This document shows, one piece after another, positions 1 to 64,000 of a stretch of DNA of 64,000 nucleotides (the stretch's first letter is position 1; every line of letters starts with the position of its first letter). Made by a program: the position numbers and the translations under genes. The stretch covers positions 4,340,001 through 4,404,000 of the forward strand of contig NZ_JACCBA010000001.1 in the NCBI RefSeq assembly GCF_013409365.1, in the 5' to 3' direction. Source of the DNA: Actinomadura luteofluorescens (GTDB lineage Bacteria > Actinomycetota > Actinomycetes > Streptosporangiales > Streptosporangiaceae). A model generated the notes under the pieces. The model searched no databases and was not told the origin of the DNA. It saw only the letters and a program-made list of their open reading frames with translations.

Positions 1-859
1 TCCGGACCTGGAGACGGTGCCGCCGCCCGGCCCGGAGTACGGGCCCACGCTGCGGGTCCGGCCGAGGCCCGGCGTCGACCCGGCGTCGGTGGTCTTCGGG
101 CCGCTGGGGTACTCGGCGGCCGCGCTCGACTCGTGGCAGGTGTTCAGCCGCCTGCGCGCGGACGGCGTCATCCCGCCTGACGTGCGGTTCCAGGTCAGCC
201 TGCCGACACCGATCGCCGTGGTCGCCGCGTTCATCGGCGCGCACCAGGCGGAGCTGGAGGCCGCGTACGAGGCCCGGCTGCTGGCCGAGCTGGACGAGAT
301 CCTGGCCGTGATCCCTCCCGCGGACCTCGCCGTCCAGTGGGACACCGCGGTCGAGTTCGCCGTCTTCGAGGAGGTCTATCCGGCCTGGTTCGGCACCGAC
401 TATCCGTCCCGCCTGACCGAGACGGTGACGCGGCTGGTCCGGCTCGGAGCCGCGGTACCGGACGGGGCCGAACTCGGATACCACCTTTGCTACGGCGACT
501 TCGAGCACCGGCATTTCGTTGAGCCGGCCGACACGTCCAAACTGGCGGACGTCACCGCGGGCCTCGTCGACGGCCTCGGGCGGCGCCTGGACTGGGTGCA
601 CATGCCCGTGCCGCGCGGCCGCGCCGACGAGGCGTACTTCGCGCCGCTGGCGAACCTGTCGCTACCGGCGGAGGCCACCCTGTTCCTTGGGCTCGTGCAT
701 GTCACGGACGGACTCGACGGCGCCCGCGCGAGGATCGCCGCGGCCCGCGGGGTCCTGAAGACGTTCGGCATCGCGACCGAATGCGGCATGGGCCGACGTC
801 CGCCCCAGCAGATCCCCGCCCTACTCGACCTGCACGCGGCGGTGGCCGACCTGCTCTGA
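1..859 (+). CDS. MetE-like (cobalamin-independent methionine synthase C-terminal fold) protein, 5'-truncated by window
   Basis: The reading frame is open to base 2, so the true start lies upstream; the GTG at 17 is internal. The last 280 residues carry the zinc-site signatures of the MetE/UROD-like barrel: H-x-C in GYHLCYGDFEHRHF and a later Cys in ATECGMGRRP, which correspond to the HMCY and DCGLKTR motifs of methionine synthase. The family includes full MetE (about 750 residues) and short stand-alone barrels of about 350-400 residues. No folate-binding N-terminal half is visible here, so a short methyltransferase-like homologue of unknown substrate is the safer reading. It ends 19 bases before the stop of the convergent ABC exporter. 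The family assignment is inferred from motifs and is moderately secure; the substrate is unknown. Confidence 0.6.
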   Translation, partial: PDLETVPPPGPEYGPTLRVRPRPGVDPASVVFGPLGYSAAALDSWQVFSRLRADGVIPPDVRFQVSLPTPIAVVAAFIGAHQAELEAAYEARLLAELDEILAVIPPADLAVQWDTAVEFAVFEEVYPAWFGTDYPSRLTETVTRLVRLGAAVPDGAELGYHLCYGDFEHRHFVEPADTSKLADVTAGLVDGLGRRLDWVHMPVPRGRADEAYFAPLANLSLPAEATLFLGLVHVTDGLDGARARIAAARGVLKTFGIATECGMGRRPPQQIPALLDLHAAVADLL

Positions 860-877
860 GCGGCGGCCTGGGAGGCG

Positions 878-2770
<1,893 letters not shown>

Positions 2771-2981
2771 GCTGCCTCAGACCGTCCAGGCAAGGCGAAT
2801 GCATTTCCCGAGCGCTCAGGGCGATCTCCGATCATCTCGGAAACAGCCGCTCCGGCGGGGGAACCGCCTCGCGAGCAGGGCTGCTTGCGCCCATCCGCCC
2901 GGCGCGGACGGTCGCCTCCGTAGCGCGCCCGACATATCGGAACGGGCGCCACGAAAAACCAGACGGAAGGATGGAAGACCC

Positions 2982-3179
2982 ATGGCGAAACGAATCGACG
3001 TGCCGAATGACTCGCACGTGCACCTCGACGATGTCATGTACGACGCGCTCGAAGAGGCCAGGTCGTCCGGGGAACCGGTGACCGTGGCCTACGGAGGCGC
3101 AGAGATCGTCGTCAAGCGCGACACCGTGGACGGCCCGTCGGCGATCACTCGCCGTCTGCTCGACGCAGCCGGCCTCTGA
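2982..3179 (+). CDS. Small 65-residue protein of unknown function
   Basis: The ATG at 2982 follows a purine-rich GGAAGGATGGAAG stretch and gives a 65-residue acidic protein beginning MAKRIDVPNDSHVHLDDVMY. An in-frame upstream extension to 2769 exists, but it is Arg/Pro-rich and lacks a ribosome site, so I prefer the short form. The core (ALEEARSSGEPVTVAYGGAEI followed by a short helix) has the feel of a Phd/YefM-type antitoxin fold, where a helix is followed by a beta hairpin. No toxin gene lies beside it, so that resemblance stays a guess. A strong hairpin follows 13 bases after its stop, so it is transcribed alone. Confidence 0.6.
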   Translation: MAKRIDVPNDSHVHLDDVMYDALEEARSSGEPVTVAYGGAEIVVKRDTVDGPSAITRRLLDAAGL

Positions 3180-3192
3180 CACACCCGCACCA

Positions 3193-3224
3193 GCGATGGT
3201 CCAGCCTGCGGGCTGGACCATCGC
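3193..3224 (+). terminator. Rho-independent-type hairpin after the 65-residue gene
   Basis: A perfect 14-bp stem (GCGATGGTCCAGCC at 3193-3206, its complement at 3211-3224) with a TGCG loop starts 13 bases after the stop codon. The following CTTGCAG gives only a weak U-tract, as is common in high-GC actinobacteria. Confidence 0.65.
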
Positions 3225-3606
3225 CTTGCAGGGAACCGCACCCTGGCTCCGTCCAGGCCCGTCCCAAGACAGGCTCCGCCTCGCGGGTTCCGCGCTGGCG
3301 GTCACCTTCCCGTGCTGGACGACCGGCTCACCGGGGACGCCGTGAAGGAGATCACGACCTGCCGTCGCCGAGCAGTCTGTAGTCGCCGCCGTCGAACGGC
3401 CTGATCCAGGCTTCGACGTCCTCACCTGGCCCCAGGAACACCGGAGCCAAGGCCGCAAGCAAGCTTCGCAACAACGTCAGTGACAAACTTCACTTGATTT
3501 GGTCAATTGATCTTGGTGTCGTATGGTCGTGCGCAGACCCGGGCATTCAGGCCCGGGTTGCCTCACAGCGGGCTAAGACCAGAGACAGCAAAGGTTGTAG
3601 TCAGAA
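3225..3606. other. Gene-poor interval with a possible gene remnant and a hairpin
   Basis: No convincing complete gene. On the minus strand, 3489-3352 encodes about 45 residues that look protein-like (VFLGPGEDVEAWIRPFDGGD) but have only TTG starts, so this may be the tail of a lost gene. At 3537-3558 an 8-bp perfect inverted repeat (ACCCGGGC, ATTCAG loop, GCCCGGGT) lies 48 bases before the 38-residue zinc-knuckle gene and could be an operator or an attenuator. The stretch 3481-3530 is AT-rich for this genome and is a likely promoter. Confidence 0.4.
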
Positions 3607-3723
3607 ATGTTCGACTTCATCATCGCCTTCATCACGTCCTGGGAGCCGTGCCGGACCTGCACCGGCTCCGGCTGGACCAGCCAGGGCCAGTGCCCGACCT
3701 GCCGCGGACAGGGCCGCTCCTGA
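3607..3723 (+). CDS. 38-residue CxxCxGxG zinc-knuckle microprotein
   Basis: ATG at 3607 to TGA at 3721. After a hydrophobic N-terminus (MFDFIIAFITSW) come two CxxCxGxG motifs, CRTCTGSG (residues 15-22) and CPTCRGQG (29-36), separated by six residues. That is exactly one two-knuckle zinc centre of the kind found in the cysteine-rich domain of DnaJ. The four Cys spaced C-x2-C-x10-C-x2-C could bind one zinc. The start is supported by the hydrophobic leader; the nearest purine run (AAAGG) is about 12 bases upstream, which is long. The reading frame would be missed by ordinary length cut-offs. The function is unknown; a chaperone partner or regulatory peptide is possible. Confidence 0.55.
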   Translation: MFDFIIAFITSWEPCRTCTGSGWTSQGQCPTCRGQGRS

Positions 3724-3887
3724 TCGGCCGTCCCGCCCCCTCGGCGGGAAAGGCCGTCTCCCCCAACAGCAGCCCTTCTCAACGCGGACGGGCCGCCCTC
3801 AAATTCAGCAACGGGAACGCCCGTTGACACGAACAACGACGTCGACCTCAAGTTCTTCTGAGGTGGATTGCTGATATGTGCGCAACC

Positions 3888-3926
3888 CAGGGTCCGGCGT
3901 GCACCGCCGGGCCCTGTTCTGTCTTT
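3888..3926 (+). terminator. Hairpin plus T-rich tail
   Basis: CAGGGTCCGGCG at 3888-3899 pairs with CGCCGGGCCCTG at 3905-3916 (12 bp, one G-T pair, TGCAC loop), followed by TTCTGTCTTT. It is a good intrinsic terminator for plus-strand transcription of the 38-residue gene. It lies just beyond the stop of the convergent gene at 3958, but has no T-run in that direction. Confidence 0.75.
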
Positions 3927-3957
3927 CCGACGCCCGTGCCGGATGTCTTGGGCCGGG

Positions 3958-4791
3958 CTAGGCGATGACTGCGAGCAGGGCTGTGATGGCCGTCGTGAGG
4001 TCGGCGTCGCCGGTCATCGTCGATCGCTGACGGGCCTCGTCCTCGGTGATGCCTCTGGTCGCCAGCCGCCAGAAGGTGTCCTGGTCCATCGAGACGAGGG
4101 CAGTCGCCTCCCCCAGAGGTTCGGTCATCTGCCATCGTCCGTCCTGCCGGACCACTCCCCACCGCCCGCCGGCCGCGCCAAGTACCTCCAGGTGCGCCGT
4201 GGTGTTCTCGGGGCGGTCGTGCATCCGCAAGGCGTGCGGCAGGCCGCGCGCGAAGATGTCCAGCACCGGAGCCATGAGATCGGGTTCGGTGGCGCCCGGC
4301 ATGGAGACGGCGTCGCGCACCTGCTGCTGATGGACCCAGAACTCGGTGTATTCGCGACCGATGTCCAGCCAGGCGGGGCTGTCGATGTCGGTCGCGGCCC
4401 AGAAGACGTTGAGGTCGGCGGCGGACTGGAGGTCTCGTGATGCCCACAAGGCGTCGAGCCGCGGGCCCAGGTGATCCAGCAGTTCGATCATCAGTTGCGG
4501 GCTGAGCTGGCGGGACGCCCGGACGAACTCCTCGTTGGTACGCGCCAGGTAGGCGGGGAGCGTCTCGTCATCGGCGAAGATCGCGCCGCCGTACCCGTCG
4601 CGGCTGCCCGACAGGCGCCGCATGTAGTCGTTGAGCACATGACCGACGACGTCGTGCACGTCCCAGCCCGGGCACACCGTGGGCATCGCCCACTCGGCGG
4701 GGCTCAGGGCGCTGATCAGGTCGATCATGGCCCGCCGTTCGCGCGGGAACAGCGGGCGAACGTCAACGGTGGGGCCGAAGATCATCATCAC
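3958..4791 (-). CDS. Maleylpyruvate isomerase family, mycothiol-dependent (DinB-like) enzyme
   Basis: 277 residues with the MDMPI/DinB four-helix fold. The N-terminal part has the LSPAEWAMPTVCPGWDVHDVVGH segment typical of this family, with the first metal-ligand His in VVGHVL. The second ligand region is EYTEFWVHQQQVRDA (E-x6-H, about residues 145-160). A C-terminal SCP-2-like domain (about residues 180-277) follows. Characterised relatives are metal-dependent enzymes that use mycothiol, the low-molecular-weight thiol of actinobacteria, for isomerisation or S-transfer. The specific substrate cannot be read from sequence. It is monocistronic and convergent with the zinc-knuckle gene. Confidence 0.85.
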   Translation of the reverse strand: MMMIFGPTVDVRPLFPRERRAMIDLISALSPAEWAMPTVCPGWDVHDVVGHVLNDYMRRLSGSRDGYGGAIFADDETLPAYLARTNEEFVRASRQLSPQLMIELLDHLGPRLDALWASRDLQSAADLNVFWAATDIDSPAWLDIGREYTEFWVHQQQVRDAVSMPGATEPDLMAPVLDIFARGLPHALRMHDRPENTTAHLEVLGAAGGRWGVVRQDGRWQMTEPLGEATALVSMDQDTFWRLATRGITEDEARQRSTMTGDADLTTAITALLAVIA

Positions 4792-4857
4792 GTGACCTTA
4801 CCGACCTGCCGTCCTACCGTCCGCCGGTTTTCCGGCCGGCTGGGGCGGTGGTCTTCA

Positions 4858-5253
4858 TCACGCATCGAGGACCGCGAAGACGACCTTGCCGACGTCGCCG
4901 GCCAGGGCGCGGATACCCCAGCAGCGGGCGTACTGGTCGACGATGAACAGGCCGCGGCCCGTCTCGCTGCCTGCGTCCGTCTTCAGCATGTGCGGCAGGT
5001 CGTAGGTGGCGTCCTGGACCTCCATCCACAGCGCGCCGTCTTCGGTGCGATCCAGCCGCAAGGTCACGTCGCCGTCCTTCTCGGACGCGTAGCGGAGAGC
5101 ATTGGTGACCAGCTCGCTCGCCACCAGGCACGGCACGAAGTCGTCCATGTCCCACTGACCGGTGACCAGCCGCACGAACCGTCGCACCTCCGCAACGACC
5201 TTGAGGTCCTGCTTCACCACCATCTCGCTCGCGCTGCACGCCGCCTCACCCAT
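4858..5253 (-). CDS. RsbW/SpoIIAB-like ATP-binding regulatory protein (HATPase_c_2)
   Basis: 131 residues from the ATG at 5253, chosen because AGGAGAAGG stands immediately upstream; an in-frame ATG at 5289 would add 12 residues without a ribosome site. It is a lone GHKL ATPase domain: N-box ELVTNALRYA, G1-box EVQDATYDLP, G2-box ETGRGLFIVDQYA. Proteins of this type act as anti-sigma or switch kinases, or as orphan regulators. It is divergent from the XRE/DUF5753 regulator, and the ATPase plus XRE plus DUF397 combination is the recurrent developmental-regulator set known from Streptomyces (AbaA/WhiJ-like loci). Its partner sigma or anti-anti-sigma factor is not in the window. Confidence 0.85.
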   Translation of the reverse strand: MGEAACSASEMVVKQDLKVVAEVRRFVRLVTGQWDMDDFVPCLVASELVTNALRYASEKDGDVTLRLDRTEDGALWMEVQDATYDLPHMLKTDAGSETGRGLFIVDQYARCWGIRALAGDVGKVVFAVLDA

Positions 5254-5270
5254 GATCCTTCTCCTCACTA

Positions 5271-5290
5271 TGTGTGTTCCTATGCACACA
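5271..5290. promoter_or_regulatory. Inverted repeat between divergent ATPase and XRE genes
   Basis: TGTGTG (5271-5276), eight bases, CACACA (5285-5290), perfectly symmetrical, 17 bases upstream of the ATPase start and about 100 bases upstream of the XRE start. Its position between divergent promoters suggests an operator for the XRE regulator; binding is inferred only. Confidence 0.45.
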
Positions 5291-5390
5291 GTGAGCTACT
5301 TTCAGGCTATGGTGTGCCTACCGCTGCAAAGCGGCAACCAGTGGTAGTCGAGATGCTCCACTCGACATATGCCTTCGAAAGGCAGGAGCC

Positions 5391-6200
5391 ATGCCCCCAC
5401 GCCGCCAGCGCCCCCGAGAAGCCCCCGCCCTCGTCGCCTTCGGCCGTCAAATGCGAAGGCTGCGGGAGGCCAAAGACGTCAAGCAGGAGACCATCGCTCA
5501 TCTGACCAAAGTGAGCGGTCCCCAGGTCAGCCGCATCGAGAACGGCAAGAAGCGCGCCACACGGTCGTTCGTCGTGGCCGTGGACGAGCACCTAGATGCA
5601 GGCGGCTCTCTCATCAGCTTGTGGGAAGACCTGAACAAGGACGGACACCCAGTACCGATCTGGTTCGACTGGCCACAGGTCGAAGCCGACGCCGCCATGC
5701 TGATCTGCTGGCAGCACTCGGTGATTCCAGGCCTTGCCCAGACGCCGGCCTACGCCCTAGCGCTGCTTCGCGGCAATCAGGAAGCCGCAGACGCTCGTAT
5801 CGGTCGCCAGGCCATCCTCACCGAGGGTAAGGACTCCTCTCCACCAACCGTTGTGCTTCTGCTCAACGAACACGTGCTTCACAACCCCGTGGGGACCCCA
5901 GAGACGATGCGGGAACAGCTCGAACACCTTCTGGAGATGAGCTTGTTGCCCAACGTCACGATTCAAGTAGTGTTGTCAAGTGGTGAGCATGAAGGCGTCC
6001 TCGGCGCCTTCGTGGTCGCGACAATGGAGGATCGAAGCGAGGTCGCGTACATCGAGACAGCGATTCGAGGCATCACCACGGACAACCCGTCAGATCTGTC
6101 CAGCTTGGCGCGAACCTTGGTCGAGCTCCGTTCCCAGGCGCTCACGCACGCGATGTCGCGTGAACTGATCCGAAAGGTCATCAAAGAGAGATGGACCTGA
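5391..6200 (+). CDS. XRE-family regulator with DUF5753 (Scr1/WhiJ-like)
   Basis: 269 residues. The N-terminal helix-turn-helix (about residues 15-70) contains VKQETIAHLTKVSGPQVSRI, followed from about residue 95 by the DUF5753 domain (QHSVIPGLAQTPAYA through AYIETAIRGITTD). The start at 5391 has AGGAG five bases upstream. The stop overlaps the ATG of the following DUF397 gene (AGATGGACCTGA), so the two are translationally coupled. Proteins of this class pair with DUF397 proteins to control development and secondary metabolism in filamentous actinobacteria. A decayed second copy of this gene's 3' end lies at 6438-6685. Confidence 0.9.
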   Translation: MPPRRQRPREAPALVAFGRQMRRLREAKDVKQETIAHLTKVSGPQVSRIENGKKRATRSFVVAVDEHLDAGGSLISLWEDLNKDGHPVPIWFDWPQVEADAAMLICWQHSVIPGLAQTPAYALALLRGNQEAADARIGRQAILTEGKDSSPPTVVLLLNEHVLHNPVGTPETMREQLEHLLEMSLLPNVTIQVVLSSGEHEGVLGAFVVATMEDRSEVAYIETAIRGITTDNPSDLSSLARTLVELRSQALTHAMSRELIRKVIKERWT

Positions 6201-6391
6201 CCTACACCAAGTGGCGCAAGAGCACACACAGCGGCCCCAACGGCGGCGAGTGCATCGAGCTGGCAGATGTGGCGGGAGCAACTGTCGGGGCGGTGGCGGT
6301 GCGGGACAGTAAGGACCCGGACGGGCCCGTCCTCCTGCTGACCCGCGCGGCTCTGCGCACCGCTGTTAACTCCGCCCTCACCACCCGCTGA
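6191..6391 (+). CDS. DUF397 protein, partner of the XRE regulator
   Basis: 66 residues with the standard DUF397 pattern: W-R-K-S-x-H-S-G-x-N-G-G-E-C-I-E at the N-terminus, then VAVRDSKDPDGPVLLLT, then a short C-terminal helix. It begins inside the last codons of the XRE gene. Established family context: DUF397 proteins act with adjacent Scr1-type XRE proteins, in some cases as antitoxin- or co-regulator-like partners. It is of normal length, in contrast to the expanded copy at 6676. Confidence 0.9.
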   Translation: MDLTYTKWRKSTHSGPNGGECIELADVAGATVGAVAVRDSKDPDGPVLLLTRAALRTAVNSALTTR

Positions 6392-6396
6392 CAGCC

Positions 6397-6431
6397 CCCG
6401 CCCGCCCGCCCGTCCGGCAGGCAGGCAGGCA
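6397..6431 (+). repeat. Simple repeats (CCCG)4 and (GGCA)4
   Basis: Four CCCG units at 6397-6412 are followed by four GGCA units at 6416-6431, exactly between the intact DUF397 gene and the degenerate DUF5753 fragment. They mark the junction of the tandem duplication and may have arisen by slippage. Confidence 0.6.
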
Positions 6432-6437
6432 GGGGAA

Positions 6438-6685
6438 GTGCATTCGTCGTGGCTACCCCATGGGGACTGGAGCGACGTCGTCCATATGGAGACGACGGTT
6501 CGAGGCGCCCCATCCACCCCAGCAACCGGCCGCAACAGCCGGCAGACAGCATCCGCAACCCTCACGACCGACCACCCCTCCGACCTGGCCAAGCTCTCCG
6601 AATCACTCAGAGAGTTACGTGCAAGTGCCCTCCCGAAGACATGTCCCGGGACAAGCTGAAAGAGGCGCTGGAGAAATGGACCTGA
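6438..6685 (+). pseudogene. Degenerate 3' fragment of a second XRE/DUF5753 gene
   Basis: In the frame starting at 6438 the translation contains DWSDVVHMETTVRG and later TTDHPSDLAKLSESLRELRA. These align with RSEVAYIETAIRG and TTDNPSDLSSLARTLVELRS of the intact regulator at 5391. Near 6625 the frame breaks and the homology continues in another frame as DMSRDKLKEALEKWT, matching the SRELIRKVIKERWT end of the intact gene. The HTH half is absent. The stop overlaps the following DUF397 ATG in the same way as in the first copy, so the whole XRE-tail plus DUF397 cassette was duplicated and then decayed. Confidence 0.75.
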
Positions 6686-6990
6686 CGAACCTCACCTGGC
6701 GCAAGGCGAGCCGCAGCGGCGAGAACGGCGGCAACTGCATCGAACTGGCAGGACTTGTGTGGCGCAAAGGTGGCCGCAGCGGCGAGAACGGCGGGGACTG
6801 CGTCGAGCTCGCGGGGCTTACGTGGCGCAAGAGCGCACATAGCGGCTCTAACGGCGGCGATTGCGTCGAGTTGGCGGGTGCGGTCGGGGTGGTGGCGGTG
6901 CGGGACAGTAAGGATCCGGACGGGCCTGTTCTGCTGCTGACCCGCGCGGCTCTGCGTACTGCCGTCCAGTCCGTCGCCGAGGTGCGCTGA
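6676..6990 (+). CDS. DUF397 protein with triplicated N-terminal motif
   Basis: 104 residues from the ATG at 6676 (inside AAATGGACCTGA). The N-terminal DUF397 motif W-R-K-x-x-x-S-G-x-N-G-G-x-C-x-E-L-A-G occurs three times with an exact 21-residue period: Trp at residues 8, 29 and 50, Cys at 21, 42 and 63. A single VAVRDSKDPDGPVLLLT core and C-terminal helix follow. Normal DUF397 proteins carry the motif once and are 60-70 residues long. The upstream regulator of this copy is a pseudogene, so it may be an orphan working with the XRE protein at 5391. The tail is nearly identical to the first DUF397. Confidence 0.8.
   Translation: MDLTNLTWRKASRSGENGGNCIELAGLVWRKGGRSGENGGDCVELAGLTWRKSAHSGSNGGDCVELAGAVGVVAVRDSKDPDGPVLLLTRAALRTAVQSVAEVR
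6691..6879 (+). repeat. Three in-frame 63-bp tandem repeats in the DUF397 gene
   Basis: Units at 6691-6753, 6754-6816 and 6817-6879, each encoding 21 residues. They share strings such as GGCCGCAGCGGCGAGAACGG between units 1 and 2. The third unit is the most divergent and matches the intact DUF397 gene upstream best, so units 1 and 2 look like later copies. Confidence 0.85.
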
Positions 6991-7161
6991 CCGACCCACG
7001 ACCGTCTACTCGACTCCCGCGGCGCGCTGAGGTCGCGGTACGCGCGATACCTGCGTTCAGGCGGGCGGGCGGGACGGTGGCCTCGTCCTGGAGGCGGTGT
7101 ATCGCGGGCGTATGGAAAAACGCATACGTTGCCGCAACAGGCTTCCGGCTCCACTGGCCGC

Positions 7162-7812
7162 ATGGAACCTGACGCCTCGATGTCGGTGGCGGCTCGCCGT
7201 ACGGGCGGGATCGTGCTTGTCGTCCTGGCGACCCTCGGCATCGTGAGCGCCGTGTTCGTCGTGCGGAGGCCGCTCATGATGGCCGTGCCGTCGTGCACGG
7301 CCGGGCGGTGGCACGGATGCTTCGACACGTTCAACGGGACGGTGCTCGTCACGGTGGCCGCGCTGCCGTTGGCAGGGCTGGCGGCGTGGGCTCTGGCAAG
7401 CCTTCGGAGTGCCTCCGGTGTCACTCCGTCGTGGCGGATGTCGCTGGCCGAGGTCGGCATCGTCTATGGGACGGTGCCGTGGGTCTGGATGATCCTGCTG
7501 CCGGGTGACGAGTCCGGCGCGGTCCTGAGCCTCGTGCCTCTGCGGGACCTGCTCACGATGGACACGGTCCAGATCGTCGGCAACCTCCTGGTGTTCGCGG
7601 CGCTGGGGTTCCTCGTCCCGGTGCGGTTCGCGGCACTGGCGTCGGTACCGCGGATCCTGGCGGTCGCGGCGACCTGCTCGGTCGTGGTCGAGTCCGCGCA
7701 GTACGTCCTGCGGCTGGACCGCGTGTCCTCCGTGGACGACGTCCTGCTCAACACCGCCGGCGCCGGACTGGCCGCGCTGGCGTCGCGCCGCTGGTGGCGC
7801 ACTGCGGCCTGA
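7162..7812 (+). CDS. VanZ-family membrane protein
   Basis: 216 residues from the ATG at 7162; a TTG at 7129 would add 11 residues but directly abuts an inverted repeat (CGTATG, 8 nt, CATACG at 7109-7128), so it is less likely. It has four or five membrane spans. The VanZ signature is visible in LRDLLTMDTVQIVGNLLVFAAL and in the C-terminal ESAQYVL...SSVDDVLLNTAG segment, whose acidic residues are conserved in the family. VanZ-like proteins give low-level teicoplanin resistance or act in the envelope. A VanY-like peptidase gene follows about 200 bases downstream. Confidence 0.85.
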   Translation: MEPDASMSVAARRTGGIVLVVLATLGIVSAVFVVRRPLMMAVPSCTAGRWHGCFDTFNGTVLVTVAALPLAGLAAWALASLRSASGVTPSWRMSLAEVGIVYGTVPWVWMILLPGDESGAVLSLVPLRDLLTMDTVQIVGNLLVFAALGFLVPVRFAALASVPRILAVAATCSVVVESAQYVLRLDRVSSVDDVLLNTAGAGLAALASRRWWRTAA

Positions 7813-8013
7813 GCGTCTTCAGGACGTCATCGAATCGGCGCCGACCAGAACATCTACGCGCGGGCGCCGGCGGCCCTTATATTCAGGGGCTGAGGCGCGC
7901 TGTCGTCGATGCGCTCGGCACAGGCATACGTCAGTTCTACGAGTCGGCGCATATCGTCGACATATCGAAAATTCTATACGTCCCGGCAACGCCGCATTGC
8001 CTTGACTAGTGGC

Positions 8014-8700
8014 ATGTCACCAATACTGCCATCGCCACGAAAAGCACACCGCAAGGTTTACTGGGTTATCGGTATCGGCCTGCTGGTCGCCATGGCGGCG
8101 ATCGGCTCGGCCCTCGGCTACCGGTCGCAGGACTCTTCACCCCCCTTGTACCCGTCCTGGTCCTCCTCCGCCGCGTCACCTCCGGATGTTCCTGGCGGTG
8201 AGCAGCGCGCCGGGCCAGGTAAGAACGCTCCTCGGCGTGGTCCGGTCGGCAAGGGGGACGGTGTCGTCCCCGACGGTGTGACGGTCTTCAACAACGCGTT
8301 CCCGGCCGTGGCCCGCCTCGATCAGCGCCTCCTCGCGGCCCTCCGCCAAGCCGCGACGGACGCCGCGGGCGACGGAATCAAGTTCTACGTGAACAGCGGC
8401 TGGCGCTCCCCCGCCTACCAGAACCAGCTTCTTCGGGAAGCAGTCTCCAAGTACGGCTCCGAGGAGGAAGCCGCCCGCTGGGTGGCCACCGCGTCGACCT
8501 CACTTCACGTAAAAGGGAAGGCCGTCGACATTGGTCACCCGGATGCCGCGAAATGGCTCTCGGAACACGGGGCCAGGTACGGGCTGTGCCAGATTTACAG
8601 GAACGAGTCCTGGCACTACGAACTGCGCGCCAACGCGAGCGATCGTGGCTGCCCGCCGATGTACGCCGACCCCACCCAGGACCCCAGAACCCGGCGGTGA
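8014..8700 (+). CDS. VanY-type D-alanyl-D-alanine carboxypeptidase (M15B), membrane-anchored
   Basis: 228 residues from the ATG at 8014. A single N-terminal membrane segment (VYWVIGIGLLVAMAAIGSAL) is followed by a Ser/Pro-rich linker and the peptidase domain. Zinc ligands are in SLHVKGKAVDIG (H and D) and ESWHYEL (H), and the substrate-side motif is VNSGWRSPAYQNQL. The reaction is removal of the terminal D-Ala from peptidoglycan stem peptides outside the membrane. The preceding 200 bases are AT-rich and hold its promoter (for example ATTCTATACG near 7970). It follows a VanZ-like gene; no vanHAX genes are present. Confidence 0.9.
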   Translation: MSPILPSPRKAHRKVYWVIGIGLLVAMAAIGSALGYRSQDSSPPLYPSWSSSAASPPDVPGGEQRAGPGKNAPRRGPVGKGDGVVPDGVTVFNNAFPAVARLDQRLLAALRQAATDAAGDGIKFYVNSGWRSPAYQNQLLREAVSKYGSEEEAARWVATASTSLHVKGKAVDIGHPDAAKWLSEHGARYGLCQIYRNESWHYELRANASDRGCPPMYADPTQDPRTRR

Positions 8701-8720
8701 CCGTCCCCGCGAGGTCCTGT

Positions 8721-8765
8721 TTGACGCTCGCCACAGCTAACCGCTATCTATTAGCTAGCCGTTAG
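8721..8765 (+). promoter_or_regulatory. Promoter overlapped by PadR operator
   Basis: A 29-bp inverted repeat CTAACcGCTA (8737-8746), nine bases, TAGCcGTTAG (8756-8765), with one symmetry mismatch per arm. It overlaps a likely -35 TTGACG (8721-8726) and -10 TATCTA (8745-8750). It ends nine bases before the PadR start codon, the classic position for autorepression. Confidence 0.75.
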
Positions 8766-8774
8766 GGGTGGTGC

Positions 8775-9308
8775 ATGCAGGACGCGGTGTTGGCGATGCT
8801 CGCGAAGGAGCCCTCGCACGGGTACCGACTGCGCGAGCGGCTGCGGCGGGCGCTCGGGCCGCTCGGGGAGTCGATGAACGCGGGCCAGATCTACGTGACC
8901 CTGGCCCGGCTGGAGAAGGCGGGACTGGTCGCCTGCGAACGGGCGGACGGGCTGCCGGACCGGCCGGACCGCAAGGTGTACGCGCTGACGCCGGCCGGGC
9001 AGCAGCGGGTGGCCGCCTGGATGGGCGAGGTGGCCTGGCCCAAACCGAACCTCGCGGAGTTCCATCTCAAACTCGCCGCCGCGGCGGCGGCGCGGCTCGC
9101 CGACCCGGTGGAGCTGGTGGACGCCCAGCGCCGGGAGTTGCTGCGGCGCCTGGGGGACGTGCAGCGCGCGGCGCTGGCCGAGCCGGACGGGTCGACCGCC
9201 GGCCTGCTGCTGGAAGGCGTCGCGTTGCGGCTGCAGGCGGACCTGCGCTGGCTGGAGGCCTGCGAGCGCGTCTGGTCGAGGATCGAGAACGAAACCGAGG
9301 ACGCATGA
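8775..9308 (+). CDS. PadR-family transcriptional repressor
   Basis: 177 residues. The winged helix is at the N-terminus (AVLAMLAKEPSHGYRLRERL, then NAGQIYVTLARLEKAGLVAC, then KVYALTPAGQQRVAAW). A C-terminal helical dimerisation domain follows from about residue 95. The ATG at 8775 follows TAGGGGTGG. Its last codons overlap the ABC ATPase start (ATGA). PadR proteins commonly repress an adjacent exporter and release DNA when they bind the drug; this operon has that arrangement. Confidence 0.93.
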   Translation: MQDAVLAMLAKEPSHGYRLRERLRRALGPLGESMNAGQIYVTLARLEKAGLVACERADGLPDRPDRKVYALTPAGQQRVAAWMGEVAWPKPNLAEFHLKLAAAAAARLADPVELVDAQRRELLRRLGDVQRAALAEPDGSTAGLLLEGVALRLQADLRWLEACERVWSRIENETEDA

Positions 9309-10042
9309 ACGAGTGCGACGCTGTGCTGCAGGTCCGCGGCCTTTGCAAGGAGCACGGCGAAGGGCAGGGCCTTGTCCGGGCGGTCGATGAGGTCGACCTC
9401 GACGTCCCGGCGGGGCAGTCGCTGGCGGTGATGGGGCCCAGTGGCTGTGGAAAGTCCACACTCCTTCACCTGTTGGGCGGCCTGGAGCGGCCCACGCGCG
9501 GGGAGGCGTGGGTGGACGGGCAGAGGATCGACAGGTTGAGCGAGCGGGCGCTGGCCCGGCTGCGCCGCCGGTCGGTGGGGTTCGTCTTCCAGGCCTTCCA
9601 CCTGGTGGAGGAGTTGTCCGCGGCGGAGAACGTGGAACTGCCCGCGCTCCTGGCCGGACGCTCACCGCGCGCGGCCAGGCGCCGCGCGTCCGCCCTGCTG
9701 GAGCAGATGGGGCTCGGCGGGCGCGCCCGGCATCTGCCCTGGCAGCTGTCGGGGGGACAGCGCCAGCGGGTGGCGATCGCCCGCGCGATGGCGAACGAGC
9801 CGCTGGTCGTGCTGGCGGACGAGCCGACCGGGAACCTGGACACCGCGGCGACACTCGATGTGCTGAGGCTCTTCGAGGACCTGCGGTCCGCGGGGCAGAC
9901 CCTGGTGATCGTCACGCATGACGAGCGGGTCGCGGCCACCGCGGACCGGCTGGTCTCGATGCGGGACGGGACGTTCGTCGACGACACCCGGCTGGCGGGC
10001 GGCACCGGGCGGCTCGGCGACCTGATCGGGCTGGGGGACTGA
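9305..10042 (+). CDS. ABC transporter ATPase (MacB/LolD type)
   Basis: 245 residues. Walker [18 protein letters not shown]-loop VFQAFHL, signature [16 protein letters not shown], Walker [14 protein letters not shown], His switch VIVTHDE. The TGNLD variant and the RSVGFVFQ string are characteristic of ATPases that pair with FtsX-type permeases. The start overlaps the padR stop by four bases. It works with the permease five bases downstream as a mechanotransmission-type transporter. Confidence 0.95.
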
Positions 10043-10047
10043 ACGCC

Positions 10048-11841
10048 GTGGGGCGCGTCCTTCTCGTCTTCCGCCTGGTCATGGCAGACATACGGCGGCA
10101 TCCCGCCCAGGCCGCGATCCTCCTCGTCTCGATCGCCGCCGCCACCGCGATGCTGAGCCTGGGCGGATCGCTGCACCGCGCGACCGAAACGCTCTACGAG
10201 CGGACACGGGCCGCCACGGCCGGAGCGGACGTGGTCGCGTATTCACCGGGCACCGGCCGGAGCACCATCGGCGCCCTGCGGTCGTTGGAGAACACGCCCG
10301 GGGTGGTCGCGCACAGCGGGCCGTACCGCCAGTACTACACGAGCCTCACGGCGCACGGTGCCACGGGAGCCGCGGTGGTGCAGGTCGCCGACCTGACGCC
10401 GGGTCCGGTCGACCGGCCGCTGCTGACCTCGGGCAGCTGGGTCCGCCCCGGAGGAGCCGTGGTCGAGCGCGGCTTCGCCACCGCCCTGGGCGTCCGCGTC
10501 GGCGACGGCGTCACCGTCGCCGGCCGCCGGGTCCCCGTCGTCGGGATCGCCGTGACCGCGTCCCACTCGGTCTACCCGTGGGCGCCGGGGATCGGCCCGG
10601 GAGGGGGGCCGAGCGACGGCGGCGGCCTGGTCTGGATGGCCGAACGGGACACGCGGGCGCTGGCGTCGTCCGATGTGCCGGTGACGTCCCTCATCAACCT
10701 GAAGCTGCGAGACCCCGCGACGGCCCCGGCCCTGACCAGGCAGGCCCCCGCCGTGGGCCCGGCGTTCGCCGACACCTGGGTGAACATCAGGCCCTGGCAG
10801 CACATAGCGGAACAGGACTCGGTCATGCTCAAGGGCAGCCAGCCGATCCTGGTCGTCGGCAGCTGGCTGCTCGGCTTCCTGTCCATCGGCGGCGTGGCGA
10901 CGCTGGCCGCGGGACGCGCCGCCAAGCAGACCCGCCGCGTGGGACTGCTCAAGGCCGCCGGCGCCACACCCGGCCTCATCGCCGCCGTCCTGTTCGCCGA
11001 GTACCTGATCCTGGCGCTCGTCGCCGACGCGCTGGGGCTCATCACCGCACGGCTGATCGAGCCCGCGATAGTCAACCCCAGTGCCAGCCTGCTGACCACC
11101 GCCGCCGGGCCGAGCGGCGACACCATCGCCCTCACGACCGTCATCGCCCTGGCCGTGGCGGGCCTCACCACCCTCGGCCCGACCGTCCGGGCGCTGCGCA
11201 CCGAGACCGTCGCCGCACTCGCCGACACCGCGCGCCGGCCCCCGCACCGGGCCCTGACGACGAGAGTCTCCGCGCTGCTGCCGACCCCGCTCCTCCTCGG
11301 GCTGCGCCTGATCGCCCGCCGGCCCGGCCGCGCCTTCCTGCACGCCTGCAACACCGCGGTCACCCTGGCCACGGTCACGGGCCTGGTGGTGATCTACGCC
11401 CAGCCGGTGAAGGGCTATCCGGGGTCCGCCATGGCGAACCGCCTGCGGGACGCCCAGGAGCACCATGTGATCGTCGGCGTCACCGCCGCGCTGATCGTCC
11501 TCGCCGCGATCAACACCGTCACCATCACCTGGACCACGGCGCAGGAAGCCCGCCACACCATGGCCGTCGCACGTACCCTCGGCGCCACGCCCGGCCAGAT
11601 CACCGCCGGACTGTCCACCGCCCAACTGCTGCCGACCCTGCCCGGCGCCCTCGCCGGCATCCCGATGGGCCTCGTCCTGTGCCTGCCGTTCAGCCAGGCG
11701 AACACGGTCTGGCCCCCCACGTGGTCGCTCCTCGCCGCCGCTCTCGCCGCCCTCCCCGTGACGGCCGTCCTCACCGCCGTCCCCGCCCGCCTAGCAGCCC
11801 ACCACTCCGTAGCCCGAACCCTCACCATCGAAGCAACATGA
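10048..11841 (+). CDS. FtsX-family ABC permease
   Basis: 597 residues from GTG 10048, coupled to the ATPase. It has an N-terminal membrane span ([15 protein letters not shown]), a large extracellular domain (about residues 50-250), then two groups of membrane spans (about 265-385 and 415-597). Each group carries an FtsX core, for example [20 protein letters not shown] and [20 protein letters not shown]. That double FtsX arrangement is usual in actinobacterial transporters of this type. Together with the PadR and ATPase genes it forms a three-gene, probably ligand-inducible efflux or envelope-stress unit. Confidence 0.9.
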
Positions 11842-11934
11842 CCCCCAAAGGCGCCGATCTGGAGCGGTCACGATCACTTCGGCGGAACCAACTCACCGCC
11901 TCACGACCACGCCCGCTCATGGTCGCGGCACAGT

Positions 11935-12786
11935 TCAGGCCTGGGTCCCGTCGGGGACGAAGTCCAGATCAACGACCACCGGAGCGTGATCGCTGCCGGC
12001 CGCGAGTCCTTCGTCGTAGAGATGCCGGATCTCCCGCACCGTCCAGTGACGGCTGATCCAGACCGAGTCGAAACGCCTCGCCGTCCCCGGGGAGTTCTTC
12101 CTGCGCCCGGTGCGATGGGTGATGGCCAGCGGGCCGTGCGGGGTGGTCTGACGCAGTGCGGCGAGCGTCTCCGGCCTGTCGTCGAGCCAGCGGCGCAAGG
12201 CATCGTCAAGGGCGTGCACCTTGGCGGGCCCCCAAAGGAGATCATCTCCCGGCTCGCCCCGCAGGTGCCGATCTCCCGTATGCCAATGCGTTCGGGTATC
12301 AGCGAAGTCGATCGCGTCGAGCACTGGCGTGTTGGCATCCGCACCGAACAGCAGTGGCCCGGCTTGTGTCGCGAGCCAAGAGGCGCACCTTTCGGCCTGG
12401 CGCGGTTTCACCAGACCCCAGGTGACTCCAGGTGGGGCATGATAAGCCCCGGCCGTGAATGTCACGTTCCCGCTGGTCACCCTGGTGAACAAGGCACGTT
12501 CAGGCAACGGGCATTCCGTCAAGAGCCAGCTCGAACGCGGCTGCGGCCCTCGACCGGCGATCGCGACGCCACGGCGCCGCGCCGGCCGATCGTCGGGCAT
12601 CGCGGTGCGCAGGTCGACTGCGCGAATGAGCCAGTCCAGGCCAGCGGCCTGCCGCAGCACCCCGGTCGAGTTCGGATTGGCTTCCTGCAACAGCACCACG
12701 TCCGCGGCCAACTCTCTTAACAGAGCACCTTGGTGTTCGGCCGCCGCGACACCGCGATACGCCAGGTTCCATGACACGACGCGCAT
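11935..12786 (-). CDS. Endonuclease/exonuclease/phosphatase-family protein
   Basis: 283 residues of the EEP (DNase I-like) fold: start MRVVSWNLAYRG (metal-binding Asn), VVLLQEANP (catalytic Glu), LLFGADANTP (Asp/Asn pair), RRFDSVWIS and the final GSDHAPVVVDL (catalytic Asp-His). All key residues are present, so it should be an active metal-dependent phosphodiesterase or phosphatase. The substrate could be DNA, phosphoinositide-like or other phosphodiesters. There is no signal peptide. It is convergent with the FtsX gene. Confidence 0.85.
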   Translation of the reverse strand: MRVVSWNLAYRGVAAAEHQGALLRELAADVVLLQEANPNSTGVLRQAAGLDWLIRAVDLRTAMPDDRPARRRGVAIAGRGPQPRSSWLLTECPLPERALFTRVTSGNVTFTAGAYHAPPGVTWGLVKPRQAERCASWLATQAGPLLFGADANTPVLDAIDFADTRTHWHTGDRHLRGEPGDDLLWGPAKVHALDDALRRWLDDRPETLAALRQTTPHGPLAITHRTGRRKNSPGTARRFDSVWISRHWTVREIRHLYDEGLAAGSDHAPVVVDLDFVPDGTQA

Positions 12787-12855
12787 TGCCGCATGTTCTC
12801 ATCCACATGGCACAGTCGGCATTCATCTGCCGTTGTCTGGCGCACGGCTTTGGGG

Positions 12856-13119
12856 TCAGGTCCAGATGGCGGCGGGGAATTCGTTGGCGAAGACCTCGGG
12901 TGGGTCTGGGGTGCAGCGGGCTTCGCCGGTGGCGACGCATCGGGCCGTCCAGGCGGCTGCCGCCGCGTCCAGGATGTCGTCGGGCTTCGCCTTTGTTCCG
13001 GCTGTTCCGAGCTGGTCGGCGAGGGTGATCCCGGCAGCGGCGAGCAGGGCCCGGCGTTCCGCTACGCCGGCCCAGGTGGTCTTGGACGCGTCCACGCCCA
13101 GCACCCGTCCGCTTCCCAT
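12856..13119 (-). pseudogene. DUF429 (RNase H-like) protein with large internal deletion
   Basis: 87 residues in one open frame. The first 20 (GRVLGVDASKTTWAGVAE) match the N-terminal strand and catalytic Asp region of DUF429 predicted nucleases. The rest (ALLAAAGITLADQL, DDILDAAAAAWTARCVATGE, DPPEVF) match the C-terminal end. The family is normally about 220-250 residues, so roughly 130 residues from the middle are missing and the two ends are fused in frame. It is probably non-functional; a shortened working protein cannot be excluded. Confidence 0.7.
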
Positions 13120-13187
13120 AGCTCATGATGACGTCTGTGAGGCCGGGCGGTCGGCGCGCCGCTCTGCCTGACCGGGGGTGGGCCATA

Positions 13188-13889
13188 ATGCCGTGTGTGA
13201 CGCGGTTGCTCGATAATGCCGCACTGGCGAGATCGTCGGTCGTGGCGAACTGCACGATGAATCGTGAGCGGAGGCTCAGCGGGTCCAACGGCTACGGCAG
13301 GGAGCTCGGCATCGACGTGATCGCCGAGATCTGCGTCCGCGCCGGGAGTTCGTCGCCCGTGCGGTGGCTGGACCTGTGCTGCGGGAGCGGGCGGGCCCCG
13401 GCCGAGGCGGCCGCGCTGCTGGCCGAGCGCGGCCTCGGTGGACGGGCTGAGATCATCGGGCTCGACCTCGTGGACCACTTCGCGCCGGGGCCCGTCCCCA
13501 CCGTGGTGCGGCTGGTCAGCGGCTCTGTGGCCGAATGGGTCCCCGACGGCCGCTTCGACCTGATCACGTGCGTGCACGGGCTGCACTACCTGGGCGACAA
13601 GCTCGGCACCCTGAGCCGCATCGCGTCCTGGCTCACCGGCGACGGGCTGTTCGTCGCCAACTTCGACGCCCGCTCGGTCCGCCATGCGGACGGCTCTCCC
13701 AGCGGCCGTCGCCTCATCGCCCAGTTGCGCGCGCAAGGCTTCGACTACGACTCCGCCCGCCGCCGCATCTCCCGCCGCGGGCACGGGCAGGTGCGGTTCC
13801 CCTACCGCTATCTGGGGGCCGACGATCAGGCCGGACCGAACTACACCGGGCAGCCCGCCGTCGACTCGTTCTACGAGCCGATCCCGTGA
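13188..13889 (+). CDS. Class I SAM-dependent methyltransferase
   Basis: 233 residues from ATG 13188, chosen over the in-frame ATG at 13125 because the extra residues are Arg-rich and unconserved in character. Motif I is WLDLCCGSGRAPAEAA, the acidic end of strand 2 is IIGLDLVDHF, and motif IV region is FDLITCVHGLHYLGD. This is the Methyltransf_25 pattern of small-molecule methyltransferases; the acceptor is not apparent. It is followed 38 bases downstream by a YjbR-like gene. Confidence 0.85.
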   Translation: MPCVTRLLDNAALARSSVVANCTMNRERRLSGSNGYGRELGIDVIAEICVRAGSSSPVRWLDLCCGSGRAPAEAAALLAERGLGGRAEIIGLDLVDHFAPGPVPTVVRLVSGSVAEWVPDGRFDLITCVHGLHYLGDKLGTLSRIASWLTGDGLFVANFDARSVRHADGSPSGRRLIAQLRAQGFDYDSARRRISRRGHGQVRFPYRYLGADDQAGPNYTGQPAVDSFYEPIP

Positions 13890-13927
13890 GCCGAGGAACG
13901 TCCGACCTGGCTGGTAGGTCTTCGGGT

Positions 13928-14263
13928 ATGCGTTCTGAGGAGTTCCTGCCCATGGTGCTCGGTTTGCCGGAGGTCACCGAGCGCGAGGCGTTCTCGAACC
14001 TGACCGGCTTCCGGGTTCGCGACAAGGGATTCTGCTACCTGAACGAGGACGAGGGCTTCGTCCTGCTCAAGGCCACGCGGGAGGAGCAGGCCGCCCTCGT
14101 CGCCGAGGACCCCGGCACCTTCGCCCCGTCGTGGGCCAGCGGACGTTTCGCGTGGGTACAGATCAAGCTGGCCGGCGTCGACCCCGAGGAACTGAACGAG
14201 CTGGTCACCGAAGCCTGGCGGCTCTCTGCCCCGAAACGCCTCGCGGCCTCGCTCCGCACCTGA
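13928..14263 (+). CDS. MmcQ/YjbR-family protein
   Basis: 111 residues from ATG 13928. The YjbR fold is visible: MVLGLPEVTEREAFSNLTGF, then CYLNEDEGFVLLKATREEQ, then SGRFAWVQIKLAGVDPEELN and a C-terminal helix AWRLSAPKRLA. The family has a CyaY-like double-wing fold and is annotated as DNA-binding, but its role is poorly established. A second family member is at 26238. Confidence 0.85.
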   Translation: MRSEEFLPMVLGLPEVTEREAFSNLTGFRVRDKGFCYLNEDEGFVLLKATREEQAALVAEDPGTFAPSWASGRFAWVQIKLAGVDPEELNELVTEAWRLSAPKRLAASLRT

Positions 14264-14426
14264 GCGTGGCACCCGGCGAGGCCCGAAAACCACCGGGCCG
14301 CGCCGTCCGGGATCCGGTCGTGCCGGGCCGCCCGGGGTTCAAATAGACAGCGATGTTTGTTAGCGTGGCCCTCGTGACGTGCGCGCCGGGTGAGGCGCGC
14401 TTGTGCCAAGGGTCGCTGGAGCGGGG

Positions 14427-15287
14427 ATGGGGCTGGTCAGATCGATCGCCGTCGTGGTCGCCGCCGTGGCGGGGATGAGCCTGGCGGGGCCGGTCGCCTC
14501 GGCCAGCGGTCCGGAGTACTACCTCGCGCTCGGCGACTCGCTGTCCGTGGGCGTCCAGGCCGGGGCGGGCAGGACCGATCAGGGCTACACCGACCGGCTC
14601 CACACCGCGCTGAAGGCACGCAGTCCCCGGCTCGAACTGGTGAAACTCGGGTGTCCCGGGGAGACCACCACGACGATGCTCAAGGGCGGCATCTGTCGTT
14701 ATGCGGCCGGTTCCCAGATGGAGGCCGCCGAGGCCTTCCTCAGGGCGCACGCCGGCCGCGTCCGGTACGTCACCCTGGACATCGGGGCCAACGACACCAA
14801 CGGCTGCCTGCCCGGCGGCGGCGTCGACGCGACCTGTGCGCTGCGGGGCGTCGGCTCTCTGGTCGCCAACCTGCCGCAGATCACCGCGCGGCTGCGCCTC
14901 GCGGGAGGCGGGGAACCCGTGTACGCCGCCATGAACTACTACAACCCCGGCCTGGCGTCCTGGGTGTCGGGCGGCAAGGCCGCCGCCCTCGCCTCGATAC
15001 CGGTCGTCGACACCTTCAACGCCTACGAGCACGGCGTCTACCTCGCCGCCGGGTTCAGGGTCGCGGACGTCAACGGCGCCTTCGCCGGGCACGACCTCAC
15101 CGAGGTGCAGGCCCCTCCGTACGGCGCCGTCCCCCGGGCCGTGGCCCGGATCTGCGCGTGGACGTACCAGTGCGGCGGCGACGATGGCCACGCGACCGCG
15201 GCGGGGTACGAGGAGATCGCCAATGCCTTCCTCAGGGTCGTCCCGACCATGTCCACCGAGCGGACCGGCGGTTCCGCCACCGCCTGA
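14427..15287 (+). CDS. Secreted SGNH/GDSL-family esterase
   Basis: 286 residues from ATG 14427 (GGAG upstream). A signal peptide (SIAVVVAAVAGMSLAGPVASA) precedes the mature hydrolase. Block I is YLALGDSLSVG (nucleophile Ser), block III GANDTN (oxyanion Asn), and the catalytic Asp-x-x-His pair is DDGHATAAGY near the C-terminus. Six Cys in the mature part suggest disulfides, as in secreted Streptomyces lipases of this family. It probably hydrolyses esters or lipids outside the cell. Confidence 0.9.
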   Translation: MGLVRSIAVVVAAVAGMSLAGPVASASGPEYYLALGDSLSVGVQAGAGRTDQGYTDRLHTALKARSPRLELVKLGCPGETTTTMLKGGICRYAAGSQMEAAEAFLRAHAGRVRYVTLDIGANDTNGCLPGGGVDATCALRGVGSLVANLPQITARLRLAGGGEPVYAAMNYYNPGLASWVSGGKAAALASIPVVDTFNAYEHGVYLAAGFRVADVNGAFAGHDLTEVQAPPYGAVPRAVARICAWTYQCGGDDGHATAAGYEEIANAFLRVVPTMSTERTGGSATA

Positions 15288-15333
15288 CCCCGCGAGGAGC
15301 GCCGCGCCAGAAAGACATGGCTGTTCAGGTGCC

Positions 15334-15366
15334 GTTCGACCGTGCCGAACGCGCTATAACATTGTC
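15334..15366 (+). promoter_or_regulatory. Leaderless promoter with palindromic operator for the TetR gene
   Basis: Inverted repeat GTTCG (15334-15338), seven bases, CGAAC (15346-15350), is followed by -10 TATAAC (15355-15360). The ATG at 15367 is six bases after the -10, which places the start codon at the transcription start (leaderless). The repeat covers the spacer, the expected place for autorepression. Confidence 0.55.
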
Positions 15367-16095
15367 ATGTCCAAGGCGTCGGCGGGGTCCCGCGAGAAGC
15401 TGGTCGAGGCCGGGATGCGGCTGCTGGAGGAACGGGGGCCGGAGGCGCTCAACGCGCGGGCGCTCGCCGCCGAGATCGGGGCGTCCACCATGGCCGTCTA
15501 CACGCACTTCGGCGGCATGACCGGGATGTACGAGGCGCTCGGACGGGAGGCGTTCGCGCGGTTCGAGCGGCACCTGCGGCAGGTGCCCGACACCGACGAC
15601 CCGGTGGCCGACCTGCTGGTCCTGGGGCTGGCCTACCGGGAGTTCGCCATGGCCAGCCCGCAGCGCTACCGGCTGATGTTCGGCATCGCCTCGCCGGGGG
15701 CGCTGCCGTCGTTCGGGCACGACCTCACCGCCGAGGGCACGCCGGCGACCGCCGCCGAGATGAACGACGCCTTCGCGCTGCTGCCGCGGGTGGTGCGGCG
15801 CGCGATGAACGCCGGGCGGATCCGCCGGGACGACCCGGTCCTGGTCGCCGGGCAGATCTGGTGCATGATCCACGGCTACGTGCTGCTGGAGTCCGCGGGG
15901 GTGTTCGGGCAGGAGGGGCGCGGCGTGCCGCACATCCTCGGCCCGCATGTGATCAACCTGCTGGTCGGGCTCGGGGACGAGCGCGCGGCCGCCGAGCGCT
16001 CCGCCGGTCAGGCGCTGCTGAACGTCGAGGCGGCCGGCGCGCCCGCGAAGGAGCCGGCGCCCCGCCGGGGCCGCCGGCCACGCCCCGCGCGGTGA
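15367..16095 (+). CDS. TetR-family regulator with WHG-type C-terminal domain
   Basis: 242 residues. The TetR N-terminal HTH is AGMRLLEERGPEALNARALAAEIGASTMAVYTHFGG. The C-terminal half (AYREFAMASPQRYRLMF, VLVAGQIWCMIHGYVLLE) matches the WHG ligand-binding domain common in actinobacteria. The C-terminus is a basic Pro/Arg tail (RRGRRPRPAR) that may add DNA contacts. The ligand and targets are unknown; the divergent side has no gene and the downstream gene is a SARP activator. Confidence 0.9.
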   Translation: MSKASAGSREKLVEAGMRLLEERGPEALNARALAAEIGASTMAVYTHFGGMTGMYEALGREAFARFERHLRQVPDTDDPVADLLVLGLAYREFAMASPQRYRLMFGIASPGALPSFGHDLTAEGTPATAAEMNDAFALLPRVVRRAMNAGRIRRDDPVLVAGQIWCMIHGYVLLESAGVFGQEGRGVPHILGPHVINLLVGLGDERAAAERSAGQALLNVEAAGAPAKEPAPRRGRRPRPAR

Positions 16096-16176
16096 CGTGA
16101 CGATCGCCACGCGAAGGGTCTGAACCAATCGCCGCACCGCGCCATCACATAGTAATAATCTACCCATTACAAAGTT

Positions 16177-18144
16177 ATGCCAAGGTCCGCACTGCTCCCC
16201 CTGCGCGCGCGGATCGTCCTTGATCAGCAGTTCGAAGAGATCGGTCTGATGATGGCGATGGCGATGACCTCGGCCACGATGCCGGACCCGGCCCCCCGCC
16301 TGCTCGACTTCACCGTGCTCGGCCCCCTGCGGGCCTGGCGCGACGGGACCCGGCTCGACCTCGGCCCCCTCCGGCAGCAGGCCCTCCTGGCCGCGCTGCT
16401 GCTGCGCCCGGACATGACCGTGAGCCAGCGGGAGCTGCTCGACGGCGTCTGGGGCGTCGAGCCGCCCGGCTCGGGAAGCAAGATCGTGCCGGTGTACGTC
16501 CATCGGCTGCGCCGCTGCCTGGGCACGCTCGGCGAGGGCGCGCAGGAGCCGGTGATCGCCCGGGAGCGGGGCGGCTACCGCTTCGTCAGCCGGGGGACGG
16601 CGGTCGACGTGATGCGGCTCGACGAGGCCGCGGACGAGGCGGCCGCCGCCAGGAGGTCCGGCGACCTGGAGGCCGCGGCGAGCGCCTGCCTCGACGCCCT
16701 CGGCCTGTTCCAGGGCGAACCGCTGGCCGGGCTTCCCGGACCGTTCGCGGAGGCGGAACGCCTGCGGCTGGAGGAGCGCAGGCTCACCCTTCTGCAGGAG
16801 AAGGTGGAATGCCAGTTCCAGCTCGGCAGGTTCGAGGACGCCGTCGGTGAGCTGCACGCTCTGATACCCAAGCATCCGCACAGCGAGTCCCTGACCTCGT
16901 TGCTGATGCGCGCGCTGTACGGGAGCGGCCGCCAGGCCGACGCGCTGGCCGCGTACTCGCATCTGCGCCGCCGGCTGGTGGAGGACCTCGGCGTGGAGCC
17001 GGGCGAGCGGCTGCGGCGCGTGCACCAGGCGGTGCTGCGCGGTGACGACGCGGCGCTGGACCTCGTTTCGCGGGACGAGACGGGACGCGGGGCGAGCGCG
17101 CGGGTTCCGTCCGCGCGGCGCGTCCCCGACGAACTTCCCGCGGAGGTCGGCGAACTGGTCGGGCGGGAGGACGAACTGGCACTGCTCACCGGCCCCAGGC
17201 CCGCGGTGGCGGCGGTGGACGGGGTGGCGGGCGCCGGCAAGACCGCGCTCGCGGTGCGCGCCGCGCGGGCGCTGCGCGGCGACCACCCGGACGGCTGCCT
17301 GTTCGTCGAGCTGCACGGGCACAGCGAACGGCGGGGCGCGGTGCCGCCGGAACGCGCGCTGCGCCGGCTGCTTCGGGCCGTCGGCGCCGGGGACGGTTCG
17401 GGCGACCTGGACGAGCTCGCGGCGTCCTGGCGGAGCGCGACCGCCGGGCTGCGCCTGCTGCTGGTCCTCGACGACGCGTCCGGCGCCGACCAGGTGCGCC
17501 CGCTGCTCCCCGCGGGGGCGGGCAGCCGGGTACTGATCACCAGCCGCAGGCGGCTGGTCGGCCTGGACGTGGACCGCCGGGTCTCGCTGGGGCCGCTCAC
17601 CCGGCAGGCGTCGGAGGCGCTGCTGACCCGGATCGTGGGCGCCGAGCGCGCGGCGGCGGAGCCGGTCGCCGTGCGGGAGCTGGCGACCATGTGCGACCGG
17701 TTGCCCCTGGCGCTGTGCATCGCGGGCGCGCGCATCCAGAGCCGTCCGGCCTGGGCGATCGGGCATCTGGTGCGCCGGATGACCGACGCTCGGCGCCGCC
17801 TGGGCGAGCTCACGGCCGAGGACCGGAGCGTGGAAGGGGCGTTCCGGCTCTCCTACGACCGGCTTCCGTCCGCCGAGCGGCGAGCGTTCCGCGCGCTGGG
17901 GACGGCACCCGACGGGCGATCCGGTCATCGGGCGCTGGCGGCCGCCCTCGGCTGGGCCGCACAGGGGGCCGAGCGGGCGCTGGAGAACCTGGTGGACGCG
18001 AACCTCGTGCAGCAGCCGGCCGTCCACCAGTACCGGTTGAACGGACTGCTCGCGCTGTTCGCGCGAGAACTCGCCGCAGAGGAGGCGCAGGCCCCGGGCA
18101 GGGCGAATCTGGTCGCCGTCGCGAGCGCGCCCGCACGTTTTTAG
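16177..18144 (+). CDS. SARP/AfsR-like regulator with NB-ARC domain, no TPR tail
   Basis: 655 residues. Order: OmpR-type winged helix (about residues 40-130, FTVLGPLRAW to RGGYRFV), bacterial transcriptional activation domain BTAD (about 135-285), then an NB-ARC/STAND ATPase from about 330 with P-loop GVAGAGKTALAV, Walker B RLLLVLDDAS, sensor GSRVLITSRRR and GLPL-like CDRLPLAL. AfsR itself is about 990 residues with C-terminal TPRs, which are absent here. The start at 16177 has no ribosome site; ATG 16249 (MMAMAMTSATM) is an alternative. SARPs activate secondary-metabolite genes by binding direct repeats near -35, but no biosynthetic cluster adjoins. Confidence 0.88.
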   Translation: MPRSALLPLRARIVLDQQFEEIGLMMAMAMTSATMPDPAPRLLDFTVLGPLRAWRDGTRLDLGPLRQQALLAALLLRPDMTVSQRELLDGVWGVEPPGSGSKIVPVYVHRLRRCLGTLGEGAQEPVIARERGGYRFVSRGTAVDVMRLDEAADEAAAARRSGDLEAAASACLDALGLFQGEPLAGLPGPFAEAERLRLEERRLTLLQEKVECQFQLGRFEDAVGELHALIPKHPHSESLTSLLMRALYGSGRQADALAAYSHLRRRLVEDLGVEPGERLRRVHQAVLRGDDAALDLVSRDETGRGASARVPSARRVPDELPAEVGELVGREDELALLTGPRPAVAAVDGVAGAGKTALAVRAARALRGDHPDGCLFVELHGHSERRGAVPPERALRRLLRAVGAGDGSGDLDELAASWRSATAGLRLLLVLDDASGADQVRPLLPAGAGSRVLITSRRRLVGLDVDRRVSLGPLTRQASEALLTRIVGAERAAAEPVAVRELATMCDRLPLALCIAGARIQSRPAWAIGHLVRRMTDARRRLGELTAEDRSVEGAFRLSYDRLPSAERRAFRALGTAPDGRSGHRALAAALGWAAQGAERALENLVDANLVQQPAVHQYRLNGLLALFARELAAEEAQAPGRANLVAVASAPARF

Positions 18145-18338
18145 CCGCCGTTCACTTTACATTTATCCGAGAGTGTGTGCCGAACGGCCTCCAGAGCCGT
18201 GCGGCGCGTTTTCGGCATGTCCATGAAGTGTCATGCGCCAGGCCGGGCGAACCGGCTCCCGATATTCGCGTGTCATCGTAATTTCAACGGGTCTCACTAG
18301 CGTCGCAGACAAGATCGTCGAATTGTCTGGGAGACCGA

Positions 18339-19511
18339 ATGCGAAGTCGGAAGTTCCTCGTCCGCGCCGGCGCGACGGTGGTGGCGGCGGCCGCCACCGT
18401 GACGGCGGTGACGTTGGGTGTTCAGGACCAGAAGGCCACGGTCGCCTCGGCGGGCGCCGAGACCGAGGCGGACAACGGTGTGCGGGCGGGCGCCGTCCTC
18501 CAGGACCGGGTGGCCAAGCTCCGGGCGGAGCAGAAACTGCCCGGCGTGATCGGAATGGCCCGCAGCGGAAACAACACCCAGTACGCCGCCTCCGGTTACG
18601 GCGACATGTTCATGCGCGTGCCGGCCGACCCCAAGGCGAAGTTCCGCATCGCCAGCAACTCCAAGGCGTTCGTGGCCACGGTCCTGCTCCAGCTGGAGGC
18701 CGAGGGCAAGCTGTCCCTGAACGACACGGTGGACCGGTGGCTGCCCGGCCTGGTCGCGGCGAACGGCAACGACGGCCGCAAGATCACGATCCGGCAGCTG
18801 CTCAACCACACCAGCGGGCTCCCCGACTACATCAACGACCTGCGGATCTCGGGGTCCTACGTCGCCGACATCAACCCCTACAGGAAGTGGGACCCGCGCG
18901 ACCTGGTGAAGACGGCCACGTCCAACAAGGCGCTGTCGGCGCCCGGCGCCGAGTACCACTACGCCAACACCAACTACATCCTCGGCGGGTTGATCATCCA
19001 GGCGGCGACCGGGCACCACCCGGCCGTCGAGGTGACCAACCGGATCATCAAGCCGCTCGGCCTCACCGACACCACCTACCCCGAGTCCGACCCCAAGCTG
19101 TACGGGAAGTGGCTGCACGGCTACTTCACCATCCGGGACATCTCGTTCTCCAACGTCCAGGTGCTGGGCGCGGCGGGCGCCATCGTGTCCACCCAGGGGA
19201 ACCTCGCCGACTTCACCCGCGCGCTCGCGTCCGGCCGCCTGCTTCCCCCCGCGCAGCAGCGTGAGCTGGAGCAGGCCGCGTCCCCCGAGCGCCCCTACGG
19301 CCTCGGCGTGGTCATGGCGAAGACCCCGTGCGGCAACGCGTGGATGCACAACGGCGCCGTGCTCGGCTACTTCAGCCAGTGGTACACGAGCCCGGACGGC
19401 AAGGACCAGGTCGTCGTGGCCACCAACCGCTACAACATGATCCCCACCAAGGTCGACGCCGCGGTCATGACGGCGGCCCAGGACGCCTACTGCGCGCTGA
19501 AGGGGAAGTGA
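18339..19511 (+). CDS. Secreted serine hydrolase (class C beta-lactamase / DD-peptidase fold)
   Basis: 390 residues with a signal sequence (VRAGATVVAAAATVTAVTLG). Active-site motifs are S-x-x-K at IASNSKAF (Ser106, Lys109) and Y-x-N at EYHYANTNY (Tyr208, Asn210). The third motif is probably HNG in AWMHNGAVLGY (about residue 341). This is the R61 DD-peptidase/esterase family. It likely acts on peptidoglycan stems, D-amino acid esters or other amides outside the cell. The stop TGA shares its last base with the ATG of the cutinase gene, so the two are co-translated. Confidence 0.9.
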   Translation: MRSRKFLVRAGATVVAAAATVTAVTLGVQDQKATVASAGAETEADNGVRAGAVLQDRVAKLRAEQKLPGVIGMARSGNNTQYAASGYGDMFMRVPADPKAKFRIASNSKAFVATVLLQLEAEGKLSLNDTVDRWLPGLVAANGNDGRKITIRQLLNHTSGLPDYINDLRISGSYVADINPYRKWDPRDLVKTATSNKALSAPGAEYHYANTNYILGGLIIQAATGHHPAVEVTNRIIKPLGLTDTTYPESDPKLYGKWLHGYFTIRDISFSNVQVLGAAGAIVSTQGNLADFTRALASGRLLPPAQQRELEQAASPERPYGLGVVMAKTPCGNAWMHNGAVLGYFSQWYTSPDGKDQVVVATNRYNMIPTKVDAAVMTAAQDAYCALKGK

Positions 19512-21397
19512 TGAGCTCCGGACTGCACGCCAGAGAGCCGATGTGGCGGCGCTACCGCAAGCCGGCGATCGCGGTCGCCGTGGCCGGAGCGGTCGCGGCC
19601 GCCGCCGCGGTGCCGCTGCTGAACACCGGCGGGCCGGTCAACGCGGCACGGACGTCCGAGGCCATGTCCTGCACCCCGATCAAGCTGATCGTCGTGCCCG
19701 GGACCTGGGAGACCACGTCGGCCGCCGACCCCAACACGCCGGTCGGCATGCTCCGCGGGGTCACCGAACCGCTGGAACGGCGTTTCGGTGACCGGATCTC
19801 CTCGTACTGGGTCGGCTACAACGCGACCGCGTTCGACCAGGGCAAGACCTACAACGACTCCAAGCAGACCGGGATCGACGCCGCCCGCAAGGCGATGACG
19901 GAGATCTCCCGGGACTGCCCCGGCACCCGCTTCGTCGGGCTCGGCTACAGCCAGGGCGCGGACGTCGCCGGCGACGTCGCCGCCCAGATCGGGGCCGGGA
20001 AGGGACCGATCCCGGCGGCCTCCTACCTCGCGGGCGGAGCGGCGGCCGACCCCGGCCGGGGGACGAAGGGCGAGGTGAACCTCGGTGACCCGCTCCCCGG
20101 CACCCGGGGTCTCGCCGGGCCGCGGCCGGGGGGCTTCGGCGCCGTGTCCGGACGGGTCGCGAACGTGTGCCTCAAGGGCGACCTCTACTGCGCCCTGCCG
20201 GAGGAGAACGAGCTCACCGCCACCCTCGGCACCGTGCTGAGCCGGGTCGGCATCGCCAACATGCAGGGCTCGGCGGAGCGCGAACTGTCCACCGACCTCG
20301 GCACCGTCAACGGCAAGCCGGCCGACCTCACCGCCGTCCCGAACGGTGTGAAGACGCTGACCGGCCAGGCGCGCGGCAAGGACACCGCCGGGGCGGCCCG
20401 CACCGCGGGCGACCTGGCGAGGCTCGTCGGCCCGCTGCAGACGCTCACCCGGGCGGTCGCCAACCCCGTCCTGGTGAACACGCTGCTGAACTCCCCGCCC
20501 GGCTCGCAGAACCAGATCGCGGGCCAGGTGCTCCAGGCGCTGTCCAACACCGACCTGGTGGGGCTCGCCACCGACCTCGACGCGGTGCAGGCCGCCGCGA
20601 AGGCGGGGGACACCGCCGCGCTGGCGCGGGCGGCCCTCGCCGCCGCCGCCAAGGCCGCGCCGCTGACCGGGCTGCCCGCCGACCAGGTGGCCAAGGTCAC
20701 CAAGGTCATCCAGGGGCTGCAGCCGGTCGCTTTGCTGGCCCAGGCGAGCAACGTCATCGGTGGGATCAGCCGGATCGACTACCGCGGCATCCAGCGCGCC
20801 GCGCGAGCCGTTCCCGTGTACGCCCAGCGGGGCGACACGCGGGGGCTCTACCGTTCCCTGGTCGCGATCGAGGACCGGCTGATGCCGCTGGCCGAGACGG
20901 CCAACCGGGTCGACCTCACCCCGCTCGCCGCGCTGCTGGCGATGTGGCCGCCCGGCTCCCCCGAGCGCGCCGTCGGCGAGGCCCTGGCGATCCTCGACCG
21001 CGTCGACTGGGTCCGGCTGACCCGCGACCTGCGCGCCATCCAGGGCAAGCTCGACGACTTCGACCCGAAGCATCCTCCGACCATCGACCCGGCCAATCCG
21101 GTCAAGTCGCTCAACGCCTTCTACGGCGTCGACCTGCTCTCCCTGATCCCCCAGATCACCGACCTGACCGAGCACGGTCTGGACGTCGCCGGCGTGCCGC
21201 TGCCCAAGGGCACGCTCAACCGGCTGCTGAAGACCCGGCTCAACCCGAGCAACCTGGTCAAGGAGGGCGTGGACGCGGCGGTGTTCTACGGCACGCAGCG
21301 GCACGTGATGTACGGCTCCGCCCCGGTGGACGGCAGCGGACGCCCCGCGCTGGAGGTCCTGGAGAACTGGCTCGCCCAGCGCATCGAGACCGCCTGA
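19511..21397 (+). CDS. Cutinase-family serine esterase with a ~370-residue insertion before the catalytic His
   Basis: 628 residues from ATG 19511 (AGGGGAAG upstream, one-base overlap with the previous gene). A membrane or signal segment (AIAVAVAGAVAAAAAVPLL) precedes the hydrolase. Elbow motif GLGYSQGAD gives Ser147. Catalytic Asp is in VCLKGDLYCA (Asp224, flanked by the usual Cys220/Cys227 pair). In ordinary cutinases the His follows within about 15 residues; here the best candidate is in GTQRHVMYGS (His597). The stretch between (about 230-590) is Ala/Leu/Thr-rich and predicted helical. It probably acts on lipid or mycomembrane-like esters; coupled expression with a DD-peptidase-like enzyme points to envelope work. 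Confidence 0.8.
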   Translation: MSSGLHAREPMWRRYRKPAIAVAVAGAVAAAAAVPLLNTGGPVNAARTSEAMSCTPIKLIVVPGTWETTSAADPNTPVGMLRGVTEPLERRFGDRISSYWVGYNATAFDQGKTYNDSKQTGIDAARKAMTEISRDCPGTRFVGLGYSQGADVAGDVAAQIGAGKGPIPAASYLAGGAAADPGRGTKGEVNLGDPLPGTRGLAGPRPGGFGAVSGRVANVCLKGDLYCALPEENELTATLGTVLSRVGIANMQGSAERELSTDLGTVNGKPADLTAVPNGVKTLTGQARGKDTAGAARTAGDLARLVGPLQTLTRAVANPVLVNTLLNSPPGSQNQIAGQVLQALSNTDLVGLATDLDAVQAAAKAGDTAALARAALAAAAKAAPLTGLPADQVAKVTKVIQGLQPVALLAQASNVIGGISRIDYRGIQRAARAVPVYAQRGDTRGLYRSLVAIEDRLMPLAETANRVDLTPLAALLAMWPPGSPERAVGEALAILDRVDWVRLTRDLRAIQGKLDDFDPKHPPTIDPANPVKSLNAFYGVDLLSLIPQITDLTEHGLDVAGVPLPKGTLNRLLKTRLNPSNLVKEGVDAAVFYGTQRHVMYGSAPVDGSGRPALEVLENWLAQRIETA

Positions 21398-21425
21398 TCC
21401 TCTTCGTTCACGCGGGAGAACCGTC

Positions 21426-21460
21426 CGCCGGCGGGCCGGGGAGCACCCGGCCCGCCGGCG
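21426..21460. terminator. 15-bp hairpin between convergent genes
   Basis: CGCCGGCGGGCCGGG (21426-21440) pairs perfectly with CCCGGCCCGCCGGCG (21446-21460) around a GAGCA loop. It stands 28 bases after the cutinase stop and probably ends transcription in the plus direction. Confidence 0.8.
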
Positions 21461-21477
21461 ACGGCACGTCAAGAAGA

Positions 21478-21518
21478 AACCGCCCACCGCCGGGTCGCTG
21501 CCTCGGCTGTGGGCGGTT
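21478..21518. terminator. Second hairpin in the same convergent gap
   Basis: AACCGCCCAC (21478-21487) pairs with GTGGGCGGTT (21509-21518) over a 21-base loop, preceded by AAGAAGAAA. Read on the minus strand, the stem is followed by TTTCTTCTT, giving a good terminator for the DUF4185 gene. Confidence 0.65.
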
Positions 21519-21526
21519 CGGCGGAT

Positions 21527-21554
21527 CCGGGCGCCGTCCGGGGACGGCGCCCGG
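21527..21554. terminator. Third hairpin, 7 bases after the DUF4185 stop
   Basis: CCGGGCGCCGTC (21527-21538) and GACGGCGCCCGG (21543-21554) form a perfect 12-bp stem with a CGGG loop immediately beyond the minus-strand stop at 21562. Confidence 0.65.
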
Positions 21555-21561
21555 TCCCGGT

Positions 21562-22725
21562 TCAGGAGAGCATGTTCACCTTGTACTGCATGATCCGGTA
21601 GTTCTTCGGGTCGTACCACTGGCTGACGATGATGTGGAAGTTGCCGAACGTCGAGCCGGGGACGACGAAGCCGCCGTAGGGGCTGCGGACGAAGTTGGCC
21701 GCCTCCGGGTCGGCGTGCACGATCATCGTCTGCTCCAGCGTCCTGGTGAGGTCCGCGGTCGGGAGCGGGAATACCATCGCCCGGATCGACACCGGGTTCA
21801 TGTTCAGCCAGGTGAGGACGTACTTGCCGTCCATGGCGCGGAAGCAGATCTCGCCCCACTTGCGGACGCCGAAGACCGTCGTCGGAGGCGCCCCCCAGCG
21901 CCAGCCGCCGTCGGCGTAGCCCCAGGGCTCGTAGGCGTTCGGGTCGCCGAGCCGCTCCTTGCGCACCCGGTGGAGCAGCATCCCCGAGTCCCGCTCCCGG
22001 TTGAAGACCGTGGACAGGACGTAGCACCAGCCGTCGTCGGCCACCGCGTAGGTCTTCTGCTGGAACTGGCCGCCGTGCAGGTCACCCGGCCACTGGCACA
22101 GGTACTCCCAGGTCTCGCCGTTGTCGGTGGAGCGCCAGAAGTCGGTGTGGTGGGTGTCGTAGATGACGCCGCGCATGAGGTGCATGTACATGACGCCGTC
22201 CACGACGAACGCGTCGGACGGGATCGCCGTCGTGGCCCTGTTGGGGCCGGCCGGGTTGTGCGGCTCGTCGACCAGGGCCCTGGCGTGGCCTCCGCCGACA
22301 CTTCCGTCGATGCGCAGGTTGTTCACGTCGCCGTTGCTGGAGCGCAGACCCACCGGGGCGCGCCAGTCGTCGGCGGGCTCGCCGGGGTTCGGCACGTGGT
22401 CGCCGTTGAAGGTGTCGCCGCAGACGAACAGCATGGTGCCGTCGGGGCACCGCACGGGGATGCCGAGGTCGGTCCACGGCGAGGCGAACGGGCCGGTCTC
22501 GACCGGGCCGCTCAGGTTCTTCACCTTGGTCGCGAGGGTCGGGCTGGACGGGTCGCCCGGCCCGCCGGCCGTCATCACCCTGGCCTGCCGCCCGTCCTGG
22601 CTGAACCCGACCCAGCCCGCGCCGACGGCCCCCGCGCCGAGGGCGACGCCGGCACCCACCCGGAGGAGCCTGCGGCGGGAGAGTCCGCTGGCGGCCGTGT
22701 CCTTGTCGTCCGATGGACGTGTCAT
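21562..22725 (-). CDS. DUF4185 protein (endo-D-arabinanase-like, GH183 type), Tat-exported
   Basis: 387 residues from ATG 22725, which has GAAAGG upstream; an in-frame ATG at 22758 is less likely. A twin-arginine signal (LSRRRLLRVGAGVALGAGAV) leads into a five-bladed-propeller-like domain with repeated tryptophan/aspartate motifs such as GDTFNGDHV, DFWRSTDNGETWEYL and KWGEICFRAMDGKYVLTW. DUF4185 includes characterised endo-D-arabinanases of mycobacteria (glycoside hydrolase family GH183). That function is established for some members; applying it here is inference. The catalytic acids cannot be fixed without alignment. It is convergent with the cutinase gene. Confidence 0.8.
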   Translation of the reverse strand: MTRPSDDKDTAASGLSRRRLLRVGAGVALGAGAVGAGWVGFSQDGRQARVMTAGGPGDPSSPTLATKVKNLSGPVETGPFASPWTDLGIPVRCPDGTMLFVCGDTFNGDHVPNPGEPADDWRAPVGLRSSNGDVNNLRIDGSVGGGHARALVDEPHNPAGPNRATTAIPSDAFVVDGVMYMHLMRGVIYDTHHTDFWRSTDNGETWEYLCQWPGDLHGGQFQQKTYAVADDGWCYVLSTVFNRERDSGMLLHRVRKERLGDPNAYEPWGYADGGWRWGAPPTTVFGVRKWGEICFRAMDGKYVLTWLNMNPVSIRAMVFPLPTADLTRTLEQTMIVHADPEAANFVRSPYGGFVVPGSTFGNFHIIVSQWYDPKNYRIMQYKVNMLS

Positions 22726-22917
22726 CTGGCGATGCCTTTCAGGTCGACTCTCGTGCACTGGAGATGCCCTTGGCGCCGCAGCCCTTGGCGAGGATCGGTG
22801 GATCCCGGTCGTCCGGCGACAAGCTCAGAAGAACATCGATGTCTGTTTTACCGCAGATCGGTGCAGAGTCGCCAGGGGATCACGATCAGTGATCCGATTC
22901 CTCGCGGCGAACGAGCG

Positions 22918-23943
22918 TCACTCCAGGTTCAGGTTCCGGGGGACGTCGTCGGGGGTCAGATCGCGGCGGAGGCGGAGGAAGCGGGCGGAGTGCCGCCAGC
23001 GGCCGTGTTCCACCGCGGCGTCCACGCTGATCTCCGCGACGGTGTCCGGGGCCACGCGGGTGTAGTGGATCGGGTCCCTGGAGGCGGGGAGGCCGCCCGC
23101 CCAGCCCGCGGGGAGGGGTTCGGGCCAGGGATGGTCCGCGCCCGCCGGGGACAGGGCTCCGGTCAGGGCCGCGCGTGCCCGGGGATTCAGCAGCGCGGTC
23201 CGGGCGACGACCCGCAACGTCCCGTCCGCTGCGTATCTGCCCAGGAGCAGGCTCTGCGGCTGTTCGAGGGTGCCGGTCACCCCGCCGATGAGCGCCTCGG
23301 TCGTCGTGCGGTGCTTCACCTTCCACCAGCCGCGCCTCCCCTCCTTGTAGGGGTCGCCCGCGGCCTTCACGACCAGGCCCTCGATGCCCTGCGCGACGAG
23401 GATCTCGAACCACAGGCGGGCCTCGCCCACGTCGCGGAGCTGCGGGCAGAGGACGATGCGGGACGTGCCGGGCAGGGCGTGCAGGACGCGCTCCAGCTCG
23501 GCGCGGCGGGAGGAGAGGGGGGCGGAGCGGTGGTCCGTTCCGCCGGACTCCAGGACGTCGAAGACGACGTAGTGGCATGGCTCGGTGATCGGGGATCCGG
23601 TGCGGCGGGTGACGTGGCGGCGCTGCAGGGCGGAGAAGTCCAGGCGGCCGTCGCCTCCCCACCGGACGATCTCACCGTCGACGACCGTGCCGGGCGGGAT
23701 GGTCGCGGAGACGGCCGAGACGATTTCGGGGAAGGCCGCATCCAGGCGCTTGAGGCGGCGTGACCAGAGTTGGACATCGCCCTCCTCGCTCACGCGGGCG
23801 ACGCAGCGGAAGCCGTCGAACTTGGGTTCGTAGCGGCACCCGCCTGAACAGGCCTTCTCCCGGGGAATGTGGTCGATCGCGGTCGCGGCCATGGGGGCGA
23901 CGGGTCCATTGATGCGCACCGCCTCCACCCCCGATCGGCTCAT
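22918..23943 (-). CDS. ATP-dependent DNA ligase (LigC/LigD-ligase-domain type)
   Basis: 341 residues if started at ATG 23943; ATGs at 24003 and 23892 are alternatives and none has a strong ribosome site. The adenylation domain has the nucleotidyl Lys motif YEPKFDGFR, motif III-like YVVFDVLE, motif IV IEGLVVKA and motif V WWKVKHRTT. An OB-fold domain follows (LLLGRYAADGTLRVVARTAL to the C-terminus). It seals nicked DNA using ATP. Size and domain order match stand-alone actinobacterial LigC, which acts in end-joining or base-excision repair back-up; no ku or primase gene is adjacent. Confidence 0.9.
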   Translation of the reverse strand: MSRSGVEAVRINGPVAPMAATAIDHIPREKACSGGCRYEPKFDGFRCVARVSEEGDVQLWSRRLKRLDAAFPEIVSAVSATIPPGTVVDGEIVRWGGDGRLDFSALQRRHVTRRTGSPITEPCHYVVFDVLESGGTDHRSAPLSSRRAELERVLHALPGTSRIVLCPQLRDVGEARLWFEILVAQGIEGLVVKAAGDPYKEGRRGWWKVKHRTTTEALIGGVTGTLEQPQSLLLGRYAADGTLRVVARTALLNPRARAALTGALSPAGADHPWPEPLPAGWAGGLPASRDPIHYTRVAPDTVAEISVDAAVEHGRWRHSARFLRLRRDLTPDDVPRNLNLE

Positions 23944-24117
23944 GGCCGGAGTACCCGCCGGTGGCGCGGCGAGTGCCCTCGGGGACGGGTTTGGGCAGTT
24001 CATTGCCTCGCGCGGGCCCTGCCGAGGGCGCGAGCCAGACAGATGCCGGCGAGCTGTAACGTTCTGCACGACCCTGACGCTGAATGATCACCTGGGTCGG
24101 AATCTGAACGGGGAAGA

Positions 24118-26214
24118 ATGCTCAAGCGCACTGTGATCGGGACGTCCCTCGCCGCCGTGGCGGTGGCGGGAACCGTGGTCTGGACGGTCTCGTCGACCTC
24201 GACGGCGACGACGGCGTCCGCGACCCGGCCGGGGCCGGGACGGGTCCACGCACGCCCGCTGGCGGACCTCGCCACCACGGCCGCCGCGGGCCAGAAGGTC
24301 AAGGGGCTGCCCGCCGCGGAGACCGAGCCGTTCAGCCTCGTCGGCGTCACCTGGAACAAGCCGCGCGAGGAGCTCAAGGGGACCGTCCGGCTCCGCACGC
24401 GGGACGCGAGCACCGGCCGCTGGTCGGGGTGGCGCACCCTGGAGCCGGAACTGGCCGACGCCCCCGACCAGGGCGGCCGCGGCGGGACGAACGGGCTGTG
24501 GGTCGGTCCGTCCAACGGCGTCGACGTGCGCGTCACCGGGCAGAAGGGCCGCACGCTGCCGGACGGCCTGCGCGTCGACCTGATCGACCCGGGCGCCTCC
24601 GCCGCCACGGCGACGCCGCGGGCGGCGGGACCGGCCGGCGGCGGGACCGGGATGAAGCTGGTGGCGGCGACCACGCCCCTCGCCGGCCCCGTCACCGCTC
24701 CGAAGCCGGCCATCGTGGCGCGGGCCGGATGGGGCGCGGACGAGTCCCTCGTCAAGGAGGCGCCGGAGTACGACGCCTCGGTCAAGGCCGCGTTCGTCCA
24801 TCACACCGACACGGGCAACGGCTACTCCTGCACCGAGTCGCCGTCGGTGATCCGGTCGGTGTTCCTATACCACGTGCAGAGCCAGGGCTGGAACGACATC
24901 GGCTACAACTTCCTCGTCGACAAGTGCGGCACGATCTTCGAGGGACGGGCCGGGGGCGCCGACCGTCCCGTCCACGGCGCCCACACCTACGGCTTCAACA
25001 CCGACACCACCGGGATCGCCGTCCTCGGCACCTACACCGCCGCGAACGACCCGACCACCCCTGGCGTCGCGCCCACCAAGGCCGCCCTGGACGGCACCGC
25101 GAAGATCGCCGCGTGGAAGCTCGGGCTGACCGGGGTCGACCCCACGGCGAAGACGACGCTGACGTCGGCCGCCCCCGACGGGACGGGCGGGAAGTACCCC
25201 TACGGCCAGAAGGTCGAGTTCAACACGATCTCCGGGCACCGCGACGGGTTCGCGACCGCGTGCCCCGGCGCGCAGCTCTACTCCGCGCTGCCCGCCGTCC
25301 GGACGGCCGCCAAGCAGATCACCGTCCCGGCCCTGAGCGCCACCGTGACCGGCGCCACCGCCGCGGGGGGCCGCTACTACACCAAGAGCACGGCCACACT
25401 GAACTGGACGCCGGCCGACGGCGCGACCTACACCGTCAGCGTGGACGGCGCGACGGCCGCGACACCGGCAGCCGGGGCCGCCTCCGCCACGGTGACGCTC
25501 GCGCCCGGGACGCACTCGGTCCAGCTGAACGCCGCCTTCTCCGACGGGACGACCTCGGCGTCCCCCGTCTTCACGATCGTCGCGGACACGACGCGCCCCG
25601 TCATCTCGTCCCAGGCGCTGTCGCTGCGCAAGGGGACGGTCAACAGCGGCGCGTGGCCCGTCTCGCTCACCTGGAAGGCCAGTGACAACGGCGTTCTCAG
25701 CTCGCTGAAGGCCACGTCGCCCGCAGCCAAGGCGTTCTCCACCACCACGACGCAGTGGTCCGCGGTGTCCAAGCCGGGCACGACCCAGACCTGGACGCTG
25801 GCCGCCACCGACGCCGCGGGCAACGCCGGCACCTCCAGCCTGAGCCGCTACACCGGCGGCCAGACCGAGGGCGCCGCGCGCCGCACCGGCACCTGGGGCG
25901 TCAGCACGACCAGCTCCTACCTGGGCGGGCGCGGCATGTACAGCAAGTACCGGGGCGCGAGCGCGAGCTGGACGTTCACCGGCCGCACCGCGGGCCTGAT
26001 CTTCAAGCGCGCCTCCTACCTCGGCGCCGTGTACGTCTACGTGGACGGCGTCAAGATCGGCACGCTGGACACCCGGGCGTCGAGCACGGCGTACCGCCAG
26101 CTGCTGTGGACGCGCACCTGGAGCGGCAGCGGCACGCACACCATCAAGATCGTCGTGGCGGGCACCTCGGGCCGTCCCATGGTCGGCATCGACGGCCTCG
26201 TCTACCTCCGCTGA
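24118..26214 (+). CDS. Secreted N-acetylmuramoyl-L-alanine amidase (PGRP/Amidase_2) with Ig-like C-terminus
   Basis: 698 residues. Signal peptide (VIGTSLAAVAVAGTVVWTV), an N-terminal beta domain (about 60-175), then the PGRP-like amidase (about 205-400): AIVARAGWGADESL, zinc His in FVHHTDTGNGYSC, YNFLVDKCGTIFEGR, second His in VHGAHTYGFN, and third ligand with Cys in TISGHRDGFATACPG. C-terminal Ig-like and Ser/Thr-rich beta repeats (about 410-698) end in a lectin-like module. It cleaves the MurNAc-L-Ala bond of peptidoglycan outside the cell. The layout is that of the large secreted actinobacterial amidases related to phage-type and mycobacterial Rv3717-like enzymes. Confidence 0.9.
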   Translation: MLKRTVIGTSLAAVAVAGTVVWTVSSTSTATTASATRPGPGRVHARPLADLATTAAAGQKVKGLPAAETEPFSLVGVTWNKPREELKGTVRLRTRDASTGRWSGWRTLEPELADAPDQGGRGGTNGLWVGPSNGVDVRVTGQKGRTLPDGLRVDLIDPGASAATATPRAAGPAGGGTGMKLVAATTPLAGPVTAPKPAIVARAGWGADESLVKEAPEYDASVKAAFVHHTDTGNGYSCTESPSVIRSVFLYHVQSQGWNDIGYNFLVDKCGTIFEGRAGGADRPVHGAHTYGFNTDTTGIAVLGTYTAANDPTTPGVAPTKAALDGTAKIAAWKLGLTGVDPTAKTTLTSAAPDGTGGKYPYGQKVEFNTISGHRDGFATACPGAQLYSALPAVRTAAKQITVPALSATVTGATAAGGRYYTKSTATLNWTPADGATYTVSVDGATAATPAAGAASATVTLAPGTHSVQLNAAFSDGTTSASPVFTIVADTTRPVISSQALSLRKGTVNSGAWPVSLTWKASDNGVLSSLKATSPAAKAFSTTTTQWSAVSKPGTTQTWTLAATDAAGNAGTSSLSRYTGGQTEGAARRTGTWGVSTTSSYLGGRGMYSKYRGASASWTFTGRTAGLIFKRASYLGAVYVYVDGVKIGTLDTRASSTAYRQLLWTRTWSGSGTHTIKIVVAGTSGRPMVGIDGLVYLR

Positions 26215-26237
26215 CCCCGGGGGCGCCGACCTAGAGT

Positions 26238-26603
26238 GTGAGGGTGACAGACGGGTCGTGGCGTGATCGGGTGATCGCGGAGTGCCTGGCGAAGCCGGGC
26301 GCGGTGGAGGACTATCCGTTCGGCGACGAGGTGGCCGTGTTCAAGGTCGCCGGACGGATGTTCTCGCTGGTGCCGCTGGGCGCGTCGCCGCCCAGCGTCA
26401 GCCTCAAGTGCGATCCGGAGCTGGCCGAGGAGCTACGCGCCCGGCACGCCGCGATCACGCCCGGGTACCACCTCAACAAGCGGCACTGGAACACCGTCGT
26501 CCTCGACGGCTCCGTGCCCGACGAGGAGGTGTGGGAGCTGGTCGACCACTCCTACGACCTCGTGGTCGCGAAGCTCACCCGCGCCCAGCGGTCGCGTCTC
26601 TGA
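26238..26603 (+). CDS. MmcQ/YjbR-family protein (second copy)
   Basis: 121 residues from a GTG at 26238, or 119 from GTG 26244. YjbR features: AECLAKPGAVEDYPFGDEVAVFKVAGRMFSL, SLKCDPELAEELRARH, GYHLNKRHWNTVVLDGSVPDEEVWELV. The HLNKRHW motif is the classic MmcQ signature, so this copy is closer to the family norm than the one at 13928. The function is not established. Confidence 0.88.
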   Translation: MRVTDGSWRDRVIAECLAKPGAVEDYPFGDEVAVFKVAGRMFSLVPLGASPPSVSLKCDPELAEELRARHAAITPGYHLNKRHWNTVVLDGSVPDEEVWELVDHSYDLVVAKLTRAQRSRL

Positions 26604-26824
26604 GCCGCCTCTCGGTCGCGATATGCCTAGATTTTTCCCTATCTAAGGCCTTTGCTCAAGCAAGTCTGATTTCAACTGATTTTCCCTTTTACTTTGTTCG
26701 ATCACCCCGGATGCGTCCCGCATAACGAACACCGGCACGTGTTGCGAGATCGCATTTTCTGTGTACGGTATCCCCCGTGACGATCTAGAGACGTCACGTG
26801 GCGAACAAACAAGGGAAGAACACC
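26604..26824 (+). promoter_or_regulatory. AT-rich intergenic with palindromic operators upstream of the M20 gene
   Basis: A perfect inverted repeat CGTGACG (26776-26782), nine bases, CGTCACG (26792-26798) lies 26 bases before the start codon, right after a likely -10 (TACGGT, 26764-26769). Upstream, TGCGA-GA-TCGCA (26740-26751) is a second palindrome near the -35 position. Bases 26620-26700 are markedly AT-rich compared with flanking genes. Confidence 0.55.
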
Positions 26825-28066
26825 ATGTCCGAATTCTGGACTCCGGGCGCGAATGCGTCCGGCATTGACCCCGGCAGCCTCAGGCTCCGGTTCGACGAGT
26901 ACCTCTCCCGGTGCGAGCGGGAACTGATCGGCATCCGCCGTGACCTGCACGCGCACCCGGAGGTGGCCTTCGAGGAGTACCGCACGACCGGGACCATCGT
27001 CGCGTTCCTGACCGCGATCGGTCTCCGGCCTCGGGTCCTGCCCAGCGGTACCGGCGTCATCTGCGACATCCGCGGGGGCGACGGTCCGATGGTCGCGCTG
27101 CGCGCGGACATCGACGCGCTGTCCCAGCACGACACCAAGGACGTCTTCTACCGCTCGACGGTGGAGGGCGCGGCGCACAACTGCGGCCACGACGTCCACA
27201 CCACCATGCTGCTGGGCGCGGCGCGCTTCCTCGCGATGCTGGCCGAGGCGGGCCTGCTCCACGGCACGGTGCGGCTGATCTTCCAGCCCGCCGAGGAGCT
27301 CCCCGGCGGCGCGCGGAACGTGATCGCCGACGGCGGCCTGGACGGGGTGGAGCGCATCTTCGCGCTGCACTGCGACCCGGCACAGGAGGTCGGATTCCTC
27401 GGTCTGCGGACCGGGGCGATCACGGCGTCCTACGACAAGATCCGGGTGGAGGTCACCGGGCCCGGCGGGCACACCGCCCGGCCGCACCTGACCGCCGACC
27501 TGATCACGGCGATGGGAGCCATCCAGACCGGCCTGCCGGCGGTGCTGTCGCGCGGGATCGACTCGCGTTCCGCCCACGTGCTGGCCTGGGGCCGCGTCGA
27601 GGCGGGCTCGGCGGCGAACGCGATCCCCACCGAGGGACTCCTCGAGGGGACGCTCCGCTGCCTGGACCCGCAGGACCGGCGGTTCGCCCTGGCCGAGCTG
27701 CGGAGGCTGCTCGGCCACCTGGCGGGGCTCTACAAGGTCGAGGCGGAGATGACCACCTCGATCGACCTGCCGCCCACGATCAACGAGGCGACGAGCGTGG
27801 AGATCCTCCGGTACGCCGGAGGTCTGGCGCTCGGCGAGGACAAGCTCAACCCCACCGGTCAGAGCATCGGCGGGGAGGACTTCTCCCTCTACCTCGAACT
27901 GGTCAAGGGCGCCCTCGGGCGCTTCGGCGTGCGCAAGCCCGGCACCCCGAAGTACGACCTGCACCAGGGCGGTTTCGACGTCGACGAGAGCTGCATCGCG
28001 CTCGGCGTCCGACTGCTGGTGCACACGGCGCTGACGGCTCTGGCCCGCTCGCGGTCCGAGGCCTGA
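26825..28066 (+). CDS. M20-family amidohydrolase (hippurate/IAA-amino acid hydrolase type)
   Basis: 413 residues from ATG 26825 (AAGGGAAG upstream). Metal-site motifs of the M20D subfamily: RRDLHAHPEVAFEE, MVALRADIDAL, HNCGHDVHTTMLLGAA, FQPAEELPGGARN with catalytic Glu, and the late metal His region IGGEDFSLYLE. These enzymes remove an acyl group from N-acyl amino acids or amidated metabolites in the cytoplasm. The promoter carries a perfect palindrome, so a dedicated repressor is likely; none is adjacent. Confidence 0.88.
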   Translation: MSEFWTPGANASGIDPGSLRLRFDEYLSRCERELIGIRRDLHAHPEVAFEEYRTTGTIVAFLTAIGLRPRVLPSGTGVICDIRGGDGPMVALRADIDALSQHDTKDVFYRSTVEGAAHNCGHDVHTTMLLGAARFLAMLAEAGLLHGTVRLIFQPAEELPGGARNVIADGGLDGVERIFALHCDPAQEVGFLGLRTGAITASYDKIRVEVTGPGGHTARPHLTADLITAMGAIQTGLPAVLSRGIDSRSAHVLAWGRVEAGSAANAIPTEGLLEGTLRCLDPQDRRFALAELRRLLGHLAGLYKVEAEMTTSIDLPPTINEATSVEILRYAGGLALGEDKLNPTGQSIGGEDFSLYLELVKGALGRFGVRKPGTPKYDLHQGGFDVDESCIALGVRLLVHTALTALARSRSEA

Positions 28067-28106
28067 CGCACCGGCGGCCGTGATCGACCACGTGTCGGTC
28101 ACGGCC

Positions 28107-28134
28107 AGGGGGCCCGGCTCATGCCGGGCCCCCT
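28107..28134 (+). terminator. Strong 12-bp hairpin after the M20 gene
   Basis: AGGGGGCCCGGC (28107-28118) pairs with GCCGGGCCCCCT (28123-28134) around TCAT, followed by CTCGCTTTCG. Confidence 0.8.
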
Positions 28135-28234
28135 CTCGCTTTCGCCGAAAAGTTTCCTGCGACGGAGCGATGAATCGGCGGGGCCCCCGCGGTACACCCT
28201 CTCGACCGATCCGGTTCGAGAAGGGACGCATGCG

Positions 28235-28618
28235 ATGAACAGCGACGAGACGGCCGTCCGCGAGGTGTTCGATCGGCTCTACAAGGCGTGGGGCGACGGC
28301 GACGCCGACGCATTCGCGGACCTCTACGCCGAGGACGCGACCGTGGTGATGCCCGGCGTGTTCAACCGCGGCCGAGAGGCGGTGCGCGACTTCATGGCGG
28401 CCGGGTTCGCCGGCCCGCTCAAGGGCTCCCGGGGCGTGGACGAGCCGGAGGACGTCCGCGTGCACGGTGACACCGCCATAGTCGTCAGCAAGGCGGGCAT
28501 CATCATGGCCGGGGAGCAGGAGGTCCCGCCGGAGCGGGAGCGGGTCGCCACCTGGGTCCTGTCGCGGCGGGACGGGCGGTGGCTCGTCGCCGCCTACGCC
28601 AACGCGCCCGCTCGCTGA
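28235..28618 (+). CDS. SnoaL-like / SgcJ-EcaC family protein
   Basis: 127 residues from ATG 28235 (AAGGGA upstream). The NTF2-like cone is typical: VREVFDRLYKAWGDGDADAFADLYAEDATVVMPG, then the strand run VRVHGDTAIVVSKAGIIMAG and RVATWVLSRRDGRWLVAAYANAPA. It is annotated in relatives as SgcJ/EcaC family oxidoreductase, but catalysis is unproven. It sits 13 bases before an ECF sigma factor that carries its own SnoaL-like tail, so the two probably sense or process related small molecules. Confidence 0.85.
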   Translation: MNSDETAVREVFDRLYKAWGDGDADAFADLYAEDATVVMPGVFNRGREAVRDFMAAGFAGPLKGSRGVDEPEDVRVHGDTAIVVSKAGIIMAGEQEVPPERERVATWVLSRRDGRWLVAAYANAPAR

Positions 28619-28631
28619 CCGGAGGACCACC

Positions 28632-29567
28632 GTGGACGAGGAACTCGACTCCTACCGGCGCGAGCTGCTGGTGCACTGCTACCGGATGGTCGGCTCGGTG
28701 CACGAGGCGGAGGACCTCGTCCAGGAGACGATGCTGCGCGCGTGGCGGGCCCGGGACCGCTACGAGCCGCGGCTGGCGTCGGTCCGCACCTGGCTCTACA
28801 AGATCGCGACGAACGTGTGCCTGACGGCGCTGCGGGGGCGGGCCCGGCGCCCGCTCCCGTCCGGGCTCGGCGGGCCGAGCGACGACCCGGACGCGCCGCT
28901 GACCCCGGCGTTCGAGGTGCCGTGGTTGCAGCCGTTCCCGGACGCGCTGCTGGACGACCCGGCGACGCGGGTCGTGCGTCGCGGCAGCCTGCGGCTGGCG
29001 CTGGTGGCGGCGATGCAGGCGTTGCCGCCGAAGCAGCGGGCCGTGCTCATCCTGCGGGACGTCCTGGAGTTCGGCGCGGCCGAGGCGGCGGAGCTGCTGG
29101 AGACGACTCCGGCCGCGGTGAACAGCGCCCTGCAGCGCGCACGGGCGGGGCTGGCCGGCGTCGCGCCGGAGGAGGAGATCGCCGAGCCGGACGACGCGGA
29201 GGTCGGCGCCGTCCTCGACCGGTACGTGCGGTCGTTCGAGGCGGCCGACGTCGACGGCCTGGTGGCGCTGCTCACCGACGACGCCGTCATGGAGATGCCG
29301 CCCGTGCCGCTCTGGTACCGCGGGCGGCGCGACTACGGGCGGTTCATGGCGCGGGTGTTCGCGACGGCGGGCTCCGGCTGGCGGATGGCGCGGACGTCCG
29401 CCAACGGGCAGCCGGCCCTTGTCGCGTACCACCTGTCCGAGGGCGCGTACCGGCTGCACACCCTCCAGGTCTTCACCGTGACTCCGCGGGGTGTGGCGCG
29501 CAACGTCGTCTTCCAGGACGCCCGGGTGTTCGCCGCGTTCGAACTGCCGGAGATTTTCGGCGGATGA
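28632..29567 (+). CDS. ECF sigma factor with C-terminal SnoaL-like domain
   Basis: 311 residues. Sigma region 2 is LLVHCYRMVGSVHEAEDLVQETMLRAW; region 4 is LPPKQRAVLILRDVLEFGAAEAAELL followed by TTPAAVNSALQRARAGL. From about residue 195 an NTF2/SnoaL fold begins (VLDRYVRSFEAADVDGLVALLTDDAVMEMPP). ECF groups with this tail (ECF41/ECF56-like) need no separate anti-sigma factor; in studied members the tail controls activity. The gene follows a free-standing SnoaL protein and precedes a four-helix membrane protein, possibly its targets. Confidence 0.9.
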   Translation: MDEELDSYRRELLVHCYRMVGSVHEAEDLVQETMLRAWRARDRYEPRLASVRTWLYKIATNVCLTALRGRARRPLPSGLGGPSDDPDAPLTPAFEVPWLQPFPDALLDDPATRVVRRGSLRLALVAAMQALPPKQRAVLILRDVLEFGAAEAAELLETTPAAVNSALQRARAGLAGVAPEEEIAEPDDAEVGAVLDRYVRSFEAADVDGLVALLTDDAVMEMPPVPLWYRGRRDYGRFMARVFATAGSGWRMARTSANGQPALVAYHLSEGAYRLHTLQVFTVTPRGVARNVVFQDARVFAAFELPEIFGG

Positions 29568-29625
29568 TGTCGATTCCGGGCCCGCGGGTTCGACCTCCTT
29601 TCAGAAGCCCTGAGAGGAGCACATC

Positions 29626-30057
29626 ATGGACATCGCCCAGACGCTCACCGGCAGCGCCCGCCCGATCTGGCTGACCGGGGCCGCCGCGGCGCTCGCGGGA
29701 TCCGTCGCCACCGAGCTGTTCGGCCTGGCCGCCCGCGCCGCCGGGGTCCCGATGGAGGCCGGCGGCGTCGGCGCCGGTACCACGGACCCGATCACGGTCG
29801 GCATGTTCGCGATGGGGACGGTGATCTGCACCTTCTGGGGGACGATCCTCGCGATGCTCCTCGCGCGGTTCGCCAGGAAGCCGGCACGGACGTTCGTGTG
29901 GGCGGCGGTGGCGCTGACGGTCCTGTCGTTCACGACGCCCGTCGCCGCCGGGGCCACGGCGACCTCGACGAAGGTGATGCTGTGCGCCGCCCACGTCCTG
30001 GCCGCGGCGATCATCATCCCGATGCTCGCCCGCCGGCTCTCGGCCGCGGACGACTGA
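29626..30057 (+). CDS. DUF6069-type four-helix membrane protein
   Basis: 143 residues, ribosome site GAGAGGAG upstream of 29626. Four hydrophobic spans: GAAAALAGSVATELFGLA, FAMGTVICTFWGTILAMLL, FVWAAVALTVLSFTTPVAA and MLCAAHVLAAAIIIPML. The pattern matches DUF6069 proteins, of unknown function, often near ECF sigma factors. The gene is 58 bases after the sigma factor and is likely co-transcribed with it. Confidence 0.75.
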   Translation: MDIAQTLTGSARPIWLTGAAAALAGSVATELFGLAARAAGVPMEAGGVGAGTTDPITVGMFAMGTVICTFWGTILAMLLARFARKPARTFVWAAVALTVLSFTTPVAAGATATSTKVMLCAAHVLAAAIIIPMLARRLSAADD

Positions 30058-30058
30058 G

Positions 30059-30370
30059 TCACCGCCGGTGCGCCGCGCGCTCCGCGGCGGCGTGCCACCA
30101 GGCCGGAGGGGAGGGATCGGCGACCCGGGACGTGGGCTGGTCGGGATGCAGACCGAGACGCCTGAGAGCCCCGGCCCGCACCTGGACGCTGTACCAGCCG
30201 CGCGCCCGGCCGTCGGAGTCCCGCCCGCAGGCGAGCCCTATCGTGACGTCGTCGAGCTCGAACGGCATCCAGTCGATGCCGCGGTCACGCAGTCAAGCCA
30301 GCAGCGCGGCGACCGGCCGCGGGCAGCCCCGGACGTTCTCGTACGTGACGACGGTGACCCACTCGCTCAT
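30059..30370 (-). pseudogene. Small conserved-looking protein interrupted by one TGA
   Basis: From ATG 30370 the frame reads MSEWVTVVTYENVRGCPRPV and then meets TGA at 30295-30293. The same frame continues without further stops through LRDRGIDWMPFELDDVTIGL to 30059, for a 103-codon total. The context ALLA-stop-LRDRGI suggests that a Trp TGG became TGA. Both halves look like one protein. It could be a recent nonsense mutation, a sequencing error, or a gene restarted at ATG 30268 (69 residues). It lies seven bases beyond the end of the catabolic operon on the same strand. Confidence 0.6.
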
Positions 30371-30377
30371 GCGCCCA

Positions 30378-31529
30378 TCATGCACCGGCGGACCGGATGC
30401 GGTCGAGGGCCGGGAGCGGGAACAGGTCGTAGGCGTAGTAGTCGACCGCGTCGGCGCCGGAGGCGCGGGCGGCGGCGGCCTTGGCGGACAGGTGGCCGGC
30501 CGAGGTCGTGTCGGGGTGACCGGGTCGCAGGACGGCGCGGAGCGCGGTGTCCGGCCCCAGGGCGGCGCGGTATGCGGCCACGTCCTCGCCCACGCGGACG
30601 GTGTCGTGGGCGTAGCAGAGGATCGCGTAGGACGGGACCGCCGAGCCGAGCGCCGCGGGATCCACGCCGATCCGCCAGGCGGAGTCTGCGGCCGGGGCAC
30701 CGGTGGGACGTCCGTCCGCGTAGCCCAGGACGGCGCCCGTGAGGTCGAGGAACGTCAGCTGCGAGCCCTCGGCGGCGACGGCCGCGGCGACCTCCGCGGC
30801 CAGCGAGGTGACGATCGGCGCGCGGGCGCGGGCGTACTCGGTGAGGACGCCGGGCAGGTCGGAGGCGGGTGGGCCGCCGTCCAGGACGTCCCCGGCCAAG
30901 CGGGCGGCGACGTCGCGGGCCTTCTCGGCGTCAGGGAGACGGGGCAGGCAGTGCGCGCAGAAGCACAGGCCCAGTGCGAACTCGGCGGCGGGGCCGAGGT
31001 CCACGAAAGAGCGTTCGTGATGGTAGCCGTGGCCGAACGTCCCGAAGTGCAGGGATTCCGCGACGACGGAGTCCACGCCTTGGCGGGCGATGGCGCGGCC
31101 CAGTGCGACGGCATAGGCGCGGACGTCCGGGTGGGACGGGCACAGGTCGGCGGGCGCCGCACGGTCGCCGAAGCAGTTCTCTTGCGTGACGTCCGGAAAG
31201 GCCAGGCCGAGCGTGGTGTTGTGCAGGAAAACGCCCCAACCATGCAGCGCGACACCAAGCTCGCGGGTCTCGTCCCTGAGCGCGCGTATGGGCTCGCGGT
31301 CGGCGCCCTTCTGCACCGGCGGCACCAGCCGGAGGCCGTCGAAGTGGTCGCCCAAGGGGAAGTGGACGCCGTCATGCCGGAACGTCACGCGCGTTGTGCC
31401 GTGCGGTGTCACGTCGCGGGCGCGGTGGTAGGCGGCGCCGATCGTGATGGACGAGACGCCGTGGGAGAGGATCCGCGCGGCGTCGGCACCGCGCGGACCC
31501 TCCACCATGGCGAAGAGGGACGAGTCCAT
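30378..31529 (-). CDS. Conserved-looking protein of unknown function, last gene of the deacylase/KDG operon
   Basis: 383 residues from ATG 31529, sharing one base with the RidA stop. No standard motif recognised. Alternating strands and helices (SSITIGAAYHRARD, ELGVALHGWGVFLH, VRAYAVALGRAIARQGVDSVV, LTFLDLTGAVLGYADG, PSYAILCYAHDTV, ADAVDYYAYDLFPLPALDRI) suggest a TIM-barrel hydrolase-like fold, and a CFCAHC cluster near residue 195 could bind metal or form a disulfide. Its position at the end of the operon, coupled to RidA, suggests it acts on the same substrate, for instance as a glycosidase-like or lyase-like enzyme. No signal peptide. Confidence 0.55.
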   Translation of the reverse strand: MDSSLFAMVEGPRGADAARILSHGVSSITIGAAYHRARDVTPHGTTRVTFRHDGVHFPLGDHFDGLRLVPPVQKGADREPIRALRDETRELGVALHGWGVFLHNTTLGLAFPDVTQENCFGDRAAPADLCPSHPDVRAYAVALGRAIARQGVDSVVAESLHFGTFGHGYHHERSFVDLGPAAEFALGLCFCAHCLPRLPDAEKARDVAARLAGDVLDGGPPASDLPGVLTEYARARAPIVTSLAAEVAAAVAAEGSQLTFLDLTGAVLGYADGRPTGAPAADSAWRIGVDPAALGSAVPSYAILCYAHDTVRVGEDVAAYRAALGPDTALRAVLRPGHPDTTSAGHLSAKAAAARASGADAVDYYAYDLFPLPALDRIRSAGA

Positions 31530-31912
31530 CAGCTCTTCTTGTAGGCGACGAAATCGATCTCGACGAGGATGTTCATCAGCTGCGAGCCCACGGTGGTGCG
31601 CACCGGGTAGGGCTTGGTGAAATGCTCCCGGTAGACCTCGTCGTAGGCGGCGAAGTCGCGGTGGAGGTCCTGGAGGTGGACGGTCGACTTCACCACGTCG
31701 TCGAAGCCGAGCCCGTGCTCGGCCAGGATCGCGGCCAGGTTGGCGAGGGTCTGCCGGGTCTGCGTGGCGACGTCCGTGCCGACGATCTCGCCCGTCTTCG
31801 GGTCGAGCGGCCCCATCCCGGACGTGTACACGAAGTCGCCGACCACGAGCCCCTGCGAGTAGGTGCCGACGGGCGGGGCGGAGTCCGCGCTGCGAATCTC
31901 GCGCTTGCTCAT
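31529..31912 (-). CDS. ridA: RidA-family enamine/imine deaminase
   Basis: 127 residues from ATG 31912 (GAGGAGA upstream); an upstream in-frame extension into the tandem repeats is rejected. Family motifs: VGTYSQGLVVGDFVYTSGM, LANLAAILAEHGLGFDDVVKSTV, and PVRTTVGSQLMNILVEIDFVA with the substrate-binding Arg. RidA hydrolyses reactive enamine/imine products of PLP-dependent dehydratases to keto acids and ammonia. Placement in an operon with a D-serine-dehydratase-like enzyme fits that job directly. Confidence 0.92.
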   Translation of the reverse strand: MSKREIRSADSAPPVGTYSQGLVVGDFVYTSGMGPLDPKTGEIVGTDVATQTRQTLANLAAILAEHGLGFDDVVKSTVHLQDLHRDFAAYDEVYREHFTKPYPVRTTVGSQLMNILVEIDFVAYKKS

Positions 31913-31929
31913 ATCTGTCTCCTCATCTG

Positions 31930-32013
31930 TGACCCTGCTTCTCGGGTGACCCTGCTTCTCAGCTGACACTGCTTTCAGCTGACACTGCTTCCCGGGTGAC
32001 ACCGCTTATCGGG
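31930..32013 (-). repeat. Five tandem 16-17 bp repeats between kinase and RidA genes
   Basis: Units at 31930, 31947, 31964, 31980 and 31997, of the form TGACcCTGCTTCTCggG, the third one base shorter. The last unit contains the kinase stop codon (TTA on plus, 32006-32008). They fill the gap between kdgK and ridA and end 17 bases before the RidA start. They might be translation-spacing slippage repeats or protein-binding sites; nothing in them codes convincingly. Confidence 0.8.
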
Positions 32014-32956
32014 TGACGTCGTTCCCCGCGGTTCTCAACAGTTCCAGATCGGCGCGGCTGGGCAGGCCCTCCCAGTCGCCGCGGACGGTGACGGCGTAGG
32101 CCCCCGCGGCCGTCGCGGTGGCCAGGCGGGTGGCGACGGGCAGGCCGCGGACGAACTCGGCGAGGTAGCCGGCGGCGAACGCGTCCCCGGCGCCGACCGG
32201 GTCCACGACGGGGACCCGGTGGGCGGGCTGGACGTGCAGCCGCCCCTCGCAGAACGCGACCGCCCCGTCGGCGCCCCGCTTGACCAGGACGTCGCCGGGG
32301 CCGAGCGCGGACAGGCCGGTGGCGAGCGCGGCCGGGTCGTCGCCGGGCACGACGAGGCGCGCCTCCTGCTCGGTCGCGAACACCAGGTCGGCGCGCTTGA
32401 CCAGGGTGTGGAGGCATTCCCCGGCCTCGGCGGGCGTCCACAGCGCCGACCGGTAGTTGAGGTCGAGGGAGACGGGGACGCCCGCGTCCCGCGCGGTCTC
32501 GACGGCGTCGTCCAGGGCCTGGCGGGCGGTGTCGCTGATGGCGGCGGTGATGCCGGTGACGTGCAGGACGCGCGCGGTCCTGATCAGGTCGTGCGGGACG
32601 TCGGACGGGCGCAGCCGCGAGCCCGCGCTGCCCGTCCGGTAGTACTGGACGCGGGTGAGCGTGCCCGAGCGGCGCTCCTTGAACAGCAGCGCGGTGGGCG
32701 CGGTCCCGTCCACCACCGTGTGGCCGAGCCGGACGCCTTCCCCGGCGAGGGACGTGGTGATCAGCCGGCCGAACTCGTCGTCGCCGACGCGGCCGAACCA
32801 GGCCGCGCTGCCGCCGAGCCGCGCCAGCCCGATCGCCGTGTTCGACTCGGCGCCGCCGATGCCGAGGTCGAGCGAGCGGGCGTGGCGCATCGGCCCGACG
32901 GCGGGGTTCTCCAGCCGCGCCATGGTCTCGCCGAACGTGACGAGGTCGGGGCTCAT
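32006..32956 (-). CDS. kdgK: 2-keto-3-deoxygluconate kinase (PfkB family)
   Basis: 316 residues. PfkB signatures: LGIGGAESNTAIGLARLGG near the N-terminus and DPVGAGDAFAAGYLAEF (anion hole and catalytic Asp) near residue 255. VTFGETMARLENP resembles KDG kinases, as does the QYYRTGSAGSRL segment. Reaction: KDG plus ATP to KDPG. The ATG shares four bases with the stop of the KDPG aldolase gene, so kinase and aldolase are made together. This pairing strongly supports KDG as the substrate over other PfkB sugars. Confidence 0.88.
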   Translation of the reverse strand: MSPDLVTFGETMARLENPAVGPMRHARSLDLGIGGAESNTAIGLARLGGSAAWFGRVGDDEFGRLITTSLAGEGVRLGHTVVDGTAPTALLFKERRSGTLTRVQYYRTGSAGSRLRPSDVPHDLIRTARVLHVTGITAAISDTARQALDDAVETARDAGVPVSLDLNYRSALWTPAEAGECLHTLVKRADLVFATEQEARLVVPGDDPAALATGLSALGPGDVLVKRGADGAVAFCEGRLHVQPAHRVPVVDPVGAGDAFAAGYLAEFVRGLPVATRLATATAAGAYAVTVRGDWEGLPSRADLELLRTAGNDVTR

Positions 32957-33618
32957 CGGGCGTTCTCCTCCGGGGCGCGCTCCCGCGGGGCCGCCGCGGC
33001 GAGCAGCGCCCGCGCGCGGTCGGCCAGCGCGGTGAGGGAGCCGCCGTCGAGGGCGTCGCCGATGAGGGAGCCCCCGGCGCCGACCGCGATCGCCCCGGCC
33101 GCGAGGTACTCGGCGGCGGTGTCCGGGCCGACGCCGCCCGTCGGCAGCAGCCGGACGTCCCGGAACGGCTCGGCGAGGTCGCGCAGGTAGCGCGGCCCGA
33201 ACGCGTTCGCCGGGAAGATCTTCACGGCGGTGGCGCCGAGGTCCCAGGCGCGGGCGACCTCGTTCGGGGTGAGGGCGCCCGGGTAGTAGCGCAGGCCCCG
33301 GTCGCGGGCCGCCTCGGCGACCTCCGCGCGGGTGTCGGGGGCGACGAGGAAGGACGCGCCGGCGTCCGCCGCGGCCTCCGCCTCCGCGCGGGTCCGGACC
33401 GTTCCGGCGCCGACCTCGACGCCGGCGGGCAGCCGGTCGCGGGCCGCGCGCAGGGCGTCCAGGGCACCCGGGGTGTTCAGGGTGACCTCCAGGCAGCGGA
33501 CGCCGGCGGCGACCAGCGCGTCCAGGACGTCGGCGACGCGGTCGGCGCGGCGGCCGCGCACGACCGCGACCACGCCGGTCGCGGTCAGCGCGGGTCCCGG
33601 CGACAGGCGGGGGATCAT
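32953..33618 (-). CDS. eda: KDPG/KHG aldolase
   Basis: 221 residues, class I aldolase barrel. Catalytic Glu is in CLEVTLNTPGALDAL, the Schiff-base Lys in TAVKIFPANAFGP, and the phosphate-binding strand is LLPTGGVGPDTAAEYLAAGA. Reaction: 2-keto-3-deoxy-6-phosphogluconate to pyruvate plus glyceraldehyde-3-phosphate. It lies 25 bases downstream of the deaminase gene and overlaps kdgK. The extra C-terminal Ala/Arg tail is unremarkable. Function is secure; pathway role is inferred from the operon. Confidence 0.93.
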   Translation of the reverse strand: MIPRLSPGPALTATGVVAVVRGRRADRVADVLDALVAAGVRCLEVTLNTPGALDALRAARDRLPAGVEVGAGTVRTRAEAEAAADAGASFLVAPDTRAEVAEAARDRGLRYYPGALTPNEVARAWDLGATAVKIFPANAFGPRYLRDLAEPFRDVRLLPTGGVGPDTAAEYLAAGAIAVGAGGSLIGDALDGGSLTALADRARALLAAAAPRERAPEENAR

Positions 33619-33643
33619 GGGGTTCCCTTCTCGGAGGTACCGG

Positions 33644-34858
33644 TCAGAAGTAGGTGCGGATCAGGTCGACCACCGTGTGGTCGTCGTCCACGACGGGGAT
33701 GACCTGCCACTTGTCGAAGGCCGTGCAGGGGTGGGAGATCCCGAAGCAGATCAGGTCTCCCGGACGCACGGAGGCGTCCCCCGTCGCGACGTAGGCGTGG
33801 TGGTCGTTGGTGTCGGTGACGCGCATGCCGTCCGCGGAGGCGGTCGTTCCGTCCGCCCTGCGGATCCGCAGCGGGACGGGCAGGCCGGCGTCGTAGGGGG
33901 CCTCCCGCTTGCCCATCCCGGCGATCGCGAGGCCGGGCTCCGGGACGGACGTGACCTGCGCCCAGATCTCCAGCGCGGCGTCCAGCGAGCCGGGGACGCG
34001 GTTGAACGGCGTCCGCTCGGTGTAGATGCCGTCGTCGTGGGAGACGTAGGCGCCGCTGCGCAGGACCACGGTGAGGTCGTGGCCGGGCAGCCAGTCGCCC
34101 GCGAGCTTCTCGGCGACCTGGTCGAAGTAGGCGCTGCCGCCCGCGGTGACGACGACGTCGCGGGGGAGCAGCGGGGACAGCCGGGCGGTCGCGTCGCGCA
34201 GCGCGCCGAGGTAGGCGCGGGCCGCGGCGACGTCCGGCAGCCCGCCCTCGTACCCGGCGACGCCGACGAGTTCCGTGCCGGGCGCGTCGGCGACGGCGCG
34301 GGCGACGGCGGCCAGCTCTTCGACGGTGCGGCAGCCGGTGCGGCCGCTCGCGTGCCCGAGTTCGACGAGCACCCGGAACGGGCGCTCACCGGCCGCCGCG
34401 GAGATCGCCGCGACGCCCTCGGCGGAGTCGGCGTACAGCAGGAACTCCATGCCGCGGTCGATCTCGCCGCCGAGCCAGCGCAGCGCGGTCGGGTCGAGCA
34501 GCTCGTTGGCCAGCAGGACGCGGGGGACGCCGAACGTCCGGTAGGCGAGCACCTGGTTGGCCGTCGCGGCGGTGATGCCCCAGGCGCCCGCGTCCAGCTG
34601 GGCCTGGAACAGCGTCGGGGCCATGGACGTCTTGCCGTGCGGCGCGAACGCGAGCCCGTGCTCCCGGCAGAACGCGGCGAGCGCCGCGATGTTGCGGTCC
34701 AGCGCCGTCCGCCGCGCCACCATGACCGGCCAGGTGAACGGGCCGCCGAACAGCGGGTGCCGGGCGGCGGCGAACTCCTCCAGGGGGACGGGCGGCCCGG
34801 GCAGCCAGAGGCCCTTGGTCCGCCAGTCGACGTGCTCGCCGGGAATGGTGAGGCTCAC
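33644..34858 (-). CDS. PLP-dependent amino acid deaminase (D-serine dehydratase-like / D-threonine aldolase fold)
   Basis: 404 residues from GTG 34858, overlapping the IclR stop by four bases. Fold-type III barrel: PLP Lys76 in AFAPHGKTSMAP, then RVLLANELLDP, GHASGRTGC, and GVAGYEGGLP. The C-terminal domain has the zinc pair His-x-Cys in GISHPCTAFDKW, as in eukaryotic-type D-serine dehydratase. Such enzymes eliminate water and ammonia from D-beta-hydroxy amino acids. Next to KDG kinase and KDPG aldolase, the natural product would be KDG, which makes D-glucosaminate (a D-beta-hydroxy amino acid) an attractive substrate; this is inference. Confidence 0.85.
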   Translation of the reverse strand: MSLTIPGEHVDWRTKGLWLPGPPVPLEEFAAARHPLFGGPFTWPVMVARRTALDRNIAALAAFCREHGLAFAPHGKTSMAPTLFQAQLDAGAWGITAATANQVLAYRTFGVPRVLLANELLDPTALRWLGGEIDRGMEFLLYADSAEGVAAISAAAGERPFRVLVELGHASGRTGCRTVEELAAVARAVADAPGTELVGVAGYEGGLPDVAAARAYLGALRDATARLSPLLPRDVVVTAGGSAYFDQVAEKLAGDWLPGHDLTVVLRSGAYVSHDDGIYTERTPFNRVPGSLDAALEIWAQVTSVPEPGLAIAGMGKREAPYDAGLPVPLRIRRADGTTASADGMRVTDTNDHHAYVATGDASVRPGDLICFGISHPCTAFDKWQVIPVVDDDHTVVDLIRTYF

Positions 34859-35712
34859 GGCTGGTTCCCTTCGTGCGGGTCGTGACGCGACGTGTCGTCG
34901 CGGGGCCGGTCGGGGCGGCGGCGGGACGGACGGGACGAGCCGAGCACGCGGGAGATCTCCAGGCCCGCCCGCTCGACCATCGGCCCGACCTCCCGGACCC
35001 GCGCCGGCGTCATCCGGGACGTCAGCCCGGACACGCTGAGCGCGCCCACCGCCCGGTCGGTGTGGTCGAAGATCGGCGCGGCGACGCAGCGGACCTCGGG
35101 CTCGTTCTCCCGGTCGTCCACGGCGTACCCGGACAGGCGCACCCGCTCCAGCTCGGCGGCCAGCCGCGCCGGGTCGGTGATCGTCCGTTCGGTGCGCGCG
35201 GGCATGCCGGCCGCGACGACCGTCTGGAAGTCGTCCTCGCCGAGCCAGGCGAGGACGGCCTTGCCGACGGCCGTCCGGTAGGCGGGCATCCGCAGCCCGA
35301 CGCGGGACGCCATCCGGACGTTGTGCTCGTTCTCCACCTTGTCGATGTAGACGACGTCGGGGGCCTCGTAGACGACGAGGTGGCACGTCTCGCCCACGAG
35401 GTGCTGGAGGCGGCGCAGCGGGTCGGCGGCGACCGACCGCATGTCGAGCGTCGACAGGTACGCCTGGCCGAGCCGCAGCGCGCCGTGCCCGAGCCGGAAC
35501 CAGCCGGTCTCGCGGTCGCGGGTGAGCAGGTCGCCGTCGATGAGCGGCTGCGCGAGCCGCAGCACGGTGCTCTTGCTGATGCCGAGGTCGTCGGCGATGC
35601 GGGTCAGCGACACCCCGCGCGCGTCGGCGTGGTCGCGGACGTGGTCGAGGACGGCGAGCGCGCGGCGCAGCGACGACGACTGGTTCCTCGGTTTCGCCTG
35701 GTCGGTCGTCAT
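34855..35712 (-). CDS. IclR-family transcriptional regulator of the catabolic operon
   Basis: 285 residues. HTH_IclR at the N-terminus (ALAVLDHVRDHADARGVSL, RIADDLGISKSTVLRLAQPL), then the IclR effector domain (about 80-260: LVGETCHLVVYEAPDVVYID, GLRMPAYRTAVGKAVLAWL, GYAVDDRENEPEVRCVAAPIF). The C-terminus has a charged tail (RPSRRRPDRPRDDTSR). It overlaps genes on both sides by four bases and so is made as part of the operon it presumably controls, either repressing it or activating it in response to an intermediate such as KDG. Confidence 0.92.
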   Translation of the reverse strand: MTTDQAKPRNQSSSLRRALAVLDHVRDHADARGVSLTRIADDLGISKSTVLRLAQPLIDGDLLTRDRETGWFRLGHGALRLGQAYLSTLDMRSVAADPLRRLQHLVGETCHLVVYEAPDVVYIDKVENEHNVRMASRVGLRMPAYRTAVGKAVLAWLGEDDFQTVVAAGMPARTERTITDPARLAAELERVRLSGYAVDDRENEPEVRCVAAPIFDHTDRAVGALSVSGLTSRMTPARVREVGPMVERAGLEISRVLGSSRPSRRRPDRPRDDTSRHDPHEGNQP

Positions 35713-36452
35713 GTGGTGCTCCCCGGAAGGAGCCCGCGGCGCAGGACGTCCCGCGCGGCGCGCAGGTGCCGCCCGGCGCGGGCGAGCGAGATCTCGTGGT
35801 GGCCAGGCAGCAGCATGTCGACCTCCAGCCCGGCGAGCCGCTCCAGGCTCGCGGCGTAGTCGGGGACGCGCGAGTCGTGCAGGTTCTGCAGCGAGATCCG
35901 CCCGCCGGTGAAGACGCAGTCCCCCGAGAACAGCGCGCGGCCCTCGGGCGCGTCAAGCAGATAGCAGGTGTGGCCGTCGGCGTGCCCGGGGGTGGCGACG
36001 GCCTGGAGGGCGACGCCTCCGCCGAGGTCGACGCGCTCCCCGTCCGCGATGGGACGGACCGCCGGGCACGCCGGGAACGTGTAGCCCTCCGGGTAGACCC
36101 CGGCGGCCTTGCCGCGGTCGACGCTGAGCTTCTCCTCCTCGCCCGAGGCGATCCAGTCGCTCGCCGGTGCCCCCGCGCGAACGTCGAGCCCCTGGACGCC
36201 CCGGGCGAGGCCGGCGGCGCCGCCCGCGTGGTCGGCGTGCCCGTGGGTGAGCAGCAGGTGCCGCTCCCCCGCCGGCCCGGCCGCCGCGAGCATCCGCCGG
36301 GCGAGCAGCCCGGCGGACACCCCGGCGCCCGCGTCGACCAGTGCCGAGCCCCGCGACCCCCGCACGAGGTAGACGTGGCAGTCGAGCGGGTCGGTGAGGT
36401 CGAACCCGGCGGCCCCGCTGCCGACGAGTTCGACGTGCTGCGTCAGCCTCAT
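35709..36452 (-). CDS. MBL-fold metallohydrolase
   Basis: 247 residues from ATG 36452, overlapping the M20 stop and the IclR start by four bases each. The signature HGHADHAGG is intact, with AVATPGHADGHTCYLL (second His), FSGDCVFTGGRI (bridging Asp) and LPGHH (last His). All di-zinc ligands are present. Substrates in the superfamily include lactones, thioesters and phosphodiesters. In an operon for a sugar-acid derivative, a lactonase is a reasonable guess; no direct evidence. Confidence 0.88.
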   Translation of the reverse strand: MRLTQHVELVGSGAAGFDLTDPLDCHVYLVRGSRGSALVDAGAGVSAGLLARRMLAAAGPAGERHLLLTHGHADHAGGAAGLARGVQGLDVRAGAPASDWIASGEEEKLSVDRGKAAGVYPEGYTFPACPAVRPIADGERVDLGGGVALQAVATPGHADGHTCYLLDAPEGRALFSGDCVFTGGRISLQNLHDSRVPDYAASLERLAGLEVDMLLPGHHEISLARAGRHLRAARDVLRRGLLPGSTT

Positions 36453-37586
36453 GCCCGGCTCCCCAGGGAGCGGACGGTGTCGGCGACGATGCGCGCGGCG
36501 AGGTCCACGTCCGCCAGCGCGACGGACTCGTCGGCGGAGTGGGCGTCGGCGATGGAGCCGGGGCCGAAGACGACCGAGGGGATGCCGGCGCGGGCGAGCT
36601 TGCTGGCGTCGGTCCCGAACGGCATGCCCTGGACGGTCGCGGGACGTCCCGCCGCTTCCAGGGCGCGGCGGAGAGCGGCGGGGACCGGGCTGCCGGCGGG
36701 CGTGTCGAGGGCGTAGTCGACGGTGAACGGCTCGTCCACCTCGATGCGGCCCGGGATGAGCGCGGCCAGCTCGGCGCGGTCGCGGCGCCACACCTCGACG
36801 GGGTCCTCGCCGGGGAGGGTGCGGCGGTCGACGTCGATCTCGCAGCGGCCCGGCACCGTGTTCGGGCCCTCGCCGCCCCGGATCCGGGTGACGCAGCGGG
36901 TCGCCGTCCCGAGCAGCGGGTGCGGCGGGACGTCCGGCGCCGCCGCGCCGATGTGGTCGATCACGCGCGTCATGAGCGCGACCGCGTTGACGGCCTCGTC
37001 CGGCCGGGAGCTGTGCCCGGCCGTCCCGAGCGCGCGGACGGTGTAGCGGACGCAGCCCTTGTGCGCGGTGGCGGGGACGAGCCCGGTCGGCTCCCCGACG
37101 ACGGCCCCGGCGAGCGGCGCGTCCCCGAGGTCGGAGATCAGGCCGAGGACGCCCTGGTAGGCGTGCTCCTCGTCCACGACCCCGGCGAGGACGACACCGA
37201 CCGGCGGCGGGTCCCCGGCCGCCAGCTCCTCCGCCGCCAGCATGAACGCCGCGAGCGGCCCCTTGGCGTCGCAGGCGCCGCGCCCGTACAGGCGGCCGTC
37301 CCGGATCGTCCCGGCGAACGGGTCGACGGTCATGCCGGTGGTCTCGACCGTGTCGAGGTGCGACTCCAGCAGCACCATGCGGGGATCGCGTCCCGGCACG
37401 GTCGCGACGACGTTGGGACGTCCCGGCAGCACCTCCCGCAGCTCCGCCTTCACGCCGCGGGCGGTGAGCCAGGGCCCGCACGTACTCGGCGACCGCGGCC
37501 TCCCCGAACCCGGGGCCGGACCCGGCGCGCGGGTTGACGCTGGCGATGCCGACCATCGCCTTGAGCAGTTCCCCCGATCGCGTCAT
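36449..37586 (-). CDS. M20-family deacylase (ArgE/DapE-like), frameshifted
   Basis: Translation from ATG 37586 gives MTRSGELLKAMVGIASVNPR, GFGEAAVAEYVRA and then breaks. One extra base in the GGGCCC run at 37472-37477 shifts the frame; removing it continues smoothly as WLTARGVKAELREVLPG to 36449. The remaining gene (open from ATG 37453) has the metal His/Asp in LLESHLDTVE, GRGACDAKGPLAAF, catalytic Glu-Glu in VVDEEHAYQG, and VVGEPTGL. Enzymes of this type release acyl groups from N-acyl substrates. The frameshift may be a real mutation or a homopolymer sequencing error; the truncated product would keep every catalytic motif. Confidence 0.78.
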
Positions 37587-38554
37587 CAGGACCGCCGTTC
37601 CCGCGCGTAGGCGAGCAGCAGCGCGATGATGAGCAGGCCGAGGACGATCTGCCGGACGCCCTCCGAGACGTTCCACGCGGCCAGCAGGGCGGTCAGCAGC
37701 GTCAGCAGCAGCGCGCCCGCGACGGTGCCGAGCACGTGCCCGCGCCCGCCGAGGATGGACGTCCCGCCGAGCACGACCGACGCGATCGACAGCAGCTGGT
37801 ACGGGTTGCCCATGGTGAGCGAGCTGGTGGAGGTGAACCCGAGCAGCACCAGCCCCGACACCCCGGCGAGCAGCGCGCACGCCCCGTAGGCGATGAACGC
37901 GGTGCGGGCGAGCGGGACGCCGGACGCGCGCGACGCCCGCTCCCCGTTGCCGAGCGCGAACACCCACCGTCCGGCACGGGAGGCGTGCAGCAGCCACGCG
38001 GCGACGGCGGTGATGCCGAGCCACAGGACGAACGCGAGCGGGACGCCCGCGACGCGGTCGTTGGCCAGGGACGCCAGCATCGGCACCTTCGCCGACTTCG
38101 GCGACCCGTTGGTGTAGACGAGCAGCGCGCCGGCGACGATCGTGCCGGTGGCCAGCGTCATCACCATCGGAGGCACCCGGAGCCACGTCACCCCGGCGGC
38201 GTTGGCGAGCCCGACCAGCAGGCTCGCGACGAGCGCGACGGCGACGCCCGCGGGCCCGCCCGAGCCGGCGGCGACCTGCGCGCACACCACCGCCGACAGC
38301 GCGACCACCCCGGACACCGACAGGTCGATGCCGCTCATCATGATCACGAGGGTCTGGCCGACGGCGACGATCCCGAGGAACGCGGCGGTCTGCGTCAGGT
38401 AGCGGACGCTGGAGACGCTGTCGAACCCCTTGGCGAACGCGATCGCGGCGATCCAGGTCACGATCAGCACGCCGAACGCCCAGGCGGCGCGGTTGTCCCG
38501 CAGCGCCGCCACCGGCCCGCGGGCGCCCGCGGTACGCGATAGCGCGGTCATCAT
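37586..38554 (-). CDS. ABC sugar-type permease (RbsC family), second
   Basis: 322 residues from ATG 38554, overlapping the preceding permease by four bases. Eight to ten membrane spans with the BPD_transp_2 signature VGQTLVIMMSGIDLSVSGVVALSAVV and the conserved SVVLGGTSILGGRG loop near residue 260. It forms the channel with the other permease as a heterodimer, energised by the ATPase at 39488. The family imports pentoses, hexoses and related sugar derivatives. Confidence 0.92.
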   Translation of the reverse strand: MMTALSRTAGARGPVAALRDNRAAWAFGVLIVTWIAAIAFAKGFDSVSSVRYLTQTAAFLGIVAVGQTLVIMMSGIDLSVSGVVALSAVVCAQVAAGSGGPAGVAVALVASLLVGLANAAGVTWLRVPPMVMTLATGTIVAGALLVYTNGSPKSAKVPMLASLANDRVAGVPLAFVLWLGITAVAAWLLHASRAGRWVFALGNGERASRASGVPLARTAFIAYGACALLAGVSGLVLLGFTSTSSLTMGNPYQLLSIASVVLGGTSILGGRGHVLGTVAGALLLTLLTALLAAWNVSEGVRQIVLGLLIIALLLAYARERRS

Positions 38555-39495
38555 TGCGTCCTCTCCCTGGTCGCCAACGTCTTGACGGCGATCGCCACGA
38601 TCAGCACCGCGCCCTGCATGATCAGTTGGTAGAACGGCGAGAGCCCGGTGAACAGCAGCAGGTTGGTGAGCAGGCCGATGAGCAGCGCGGCCAGCACGGT
38701 CGCGCGCATCTGGCCGACGCCGCCGAAGAAGCTGACCCCGGCGAGCACCGACGCGGCGATCGAGTTGAGCGTGTACGGGGTGCCGATCGTGGCGTCCCCG
38801 GAGCCGGTCTGGATCGCGAGGCCGATGCCCGCGAGGCCGATGAAGACGCCCGCGAGCGCGTAGGCGGAGATCTTCACCTTGCGGGTGCCGATGCCGCTGG
38901 CGTAGGCGCCGTGCTCGTTGCCGCCGACCGCGTACAGCGACAGCCCGAAACGGGTCGTCCGGACGAGCTTCCAGAGCAGCAGCACCAGGGCGATCGCCAC
39001 GAACGGCAGCGCGAGGCCGTTCCAGCCGTTGTTGTACGCCTTGACCAGGCCGGACGGGACGCTCCCGCCGGGCTGGGGGAGGACCACGAGCGTGACGCCG
39101 CCCCACAGGAACGACGCCGCCAGCGTCACGATGATCGGCGGCAGCCCGGCGTAGGCGACGAGCACGCCGTTCGCGGCGCCGGTCGCGGCGGCGGCGGCCA
39201 GGGCCAGGCCGGCGGCGACGAGCACGCCGTCCTCGGCGCGCACGGCGAACACCGCCATCGCCAGAGACAGCACCGCGCCGAGCGAAAGGTCGATGCCGCC
39301 GGCCAGCATGACGGTGCTCTGCCCCATCGCCGCCAGGATCAGCGGCAGGAACTGCGCCGACAGGATCGTGATCGACGCGGGGGTGAACACCTGCGAGTCG
39401 TAGTGGCTGTAGACGGCCAGCAGGACGACCAGCAGCGCGCCGAGGCCCGCCATGTCGAGGTTGCCGCGCAGCGCGGCGGTGAGGCGGTCAGGCAT
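38551..39495 (-). CDS. ABC sugar-type permease (RbsC family), first
   Basis: 314 residues. Motifs GQSTVMLAGGIDLSLGAVLSLAMAV and SIAASVLAGVSFFGGVGQ are the paired permease signatures of the ribose/galactofuranose importer family. The N-terminal residues overlap the ATPase stop by eight bases. It differs from its neighbour enough that the pair is a heterodimer rather than a recent duplication. Confidence 0.92.
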   Translation of the reverse strand: MPDRLTAALRGNLDMAGLGALLVVLLAVYSHYDSQVFTPASITILSAQFLPLILAAMGQSTVMLAGGIDLSLGAVLSLAMAVFAVRAEDGVLVAAGLALAAAAATGAANGVLVAYAGLPPIIVTLAASFLWGGVTLVVLPQPGGSVPSGLVKAYNNGWNGLALPFVAIALVLLLWKLVRTTRFGLSLYAVGGNEHGAYASGIGTRKVKISAYALAGVFIGLAGIGLAIQTGSGDATIGTPYTLNSIAASVLAGVSFFGGVGQMRATVLAALLIGLLTNLLLFTGLSPFYQLIMQGAVLIVAIAVKTLATRERTQ

Positions 39496-41110
39496 GCGCC
39501 ACCGCCCCGGTGACGGAGGCGCGGACGAGCCGCTCCTCGGTGAGGTCGCCGCCGGAGAGCCGGTCCACGACCGCGCCCTCGTACATGACGGCGACCTCGT
39601 CGCACAGGCCGACGAGTTCCATGGTGTCTCCCGAGGTGACGAGGACCGCCACGCCGCTGTCGGCCAGCCGGCGGAGCAGGTGGTAGATCTCGCGCTTGGT
39701 GCCGACGTCGATGCCGCGGGTCGGCTCGGCGAGCAGCAGGACCCGCGGCTCCGAGGGCAGCCAGCGGGCCAGCGCGACCTTCTGCTGGTTGCCGCCCGAC
39801 AGCCGGCGCGCCTCCTGCTCCGGGCCGGTCACCTTGATCCGCATGCGTTCGACGAGGTCGGCGACGAGCCGGGCCTCGGCGCCGCGGTCGACGGTGCCGA
39901 GCCGGCGGCCGGGCGTCACGACGCCGAGGTTGGTGAGCGACAGATTGGCCCGGACGGTCTGCGCCACGTGCAGGCCCTCGACCTTGCGGTCCTCCGGGAC
40001 GTAGGCCACGCGGCGGCGGATCGCCTCGCGCGGGGACGCCAGGCGCGCGGGACGTCCGTCCACCTCGACCCGGCCGGTGTGCCGGACGAGCCCGAACAGG
40101 GCGCGCAGCACCGCCCGCTGCCCCTGCCCCTGGAGGCCGCCGAGGCCGATGATCCGGCCGGGTTCGAGGTCGAGGTCGACGCCGGCGCAGGCGCCGGGGA
40201 CGGTCAGCCCCCGCGCGCGAAGCACCGGCGCGCCCGCGGGGACCGGGGTGGCGCCCCCCGCGGAGTCCTCGGCCGCCTCCTTCTCGGCGGCGATCTCCCG
40301 CTCGGAGGGGATGGCCGCGGCGTCGCCGCCCGCCGGGGCGGCGCCCGCCGGTGTGCCCGCCTCCCCGGCCTTCGGCGGGAACAGGTCGGACAGCTCCCGG
40401 CCGATCATCAGGTGCACGATGTCGTCGTGGCCCGTCTCCGCGCGCTCGCGGGTGGCCATGACCTCGCCGTCCTTGAGCACGGTCAGCCGGTCGGCGACGG
40501 CGAACAGCTCGCCCATCCGGTGGCTGACCATGATCACCGACGAGCCGGCCGCGCGCAGCTCGTCGACGACCTTGAACACGCAGGCCACCTGGTCGTCGTC
40601 CAGGGCGGACGTCGCCTCGTCCAGGATCAGCAGGCGCGGGGACGAGGCGAGCGCCTTGGCCAGCTCGACGAGCTGCTGCTGGCCGAGGGGGAGGCGTCCC
40701 GCCCGGGCCAGCGGGTCGGCGTCCAGGCCGACCCGCGCCAGCAGCGGCCGGGCGCGCCGGACCAGGTCGCGGCGCAGGACGAGCCCGCGCCGCGCCGGCC
40801 ACTGGCCGAGGAACACGTTCTCCGCGACGGTCTGGTGCGGGTTGAGGCTGAGCTCCTGGTGCACCGAGCCGATCCCGAGGGCCCGAGCACGGTGCGGGGA
40901 CCAGGCGCTGACCGGCGCGCCGTCGTAGACCACGCGTCCGGAGTCGGGCGGCAGGAGCCCCGTGATGAGCGAGAGGACGGTGCTCTTGCCCGCGCCGTTC
41001 TCCCCCACCAGGGCGAGGACCTCACCGGCGCGGACGTCGAAGCTCACCTCGTTCAGCACGCGGTTGCCCGCGAAGGACTTGGAGACCCGCTCGACGGCCA
41101 GGAGTGTCAT
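39488..41110 (-). CDS. ABC sugar importer ATPase with two nucleotide-binding domains (RbsA/MglA type)
   Basis: 540 residues from ATG 41110. NBD1: Walker A VGENGAGKSTVL, the SVHQELSL Q-loop, Walker B RLLILDEATSALD, VSHRMGELF. NBD2 (from about residue 285): GLGGLQGQGQRAVL in place of a canonical P-loop, YVPEDRKVEGL, signature LSGGNQQKVALARWL, LLLAEPTRGIDVGTK. One canonical and one degenerate site is normal for RbsA-type ATPases. An Ala/Gly/Glu-rich linker of about 50 residues between the domains (AGEAGTPAGAAPAGG) is longer than usual. Confidence 0.93.
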   Translation of the reverse strand: MTLLAVERVSKSFAGNRVLNEVSFDVRAGEVLALVGENGAGKSTVLSLITGLLPPDSGRVVYDGAPVSAWSPHRARALGIGSVHQELSLNPHQTVAENVFLGQWPARRGLVLRRDLVRRARPLLARVGLDADPLARAGRLPLGQQQLVELAKALASSPRLLILDEATSALDDDQVACVFKVVDELRAAGSSVIMVSHRMGELFAVADRLTVLKDGEVMATRERAETGHDDIVHLMIGRELSDLFPPKAGEAGTPAGAAPAGGDAAAIPSEREIAAEKEAAEDSAGGATPVPAGAPVLRARGLTVPGACAGVDLDLEPGRIIGLGGLQGQGQRAVLRALFGLVRHTGRVEVDGRPARLASPREAIRRRVAYVPEDRKVEGLHVAQTVRANLSLTNLGVVTPGRRLGTVDRGAEARLVADLVERMRIKVTGPEQEARRLSGGNQQKVALARWLPSEPRVLLLAEPTRGIDVGTKREIYHLLRRLADSGVAVLVTSGDTMELVGLCDEVAVMYEGAVVDRLSGGDLTEERLVRASVTGAVAHA

Positions 41111-41112
41111 CG

Positions 41113-42165
41113 CTACTTGCCGATCAGCTTGTCGATCTCGGACTGCGGCAGCGCCTGGATCGGGTAGGAGTCGTCCGGCTGGTCGGCCTGGACGTACTGG
41201 TCCAGGTTCTCGTTCGTGATCTTGGGCAGCGGCACCATGATCTGGTTCGGCACCGTCGCGCCGCCGGCCTTGGCGACCGCCGCGCGCAGCGCGATCACGC
41301 CGAGGTAGTTCGGCTGGGCGGTGGACAGCGAGGAGAACCCCGCGGCCTGGTTGTCCTTCCAGAGCTTGAGGAACCCGTTGTAGTTCTCGCCGGTGATCGG
41401 GACGAGCTTCTTCTTCTGCTTGACAAGGGTCTGGAGCGCGGCGGCCGAGAGCGCGCCGCCCTGCGAGAACACGCCGTCGATGTCGGGGTTGGCGGAGTAG
41501 GCGGAGGCGAACGCCTGCGCGGCGGGGGCGAGGTTGTACTCGCTGTGCACGTTGGAGACGACCTTGACGCCCGGGTACTGCTTGAGGCCCTCCTGGGCGC
41601 CCTGCCAGCGCTCCTCGCTGACCGCGACCCCGGCCGGGCCGTTGAACGCGATGATCTTGCCCTTGCCGCCCAGCTTCTCGCCGAGCCACCGGCCCATCAT
41701 CCGGCCCCACTCCTTCTGGTCCGTGCCGACGCGCACGACCTTGTCGGAGGTGACCAGGCTGTCGAAGTTGGCGACCGTGATGCCGGCGTTGGCCGCCTGC
41801 TCCAGCGCCGGGTTCAGCGCGGTGGACGACCCGGCGTCCACGAGGATCACGTCGTACTTCTGCTGGATCATCGCCCGGATCTGGGCGATCTGCTGGGAGG
41901 TGTCGCCGTTGGCGTTGAACACCTGGTAGTCGGCGACCTTGCCGTCCTTCTTCAGCTGGGCGACGTCGTCCTTCAGCATCTTGTCGGTCTGCTGCATCCA
42001 CGACGGGGTCAGGTAGATCGTGGACCAGCCCACCTTGAGGGCCTTGGACTTTCCGGCGGAGGCGGACGAACCGCCGTCGCCGGAATCGACGCCGCACGCG
42101 GCGGTGGCGGCCAGCGTGCCCAGCGCCGTGACGGCCACGGCGGCGCGCGTGAACCTACCGATCAT
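41113..42165 (-). CDS. Periplasmic-binding-protein-like lipoprotein of the sugar-type importer
   Basis: 350 residues. Lipoprotein signal with lipobox TLAATAAC, then an acidic Gly/Ser spacer. The mature part is a two-lobed Peripla_BP_4 protein (QQIAQIRAMIQQKYDVILVDAGSS, GITVANFDSLV, DGVFSQGGALSAAALQTL). It captures the transported compound outside the membrane. Its stop is two bases before the ATPase start. Sugar-type receptors of this class bind neutral sugars, polyols or sugar acids, not ordinary dipeptides, which bears on the operon's substrate. Confidence 0.92.
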   Translation of the reverse strand: MIGRFTRAAVAVTALGTLAATAACGVDSGDGGSSASAGKSKALKVGWSTIYLTPSWMQQTDKMLKDDVAQLKKDGKVADYQVFNANGDTSQQIAQIRAMIQQKYDVILVDAGSSTALNPALEQAANAGITVANFDSLVTSDKVVRVGTDQKEWGRMMGRWLGEKLGGKGKIIAFNGPAGVAVSEERWQGAQEGLKQYPGVKVVSNVHSEYNLAPAAQAFASAYSANPDIDGVFSQGGALSAAALQTLVKQKKKLVPITGENYNGFLKLWKDNQAAGFSSLSTAQPNYLGVIALRAAVAKAGGATVPNQIMVPLPKITNENLDQYVQADQPDDSYPIQALPQSEIDKLIGK

Positions 42166-42235
42166 GAGGGACTCCTTGTGCTGGTCCGGGCCCGGACGGG
42201 CCTCGGCGAACTGGGCGGGGGGTGGCTTGGGGGGG

Positions 42236-43798
42236 TCAGGCGGGCGTGAGGGCCCGTCCCGGCGGTGTCGCGTTCTCGGCGAGAACTCCGCCGGACAGGA
42301 CGGGGACGCCGTTGACCACGACGTGCTCCACGCCGTCGGCGGGCACCCTGGGTCTTTCGTAGGTGGCGCGGTCGGTGACGGCGGCCGGATCGACGACGGC
42401 GAGGTCGGCGGCGCGGCCGGTCTCGACGCGGCCCCGGTCGGCGAGCCGGAACCGGTCGGCGGCGCGCCCGGCCAGGTGCACGGCGGCCTGCTCCCACGTC
42501 CAGTCGCCGAGTTCCCGGACGTGCCGCCCGAGCAGCCGGGCGAACGCCCCCCACCCGCGCGGATGCGGATGCCCGCCCTGGTAGATGGCGTCCGATCCGG
42601 TCGTCTGGGCGGGGTGCCGCAGCAGCGCCCGCACCGACTCCTCGCTGTTGGTCGGGGGCTGCCCGAACACGCACCCGGCCTCCAGCCGGGTCGCGACGAG
42701 CAGATCGCAGCAGAACGCGCCGGGGCCCGAACCGGCCCGCTCGGCCGCGTCCGGCAGGCTCATGCCCTCGGCCCACCGGAACTCGTCGGCGGGGACGTGC
42801 GAGAGCGTGATCCGGGGCCACACCTCGGGGCGGTGCGCGAACCAGTCGCGCTCCAGCCTCTCCCGGACGGACGGTTCGGCGAGCGCGTCCAGCGTGGCGT
42901 CCAGGTCGGCGATGGGAAGCCAGTCCGGCAGCGTGACGAGCGTCAGCGTGCTGGACCCCCGCAGGTAGGGGTAGTTGTCGAAGGTCAGGTCGATGCCCTC
43001 GGCGCGCGCTCCGTCCACGAGCGCGACCAGCTCGTCGCCGGGGCCGTGGTAGTGCGAGACGTGCGGGGCGACCCGTCCGGCCCGCGCGATCTCCAGCACC
43101 TCCGCCATCGCCGCGCCGGCGGCGGACTCGTATCCGCGCATGTGCGTGACGTAGGGCAGCCCGGCCGCGCCGACCGGCGCGCACAGCGCCGCGATCTCGG
43201 CGGCGCCGGCGTAGGCGCCGGGCACGTACTCCAGCCCGGTGGACAGCCCGGCCGCCCCTTCGGACAGGCCGCGCTCGACGTGCGCCCGCATGGCCGCCAG
43301 CTCGCCGGGCTCCGGGGCGCGCCGCGCGGTCCCCATGACGCCGTGCCGGATCGTCCCGTGCGGCAGGAGGTAGACGGTGTTGAGCGGGGTGCGCCGGTCG
43401 TACCCGGCGAGCAGTTCCGCGACGGTCACCGGCCCGCCGTCCAGCCCGGGGTGCGGACCGTTGACCGGCGCGAAGTACCGGCTCACGTAGCGGAGCGTCT
43501 CGGCGCCGGCGGGGGCGTAGGAGACCCCGTCCTGGCCGAGGACGAACGTGGTGACGCCCTGCCGCAGCGCGGCGAGCTGCACGTCGGGGTCGAACACGGC
43601 CGCGTCGCCGTGGACGTGGGTGTCGATGAAGCCCGGCATGACGTACCGGCCGGTCGCGTCGATCACGGAGGACGCCCGCGCGCCGTCCAGGGCGCCGACC
43701 GCGGCGATCCGTCCGGCGGTGACGGCCACGTCCGCGCGGCGCCCGGGAGCCCCGGTGCCGTCCAGCACCGTCCCCCCGCGAACCAGCAGATCGTACAT
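42236..43798 (-). CDS. N-acyl-D-amino-acid deacylase-like amidohydrolase with Cys-to-Asp change
   Basis: 520 residues, amidohydrolase superfamily. H-x-H at His61/His63 in GFIDTHVHGD. Further metal His candidates are in YVTHMRGYES and VSHYHGPGDE, and a catalytic Asp in TTGSDAIYQGG. In well-studied D-aminoacylases the motif GNCG supplies a zinc-ligand Cys; here the aligned text is VLGQDGVSYAP, with Asp90 in its place. First gene of the operon; its promoter region (43799-43975) has repeated GATTTGCA-like elements. The family removes acyl groups from N-acyl-D-amino acids; with a sugar-type importer and KDG genes, N-acyl-D-glucosaminate is a plausible substrate. Confidence 0.85.
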   Translation of the reverse strand: MYDLLVRGGTVLDGTGAPGRRADVAVTAGRIAAVGALDGARASSVIDATGRYVMPGFIDTHVHGDAAVFDPDVQLAALRQGVTTFVLGQDGVSYAPAGAETLRYVSRYFAPVNGPHPGLDGGPVTVAELLAGYDRRTPLNTVYLLPHGTIRHGVMGTARRAPEPGELAAMRAHVERGLSEGAAGLSTGLEYVPGAYAGAAEIAALCAPVGAAGLPYVTHMRGYESAAGAAMAEVLEIARAGRVAPHVSHYHGPGDELVALVDGARAEGIDLTFDNYPYLRGSSTLTLVTLPDWLPIADLDATLDALAEPSVRERLERDWFAHRPEVWPRITLSHVPADEFRWAEGMSLPDAAERAGSGPGAFCCDLLVATRLEAGCVFGQPPTNSEESVRALLRHPAQTTGSDAIYQGGHPHPRGWGAFARLLGRHVRELGDWTWEQAAVHLAGRAADRFRLADRGRVETGRAADLAVVDPAAVTDRATYERPRVPADGVEHVVVNGVPVLSGGVLAENATPPGRALTPA

Positions 43799-43975
43799 TG
43801 GACCTCATTCACCCCAACGAGCACGTAACCGGACTTCAGTGCCGGTAGTCGTGGAGGTTATGGGGCGCGCCAAGCGCGGCACCAGATTTGCAACACATGA
43901 TTTTGCACTGCACAACCACCACTTGACCTGCGACGTTACCCGAAGCCAGCGGTGAGGAGCGCAGACGCGCGACGC
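43799..43975 (-). promoter_or_regulatory. Promoter region of the deacylase/KDG operon
   Basis: A 177-base gap with lower GC than the flanks. GATTTGCA (43885-43892) and GATTTTGCA (43899-43907) repeat at a 14-base step, and the second runs into TTGCACTGCACAA. These are candidate IclR sites. No gene is visible here. Confidence 0.4.
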
Positions 43976-44956
43976 CTACGCCTTGGGACGGCGCAGCAGG
44001 AAGGGCCGCACGCGCCCCAGCCCCTGCAGCGGGCGGGGACGCAGACCGGAGGCGTCGTAGGGCCCGGACGGCAGCGCCGAGACCAGGCCGGCGTCGGCCA
44101 GAACCGTCCCCGGATAGGCGGTGGACGTCAGGCGCGCGGCCATGTTGACGGGCGTACCGAACACGTCGCCCAGCCGCTGGATGACCTCGCCGTAGGCGAG
44201 GCCGACGCGGACCTTGGGGAAGTCGGGGTCCTCGTTGAACCGCTCCGCGACGCGCAGCCCGATCTCCGCGGCGGCGCCGGCGGCGGGCGCGACGAACAGG
44301 ACCTCGTCGCCGAGCGTCTTGACGACGCGGCCCCCGCACTCGGCGACGATGTGCGTGACGGCCCACTCGAAGCGCTCGACGAAACCGGCGAGGGCGTCGC
44401 CGTCGAGGCTGCGGCTCAGCCGGGTGAACGACACGACGTCGGCGAACCCGACCGCGAGGAGCGCGACGCCCGCCGCGGGGTCGGCCCGCGCGGTGGCGGT
44501 GGACGCGGCGGCGCGCATCCCGGCGGCGGTGAGCTGGCGGCGCCAGCCGTGCAGCAGCAGCCGTTCGAACGAGGGCCGCAGCTCCTCGGTGGCGACCAGA
44601 GCCGCGGTGACCAGGTCGGACGTCACCGGCTCCTCGGACGGCAGGGCGCCCAGCCGCTGGAGCCACACGTCGCCGAGCCAGCTGGCGAGCCGCCCCATGG
44701 TCTGGCCGACGGCGCGGACCAGCTGGAGCACCGTCTCCTCGTCCACCAGGTCGTGGGACAGCACCCCGCGGATCTCGACGAGCGCGGCCACGTCGCCGTC
44801 GGTGAAGGCGACCTCGTCGTCCGGCGGGACGGGGAAGCCGAGCGCCTGCCAGATGCGCCGCGCGAAGTCGTCCGAGACCCCCGCCCGGGCCTCGACCTCC
44901 CGGCGCGTGTAGCGCAGGGGGCCGCCGAGGAGGGTCTCCTCGATGTCGTCCGCCAT
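43976..44956 (-). CDS. Class III adenylate cyclase with N-terminal regulatory domain (Rv1264-like)
   Basis: 326 residues from ATG 44956. The N-terminal half (about 1-150) is all-helical (RYTRREVEARAGVSDDFARRIWQALGFP) and resembles the autoinhibitory domain of the pH-sensitive mycobacterial cyclase Rv1264. The C-terminal cyclase domain has the first metal Asp in VGFADVVSFTRLSR, the second in VVKTLGDEVLF, and the transition-state region VFGTPVNMAARLTS. It should make cAMP as a homodimer. It is divergent from a MerR-family regulator across an 89-base gap with a perfect palindrome. Confidence 0.9.
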   Translation of the reverse strand: MADDIEETLLGGPLRYTRREVEARAGVSDDFARRIWQALGFPVPPDDEVAFTDGDVAALVEIRGVLSHDLVDEETVLQLVRAVGQTMGRLASWLGDVWLQRLGALPSEEPVTSDLVTAALVATEELRPSFERLLLHGWRRQLTAAGMRAAASTATARADPAAGVALLAVGFADVVSFTRLSRSLDGDALAGFVERFEWAVTHIVAECGGRVVKTLGDEVLFVAPAAGAAAEIGLRVAERFNEDPDFPKVRVGLAYGEVIQRLGDVFGTPVNMAARLTSTAYPGTVLADAGLVSALPSGPYDASGLRPRPLQGLGRVRPFLLRRPKA

Positions 44957-44974
44957 GCGGGCAACCCTATGTGC

Positions 44975-44986
44975 CATCGATCGATG
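44975..44986. promoter_or_regulatory. 12-bp palindrome between cyclase and MerR genes
   Basis: CATCGATCGATG is perfectly self-complementary and lies 19 bases upstream of the cyclase start in the divergent promoter region. It is a candidate MerR operator. Confidence 0.45.
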
Positions 44987-45045
44987 TAACAATGAGGTGG
45001 GGGTAAGATCACGGCGGTCACGACGACACGAGCCGGCGGACGGGG

Positions 45046-45825
45046 ATGGCCGAGTACCGAATCGACGAGCTGGCGCGGCTGGCGGGCAGCACGGTGCGCA
45101 ACATCCGCGCCTACCAGGACCGCGGCCTGCTGCCGCCGCCCCGCCTCGAAGGCCGGGTCGGCATGTACGACGACACGCACCTGGCGCGGCTCCGGCTGAT
45201 CGGCAAGCTGCTCGCCCGCGGCTACACCTTCGCGATCATCAAGGACCTGCTGGGCGCCTGGGAGACCGGCAAGGACGTCGCCGAGGTGCTCGGCCTGGAG
45301 AAGGTCCTCACCGACCCGTGGTCGGACGAGATCCCCGGCACCGTCGCCTACGAGGACCTGGTCGCGAAGTTCGGCTCCGGCCTGGACGAGGACCAGGTCG
45401 CCCGCACCCTGGAGCGGACGGTCGAGCTCGGCCTGATCGAGCCGGACGGGGACAAGTACCGCGTCCCGAGCCCGCGGCTGCTGCACGTCGGCGCCGAACT
45501 CGTCGCCGCCGGAATCCCGCTGGACTCCGTCCTCGACATCGCCGGGCAGATCCGCGCCGACTGCGACGTGATCGCCGGGCGGTTCGTGAGCCTCGTCCAG
45601 GAGCACGTGTTCACGCGGCTTGAGGGGCCCGTCCCGGACGGCGAGGAAGTGGGCGAGGAGGTGGGCGAGGTCGCGGAGGTGGTCCGCCGGATGCGTCCGC
45701 TGGTGAAGATGGTCGTCGACCCGTTCATCGCGCGGGCCATGGAGGCCCGCGTCCAGGCGGCCCTCGGCGACCACCTCGAAATGATCAGGGACGCCCTCGG
45801 GCGGCGGCCCGCCGGCGACGACTGA
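45046..45825 (+). CDS. MerR-family transcriptional regulator
   Basis: 259 residues from ATG 45046. The MerR helix-turn-helix and wing (RIDELARLAGSTVRNIRAYQDRGLLPPPRLEGRVGMYDD) are followed by LARLRLIGKLLARGYTFAIIKDLL. The long C-terminal region (about 90-259) is helical and acidic, with LDEDQVARTLERTVELGLI resembling an internal winged helix. No Cys cluster, so not a metal sensor. Its divergent neighbour is an adenylate cyclase, a plausible target. Confidence 0.88.
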   Translation: MAEYRIDELARLAGSTVRNIRAYQDRGLLPPPRLEGRVGMYDDTHLARLRLIGKLLARGYTFAIIKDLLGAWETGKDVAEVLGLEKVLTDPWSDEIPGTVAYEDLVAKFGSGLDEDQVARTLERTVELGLIEPDGDKYRVPSPRLLHVGAELVAAGIPLDSVLDIAGQIRADCDVIAGRFVSLVQEHVFTRLEGPVPDGEEVGEEVGEVAEVVRRMRPLVKMVVDPFIARAMEARVQAALGDHLEMIRDALGRRPAGDD

Positions 45826-45829
45826 GCCG

Positions 45830-47434
45830 CTACAGCAGCGTCGCGCCCCAGACCACCTTCACCTCGTGCGGCGAGCCCTCGGAGTCGGTGAAGGTCAGCG
45901 TGCCCTGCCCCGGCAGGCCGATGAGCGCCGTGCGCAGCGTCAGCGTCAGGCTCGTCGTGCCGTCCTCGGGCATGCCGCCCTGCATCTGCGACAGGATCAG
46001 CTGGTTCGACGACGTCATCGCCGTCCACGACACCGGGCCGCTCTTCGCCTCGAGGTCGACCCGGGCGGTCTTCGTCCCGTACATCTCGACCTTCGCGGGA
46101 TTGACGACCAGGACGCCGGGCGGCTTGGGCGAACTGGACGGCGGCACCGGTTGCTGCGGCGTCGGCGACGGGCCCTCCGGGCTCTCCTGGTTCTTCTCGT
46201 GGGTCTGCGGGTCGGGCGGCGGCTGGCCGGGACGGGCCTGCGCGCCCCCGCCGGGCCCCTGCGGCGCCTGCCTGCCGTGCCCCTGGCCCTCCGGCCTCTC
46301 CTGCGTGATCGAGGGCGCCGGATGCGTGCGGAACGGCGGCCACGACAGCGTCCCCCCGCCGATCCCGGGCCCCATCACGACCGCGATGGCGAGGGCCGCG
46401 GCCAGCGCGCCCACCATGCCGCCGCCGGTGAACAGCCACCGGCGCGTGAACGGCGACGGCACGTCCGGCTGGCTCGGCAGGCCGGACGGGGTCAGCGTCC
46501 CGCCGCGCGCCGCGATGTCGGCGCGGTAGCCCGCCAGCTCGGGATCCGTCGCGGTGTGCATGACGCGGTGCCGCAGCGCCGCGGGCAGCACCGGCGCGGG
46601 CGCCCGGCGCAGCAGCGCGGCCGCGGTCACCCCCGCCCGCGCACGGCAGTCGTCGCAGCCGGCGGCGTGCAGCTCGGTTTCGGGATCGACCGGGGAGACC
46701 TCGCCGCGGCGGCGCGCACGCCACCACGGACCCTTGACCGGCTCCGCCGGAGGGGGCTCCTCCGGGCGGTCCGGAGCCCGTGCCGCCAGGACGGGGATCG
46801 CCGCGGACCGGGACTCCCCGGCCGTCCGCGCGGCGGCGGCGCACTCGCGTCGCGCGCGGCCGATCTCCCGCTGCAGGGCGGCGTCGAGCTGGGCCCGCGC
46901 CCTGCGCACCCGCGCGGCGGCCCGCCGCGCGGACAGGCCGAGCGTCGCCCCGAGGCGTGCCGGACGCAGGCCGTGCCGGTGCGTCAGGAGCATCACCTCC
47001 TGGTCGACGGGCTCCAGCCGGGACAGGCTCGCGCGCAGAAGGTCGTGGAGTTCGTCCGACCGCGGCCGGTCCGGCGCCGGGTCGCCGTCCTCGGCACGGT
47101 CCAGGAACGGCGTGTCGGAGAACTCGCCGTCCCGGTCCCAGAACAGCACCTTCGGGCGGCCGCGGCGGATGCAGCGGCGCCGCGCCGCGCCGTACAACCA
47201 GGAACTCAGATACAGGTGGTCGCGCATTCGGGGAGCGCGGCGGCAGGCGTCGATGAACGCGTCATGAACGATGTCGGCGGATGCTTTCCCGTCTCCCGAC
47301 ATCGACAGCGCGTAATCGTAAAGGCGCTCGCCGTATTCGTCGTAGAGCGCGGCCAGTGCCGCCTCGTCACCCTCGTTCAAACCCTTGACGAGCTTGCGGT
47401 CGGCTGTGGGGGCGGAGGTGGACAACCTGGGCAT
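45830..47434 (-). CDS. ECF-type sigma factor fused to anti-sigma-like, transmembrane and extracellular domains
   Basis: 534 residues. Sigma region 2 (AALAALYDEYGERLYDYALS, ADIVHDAFIDACRR) and region 4 (LSRLEPVDQEVMLLTHRHGL, then ARLGATLGLSARRAAARVRRAR) occupy residues 15-190. At about 255 there is H-x3-C-x2-C (ELHAAGCDDCRARAG), the zinc motif of ZAS anti-sigma factors. A membrane span follows (WLFTGGGMVGALAAALAIAVVMG, about 330), then a 90-residue Pro/Gly/Gln linker and a beta-rich outer domain (VEMYGTKTARVDLEAKSG to VKVVWGATLL). One polypeptide thus holds promoter specificity, inhibitor and sensor. Confidence 0.85.
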   Translation of the reverse strand: MPRLSTSAPTADRKLVKGLNEGDEAALAALYDEYGERLYDYALSMSGDGKASADIVHDAFIDACRRAPRMRDHLYLSSWLYGAARRRCIRRGRPKVLFWDRDGEFSDTPFLDRAEDGDPAPDRPRSDELHDLLRASLSRLEPVDQEVMLLTHRHGLRPARLGATLGLSARRAAARVRRARAQLDAALQREIGRARRECAAAARTAGESRSAAIPVLAARAPDRPEEPPPAEPVKGPWWRARRRGEVSPVDPETELHAAGCDDCRARAGVTAAALLRRAPAPVLPAALRHRVMHTATDPELAGYRADIAARGGTLTPSGLPSQPDVPSPFTRRWLFTGGGMVGALAAALAIAVVMGPGIGGGTLSWPPFRTHPAPSITQERPEGQGHGRQAPQGPGGGAQARPGQPPPDPQTHEKNQESPEGPSPTPQQPVPPSSSPKPPGVLVVNPAKVEMYGTKTARVDLEAKSGPVSWTAMTSSNQLILSQMQGGMPEDGTTSLTLTLRTALIGLPGQGTLTFTDSEGSPHEVKVVWGATLL

Positions 47435-47787
47435 TCACGCTCCCGGCAGCGGAGTGTGGAAGTTGCCCCCATAGGGGCCATCCGGACAATCGGCCCACCT
47501 TGCATACACCCCCGAACCCCGCCCGCACCACTTGATCGACTGAAATCGCCACGAAAGTAACAGGCAGTGAGTTATCACGCCTCTGCGTGACCACCCGATC
47601 AATGACTCGGCGTCAGAATCCCCTAACCGAAGCGGTGTCAATCGGCACCCCGCACCTCCAGATCACCACCTGCGCACGGCCACCGAAGCACCTTTTTGTC
47701 GAATCCGGCTCCCGCAGCTCGAACCGCCCACTCTGGACGGCGGCGCCGAGTCCCGGGCCGTTCCCGGACGCACGCGGTGCGGGCGCG
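47435..47787. other. Intergenic region upstream of the sigma fusion gene
   Basis: No gene found in 353 bases. TCACGC (47575-47580), CTCT, GCGTGA (47585-47590) is a 6-bp inverted repeat about 140 bases upstream of the sigma gene. The stretch 47530-47580 is AT-richer than the surroundings and is the likely promoter of that gene. Confidence 0.4.
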
Positions 47788-48786
47788 CTAGCCCCGGCCG
47801 TTCGGGACGATCCGCCACCACGTCAGGCAACGCCATGCCCATTCGAAGGGGCCGTAGCGGGCACGGCGCAGCCATAGCCAGCTGAAAGCCAGCTCGACCA
47901 GGAACACTCCCGCGCCGGTGGAGAACGCCATTCCGTAATCGGGCTCGTCGCCGATCCGAAGCAGGCGATCGGCTGCCAGGATCAGCAGCGTGGCGGCGAG
48001 GTAACCCGTCAGGGCGGTTCTGCCGAGGGGCGCCAGCGCGCCCAGTGCCCGCCGGATCCGTGTTCGCATCAGCAGCACGACCGCCGCGACGTAGGCGGCG
48101 GCCGTGGCCAGCCCCGCCACCGTCGCCGGTACGGAGCCGGAATCGACTCCCTTGCCGATCTGCAGGGAATTCAGCGCGACGGCGAGCACGCCGGTCACAC
48201 CCAGGACGTTGCGGATCCGGCCCGTCGACAACCCGAGCAGCTTTTCCACGCCATATCTCGCCGCTCCGAAGCCGACCAGAAAGAGCCCCGGAATGAGGGT
48301 GATACCGCCGACAGCGGCGGCGGCCGCGGTGGCGACACCACCCAAGGTCAGGATGAGGCGCCAGCCGGGGATCAGCGACGCGGGCAGCAGGACGACGAGG
48401 CCGACGACGGCGTACGTCAGCAGCACCTCGCGAGGCTGGAACAGCCGGTGCAACGCACCGAGGGGAATCAGGAACCCCAGCCTGGCCAGCATGACCAGCC
48501 TCGGGCTGTGCGTCTGGCTCTGAACCCCGTCCAGGAACAGGCCGAAACTCAGCCCGAACAGGAACGAGAAGATCGGGAAGAACCTCTGGTGCAGCAGAGT
48601 CTCGTACGCCCAGTGCCCGAGACCATCGTCCGGGCCCGAAGTCGGCATCCCCGTGATGCCCACAGTGTTCACCAAGGTGATGCCGAAGAGCGCGAATCCG
48701 CGCAGCACGTCGACCTCGGTGAGGCGCACGGGCTTTCCCGATCGGTCCGCGAGTTCCGCCGTGACCGCCGTCGACGAAGTCGGCAC
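47788..48786 (-). CDS. DUF418 multi-span membrane protein
   Basis: 332 residues with eight or more hydrophobic segments. The DUF418 signature is clear: EVDVLRGFALFGITLVNTVG at the N-terminus, HQRFFPIFSFLFGLSFGLFL, then PLGRTALTGYLAATLLIL, ending in the FEWAWRCLTWWR motif typical of the family. The function is unproven; relatives are linked to acyltransferase-3-like transport or modification of envelope glycans. No partner is evident next to it. Confidence 0.88.
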   Translation of the reverse strand: MPTSSTAVTAELADRSGKPVRLTEVDVLRGFALFGITLVNTVGITGMPTSGPDDGLGHWAYETLLHQRFFPIFSFLFGLSFGLFLDGVQSQTHSPRLVMLARLGFLIPLGALHRLFQPREVLLTYAVVGLVVLLPASLIPGWRLILTLGGVATAAAAAVGGITLIPGLFLVGFGAARYGVEKLLGLSTGRIRNVLGVTGVLAVALNSLQIGKGVDSGSVPATVAGLATAAAYVAAVVLLMRTRIRRALGALAPLGRTALTGYLAATLLILAADRLLRIGDEPDYGMAFSTGAGVFLVELAFSWLWLRRARYGPFEWAWRCLTWWRIVPNGRG

Positions 48787-48832
48787 CGCCCAACCACATC
48801 ACATCCGGCCGCGCTCCGGCGTCGCCGCCGGA

Positions 48833-50443
48833 TCAGGTGATCGTGTGCACCGTGAGGTCGCCGTCCCGGTACATCTGCCGGAGGGTCTTCTTGGAGAACT
48901 TGCCGACGCTGGTCTTCGGGACCTCGGCGACGAAGGCCCAGCGCTCCGGAAGCTGCCACCTGGCGACCCGGCCGGCGAGGAACTCCCGCAGTTCCGCCGC
49001 CGTGACCTCCGCCCCGTCCCGCACGACGACGGACGCGAGCGGGCGCTCCTGCCAGCGGTCGTCGGGCACGCCCACCACCGCCGCCTCCACGACGTCCGGA
49101 TGGGCCATCAGCTGGTTCTCCAGCTCCACCGACGAGATCCACTCCCCGCCCGACTTGATGACGTCCTTCGCCCGGTCGGTGAGGACGAGGTACCCGTCCG
49201 GGGACAGCGTCCCGACGTCCCCGGTGCGCAGCCAGCCGTCGTGGAACCTTTCGGGGTCCTCGTCCAGGTGGTAGGCGCCGGTGATCCACGGCCCGCGGAT
49301 CTCGACCTCCCCGACGGCCTCCCCGTCGCTCGGCAGCACCACGTCGCCGTCCCCCACGATCCGCATCTCCAGCCCGGAGAGGACGCGGCCCTGGCTCACC
49401 CGCGCCCGCCACGCGTCCACGCCCTCCGCCCCGGGCGGCGGGTGCGCGACCGACGCGACCGGCGAGGTCTCCGTCATCCCCCACGCCTGCACGATCCGGA
49501 CGCCGATCTCCTCGAACCCGCGCATCAGCGACTCCGGCACCGCCGACCCGCCGCACGGGACGAGCCGCAGCGAGGTCAGGTCCGACCCGTGCTCCTTCGC
49601 GTACCGCAGGACGTCCGACCAGATCGTCGGCACCGCTCCCGCGACCGTCGGACGCTCGGCCTCGATGAGCCGGACGAGCGGCTCGGCCTGAAGGAACCGG
49701 TCCGGCATCACCAGCGACGCGCCCGCCATCACCGCCGCGTAGGGCAGCCCCCAGGCGTTCGCGTGGAACATCGGCACCACCGGCAGGACCACGTCGGACG
49801 CGCTCAGCCCCATCGCGTTCCCCGTGCACGTCGACATCGAGTGCAGGTACGCCGACCGGTGCGAGTAGACGACGCCCTTCGGGTTGCCCGTCGTCCCGCT
49901 CGTGTAGCACATCGCCGCGGCCGACCGCTCGTCGATCTCCGGCCACGCGAACGTCGCCGGCGCCGCCGCGAGCAGCTCCTCGTAGCCGTGCACCTCCTTG
50001 CCGGCGCCCTCCAGCGGCGCGGTGTCGCCCTCCCCGACGACCACCACGTGCCGGACGGTCTCGAACCGCGCCAGCACCGGCGCCAGCAGCGGGATCAGCG
50101 ACGCGTCCGCGATGACGACCCGGTCCTCGGCGTGGTTCGCGATGTAGACGAGCTGGTCGGGGAACAGCCGCAGGTTCAGCGTGTGCAGCACGGCCCCCAT
50201 CGACGGGACCGCCAGGTAGGCCTCCAGGTGCTCGGTGTTGTTCCACATGAACGTGGCGACCCGCTGGTCCCCGTCCACCCCGAGCCCCCGCAGCGCTCCC
50301 GCCAGCCGCGCGGCGCGCTCGCCCACCTCCGCGTTCGTGCGGCGCCGCGTCCCCTCCCCCGTCCACGTGGAGACCGCGGCCTCCCCGAAGACCCCGGCCC
50401 CGCAGCGCATGATCGTCGTAATGGTCAACGGAAAGTCCTGCAT
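48833..50443 (-). CDS. Long-chain acyl-CoA synthetase (AMP-forming)
   Basis: 536 residues from ATG 50443. Adenylation motifs: P-loop MCYTSGTTGNPKGVVYSH, A5 QAWGMTETSP, A7 GWLRTGDVGTLSPDGYL, A8 DRAKDVIKSGGEWISSVELE, and the AMP-forming catalytic Lys in KTSVGKFSKKTLR. It activates a medium- or long-chain fatty acid (or 3-(methylthio)propionate-type acid) to its CoA thioester. An in-frame upstream extension exists, but it runs through an inverted repeat and is rejected. Its upstream region holds one arm of that repeat. Confidence 0.93.
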   Translation of the reverse strand: MQDFPLTITTIMRCGAGVFGEAAVSTWTGEGTRRRTNAEVGERAARLAGALRGLGVDGDQRVATFMWNNTEHLEAYLAVPSMGAVLHTLNLRLFPDQLVYIANHAEDRVVIADASLIPLLAPVLARFETVRHVVVVGEGDTAPLEGAGKEVHGYEELLAAAPATFAWPEIDERSAAAMCYTSGTTGNPKGVVYSHRSAYLHSMSTCTGNAMGLSASDVVLPVVPMFHANAWGLPYAAVMAGASLVMPDRFLQAEPLVRLIEAERPTVAGAVPTIWSDVLRYAKEHGSDLTSLRLVPCGGSAVPESLMRGFEEIGVRIVQAWGMTETSPVASVAHPPPGAEGVDAWRARVSQGRVLSGLEMRIVGDGDVVLPSDGEAVGEVEIRGPWITGAYHLDEDPERFHDGWLRTGDVGTLSPDGYLVLTDRAKDVIKSGGEWISSVELENQLMAHPDVVEAAVVGVPDDRWQERPLASVVVRDGAEVTAAELREFLAGRVARWQLPERWAFVAEVPKTSVGKFSKKTLRQMYRDGDLTVHTIT

Positions 50444-50471
50444 CGTGCTCAACACGGGGCGCTCTCTTTCT

Positions 50472-50589
50472 CCCAGGGGGCGACCCCCTGGAACCCCGTC
50501 ACGAGCCGGGCGATCCTCACGCCACGGTGCCGGTTTCCGTGCCCGTGCGGGTTCTCGTCGTGTCGCTGCGGTCGCCCGGCTCGACGGGC
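50472..50589 (+). repeat. Inverted repeat, left arm (~118 bp)
   Basis: Runs from CCCAGGGGGCGACCCCCTGG to GGTCGCCCGGCTCGACGGGC and is about 90 percent identical to the reverse complement of 50926-51045. The outer end is itself a perfect 8-bp hairpin (CCAGGGGG, CGA, CCCCCTGG at 50473-50491). Confidence 0.85.
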
Positions 50590-50925
50590 CGCGCGACCTC
50601 CAGGCGCCCAGAGCGCCTTCCGGCCACCCGACCCGCACCGGGTGCTGGGCCCCCCTCCACGAGTGGATTCAGGTGTCCTCATCCAAGAGCGCCGGATAGG
50701 ACAAATCAACCCTCCCAACCCCAAAACCAGGCGAGAACCCGCAGGCGATGTGCGCGAAGAGCACGCACGCGCGTGGCCTCTGAACGGGCGACGGCGCCCT
50801 CCGCGCAGGGCGCAGAATGCGTGACCCGCGCTTTTGGACGTGCCACGCCCGGACGCTCTTGGAGTCGACCTGTACCGGGGCCGCGGGCAGGCGCGTGGAG
50901 CGAGTGCAGCGAGCGCAACGCGCAT
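50590..50925. other. 336-bp spacer between inverted repeat arms
   Basis: GC-rich and Arg/Pro/Ala-coding in every frame, with no ribosome site or conserved-looking protein in either strand. No transposase is visible. I see no gene here. Confidence 0.5.
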
Positions 50926-51045
50926 GCCCGCCGAGCCGGGCGACCGCAGCGACACGACCTCAACCCGCACGGGCACAACACACCCGCACCGTGGCGTGAG
51001 GATCGCCCGGCTCGTGACGGGGGTTCCAGGGGGTCGCCCCCTGGG
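50926..51045 (-). repeat. Inverted repeat, right arm (~120 bp), also terminator of the SigE-type gene
   Basis: Reverse complement of the left arm, with differences concentrated around 50980-50990. Its outer hairpin (CCAGGGGG 51026-51033, TCG, CCCCCTGG 51037-51044) begins one base after the sigma gene's stop, so it probably ends that transcript. Confidence 0.85.
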
Positions 51046-51534
51046 CTAGTACAGCTCTCGGAGGCGGGTCATGGCTCTTGAGACGGTGGATTTGACCGTG
51101 CCCACGCTGACGCCGAGGACTTCGGCGATCTCGCGTTCGGACATGTCCTCGTAGTAGCGGAGCATGACGGCCAGGCGCTGGCGTTCGGGGAGGCGCCTGA
51201 GGGCGCGGCCCAGGGCGTCGCGCATCTCGCTGCGGTCGGTGTGGTCCTCGACGGGGCGGTCGGGGAGCTGGTCGGTGGGGTAGATCTCCAGCTTGCGGCG
51301 GCGCCACCAGGAGATCTGGGTGTTGACCATGGCGCGGCGCACGTAGCCGTCCAGGGCGGAGCGGTCCTCGATGCGGTCCCAGGCGAGGTAGGTCTTGGCC
51401 AGGGCGGCCTGGAGGAGGTCCTCGGCCTCGGCGCGGTCGCTGGTGAGCTGGGTGGCGGCCCTGAGCAGGACGGGGCCGCGTTCCACCACGTATGCGCGGA
51501 ACTCGTCGTGCCGCGTCGCGTTCACACCCACCAC
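51046..51534 (-). CDS. SigE-family RNA polymerase sigma factor (ECF)
   Basis: 162 residues from a GTG at 51534. Region 2: LLRAATQLTSDRAEAEDLLQAALAKTYLAWDRI and AMVNTQISWWRRRKLE. Region 4: LPERQRLAVMLRYYEDMSEREIAEVLGVSVGTVKSTVSRAM. It matches the short SigE-family sigma factors that are abundant in actinobacteria. No anti-sigma gene follows. Its stop is directly joined to a hairpin in the inverted repeat. The upstream gap 51535-51785 is AT-rich (palindrome CGTAATTACG at 51593-51602) and should hold its promoter. Confidence 0.9.
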   Translation of the reverse strand: MVGVNATRHDEFRAYVVERGPVLLRAATQLTSDRAEAEDLLQAALAKTYLAWDRIEDRSALDGYVRRAMVNTQISWWRRRKLEIYPTDQLPDRPVEDHTDRSEMRDALGRALRRLPERQRLAVMLRYYEDMSEREIAEVLGVSVGTVKSTVSRAMTRLRELY

Positions 51535-51785
51535 CGGACCAGGGGTTGGGGAGCCGAGCCGACTCCCGGTATGACGACGATCGCATGCCCGGCGTAATTA
51601 CGGGCCTACTAGAACAACATATCCGGGTCAACCAGTTTATATTCTTCTACCGAGGTAGATCAAACTTCCTCCACCCATTGACTTATCGCGACAAATCCGT
51701 CGACAGCCGGGTCACGGCGCGTGACTCTTGACTCACTGTCCTAACAGCAGTTGCCGAACGTCACGATCAATGCCGGAGTGCCGCG

Positions 51786-52742
51786 ATGCCGACGACCCAC
51801 CTCCGCCGGGCGGCGCACCGCCGGGCACTGTTCGCGGCCCCCGAAGGCCGGGAGGCCGCTCGCTCCGCGCCCGGGGTGAGCGGCATGGTGCTGGACGCGA
51901 GCCCGCATCTGCTGGTGGTGGCCGAAGCGGGGGCCCGGGGGGCCGAGACCCGCATCGCGATGAGCGAGGACACGGCGATCTGGCACGGCGGGCGCGGGGG
52001 CCCCGCCGCGCTGCGGCCGGGCCGGTCCGTGGTGGTCCGGCGGACCGGCGGCGGCCGCGCCGACCGGATCTGGGTGGGCATCGGCCGGGTCAGCGGGACG
52101 ATCCTCGCGTGCGGGCGCGGCACCGTGGAGGTGGACATGGGGCCGCACCGCGGGCGCGCCCACGTGGTGATCCCGCCGTCCGTCCTCGGTCCGGTGCTGG
52201 TCCGGCATCCGCGCCTGGAGCCCGGCTACCTGATCGACGTGATCTGTGTGGGGACCCCAGGGGGGCCGCAGGCGGTGCGGCCGGGCACGTCGCAGCCCGG
52301 TTACCGGGCGGCCGACCTCGCCGCGCCGGAGGCGGCCGCGCCGGTGCCGCGGGAACTGCGCGGGACGGCGACCTGGTTCGGCGGCGTGGAGGGGGAGTGG
52401 CGGGACGGGGCGTCCTACCCGGCGGTCGACCCCGAGGGGGACGCCGGGGGCTGCGCGGACGCCCCGACCGGATGCGCGCCGATGCCGTACCTGTCGATCG
52501 GCAGCCAGATCACCGTCCGCAACGACTGCGCGGGGCTGTCGGCGCCGGTGCCGGTGATCGAGTGCGGCTGCACGGCGGCGCGGTTCTGCGACCGGTGCGT
52601 GGAGTGCGACGCGTCGCCGCGGGGGCGGATCGTCGAACTGACCCCGGCCGCCTTCGCCGGGCTCGGCGGCGACCTGGCGGCCGGCTGCTTCAACGCGACC
52701 GTGCGGCCGGGCGGGCCGCGGGGGATGGAGGGGCCATGGTGA
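51786..52742 (+). CDS. Cys-rich protein of unknown function paired with a MauE-like gene
   Basis: 318 residues. Two recognisable parts: an N-terminal beta-barrel-like segment (GTILACGRGTVEVDMGPHRGRAHVVIP) and a C-terminal part (about 225-310) with six or more Cys, including IECGCTAARFCDRCVECDASP, and the strand YLSIGSQITVRND that recalls double-psi barrels. No signal peptide is evident. It overlaps the MauE-like gene by seven bases. The pairing suggests a role in disulfide or redox maturation near the membrane; not recognised beyond that. Confidence 0.6.
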   Translation: MPTTHLRRAAHRRALFAAPEGREAARSAPGVSGMVLDASPHLLVVAEAGARGAETRIAMSEDTAIWHGGRGGPAALRPGRSVVVRRTGGGRADRIWVGIGRVSGTILACGRGTVEVDMGPHRGRAHVVIPPSVLGPVLVRHPRLEPGYLIDVICVGTPGGPQAVRPGTSQPGYRAADLAAPEAAAPVPRELRGTATWFGGVEGEWRDGASYPAVDPEGDAGGCADAPTGCAPMPYLSIGSQITVRNDCAGLSAPVPVIECGCTAARFCDRCVECDASPRGRIVELTPAAFAGLGGDLAAGCFNATVRPGGPRGMEGPW

Positions 52743-53581
52743 CGGCGATCCAGAACACGCAGGTCCTCCTGCTGGCGGCGGTGCTGCTGGTGGCGTGCCT
52801 GGCGAAGCTGACGGTGCGGGAGCGGGCGGCGGACGCGCCGGACCACGTGCACGGCGTCCCGGTGCCGGCCAGGCTCGCGCGGCTGTCGGCGCTGCGCCGC
52901 AACCGGGGCATGACGGTCGGGCTCGGCATCGGCGAGGGCATGCTCGGCCTCGCGCTGCTGGTGACCTCGCACCTGTCGGTGCGGCTGGCGACGACGGTGG
53001 CGTTCGCCGCCGCGACCTGGGTCGTCGGCGAGCTCCGGGTGCACAGGCCGGACGCGGGCTGCGGCTGTTTCGGCGCGCTGAGCGCCAAGAAGGTGGACCG
53101 GCGCAGCGTGCTGCGGGCGATGCTGTTCACCTGCGCGGCGATCGTCTCTCTCGGCGCGCCGCACGCGGGCGTGGACGTGCTGCGCGACGTCCCCGCGCAG
53201 GTGGGGCTGATGTTCGCGGTCGAGGTCGCGCTGTTCGTGGCGCTGTCCCCCGAGCTGGCGGAGCTGGCCGGCCGGCACCGGCGCCCGCGCGCCGCCGTCC
53301 CGTGCGAGCGGCGGCAGAGCCCGATGCCGGAGACCTACGCGAGGCTGTACGACAGCTCGGCGTGGGCCGAGCACGAGAACACGATCAAGACCGCGGTGCC
53401 GCTGGACGTGTGGCGGGAGGGCTGCTGGCGGTTCGTGGCCTTCCCCGGACGGGTGAGCGAGCGGGACGTGGAGATCGTGTTCGCGGTGCCGACCTCCGAG
53501 CGGGACGGGAACGTCCGGTCGGCGGTGGTGGCGTCCGAGACCTCCGCGCCCGTCCGGCCGAGTCTTGGACGCGTCCAGTAA
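52736..53581 (+). CDS. MauE/DoxX-like membrane protein with C-terminal cytoplasmic domain
   Basis: 281 residues from ATG 52736. Four membrane spans: VLLLAAVLLVACLAKLTV, GIGEGMLGLALLVTS, LATTVAFAAATWVVGEL and the AMLFTCAAIVSLGA/VGLMFAVEVALFVAL pair. The conserved MauE-like motif is PDAGCGCFGALSAKKVDRRSV. After about residue 185 a soluble domain follows (RLYDSSAWAEHENTIKTAVPL). MauE-type proteins are linked to disulfide formation in secreted enzymes. Coupled to the Cys-rich gene upstream; convergent with the acidic-protein gene at 53591, nine bases away. Confidence 0.75.
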   Translation: MVTAIQNTQVLLLAAVLLVACLAKLTVRERAADAPDHVHGVPVPARLARLSALRRNRGMTVGLGIGEGMLGLALLVTSHLSVRLATTVAFAAATWVVGELRVHRPDAGCGCFGALSAKKVDRRSVLRAMLFTCAAIVSLGAPHAGVDVLRDVPAQVGLMFAVEVALFVALSPELAELAGRHRRPRAAVPCERRQSPMPETYARLYDSSAWAEHENTIKTAVPLDVWREGCWRFVAFPGRVSERDVEIVFAVPTSERDGNVRSAVVASETSAPVRPSLGRVQ

Positions 53582-53590
53582 CCGGTCGCG

Positions 53591-53830
53591 TCAGAACTGC
53601 CTGGTGGCGCCCCCGCGCGAGTGGCGGAACAGGAGGCGCCGGGTGCGGGCGTGCAGCACGTCGCGCAGCCGCGTCATGTACTGGTTCTCCGACCCGGTCT
53701 CGGTTGGGCGGCCGCCCTGGTCCTGCCGCATCGCGGACTCGTCGTAGCCGAGGATCGAGGCGGATATCTCCTCCTCGCCCGCGAACTCGTCGTCGGTCTC
53801 CCGGCCGCCGGGCCGGCGTCGCACCATCAT
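53591..53830 (-). CDS. 79-residue acidic protein, paralogue 1
   Basis: ATG 53830 with GGGGAAG upstream gives exactly 79 residues. The N-terminal half is acidic and Gly-rich (ETDDEFAGEEEISASILG, SAMRQDQGGRP) and the C-terminal half is basic (RLRDVLHARTRRLLFRHSRG). The acidic segment aligns with DEFAAEEE and AMQQEQGGLP of the neighbouring 79-residue gene. The family is not recognised. The basic tail could bind nucleic acid or membrane; the paralogue lacks it. Confidence 0.65.
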   Translation of the reverse strand: MMVRRRPGGRETDDEFAGEEEISASILGYDESAMRQDQGGRPTETGSENQYMTRLRDVLHARTRRLLFRHSRGGATRQF

Positions 53831-53941
53831 GTCTTCCCCTGGCATCGCCCAGATGCCCGCCGCGGGTCGCCACCGGTCTCCTACCCCACTGACCTGGGAA
53901 GACAACACGCGCGACGCCGCCGGTAGATCGGCTGCGCCGGT

Positions 53942-54181
53942 TCACCAACTGCCCTCCGGCTCCTCCTCGTCCGTGTCGAAGGAGGAGACGTCGACCGTGG
54001 CCTGGTCGTCCGCACGCGGGGGCAGGCCGCCCTGCTCCTGCTGCATCGCCTCCTCGTCGTGCAGGGAGATCTCGTCCTGGTCGCCGTACTCCTCCTCGGC
54101 TGCGAACTCGTCATCGACGGCGAACTCGTCCAGGCCGCCGTGCTGGTGGTCCGGGTCCTGTCCTCGGAATCGGTCTGCCAT
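53942..54181 (-). CDS. 79-residue acidic protein, paralogue 2
   Basis: ATG 54181 with GGGGGAG upstream gives 79 residues, strongly acidic throughout (DEFAVDDEFAAEEEYGDQDE, DVSSFDTDEEEPEGSW) with AMQQEQGGLPP shared with the gene at 53591. There are no Cys and no hydrophobic segment, so it is probably soluble and partly disordered. The upstream gap holds three copies of a 24-bp inverted repeat. Candidate roles are an anti-sigma-like or DNA-mimic protein, a precursor peptide, or a partner of the AAA ATPase; none is proven. Confidence 0.65.
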   Translation of the reverse strand: MADRFRGQDPDHQHGGLDEFAVDDEFAAEEEYGDQDEISLHDEEAMQQEQGGLPPRADDQATVDVSSFDTDEEEPEGSW

Positions 54182-54275
54182 GTCTCCCCCGCCGTCGGCG
54201 TCCGCGCCCGTCCATGGGCGCGCGACGGGGCTCCTACCCACCTCGCCCGGACGACACCTGATCGCCTCTCTGCAA

Positions 54276-54319
54276 CTCTCTAGCGCTCTCTAAGAAAAGA
54301 TTTAGAGAGGCCTAGAGAA
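54276..54319. promoter_or_regulatory. CTCTCTA-N10-TAGAGAG element 1 with flanking half-sites
   Basis: Full element 54286-54309 (CTCTCTA, AGAAAAGATT, TAGAGAG), with extra half-sites CTCTCTA at 54276-54282 and TAGAGAa at 54313-54319. Confidence 0.7.
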
Positions 54320-54349
54320 AGGCAGAGGAGGGACGAGCGAAATCTACGG

Positions 54350-54373
54350 CTCTCTATCCCTGTCGCTAGAGAG
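54350..54373. promoter_or_regulatory. CTCTCTA-N10-TAGAGAG element 2
   Basis: CTCTCTA (54350-54356), TCCCTGTCGC, TAGAGAG (54367-54373). Same arms and same 10-base spacer as elements 1 and 3. Confidence 0.75.
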
Positions 54374-54417
54374 TCGGATATTCGCCCGACGAGGCGTCTC
54401 GATGCGGCCTTCTACCG

Positions 54418-54441
54418 CTCTCTAGCTTTGCCGCTAGAGAG
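54418..54441. promoter_or_regulatory. CTCTCTA-N10-TAGAGAG element 3
   Basis: CTCTCTA (54418-54424), GCTTTGCCGC, TAGAGAG (54435-54441). Symmetry extends one base outward (G/C) and inward (G/C). It lies 18 bases beyond the AAA ATPase stop. Confidence 0.75.
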
Positions 54442-54458
54442 CCCGATGGACGGATAGG

Positions 54459-55787
54459 TCAGGCGGGCTGGGAGCGGAGGAACTTGCCGAAGTGCGGGAC
54501 GGTGAACGCGACCATGCCGCGTTCGGCGCTGTAGATGAGGCCCTTCTTGATGAGCCCGTCGCGGGCGGGCGACAGGCTGGACGGCTTGCGGCCCAGCTCG
54601 TCGGCGACGGACGCGGTGGGCACCGGGTCGTCGCCGAGCATGGCCATGGCGCGCATGTAGTCGCGCTCGGCCGGGGTGGCGCGCTCGTAGCGGCTGCCGA
54701 AGAAGCCGACGGCGAGCTCGCTCTCCGCCTCCGGCGCGGCGACCTTGATGTCGTCGACGGTGATGGGGCTGTCGGGCGCGACGTCCCAGACGACCTTGGC
54801 GTACGCCTGGACGAAGTAGGGGTAGCCGTCGGCCGCGCCGTACAGCGCGTCGAGGGCGTCCTGGGTGAAGGTGACGTCCTCGCGCTCGGCGGGGGCCAGC
54901 AGCGCGACGTCGGCCGACTCGCGGTCGAGCCGGTCGATGCGGGCGTACCGGAAGAGCCGCTCGGAGTAGGACTTGCTCGCCGACAGGACGGCCGGCAGGT
55001 GCGGCAGGCCCGCGCCCACCACGATCAGCGGGCCGCCGACCTGCGACAGCTCGTGGCACGCGGCGCACAGCGCGGACACGTCGTCGGCGGGGATGTCCTG
55101 CATCTCGTCGACGAACAGGGCGATGCCGACGCCGACGTCGGTCGCGACGGAGGCGGCGTCCACGAACAGCTCGGTGAGGTCGATCTCCAGGTCGCCGGAG
55201 TCGGCGCGGCCGCGCGCGGCGGGCACGTCGATGCCGGGCTGCCAGCGGTGCGCCCGCGCGCTGGCCTTGCCGGACGGCTCGGGGCCGGCCTGGGCGAACG
55301 CCTTGAGCACGCCGAGGAACTCCTCGATGCGGTCGGGCGCGCGGTGCCGGGGCGCCAGCTCCCGGACCGCCCGGTGCAGCGCGGACGCCACCGGGCGGCG
55401 GATCGACTGGTCGGGACGGGCCTCGATCTTCCCCGTCCCCCACAGCCGCTGGATCGCCTGCGACCGGAAGGCGTTGAGCAGCACGGTCTTGCCCACCCCG
55501 CGCAGCCCGGTGACGATCATGCTGCGCTCGGGGCGGCCCCGGGCCACGCGTTCGAGCACCACCTCGAACTGCCGCAGCTCGCGGTCGCGGCCGGCCAGCT
55601 CGGGCGGGCGCTGCCCGGCGCCCGGGGCATAGGGGTTGCGCACGGGGTCCACGCTCTCGGACTCTATGAGGCGATATAGCTGCGGACGTAGATTTGCGTA
55701 GAGAACGCCGCGGCGTGTCGCGTGGTCACGCCGTCGCCCGCGGTGCGCGGAGCCTTCGGGCCCCCGTGTGGCCATGGTCGCCACCAT
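54459..55787 (-). CDS. AAA-family ATPase, probable LexA regulon member
   Basis: 442 residues from ATG 55787, chosen for the strong GGGAGG six bases upstream; ATG 55817 would sit almost on the SOS box. Walker A is MIVTGLRGVGKTVLLNAF (about 100), Walker B GIALFVDEMQDI (about 230), sensor-1 LIVVGAGLPHLP. A C-terminal winged helix follows (ERATPAERDYMRAMAMLG, SVADELGRKPSSLSPARDGL). The architecture is that of P-loop STAND/Orc1-like ATPases of unclear role found in actinobacteria. A perfect TCGAAC-N4-GTTCGA site lies 36-51 bases upstream. Confidence 0.85.
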   Translation of the reverse strand: MVATMATRGPEGSAHRGRRRDHATRRGVLYANLRPQLYRLIESESVDPVRNPYAPGAGQRPPELAGRDRELRQFEVVLERVARGRPERSMIVTGLRGVGKTVLLNAFRSQAIQRLWGTGKIEARPDQSIRRPVASALHRAVRELAPRHRAPDRIEEFLGVLKAFAQAGPEPSGKASARAHRWQPGIDVPAARGRADSGDLEIDLTELFVDAASVATDVGVGIALFVDEMQDIPADDVSALCAACHELSQVGGPLIVVGAGLPHLPAVLSASKSYSERLFRYARIDRLDRESADVALLAPAEREDVTFTQDALDALYGAADGYPYFVQAYAKVVWDVAPDSPITVDDIKVAAPEAESELAVGFFGSRYERATPAERDYMRAMAMLGDDPVPTASVADELGRKPSSLSPARDGLIKKGLIYSAERGMVAFTVPHFGKFLRSQPA

Positions 55788-55822
55788 GTCGCCTCCCGGG
55801 CGAGCGCGTTCGAACAAGGTGG

Positions 55823-55838
55823 TCGAACTTCTGTTCGA
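55823..55838 (-). promoter_or_regulatory. Perfect LexA (SOS) box upstream of the AAA ATPase
   Basis: TCGAAC (55823-55828), TTCT, GTTCGA (55833-55838) matches the established mycobacterial/actinobacterial LexA consensus TCGAAC-N4-GTTCGA at all twelve positions. Related GTTCGAAC (55808-55815) and TTCGAAC (55842-55848) flank it, giving a small cluster. Confidence 0.85.
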
Positions 55839-55946
55839 CTATTCGAACACAGTAGCGCATGGCCTCTCCCCCGTCACGCGAACGCGGAAGACGACCCCGG
55901 CCGCGGGCACCACCCCCGCGACCGGGGAGTTCGACGTCCGGACGGG

Positions 55947-56957
55947 TCAGGCCAGGGGCTCGTCCGCCGCGGACCGGTGGGGGACCTTCTCGGCGGGGAC
56001 GGTGCCCATGCGCCCGGCCTGGAAGTCCTCGAACGCCTGGATGATCTCGTCACGGGTGTTCATCACGAAGGGCCCGTACCGGGCGATCGGCTCCCGGATC
56101 GGCAGGCCGCCGAGGATCAGGATCTCCCAGCCCGCGGCGCTCGCGGCCGGCTGGCCGTCGGCGGCGCGGACGACGAGGCCGTCCGTCTCGCCCTTGTGGT
56201 GCGAGCCGGCGAACACCGCGAGCTGCCCCTCGTCCAGCGCGACCTCCTCGACGCCGGCCGTCCCGCGGCCCGACAGGACGTACACCATCGCGTTGAAGTC
56301 GCGGGGCCAGGGCAGCGCCAGGCGCGCCCCGGGCGCGACGGTCGCGTGCAGGTAGTTGATCGGCGTGTAGGTGACGCCCGGACCGTCGTGTCCGGCGAGC
56401 GACCCCGCGATGACGCGCACGAGGGACGAGCCGTCGTCGGCGGCGAGCAGCCTGACGTCGCGGGCCTCGATGTCCTGGTAGCGCGGCGGGACCCACTTCT
56501 GGGCGCGCGGCAGGTTGACCCAGAGCTGGACGCCGTGGAACAGGCCGCCCTTGGCGACCAGCTCGGGCGGCGGCTGCTCGATGTGCTGGATGCCGGACGC
56601 GGCCGTCATCCACTGCGTGCCGCCGTCGGCGATGAGGCCGCCGCCACCGGTGGTGTCCTGGTGCTGGAACGCTCCGTCGATGATGTAGGTGACGGTCTCG
56701 AACCCCCGGTGCGGATGCCAGGGCGTGCCCTTGGCCTCGCCGGGCGCGTACTCGACGGCGCCCATGTGGTCCAGGAGCAGGAACGGGTCGGCCAGGGACA
56801 GGTCGATGCCCGGGAACGGGCGCCTGACCTGGAATCCCTCGCCTTCGAGGTGGCGCTGGGCGGTCACGACCTTGGCGACGCGGCGCCAGTCGGTGCCCTC
56901 CTGCGGCAGCAGCGGCAGGCGGGGCAGGGTCAGCGGGTCGGCCATCACGGCAGGCAT
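55947..56957 (-). CDS. Pirin-family protein
   Basis: 336 residues from ATG 56957 (GAGGGAGA upstream). The bicupin N-terminal domain has the metal motif DPFLLLDHMG, GTPWHPHRGFETVTYIIDG and GIQHIEQPP, supplying the His/Glu ligands. A second cupin follows (WPRDFNAMVYVLSGRGTAG). Pirins include quercetinase-like dioxygenases and redox or transcription cofactors. It is divergent from a MarR regulator with two matching operators between them, so it is probably the MarR target. Confidence 0.9.
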   Translation of the reverse strand: MPAVMADPLTLPRLPLLPQEGTDWRRVAKVVTAQRHLEGEGFQVRRPFPGIDLSLADPFLLLDHMGAVEYAPGEAKGTPWHPHRGFETVTYIIDGAFQHQDTTGGGGLIADGGTQWMTAASGIQHIEQPPPELVAKGGLFHGVQLWVNLPRAQKWVPPRYQDIEARDVRLLAADDGSSLVRVIAGSLAGHDGPGVTYTPINYLHATVAPGARLALPWPRDFNAMVYVLSGRGTAGVEEVALDEGQLAVFAGSHHKGETDGLVVRAADGQPAASAAGWEILILGGLPIREPIARYGPFVMNTRDEIIQAFEDFQAGRMGTVPAEKVPHRSAADEPLA

Positions 56958-57018
56958 CGGGTTCTCCCTCGTCCGGGGTGCCCCGTCCGCGATCGGGCGG
57001 TGCATGGTCCCTGCAACT

Positions 57019-57036
57019 TAGTTGATGATTCAACTA
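57019..57036. promoter_or_regulatory. MarR operator 1 between pirin and marR genes
   Basis: TAGTTGA, TGAT, TCAACTA: 7-bp perfect arms with a 4-base spacer, 62 bases upstream of the pirin start. Confidence 0.75.
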
Positions 57037-57085
57037 TTCCCTCGGACGGAGACATCCGTCCTGCTAGGCTGAAGATAGCGAAAGT

Positions 57086-57102
57086 TAGTTGAATCTTCAA
57101 TA
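57086..57102. promoter_or_regulatory. MarR operator 2 (degenerate)
   Basis: TAGTTGA, ATCT, TCAATA: same left arm and spacer as operator 1, with the right arm altered. It sits 21 bases before the marR start, suggesting autoregulation with weaker binding. Confidence 0.65.
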
Positions 57103-57122
57103 TATGGTCTATACTCGGTCCC

Positions 57123-57584
57123 ATGACCGAACCTCGCTGGCTCGATGCCGCCCAGCAGCGCGATTGGCGGGCATACGTGGACGGCAGCGTCCGGCTCACC
57201 GAGGTCATGGACCGCGATCTCAAGACCAAGCACGGGCTGTCGAACTCCGAGTACGAGATCCTCGTCCGGCTGTCGGAGGCGCCCGACCGGCGGCTGCGGA
57301 TGGCGGAGCTGGCCGACAACGCCAGCCAGTCGCGCAGCCGGCTCTCCCACACCTGCTCCCGCCTGGAGTCCAAGGGCCTGGTCAAGCGGGACAGCTGCCC
57401 GAACGACAAGCGCGGCGTCTACGCGCACCTGACCGACGAGGGCTTCGCCGCGCTCGACCGCGCCGCCCGCGACCACGTCGAGGTCGTCCGGACGTTCTTC
57501 ATCGACGTGGTCGAACCCCAGGACCTGGAGGCCATCGGGCGCGCGTTCGGCCTCGTCCTCAAGCGCCTCGGCGGCCCGTCCTAG
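57123..57584 (+). CDS. MarR-family transcriptional regulator
   Basis: 153 residues. The winged helix is in LSNSEYEILVRLSEAPDRRLRMAELADNASQSRSRLSHTCSRLESKGLVKRD, with the wing DKRGVYAHLTDEGFAAL. Cys in HTCSRL and DSCPND could be redox-sensitive, as in OhrR/HypR-type MarR proteins, though the pattern differs. It is divergent from the pirin gene, and an 18-bp inverted repeat in the gap fits MarR autoregulation. Confidence 0.92.
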   Translation: MTEPRWLDAAQQRDWRAYVDGSVRLTEVMDRDLKTKHGLSNSEYEILVRLSEAPDRRLRMAELADNASQSRSRLSHTCSRLESKGLVKRDSCPNDKRGVYAHLTDEGFAALDRAARDHVEVVRTFFIDVVEPQDLEAIGRAFGLVLKRLGGPS

Positions 57585-57607
57585 AGCCCGGCGGCCCGTC
57601 CTAGAGC
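57569..57607. repeat. 19-bp direct duplication covering both convergent stops
   Basis: CGGCGGCCCGTCCTAGAGC occurs at 57569-57587 and 57589-57607 (20-base period). The first copy contains the marR stop TAG, the second supplies the stop of the minus-strand membrane gene (CTA at 57601-57603). Confidence 0.85.
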
Positions 57608-58023
57608 GGGGCGGTCACGCCGGTCAGGAACCCGACCGACAGCAGGGTCAGCAAGCCCCAGGCGAGCATCATCCCGATGCCGAACGTCCGCCACCGCCCG
57701 CCGACCTTCCAGGCGAGCAGGCCCCCGAGCCCGAACGCCAGCACGAGCAGCGTCACGAACTGCGGCAGCAGGCTGGGCCGGCGGCTCATCATCAGCGGCG
57801 GGTACATCATCACGGCGTCGACGAAGACGAACGCCGCCATGCCGGCCGCCAGCGCCTTGATGTCCCGGCCGAGGAACGCACGCGCGCGCTCCGCGGCGAC
57901 CTGCGCCCTCTCCGTCTGCAGCAGGGGCTGCGCATGCGCCCCCTGCTCGACCTCCACGCTGTGCGCGACCGCGAAGATCTCGTCTTCGAGGCTTGGAAGG
58001 TCCCTCTCCTGAGGTTCCGCCAT
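57601..58023 (-). CDS. Small membrane protein with acidic helical N-terminus
   Basis: 140 residues from ATG 58023. The first 60 residues are charged and helical (SLEDEIFAVAHSVEVEQGAH, TERAQVAAERARAFLGRDIK). Three membrane spans follow: ALAAGMAAFVFVDAVMMYP, PQFVTLLVLAFGLGGLLAW and FGIGMMLAWGLLTLLSVGFL. Not recognised as a named family. It is convergent with marR. No regulatory sites are obvious upstream. Confidence 0.65.
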   Translation of the reverse strand: MAEPQERDLPSLEDEIFAVAHSVEVEQGAHAQPLLQTERAQVAAERARAFLGRDIKALAAGMAAFVFVDAVMMYPPLMMSRRPSLLPQFVTLLVLAFGLGGLLAWKVGGRWRTFGIGMMLAWGLLTLLSVGFLTGVTAPL

Positions 58024-58186
58024 CCCGGCTCCCTGGGGCCGGACGCCCGCCGGGCGGCATGCCCGGCGGATGGTTGAGGATCACGGCCCGTCCGTTCCGG
58101 CCCTATCCGTCGGGCGCGCCTTCAAACGCACCGTAGCGAATACCCGGCCCGGCGCGCTCACCCCCTGACCTGCGTATGCTGCAAAG

Positions 58187-58927
58187 ATGCCAGGTAGAGG
58201 GGCCATGGGAACCGCGACTTTCCTCGCCACGCTGCTGGCCGTGCCGCTCGCCGCGGCCGGATGTGGCCGCGGCGGCGACGACACGGGCGAGTCGGCGCCT
58301 CCGGCGACCCCGCCGGCCGCGTCCGCTCCGAGCAGCCCGTCGCCGTCCCCGAGCAGGCAGGGCTTCCAGTCCACGATCAAGAAGGTGACGGCCGGGGACC
58401 TCGAGCACTCGTGGCGCCGCGGCTGCCCCGTGTCGCCGTCCGGGCTCCGGATGATCGAGATGACCTACTGGGGGATGGACGACAAGCCGCACACCGGCGG
58501 GCGGCTCGTCGTCAACGCCAAGGCGGCCGGCGACCTGGTCAAGGTGTTCCGGAAGCTGTACGCCATGCGCTACCCCATCGAGCGCATGGAGCCGGTCGAC
58601 AAGTACAAGGGCAGCGACTTCGACTCGATCGAGGCGAACAACACCTCGGCGTTCAACTGCCGCCAGGCGACCGGGTCGAGCTCGTTCTCCAACCACGCCT
58701 ACGGCCTCGCGGTCGACATCAACCCGTGCCAGAACCCGTACGTCTACGCGGACGGGCGCGTCGCGCACAAGGACTGCGTCAAGTACAAGAACCGCAAGAA
58801 CGACGACCCGGGCGTCATCCACGCCGGCGACAAGGTCGTCAAGGCGTTCGCCTCGATCGGCTGGAGCTGGGGCGGCACCTGGAGCGGCGCCCGCGACTAC
58901 CAGCACTTCTCCAGTTCGGGCCGCTGA
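58187..58927 (+). CDS. M15-family metallopeptidase lipoprotein
   Basis: 246 residues. Signal with lipobox PLAAAGC (Cys26), then a Pro/Ser linker. Catalytic domain: RMIEMTYWGMDDKPHTGG, SAFNCRQATGSSSFSNHAYG, zinc ligands His and Asp in SNHAYGLAVDINPC, and the last His in RDYQHFS. Related to M15C/L,D- or D-Ala-D-Ala-cleaving peptidases; a membrane-anchored peptidoglycan hydrolase is the expected role. Its gene ends four bases before the stop of a 54-residue membrane protein on the other strand. Confidence 0.88.
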   Translation: MPGRGAMGTATFLATLLAVPLAAAGCGRGGDDTGESAPPATPPAASAPSSPSPSPSRQGFQSTIKKVTAGDLEHSWRRGCPVSPSGLRMIEMTYWGMDDKPHTGGRLVVNAKAAGDLVKVFRKLYAMRYPIERMEPVDKYKGSDFDSIEANNTSAFNCRQATGSSSFSNHAYGLAVDINPCQNPYVYADGRVAHKDCVKYKNRKNDDPGVIHAGDKVVKAFASIGWSWGGTWSGARDYQHFSSSGR

Positions 58928-58930
58928 GCG

Positions 58931-59095
58931 TCACATCATCATCAGCGCGATCACGAGGATCGCGACGACGGCCACCACGGCGACGATGCCGACGATCAGG
59001 CCGATGTTCGGGCCGGTCTTCTCCGGCTGCGACTGGCTGGCGAAGTTCTGGAACTGGTGCGTCGTGCCTGCAGGATCCTGCGGTGTCTGCGACAT
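58931..59095 (-). CDS. 54-residue single-span membrane protein
   Basis: ATG 59095 to stop at 58931. The N-terminus is Gln-rich and polar (MSQTPQDPAGTTHQF), followed by one membrane helix (IGLIVGIVAVVAVVAILVIALMMM) that ends the protein. Short tail-anchored proteins of this build are common but poorly studied in actinobacteria. Coding is supported by the clean hydrophobic run and GC3-rich codons. Confidence 0.6.
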   Translation of the reverse strand: MSQTPQDPAGTTHQFQNFASQSQPEKTGPNIGLIVGIVAVVAVVAILVIALMMM

Positions 59096-59205
59096 GCCGA
59101 AGAGGGTAACGAACCCATCCGCCCGAGTCGGGCGATTTCACCACGAGAGCAACCCGAGCCGGCCGCGACGACCATCAGGTGGTGGGGGGCCGAGGAGCCC
59201 GAGCC

Positions 59206-61362
59206 CTACTCTTCGTCCGAGTCTTCGAGAAGCTCGCGCACTTCGATGACTTCGGTCGGGACGTCCTCCTCGGGCCAGCTCACGGCAAGGGCCTGGATCA
59301 TCGGACGGTGCTCCGCGAACGTCTCGTCCCGTGCGAGGACCAGGGCCGCGGCCGCCTGGATCTCCAGCTCGGGGCGGCGGGCCGCACTCAGGAGCACATC
59401 GACGGAGTTGTCGCTCCGAAACTCCCCCAGCAGATACACGGCCTGACCGCGCTCGCTCATCGGGACGGCTTCGTCGCACACGACGTCCCCAAGGGCTTGG
59501 ACGAGCCGGGGGTGGGAGCGGCCGACGGACCGGAGCACGTCGCTCACGGTGCCGAGGACCTGGCCGCGGAGCGAGTCGGCGCACCTGAGCGAGTCGGCGA
59601 GCACGGACAGGTCGTCCTTCGCGGCCACCCCCAGCGCGGACAGGGCGGTGAGGTGGGCCGCGAGGGGACCGTACTCGCGACTGAGTTCGGGCGGGGACGG
59701 CGGCTGCCGCAAGATCTCCTGGATCAACGTGAGGACGAGCGCCCTCGCCGGTTGCCGTGCCCCTTCACCACCTCGCGCGAGGGCGCCTTCCGGGTCCCAC
59801 CAATGGTCCAGGGCGATGCCGACGGCGGCCACGTCACCGCTTTCGAGCATCGTGCGCATAGCGTCGTGGTACGACTCGTCCGCCGTGGGGAGGCGCAGCC
59901 TTCTGTGCGCACGACGCAGGTCCGGGTCCCGCAGCCGGTGCCCCTCCCAGTGAACGCTGTGCGGCTTCCCGAAGACCAGGTCGACGGGGTTCTGACCCCA
60001 GAAGTGCGCCGGAGGACGCTCCTCCCAGCTTTCCGCCAGGTCTTCCATGACCGCACGGTGGCGGTCCAGGCCGCCCGTCTTCACCAGGTGGGAGACCGCG
60101 TGCACCTGCACGTCCGGCTCCCCCTCGCGGATCGCACGCAGAAGGACGTCGTCGGCGCCCGCACCGAGCCGGTCGGCAAGGATCCGGATCGCCGTCTCCC
60201 TGGTCCCCTGGGAGGACGGGTCGAAGATCACGCCGCTCACGGCCTCGACGAGCCGGGCGTCAGCGGACTCGGCCCCGTCGAGGAGCCCGGACGCCGCCCA
60301 GACGGCCCTGTACCGAACGGTGTCGGAATCCGTCCGGCCGAGGATGTCCACCAGCAGGTCGGTGTCGCCCGGTTCCGCGTGCTCCGTTCCGATCATGTTC
60401 AGCGCGCTCACCTCGGCGGGCGAGATCGGGCGACGGAGCACCTCGCGGGCGCGCTCCAGCACCTCGGGCAGGTAGGCGTCCGCCAGGTCGGAGTCGTCCA
60501 GGACGTGCCGCAGCCCCTCCCAGTGCTCGTAGTGGTCGAGCGCGATGCCCACGGCGACCGGGTCGTCGCTGCGCAGCAGCGTGGTGAACGCCTCCAGGCA
60601 CGTCTTGTCGGTCAGCGGGAACCGCAACTCGCCGTGAGCGTTCCGAAGGGCCGGATCGTCCAGGTGGGCGTCCTGCCAGTACGTGCTGTGAAAGCCCACG
60701 AGCGCATCGCGCACGTCCCTGGAAAAGGGGCCGGCGTCCTCCGGCCAGGAGTCGACGAGTCGCTGGAGCACCTCGCGGTGCGCACGGACCTTCTTGGTCG
60801 ATGTCAGCTGCCCCGCCGCGCTGACCTGGACCTTGAGGTCACCGGATTCGGTAAGGCGGAGGAAGAGGGCGTCCACCTCGGGCATGTCGAGTTCGCCCAG
60901 GGCATGGATCGCGGAGCCGCGATCCCGGGCGTCCAGGCTCTCGTCGAGGGCGATCGCGCGGACGGCCGCCAGGAGGCGAGGGTTCGGCTCCTCCGCGTCC
61001 CCGAGAGCAGTGGACGCGGCCATCAGCCCCTCCTCCCGCAGCCCAGGGTCAGAGGTGGTTTCCAGAATCTCGGAGATCCGGTCGGCGTCCTCGTCTTCAC
61101 CGAGGTGCCACACCGCGGTGAGCGACCAGGAGAGCGCCCGATGCCGGTTCTCGTCGTCGAGCGTGGACGACCGGTCCAGGAGGTCGCGGGCGACGAAGAG
61201 CACCTCGTTGTTCAGTGGCCAGTACGGGTTGTCCACTCCCCACCTGGTGTCCGCCTGCGCCTGCTGGTAGTCGCTCAACGCATCGCACACGACACCGAGG
61301 TCGCCACTGCGCAGCCGTTGACTGAACTCCCCGAGAAACGACGCCTCATCGCCATCCGGCAC
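59206..61362 (-). CDS. HEAT-repeat protein of unknown role
   Basis: 718 residues, all helical, with HEAT-like units such as RDRGSAIHALGELDMPEVDALFLRL and VQVSAAGQL spread along the length. An internal duplication is clear: a segment at about residue 248 (NAHGELRFPLTDKTCLEAF, then VAVGIALDHYEHWEG) recurs near 485 (RAHRRLRLPTADESYHDAM, then VAAVGIALDHWWDPEG). It is soluble, acidic at the C-terminus (LLEDSDEE), with no catalytic motif. Such scaffolds mediate protein-protein contacts; some actinobacterial relatives sit in immunity loci, but no toxin gene adjoins here. Confidence 0.75.
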   Translation of the reverse strand: MPDGDEASFLGEFSQRLRSGDLGVVCDALSDYQQAQADTRWGVDNPYWPLNNEVLFVARDLLDRSSTLDDENRHRALSWSLTAVWHLGEDEDADRISEILETTSDPGLREEGLMAASTALGDAEEPNPRLLAAVRAIALDESLDARDRGSAIHALGELDMPEVDALFLRLTESGDLKVQVSAAGQLTSTKKVRAHREVLQRLVDSWPEDAGPFSRDVRDALVGFHSTYWQDAHLDDPALRNAHGELRFPLTDKTCLEAFTTLLRSDDPVAVGIALDHYEHWEGLRHVLDDSDLADAYLPEVLERAREVLRRPISPAEVSALNMIGTEHAEPGDTDLLVDILGRTDSDTVRYRAVWAASGLLDGAESADARLVEAVSGVIFDPSSQGTRETAIRILADRLGAGADDVLLRAIREGEPDVQVHAVSHLVKTGGLDRHRAVMEDLAESWEERPPAHFWGQNPVDLVFGKPHSVHWEGHRLRDPDLRRAHRRLRLPTADESYHDAMRTMLESGDVAAVGIALDHWWDPEGALARGGEGARQPARALVLTLIQEILRQPPSPPELSREYGPLAAHLTALSALGVAAKDDLSVLADSLRCADSLRGQVLGTVSDVLRSVGRSHPRLVQALGDVVCDEAVPMSERGQAVYLLGEFRSDNSVDVLLSAARRPELEIQAAAALVLARDETFAEHRPMIQALAVSWPEEDVPTEVIEVRELLEDSDEE

Positions 61363-61576
61363 AGGGTCTCCTCCATGATCGGCTCATCAGGCTGGCAGAC
61401 CGATCTGCCCCATGTCCTCCAGTTTCAAGGCTCTCTTCGCCCAGCCGACCAGGCCCGTCGTGCCCCGGAGTGAGCTTCGTCCCGCCGAACCCGGTGCCGC
61501 CGAGGGCTCTCGGCGGGCGGGAGCGAGCCGTCAACCCGGCTCAACCATGCGGCCGCTGACACCGCCGCTGCCTGGG

Positions 61577-61665
61577 CGGAGAGTGTGGGATTCGAACCCA
61601 CGAGGACTGTCCCCAGCCCTGGGCGCTTTCAAGGCGCCTGCACTAGTCCACTATGCGAACTCTCC
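61577..61665 (-). tRNA. tRNA-Ser (UGA)
   Basis: Read on the minus strand: acceptor GGAGAGT pairs with ACTCTCC, D-arm CATAGTGGACTAGTGC, anticodon stem GGCGC/GCGCC with loop CTTGAAA giving anticodon UGA, a long variable arm typical of class II tRNAs, and T-arm GTGGGTTCGAATCCCAC. The discriminator base is G, as expected for serine. CCA is not encoded. No integrase or repeated 3' end lies beside it. Confidence 0.97.
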
Positions 61666-61741
61666 AGGTGACCGCCTCGCGGTGGTCATCGCCCACGATA
61701 GCGGGCCGGGGCCGCTGCGTTCGACCGCATAACGCGACCCC

Positions 61742-62119
61742 CTAGGGGACGCGGTAGCCGGGGATGGACGGCCAGCGGACCGTGAGCACCACCGACTCCT
61801 CCTCGGCCTCCCACGAGTGGTCGACGCCGCGGCCCCACACCACGTAGTCGCCCTGCTCGGCGAGGACGACGACGCGGCCGGGGAACTCCAGCCGGAAACG
61901 GCCGCTGATCAGCACGAGCAGGGCGGTGCGCTTCTCGCCGTCCGTCCACGCGGCGCGCCGCTCGCCCTTCGGGTGCACGCCCCACTTGATCTCGACCTCG
62001 GCGCTGTGCCGCAGGTCGCCGGGCGTCTTGAAGTGCCCGAGCAGCCAGCCGCGGTCGGCGGCCGCGTCCGGCGCCGCCCTCCCCACGTACACACCGTCGT
62101 CGTCCGTCACAGATGGCAA
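61742..62119 (-). CDS. Cupin-fold protein
   Basis: 125 residues from TTG 62119, or 122 from GTG 62110. Cupin strands: LLVLISGRFRLEFPGR, VVVLAEQGDYVVWGRGVDHSWEAEE, and SVVLTVRW. Metal ligands may include His in LRHSAEVEIKWGVHP and HSW, but the classic G(X)5HXH motif is incomplete. It starts 12 bases after the MinD-like gene and is likely co-transcribed. The function is not assignable. Confidence 0.75.
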   Translation of the reverse strand: MPSVTDDDGVYVGRAAPDAAADRGWLLGHFKTPGDLRHSAEVEIKWGVHPKGERRAAWTDGEKRTALLVLISGRFRLEFPGRVVVLAEQGDYVVWGRGVDHSWEAEEESVVLTVRWPSIPGYRVP

Positions 62120-62131
62120 CGGTAGCCCAGC

Positions 62132-64000
62132 TCAGGACTGCGGGCGCTGGAAGGCGAAACCGTCTCCCACCACGGCGGCGAGCGTCAGGTACGCCTCGCG
62201 GGTCGCGGGGGCGAGCTGCTCCAGCTCGACCTCGGCGCCCTCCTCCAGGTGGTCGTCGTAGGGGATGCGGACGACGGCGCGGCAGCGGCTCTCGAAGTGG
62301 GCCTGGAGCTTGTCCAGGTCGACCTGGCTTCGGGTGCGGTTGCGGACCATCGACAGGACGACGACGCCGTTGCGGACCAGGTGGCCGTGGTCGTGCGCCT
62401 CCAGCCAGTCGAGGGTCGCGCTCGCGGACCGGGCGCCGTCCACCGACGGGGAGCTGACCAGGACGAGCTGGTCGGCCAGGCTCAGCACGCCCGCCATCGC
62501 CGAGTGCAGCAGCCCGGTGCCGCAGTCGGTGATGCAGACCGAGTAGTACTGCTCCAGGACGACGGCGACGGCCGCGTAGTCCTCGGCGCTGAACGCCTCG
62601 CTGACCGCAGGGTCGCGGTCGGACGCGAGGATCTCCAGGCGCGCCTCGTTCTGCGAGGTGAACGCGCGGACGTCGGCGTACCGGTGGATCTGGTCGCGGT
62701 TGTTGAGCAGGTCGCGGACGGTCGCGGCGGTCTCCAGCCTGACCTTGTCCGACAGCGTCCCGCGGTCGGGGTTCGCGTCCACCGCGATGACGCGGTCGCC
62801 GCGCAGCGACCCCAGCATCGAGCCGAGCCCGGTGGTCGTGGTCGTCTTGCCGACGCCGCCCTTCAGCGACATGACGGCGACCCGGTGGTGCCCGCCCGCG
62901 ACGGCGGTGCGCGCCCGCGCGATCAGATCCTTGCGGCGCAGGTCGGTCTGCGACTCGCCCGGGTGGATGCCGCCCGCGGTGGCCTTGTAGACGGCGCGCC
63001 GCCAGCCGGACGAGGGCGCGATGCGACGCTCGCCGAGCAGGTTCTCGGAGCTGAGGCTGTCGGCGCTCTGCTGCCCCTGCTGCTGGGGCGGAGCGGGGTG
63101 GCCCGGCTGCATCATCTGGCCGGGCGCCTGCGGGTACTGCCCCTCCCCCTGCGGCGGCCCGGCCGGGTACCCGTAGCCCTGCGGCTGGTAGGGCTGCCCG
63201 GTGTTGGGGTCGACGGGGGGAGCGTAAGGCTGGCCGGTGTTCGGGTCGACCGGCGGGTACGGCTGGGCGCCCGCGTTCGGGTCCGGCGCGTAGGGCTGCC
63301 CCATGCCAGGGGCGATCGGGGGGTACGGCTGGCCGGGCGCGGGCGGGCCCGGCTGGAACGGCAGACCGGCGTTCGGGTCGGGCGCGTAGGGCTGACCGGT
63401 GTTCGGGTCCATCGGCGGGAACTGCTGCCCCTCGGGGGCCGGGCCGAAGGAGACGGGCTGACCCGCGGCGTTGGGGTCGGGCGCGTAGGGCTGACCGGTG
63501 TTCGGGTCGACCTGCGGGAAGAGCGGGCCGCCCGCGTTCGGGTCATGCGCATACGGCTGACCGGCGTTCGGGTCCGCCTGCGGGAAGAGCGGGCCGCCCA
63601 TGTTGGGGTCAGTCGCGTAAGGCTGACCGGTGTTCGGGTCTGCCTGCGGGAAGAGCGGACCGCCCGCGTTCGGGTCGGGCGCGTAAGGCTGACCGGTGTT
63701 CGGGTCGTTCGGCGGGAGCTGCTGGCCCTCGGGGGCCGGGCCGAACGGGACGGGCTGGCCCATGTTCGGGTCCGGCGCGTAGGGCTGGCCCATGCCGGGG
63801 TCCATCGGGGGGTACGGCTGGCCGGGCGCGGGCGGGCCCGGCTGGAAGGGCTGACCGGTGCTCGGGTCGACGGGCGGGAACTGCTGACCCGCGGCGTTCG
63901 GGTCCGGGGCGAACGGCTGGCCGATGCCGGGGTCGGCCGGCGGGTACGGCTGGCCGGTGGTCGGGTCCACGGGCGGGAACTGCTGACCGGGCGCGTTCGG
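62132..64000 (-). CDS. MinD/ParA-like ATPase with long Pro/Gln-rich repeat arm, 5'-truncated by window
   Basis: The frame is open to the window end, so the start is missing; 622 residues are visible. About 310 are repeats of the type DPNTGQPYAPDPNAGG and PGPPAPGQPYPP, a low-complexity arm like those of actinobacterial ESX-associated proteins. The C-terminal 290 hold the ATPase: deviant Walker A MSLKGGVGKTTTT, VIAVDANPDRG, ITDCGTGLLHSAM and LVLVSSPSVDGARSA. Relatives (EspI-like, MinD/ParA family) occur with type VII secretion. The linker has the SSENLLGERRI motif. No ESX genes are visible in the window. Confidence 0.85.
   Translation of the reverse strand, partial: PNAPGQQFPPVDPTTGQPYPPADPGIGQPFAPDPNAAGQQFPPVDPSTGQPFQPGPPAPGQPYPPMDPGMGQPYAPDPNMGQPVPFGPAPEGQQLPPNDPNTGQPYAPDPNAGGPLFPQADPNTGQPYATDPNMGGPLFPQADPNAGQPYAHDPNAGGPLFPQVDPNTGQPYAPDPNAAGQPVSFGPAPEGQQFPPMDPNTGQPYAPDPNAGLPFQPGPPAPGQPYPPIAPGMGQPYAPDPNAGAQPYPPVDPNTGQPYAPPVDPNTGQPYQPQGYGYPAGPPQGEGQYPQAPGQMMQPGHPAPPQQQGQQSADSLSSENLLGERRIAPSSGWRRAVYKATAGGIHPGESQTDLRRKDLIARARTAVAGGHHRVAVMSLKGGVGKTTTTTGLGSMLGSLRGDRVIAVDANPDRGTLSDKVRLETAATVRDLLNNRDQIHRYADVRAFTSQNEARLEILASDRDPAVSEAFSAEDYAAVAVVLEQYYSVCITDCGTGLLHSAMAGVLSLADQLVLVSSPSVDGARSASATLDWLEAHDHGHLVRNGVVVLSMVRNRTRSQVDLDKLQAHFESRCRAVVRIPYDDHLEEGAEVELEQLAPATREAYLTLAAVVGDGFAFQRPQS
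63100..64000 (-). repeat. In-frame repeats of the Pro/Gln-rich arm
   Basis: At least a dozen imperfect copies of a unit centred on GGGCTGACCGGTGTTCGGGTC (plus strand), spaced 45-75 bases. They encode the D-P-N-x-G-Q-P-Y type motif. Copy number is likely unstable. Confidence 0.8.

Follow-up and report, generated by a model that had tools for sequence, protein, structure and literature searches.

What compound is taken up and degraded by the long gene cluster found in this actinobacterial genome? In the window (the whole stretch of 64,000 nucleotides analysed here), an ORF check places 13 genes on the minus strand between 30378 and 43798; no gap exceeds 93 bp, and several genes overlap by 1-8 bp. 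These genes are genuine and form one operon. All of them exist where the first-pass annotation had placed them, and its family assignments are upheld by Pfam and NCBIfam matches. The importer, described there as RbsABC-type, does belong to a sugar-type ABC family but consists of four genes, encoding a substrate-binding protein (SBP), an ATPase, and two permeases. The features are as follows.

43901..43915, strand not applicable: conserved palindrome TTGTGCAnTGCAAAA, probable IclR operator (predicted; sequence conservation)
42236..43798, minus strand: putative D-aminoacylase-like N-deacylase, 520 aa (Amidohydro_3; residue map against OngB)
41113..42165, minus strand: CUT2-type SBP, 350 aa, lipoprotein-like (Peripla_BP_4, E 3.9e-51; lipobox read by eye)
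39488..41110, minus strand: sugar-type ABC ATPase with two nucleotide-binding domains, 540 aa (AraG/XylG/RbsA-type models, below equivalog cut-offs)
38551..39495, minus strand: ABC permease A, 314 aa (ribose permease model, E 7.5e-40, below cut-off)
37586..38554, minus strand: ABC permease B, 322 aa (ribose permease model, E 3.6e-39, below cut-off)
about 36449..37586, minus strand: M20 (ArgE/DapE-type) amidohydrolase, frame interrupted close to its N terminus in the window genome (M20 family match; comparison with relatives)
35709..36452, minus strand: metallo-beta-lactamase-fold (MBL) hydrolase, 247 aa, possible lactonase (Lactamase_B, E 2.1e-27)
34855..35712, minus strand: IclR-family regulator, 285 aa (IclR_C, E 1.8e-49)
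33644..34858, minus strand: fold-III PLP D-serine-dehydratase-like deaminase, 404 aa (D-ser_dehydrat and Ala_racemase_N)
32953..33618, minus strand: KDPG aldolase, 221 aa (TIGR01182, 178.8 bits against a cut-off of 156.05)
32006..32956, minus strand: KDG kinase-like PfkB kinase, 316 aa (KDG kinase 1v19, E 4.4e-62)
31529..31912, minus strand: RidA, 127 aa (TIGR00004, 108.1 bits against a cut-off of 106.25)
30378..31529, minus strand: U383, TIM-barrel glycosidase-like protein, 383 aa

The M20 gene differs by one base in length from all 14 relatives that cover the spot, none of which has a frameshift. Because the frame is broken near the N terminus in the window genome, its span is taken as about 36449-37586; the M20 family given in the first-pass annotation stands, but the start at 37453 does not. 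The most likely start of RidA is 31912 (127 aa), the same as in locus L103.

Chance neighbours as a reading of the 13 genes are ruled out by the gene order conserved in relatives. The sample comprised 296 genomes of the class and 65 of the genus. Gene presence was scored by tblastn bit thresholds (48 for genus loci, 45 for class loci, and 60 for named U383 loci) and simple ORF calls, so that divergent or cut genes may be missed. The same gene order, which the first-pass annotation had suggested looking for in other actinobacteria, is found with all 13 genes in six of 20 other genus loci and with 12 of them in six more (tblastn). In L074, from another family, deaminase, aldolase, kinase, RidA, U383, and deacylase genes exist in one run. 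Subsets also stand alone in close relatives: deaminase and RidA (L107), deaminase only (L121, L122), or deacylase and U383 only (L160, L161, L165). One obligatory 13-gene pathway is therefore not established. In a set of 20 class loci built around the deaminase, 10 show no match to any further gene of the operon; the seven with the closest deaminases outside the genus (L083-L089, 57-63%) are among these. Where a locus carries the divergent type of deaminase, a nearby gene matches KDG kinase in 11/20 genus loci (L123-L142) and 7/20 class loci (L083-L102), and an aldolase in 1/20 and 3/20, respectively.

The palindrome TTGTGCAnTGCAAAA is located about 100 bp upstream of the first gene. A scan of the 9.6-Mb genome that allows one mismatch finds it nowhere else (control 0), and it lies 5' of the first gene in all 11 aligned genus sequences, window included. 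It is probably the operator of the IclR regulator, whose nearest NCBIfam models, BhcR and KdgR, both score below cut-off. Having a single-site candidate operator makes induction tests straightforward.

A route of the same step order has been described for the ong cluster of marine bacteria, in which GlcNAc1A is converted to GlcN1A, KDG, and KDG-6-P (PMC9537276). As that report outlines it, OngB is the deacetylase, OngC is the deaminase producing KDG, OngD of the RidA family is essential for growth, and KdgK follows; kdgA is added to the clusters of Vibrio, Klebsiella, and Serratia (PMC9537276). With moderate confidence, we propose that the window carries a single IclR-controlled operon, which would import and catabolise an N-acylated 2-amino-2-deoxy-aldonic acid (GlcNAc1A or one of its epimers, perhaps in lactone or glycoside form). 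An amino-sugar-acid pathway was also the claim of the first-pass annotation. Its step order matches the ong route and its gene order recurs, but it is not new in kind and its enzymes fall outside the OngB and OngC clades. Since the chemistry matches the published route, the pathway idea is plausible.

In the proposed pathway, the CUT2 importer, whose family is read from sequence, would take up the substrate. The MBL protein might then open a lactone form. The D-aminoacylase-like protein would cleave off the N-acyl group at its unusual Asp/His/His metal site; in relatives, the M20 protein may be the deacylase instead. The PLP protein would eliminate the C3 hydroxyl, and the enamine and imine would be hydrolysed with the aid of RidA to KDG and ammonia, a reaction known for OngC. 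KDG kinase and KDPG aldolase, assigned by family, would finally yield pyruvate and glyceraldehyde-3-phosphate. The first-pass annotation named the MBL protein and the 383-aa protein as new parts. This is well supported for the latter; the former, whose top PDB matches are annotated beta-lactamases, is at most a plausible lactonase.

The deaminase has Ala_racemase_N and D-ser_dehydrat domains and a His-x-Cys motif, which place it among D-serine dehydratase-like fold-III enzymes. Its best PDB match is the D-serine deaminase 3gwq (242 bits). It has HGKT and SHPC motifs in common with OngC, which we take to be the PLP-Lys motif and the metal motif of fold-III PLP deaminases. It is not an OngC orthologue: in the tree, the actinobacterial deaminases and one Pantoea sequence (L146) share a branch (100/99) that does not include OngC of the ong-type loci L143 and L144. 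For the PfkB kinase, the closest NCBIfam models are KDG/KDGal kinases (KDG_KDGal_kin 236 bits, below the cut-off of 400), and the best PDB match, KDG kinase 1v19, shares the stretch YYRxGSAGS. Its assignment as a KDG kinase would hold no further than the family, since its score falls short of the equivalog cut-off. The RidA superfamily, to which the RidA protein belongs, also includes RutC.

In OngB-type deacetylases, the zinc site consists of Cys97, His222, and His252, accompanied by Lys254, Asp368, and Arg379 (PMC12017989); for OngB and D-aminoacylases, strict conservation of the zinc Cys and carboxylate Lys is reported. The residue map of the window deacylase shows Asp/His/His at the metal site and His in place of Lys254, with Asp368 and Arg379 retained. 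Its motifs are GQDG and SHYH where D-aminoacylases have GNCG and SHHK, and neither Subtype V D-aminoacylase marker (Cys metal ligand, substrate Lys) is present. With both residues replaced, it is not an OngB orthologue. Among 17 other homologues, the Cys site is Asp in 16, the Lys site is His in nine, Thr in seven, and Lys in one, and both OngB residues are absent in 16. The OngB sugar contacts Glu226, Ser290, Ser292, and Gln298 are Tyr, Gly, Ser, and Arg in the window deacylase, only Ser292 being matched, and the 298 column falls in a poorly aligned insertion. The protein is 30-32% identical to the ong-cluster deacylase, and its best PDB relatives are N-acyl-D-glutamate deacylase and D-aminoacylase. 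Because it is outside the OngB clade and lacks two strictly conserved residues, its substrate is not readable from homology.

U383 does not belong to a named family: it has no Pfam match at E 0.01 and no NCBIfam match at E 1e-15, and a profile search of PDB sequences gives nothing below E 0.18. One haloarchaeal member matches GHL10 at 22.3 bits, below the cut-off of 27.9. An AF2 model and fold search indicate a (beta/alpha)8 barrel, with low-confidence stretches at 36-46, 48-56, and 167-173. Enzymes of clan GH-A have an acid/base Glu after strand 4 and a nucleophile Glu after strand 7. Glu158 of U383 is invariant in 13/13 sequences and sits where the fourth strand ends, counting strands in the model. 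As it is the sole invariant acidic residue, the usual nucleophile is not evident. U383 is probably a dedicated cytoplasmic enzyme acting on the same substrate class. Our guess is that it might be an intracellular glycosidase freeing the aldonate from an imported disaccharide, in place of the periplasmic GH20 OngA.

The 80 named U383 loci, the top-scoring ones out of 520 confirmed, lean to close relatives; U383 adjoins the deaminase in 60 of them. In nine of these best 80 of 520, none of the scored neighbours is found (one of them, L209, has IclR); U383 thus does not mark complete pathways only. A match to U383 is present in 150 plasmid records, of which four haloarchaeal and one Rhizobium record were examined; two further Rhizobium records and Nonomuraea came from a separate search. 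No deaminase is annotated near U383 in Rhizobium tumorigenes (L156).

The operon might instead degrade N-acyl-D-amino acids such as N-acyl-D-serine, N-acyl-D-threonine, or another beta-hydroxy-D-amino acid, which we consider rather unlikely. The deacylase would free the D-amino acid, the PLP enzyme would dehydrate it to a keto acid, and RidA would clear imines; the kinase and aldolase would act on a hydroxylated keto acid or be present by chance. The PDB relatives of the deacylase and deaminase are in line with this reading, as are the aldolase model, which is bifunctional and also covers 4-hydroxy-2-oxoglutarate, and OngC itself, which also deaminates D-Ser and D-Thr in the published account (PMC9537276). 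So are deaminase-RidA-U383 sets without local KDG genes, which make up 47 of the 80 named U383 loci (best 80 of 520) and occur likewise in Rhizobium, and same-family deaminases that stand with RidA and an ABC importer annotated for amino acids in Pantoea (L146), Agrobacterium (L150), and Chelatococcus (L151). The first-pass annotation had used the sugar-type importer, together with the KDG enzymes, as an argument against ordinary N-acyl-D-amino acids. For the importer this is too strong: in two Rhizobium clusters, a CUT2 importer stands beside this deaminase family without KDG genes, and a sugar-type importer is no proof of a sugar substrate. However, KDG kinase and aldolase remain with the gene set in separate lineages, and two haloarchaeal operons join U383, RidA, KdgK, and eda with no annotated enzyme of the window's deaminase family. 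Loss of the carboxylate Lys suits ordinary N-acyl-D-amino acids no better. KDPG aldolase is encoded elsewhere in 20/20 genomes whose U383 locus has none, which discriminates poorly and does not refute a KDG route.

Another reading, quite improbable in our judgement, is that two formerly separate modules sharing U383 have been joined; each might have its own, only partly overlapping substrate, and the 13 genes would then not make up a single linear pathway. One would be a transport module of Streptomyces (SBP-ABC-Perm-Perm-M20-MBL-IclR-U383), and the other a deaminase module (deacylase-deaminase-RidA-U383) of Streptosporangium, Nonomuraea, and others. Among the best 80 of 520 U383 loci, the transport module lacks a local deaminase in eight, all Streptomyces (L177 has only M20-MBL-IclR-U383), and the deaminase lacks both transport module and KDG pair in 51. 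The candidate operator TTGTGCAnTGCAAAA is found with one mismatch before the SBP gene in 7/9 Streptomyces U383 loci and in 0/15 other loci tested. Yet the joined form is retained in several species of the genus, and seven of the eight Streptomyces genomes with the transport module carry a deaminase-family gene elsewhere (102/296 in the class; phylogeny confounds the comparison), which allows one split pathway. The same confounding affects a second count: where U383 occurs and the deaminase is missing from its locus, 17/20 genomes have one elsewhere, against 102/296 class genomes.

If the operon does serve amino-aldonate catabolism, it and its relatives are testable candidates for the use of oxidised chitin ends in actinobacteria, rhizobia, and haloarchaea. 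Chitin-active LPMOs are widespread in soil actinobacteria, and the window's genome has four LPMO_10 (PF03067) genes, none of them inside the window. A broader and tentative proposal is that U383 represents an enzyme family not named before, probably a TIM barrel of glycosidase origin, and the hallmark of cross-domain amino-aldonate operons, the D-aminoacylase fold having been separately re-tooled in actinobacteria (Asp for Cys). If so, U383 and IclR, usually with RidA, persist across actinobacteria, rhizobia, and haloarchaea while the deacylase differs in all three; haloarchaea also differ in the deaminating or dehydrating enzyme and in importer type. Oxidised amino sugars would then be consumed far beyond marine Gammaproteobacteria. 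The gene sets also bring to light a conserved enzyme family, U383, and, within the D-aminoacylase fold, a subfamily whose metal site is altered. In the published survey, the complete GlcNAc1A route is reported only for Gammaproteobacteria and one betaproteobacterium (PMC9537276). OngB and OngC are described as distant or absent in Aeromonas (PMC11653859). No report of such an actinobacterial cluster was found in the open-access literature, in which the nameless U383 offers no search term.

Known systems can be compared first for the individual enzymes. Like D-aminoacylase and N-acyl-D-glutamate deacylase (AfDam 1m7j, BbDam 3gip), the window deacylase has the superfamily fold, HxH, two further His, and the catalytic Asp and Arg; unlike them, it carries Asp at the position of the zinc Cys and His at that of the carboxylate Lys, and its insertion region differs. 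The deaminase shares domain architecture, HGKT, and SHPC with D-serine dehydratase-like enzymes (3gwq, BhcC) but is embedded with KDG kinase and aldolase. U383 resembles clan GH-A-like TIM barrels (Cwp19, GH42, PgaB C-terminal domain) in overall fold and in Glu158 at the fourth-strand end, though it is 13-16% identical to these three and the usual nucleophile is not evident.

Whole clusters can be compared in the same way. The Rhizobium clusters (L148, L149) have IclR, a CUT2 importer (SBP 44% identical), a same-family deaminase, RidA, and U383. They differ in having AstE/AspA-type and Amidohydro_2 genes (the latter closest to fuconolactonase, below cut-off) where the window has D-aminoacylase-like, M20, and MBL genes, and in having no local KDG genes. 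The haloarchaeal operons on plasmids of Haloferax, Haloarcula, and Halomicrobium (L152-L155) have IclR, an ABC importer, and U383 in 4/4, RidA in 3/4, and KDG kinase with KDPG aldolase in 2/4. A creatininase-family (amidohydrolase) gene, present in 4/4 examined, an enolase-superfamily dehydratase, and an SDR take the place of the window's deacylase and PLP enzyme, and the importer is of another ABC type. In Haloferax mediterranei, KdgK passes the KDG/KDGal kinase cut-off and the SDR passes that for glucose dehydrogenase. About 9 kb from the U383 operon of Halomicrobium lies a gene annotated as beta-N-acetylhexosaminidase. The ong cluster (Pseudoalteromonas prydzensis, Vibrio; similar L143, L144) belongs to another phylum, with the deacylase site and deaminase clade differing as above. 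It uses the SSS symporter OngIT, a TonB receptor, and MurR/RpiR where the window has CUT2 ABC and IclR. Family searches find no GH20 OngA, SSS OngIT, or MurR/RpiR among the 13 window genes, whose extra members are M20, MBL, and U383, the last without a match in L143 and L144. Common to both are a D-aminoacylase-superfamily deacylase, a fold-III PLP deaminase, uptake genes and a local regulator, and KDPG aldolase (in Vibrio, Klebsiella, and Serratia); the RidA and KDG kinase components of the ong pathway are both present in the window operon.

The genome that holds the window is a single contig of 9.62 Mb, with the window at 4,340,001-4,404,000. By protein comparison, its closest relatives belong to Actinomadura. 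Thirteen minus-strand genes run in it from 43798 to 30378, joined by short overlaps or small gaps.

Features of the operon and its upstream region, in order of transcription (positions in the window)
43901-43915: palindromic element, some 100 bp upstream of the DAA start, single copy in the genome
Genes 1-5, minus strand: D-aminoacylase-like deacylase (DAA), CUT2 substrate-binding protein (SBP), double ABC ATPase, permease, permease
Genes 6-9, minus strand: M20 amidohydrolase, MBL-fold hydrolase, IclR regulator, fold-III PLP D-serine-dehydratase-like deaminase (DSD)
Genes 10-13, minus strand: KDPG aldolase, KDG kinase-like PfkB protein, RidA, U383 (383 aa, TIM-barrel glycosidase-like)

When the family assignments are checked, the gene list of the first-pass annotation is correct. 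What it overlooked is that the M20 gene (36449-37586) has its frame broken near the N terminus by a one-base length difference. The extra base is absent in all 14 relatives covering the spot, where the M20 frame is open, and the frameshift may reflect either a loss specific to this strain or an error of sequencing. A further ORF, by its motif an apparent M20-type amidohydrolase, is found on the plus strand at 26798-28066; in L104 and L106 a similar ORF follows the deaminase region on its downstream side (L numbers denote loci fetched from other genomes).

From its gene content, the operon would on balance serve the uptake of an N-acylated 2-amino-2-deoxy-aldonate and its catabolism, via KDG, to pyruvate and glyceraldehyde-3-phosphate, a reading that we hold somewhat probable. 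That the substrate would be GlcNAc1A itself is a tentative and rather unlikely assignment. The KDPG aldolase scores above the curated cut-off. For the kinase the nearest relative is the KDG kinase 1v19, with which it has the YYRxGSAGS stretch in common, and its scores fall below the NCBIfam equivalog cut-offs.

At the 20 divergent-deaminase loci of the genus (L123-L142), DAA is found in 16, IclR in 15, RidA in 13, the kinase in 11 and the aldolase in 1, and the deaminase is the sole match in 4. Among 20 loci of the class centred on a deaminase (L083-L102), the numbers are 9 for RidA, 8 for DAA, 7 for the kinase and 3 for the aldolase, with the deaminase as the sole match in 10. One locus from a different family (L074) has a single run, DSD-aldolase-kinase-RidA-U383-DAA. 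The 10 sole-match class loci include the seven, from the same family as the window, whose deaminases are the closest outside the genus (57-63%; L083-L089). Among the best 80 of 520 confirmed U383 loci, 51 have a deaminase and lack both the transport module and the kinase-aldolase pair locally. In all 20 genomes checked whose U383 locus is without a KDPG aldolase (16 with the deaminase module, 4 Streptomyces with the transport module), one is encoded at another place, which is compatible with a KDG route and is no proof of it. In Pantoea, Agrobacterium and Chelatococcus, deaminases of the DSD family stand beside RidA and annotated amino-acid importers, so that an amino-acid role is favoured for those deaminases.

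A DSD-family match with an E value of 1e-60 or better is found in 60 of the 65 genomes of the genus (the window's own included). The window type of DSD (at least 80% identity) is found in 21 of the 65, the window's own among them. Eleven of these 21 also have a second, divergent DSD type (46-50%), and the two types are therefore able to coexist. The 20 other window-type loci of the genus were each fetched. The gene order, which the first-pass annotation proposed to look for in other actinobacteria, is present there: six of the 20 related Actinomadura loci have the complete 13-gene set (L103, L108, L110, L111, L112, L120). Twelve genes are matched in six more (L113-L117, L119); the unmatched gene is DAA in L113-L115 and RidA in L116 and L119, and L117 stops at a contig edge. 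L109 and L118, truncated by contig ends, have 8 genes each. The remaining six have reduced sets (L104-L107, L121, L122), the smallest remnants being DSD with RidA in L107 and DSD by itself in L121 and L122. At L160, L161 and L165, among the best 80 of 520 U383 loci, just DAA directly adjoins U383, as if the intervening genes had been deleted. In several species, then, the operon persists as one unit, yet it has also been broken up repeatedly.

All 11 aligned sequences, that of the window among them, share a conserved block upstream of DAA; it contains TTGTGCAnTGCAAAA, replaced in L108 and L110 by the fully palindromic TTTTGCAGTGCAAAA. A whole-genome pattern scan with at most one mismatch finds the palindrome at one place, while the backward-read control gives 0. 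With one mismatch, 7 of the 9 Streptomyces loci that have U383 also show it, a short distance ahead of the SBP gene; a related IclR gene (74-80% identical) belongs there to an SBP-ABC-Perm-Perm-M20-MBL-IclR-U383 set. No match turned up in the 15 other loci tested. The simplest reading is that the palindrome is the predicted operator of a single-site, self-contained IclR regulon.

Seven Streptomyces loci (L168, L172, L181, L184, L191, L193, L202) have this transport module without the deaminase module (deacylase-deaminase-RidA-U383); a deaminase-family gene is found elsewhere in six of these genomes, and that of L181 is without one. Rhizobium plasmid loci L148 and L149 have IclR, a CUT2 importer (the L148 SBP is 44% identical to that of the window), DSD and RidA. 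They further have a gene of AstE/AspA type, U383 in convergent orientation and an Amidohydro_2 gene whose best match, to fuconolactonase, stays below cut-off. Four haloarchaeal plasmid loci (L152-L155) have IclR, U383, a creatininase-family protein, an enolase-superfamily dehydratase and an SDR, and their ABC importer is of a type other than the window's. RidA is annotated in three (L153, L154, L155) and eda with kdgK in two (L153, L154); L152 has a DHDPS-family aldolase and an acetamidase-family gene instead, with a gene annotated as beta-N-acetylhexosaminidase about 9 kb off. In Haloferax mediterranei the SDR scores above the curated glucose-dehydrogenase cut-off and KdgK above the KDG/KDGal-kinase cut-off. 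For natronoarchaea, IclR, RutC-family, galactonate-dehydratase and glucose-dehydrogenase genes near chitinases are described and a D-glucosaminate route is proposed; U383 is not named in the accessible text of that paper (PMC12343721). Each lineage has a deacylase of its own, and the haloarchaea also a different deaminating or dehydrating enzyme, with U383 constant throughout; this speaks for an action of U383 on the substrate class and not as the partner of one enzyme. U383 is found outside such settings in L156 and in 9 of the best 80 of 520 loci. By eye, apparent large sensor kinase and response regulator ORFs lie beside a deaminase-RidA-U383 set in L063 and beside U383 alone in L195.

In the ong pathway of Pseudoalteromonas, the D-aminoacylase relative OngB deacetylates GlcNAc1A, the oxidised end left behind by chitin LPMOs, OngC deaminates the product to KDG and KdgK phosphorylates it (Jiang et al. 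2022, PMC9537276). The RidA-family protein OngD is required for growth, and an aldolase is added in the clusters of Vibrio, Klebsiella and Serratia (PMC9537276). As far as the accessible text of its survey goes, complete pathways are all from Gammaproteobacteria save one betaproteobacterium (PMC9537276). The chemistry proposed in the first-pass annotation, which did not name this pathway, is thus close to a known one. LPMO_10 (PF03067) has four genes in the genome (G000:C1 8963886, 6564873, 9213248, 4986499), none of them within the window.

For comparison, ong clusters were recovered from Pseudoalteromonas sp. NC201 (L143) and Vibrio sp. THAF191c (L144), with gene roles assigned from tblastn matches and gene order. 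The L143 OngB, used as reference, has the residue published for PpOngB at 19 of the 20 positions examined. DAA has the same residues at His68, His70, Tyr194, His222, His252, Tyr285, Ser291, Ser292, Asp368 and Arg379, whereas Asp replaces the zinc ligand Cys97, His replaces Lys254, Tyr replaces Glu226 and Gly replaces Ser290. Seventeen further deacylase homologues were taken from the class loci fetched: the Cys site is occupied by Asp in 16 of them, the Lys site by His in 9 and by Thr in 7; the exception is the L075 deacylase, a canonical Cys/Lys enzyme. Judged by these residues, DAA-type deacylases with altered sites look like a separate subfamily. DSD and OngC both have the HGKT and SHPC motifs, while in a 50-row tree OngC falls outside the branch (support 100/99) that unites the actinobacterial DSD rows with a single one from Pantoea. 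The transporter and regulator of the window operon belong to other families than those of the ong cluster, and the GH20 gene is absent from its 13 genes. As read here, the operon functions in the manner of the ong pathway, yet the features tested place it outside that pathway. What is new about it is the deacylase with its changed sites, its occurrence and regulation in actinobacteria and, most of all, U383.
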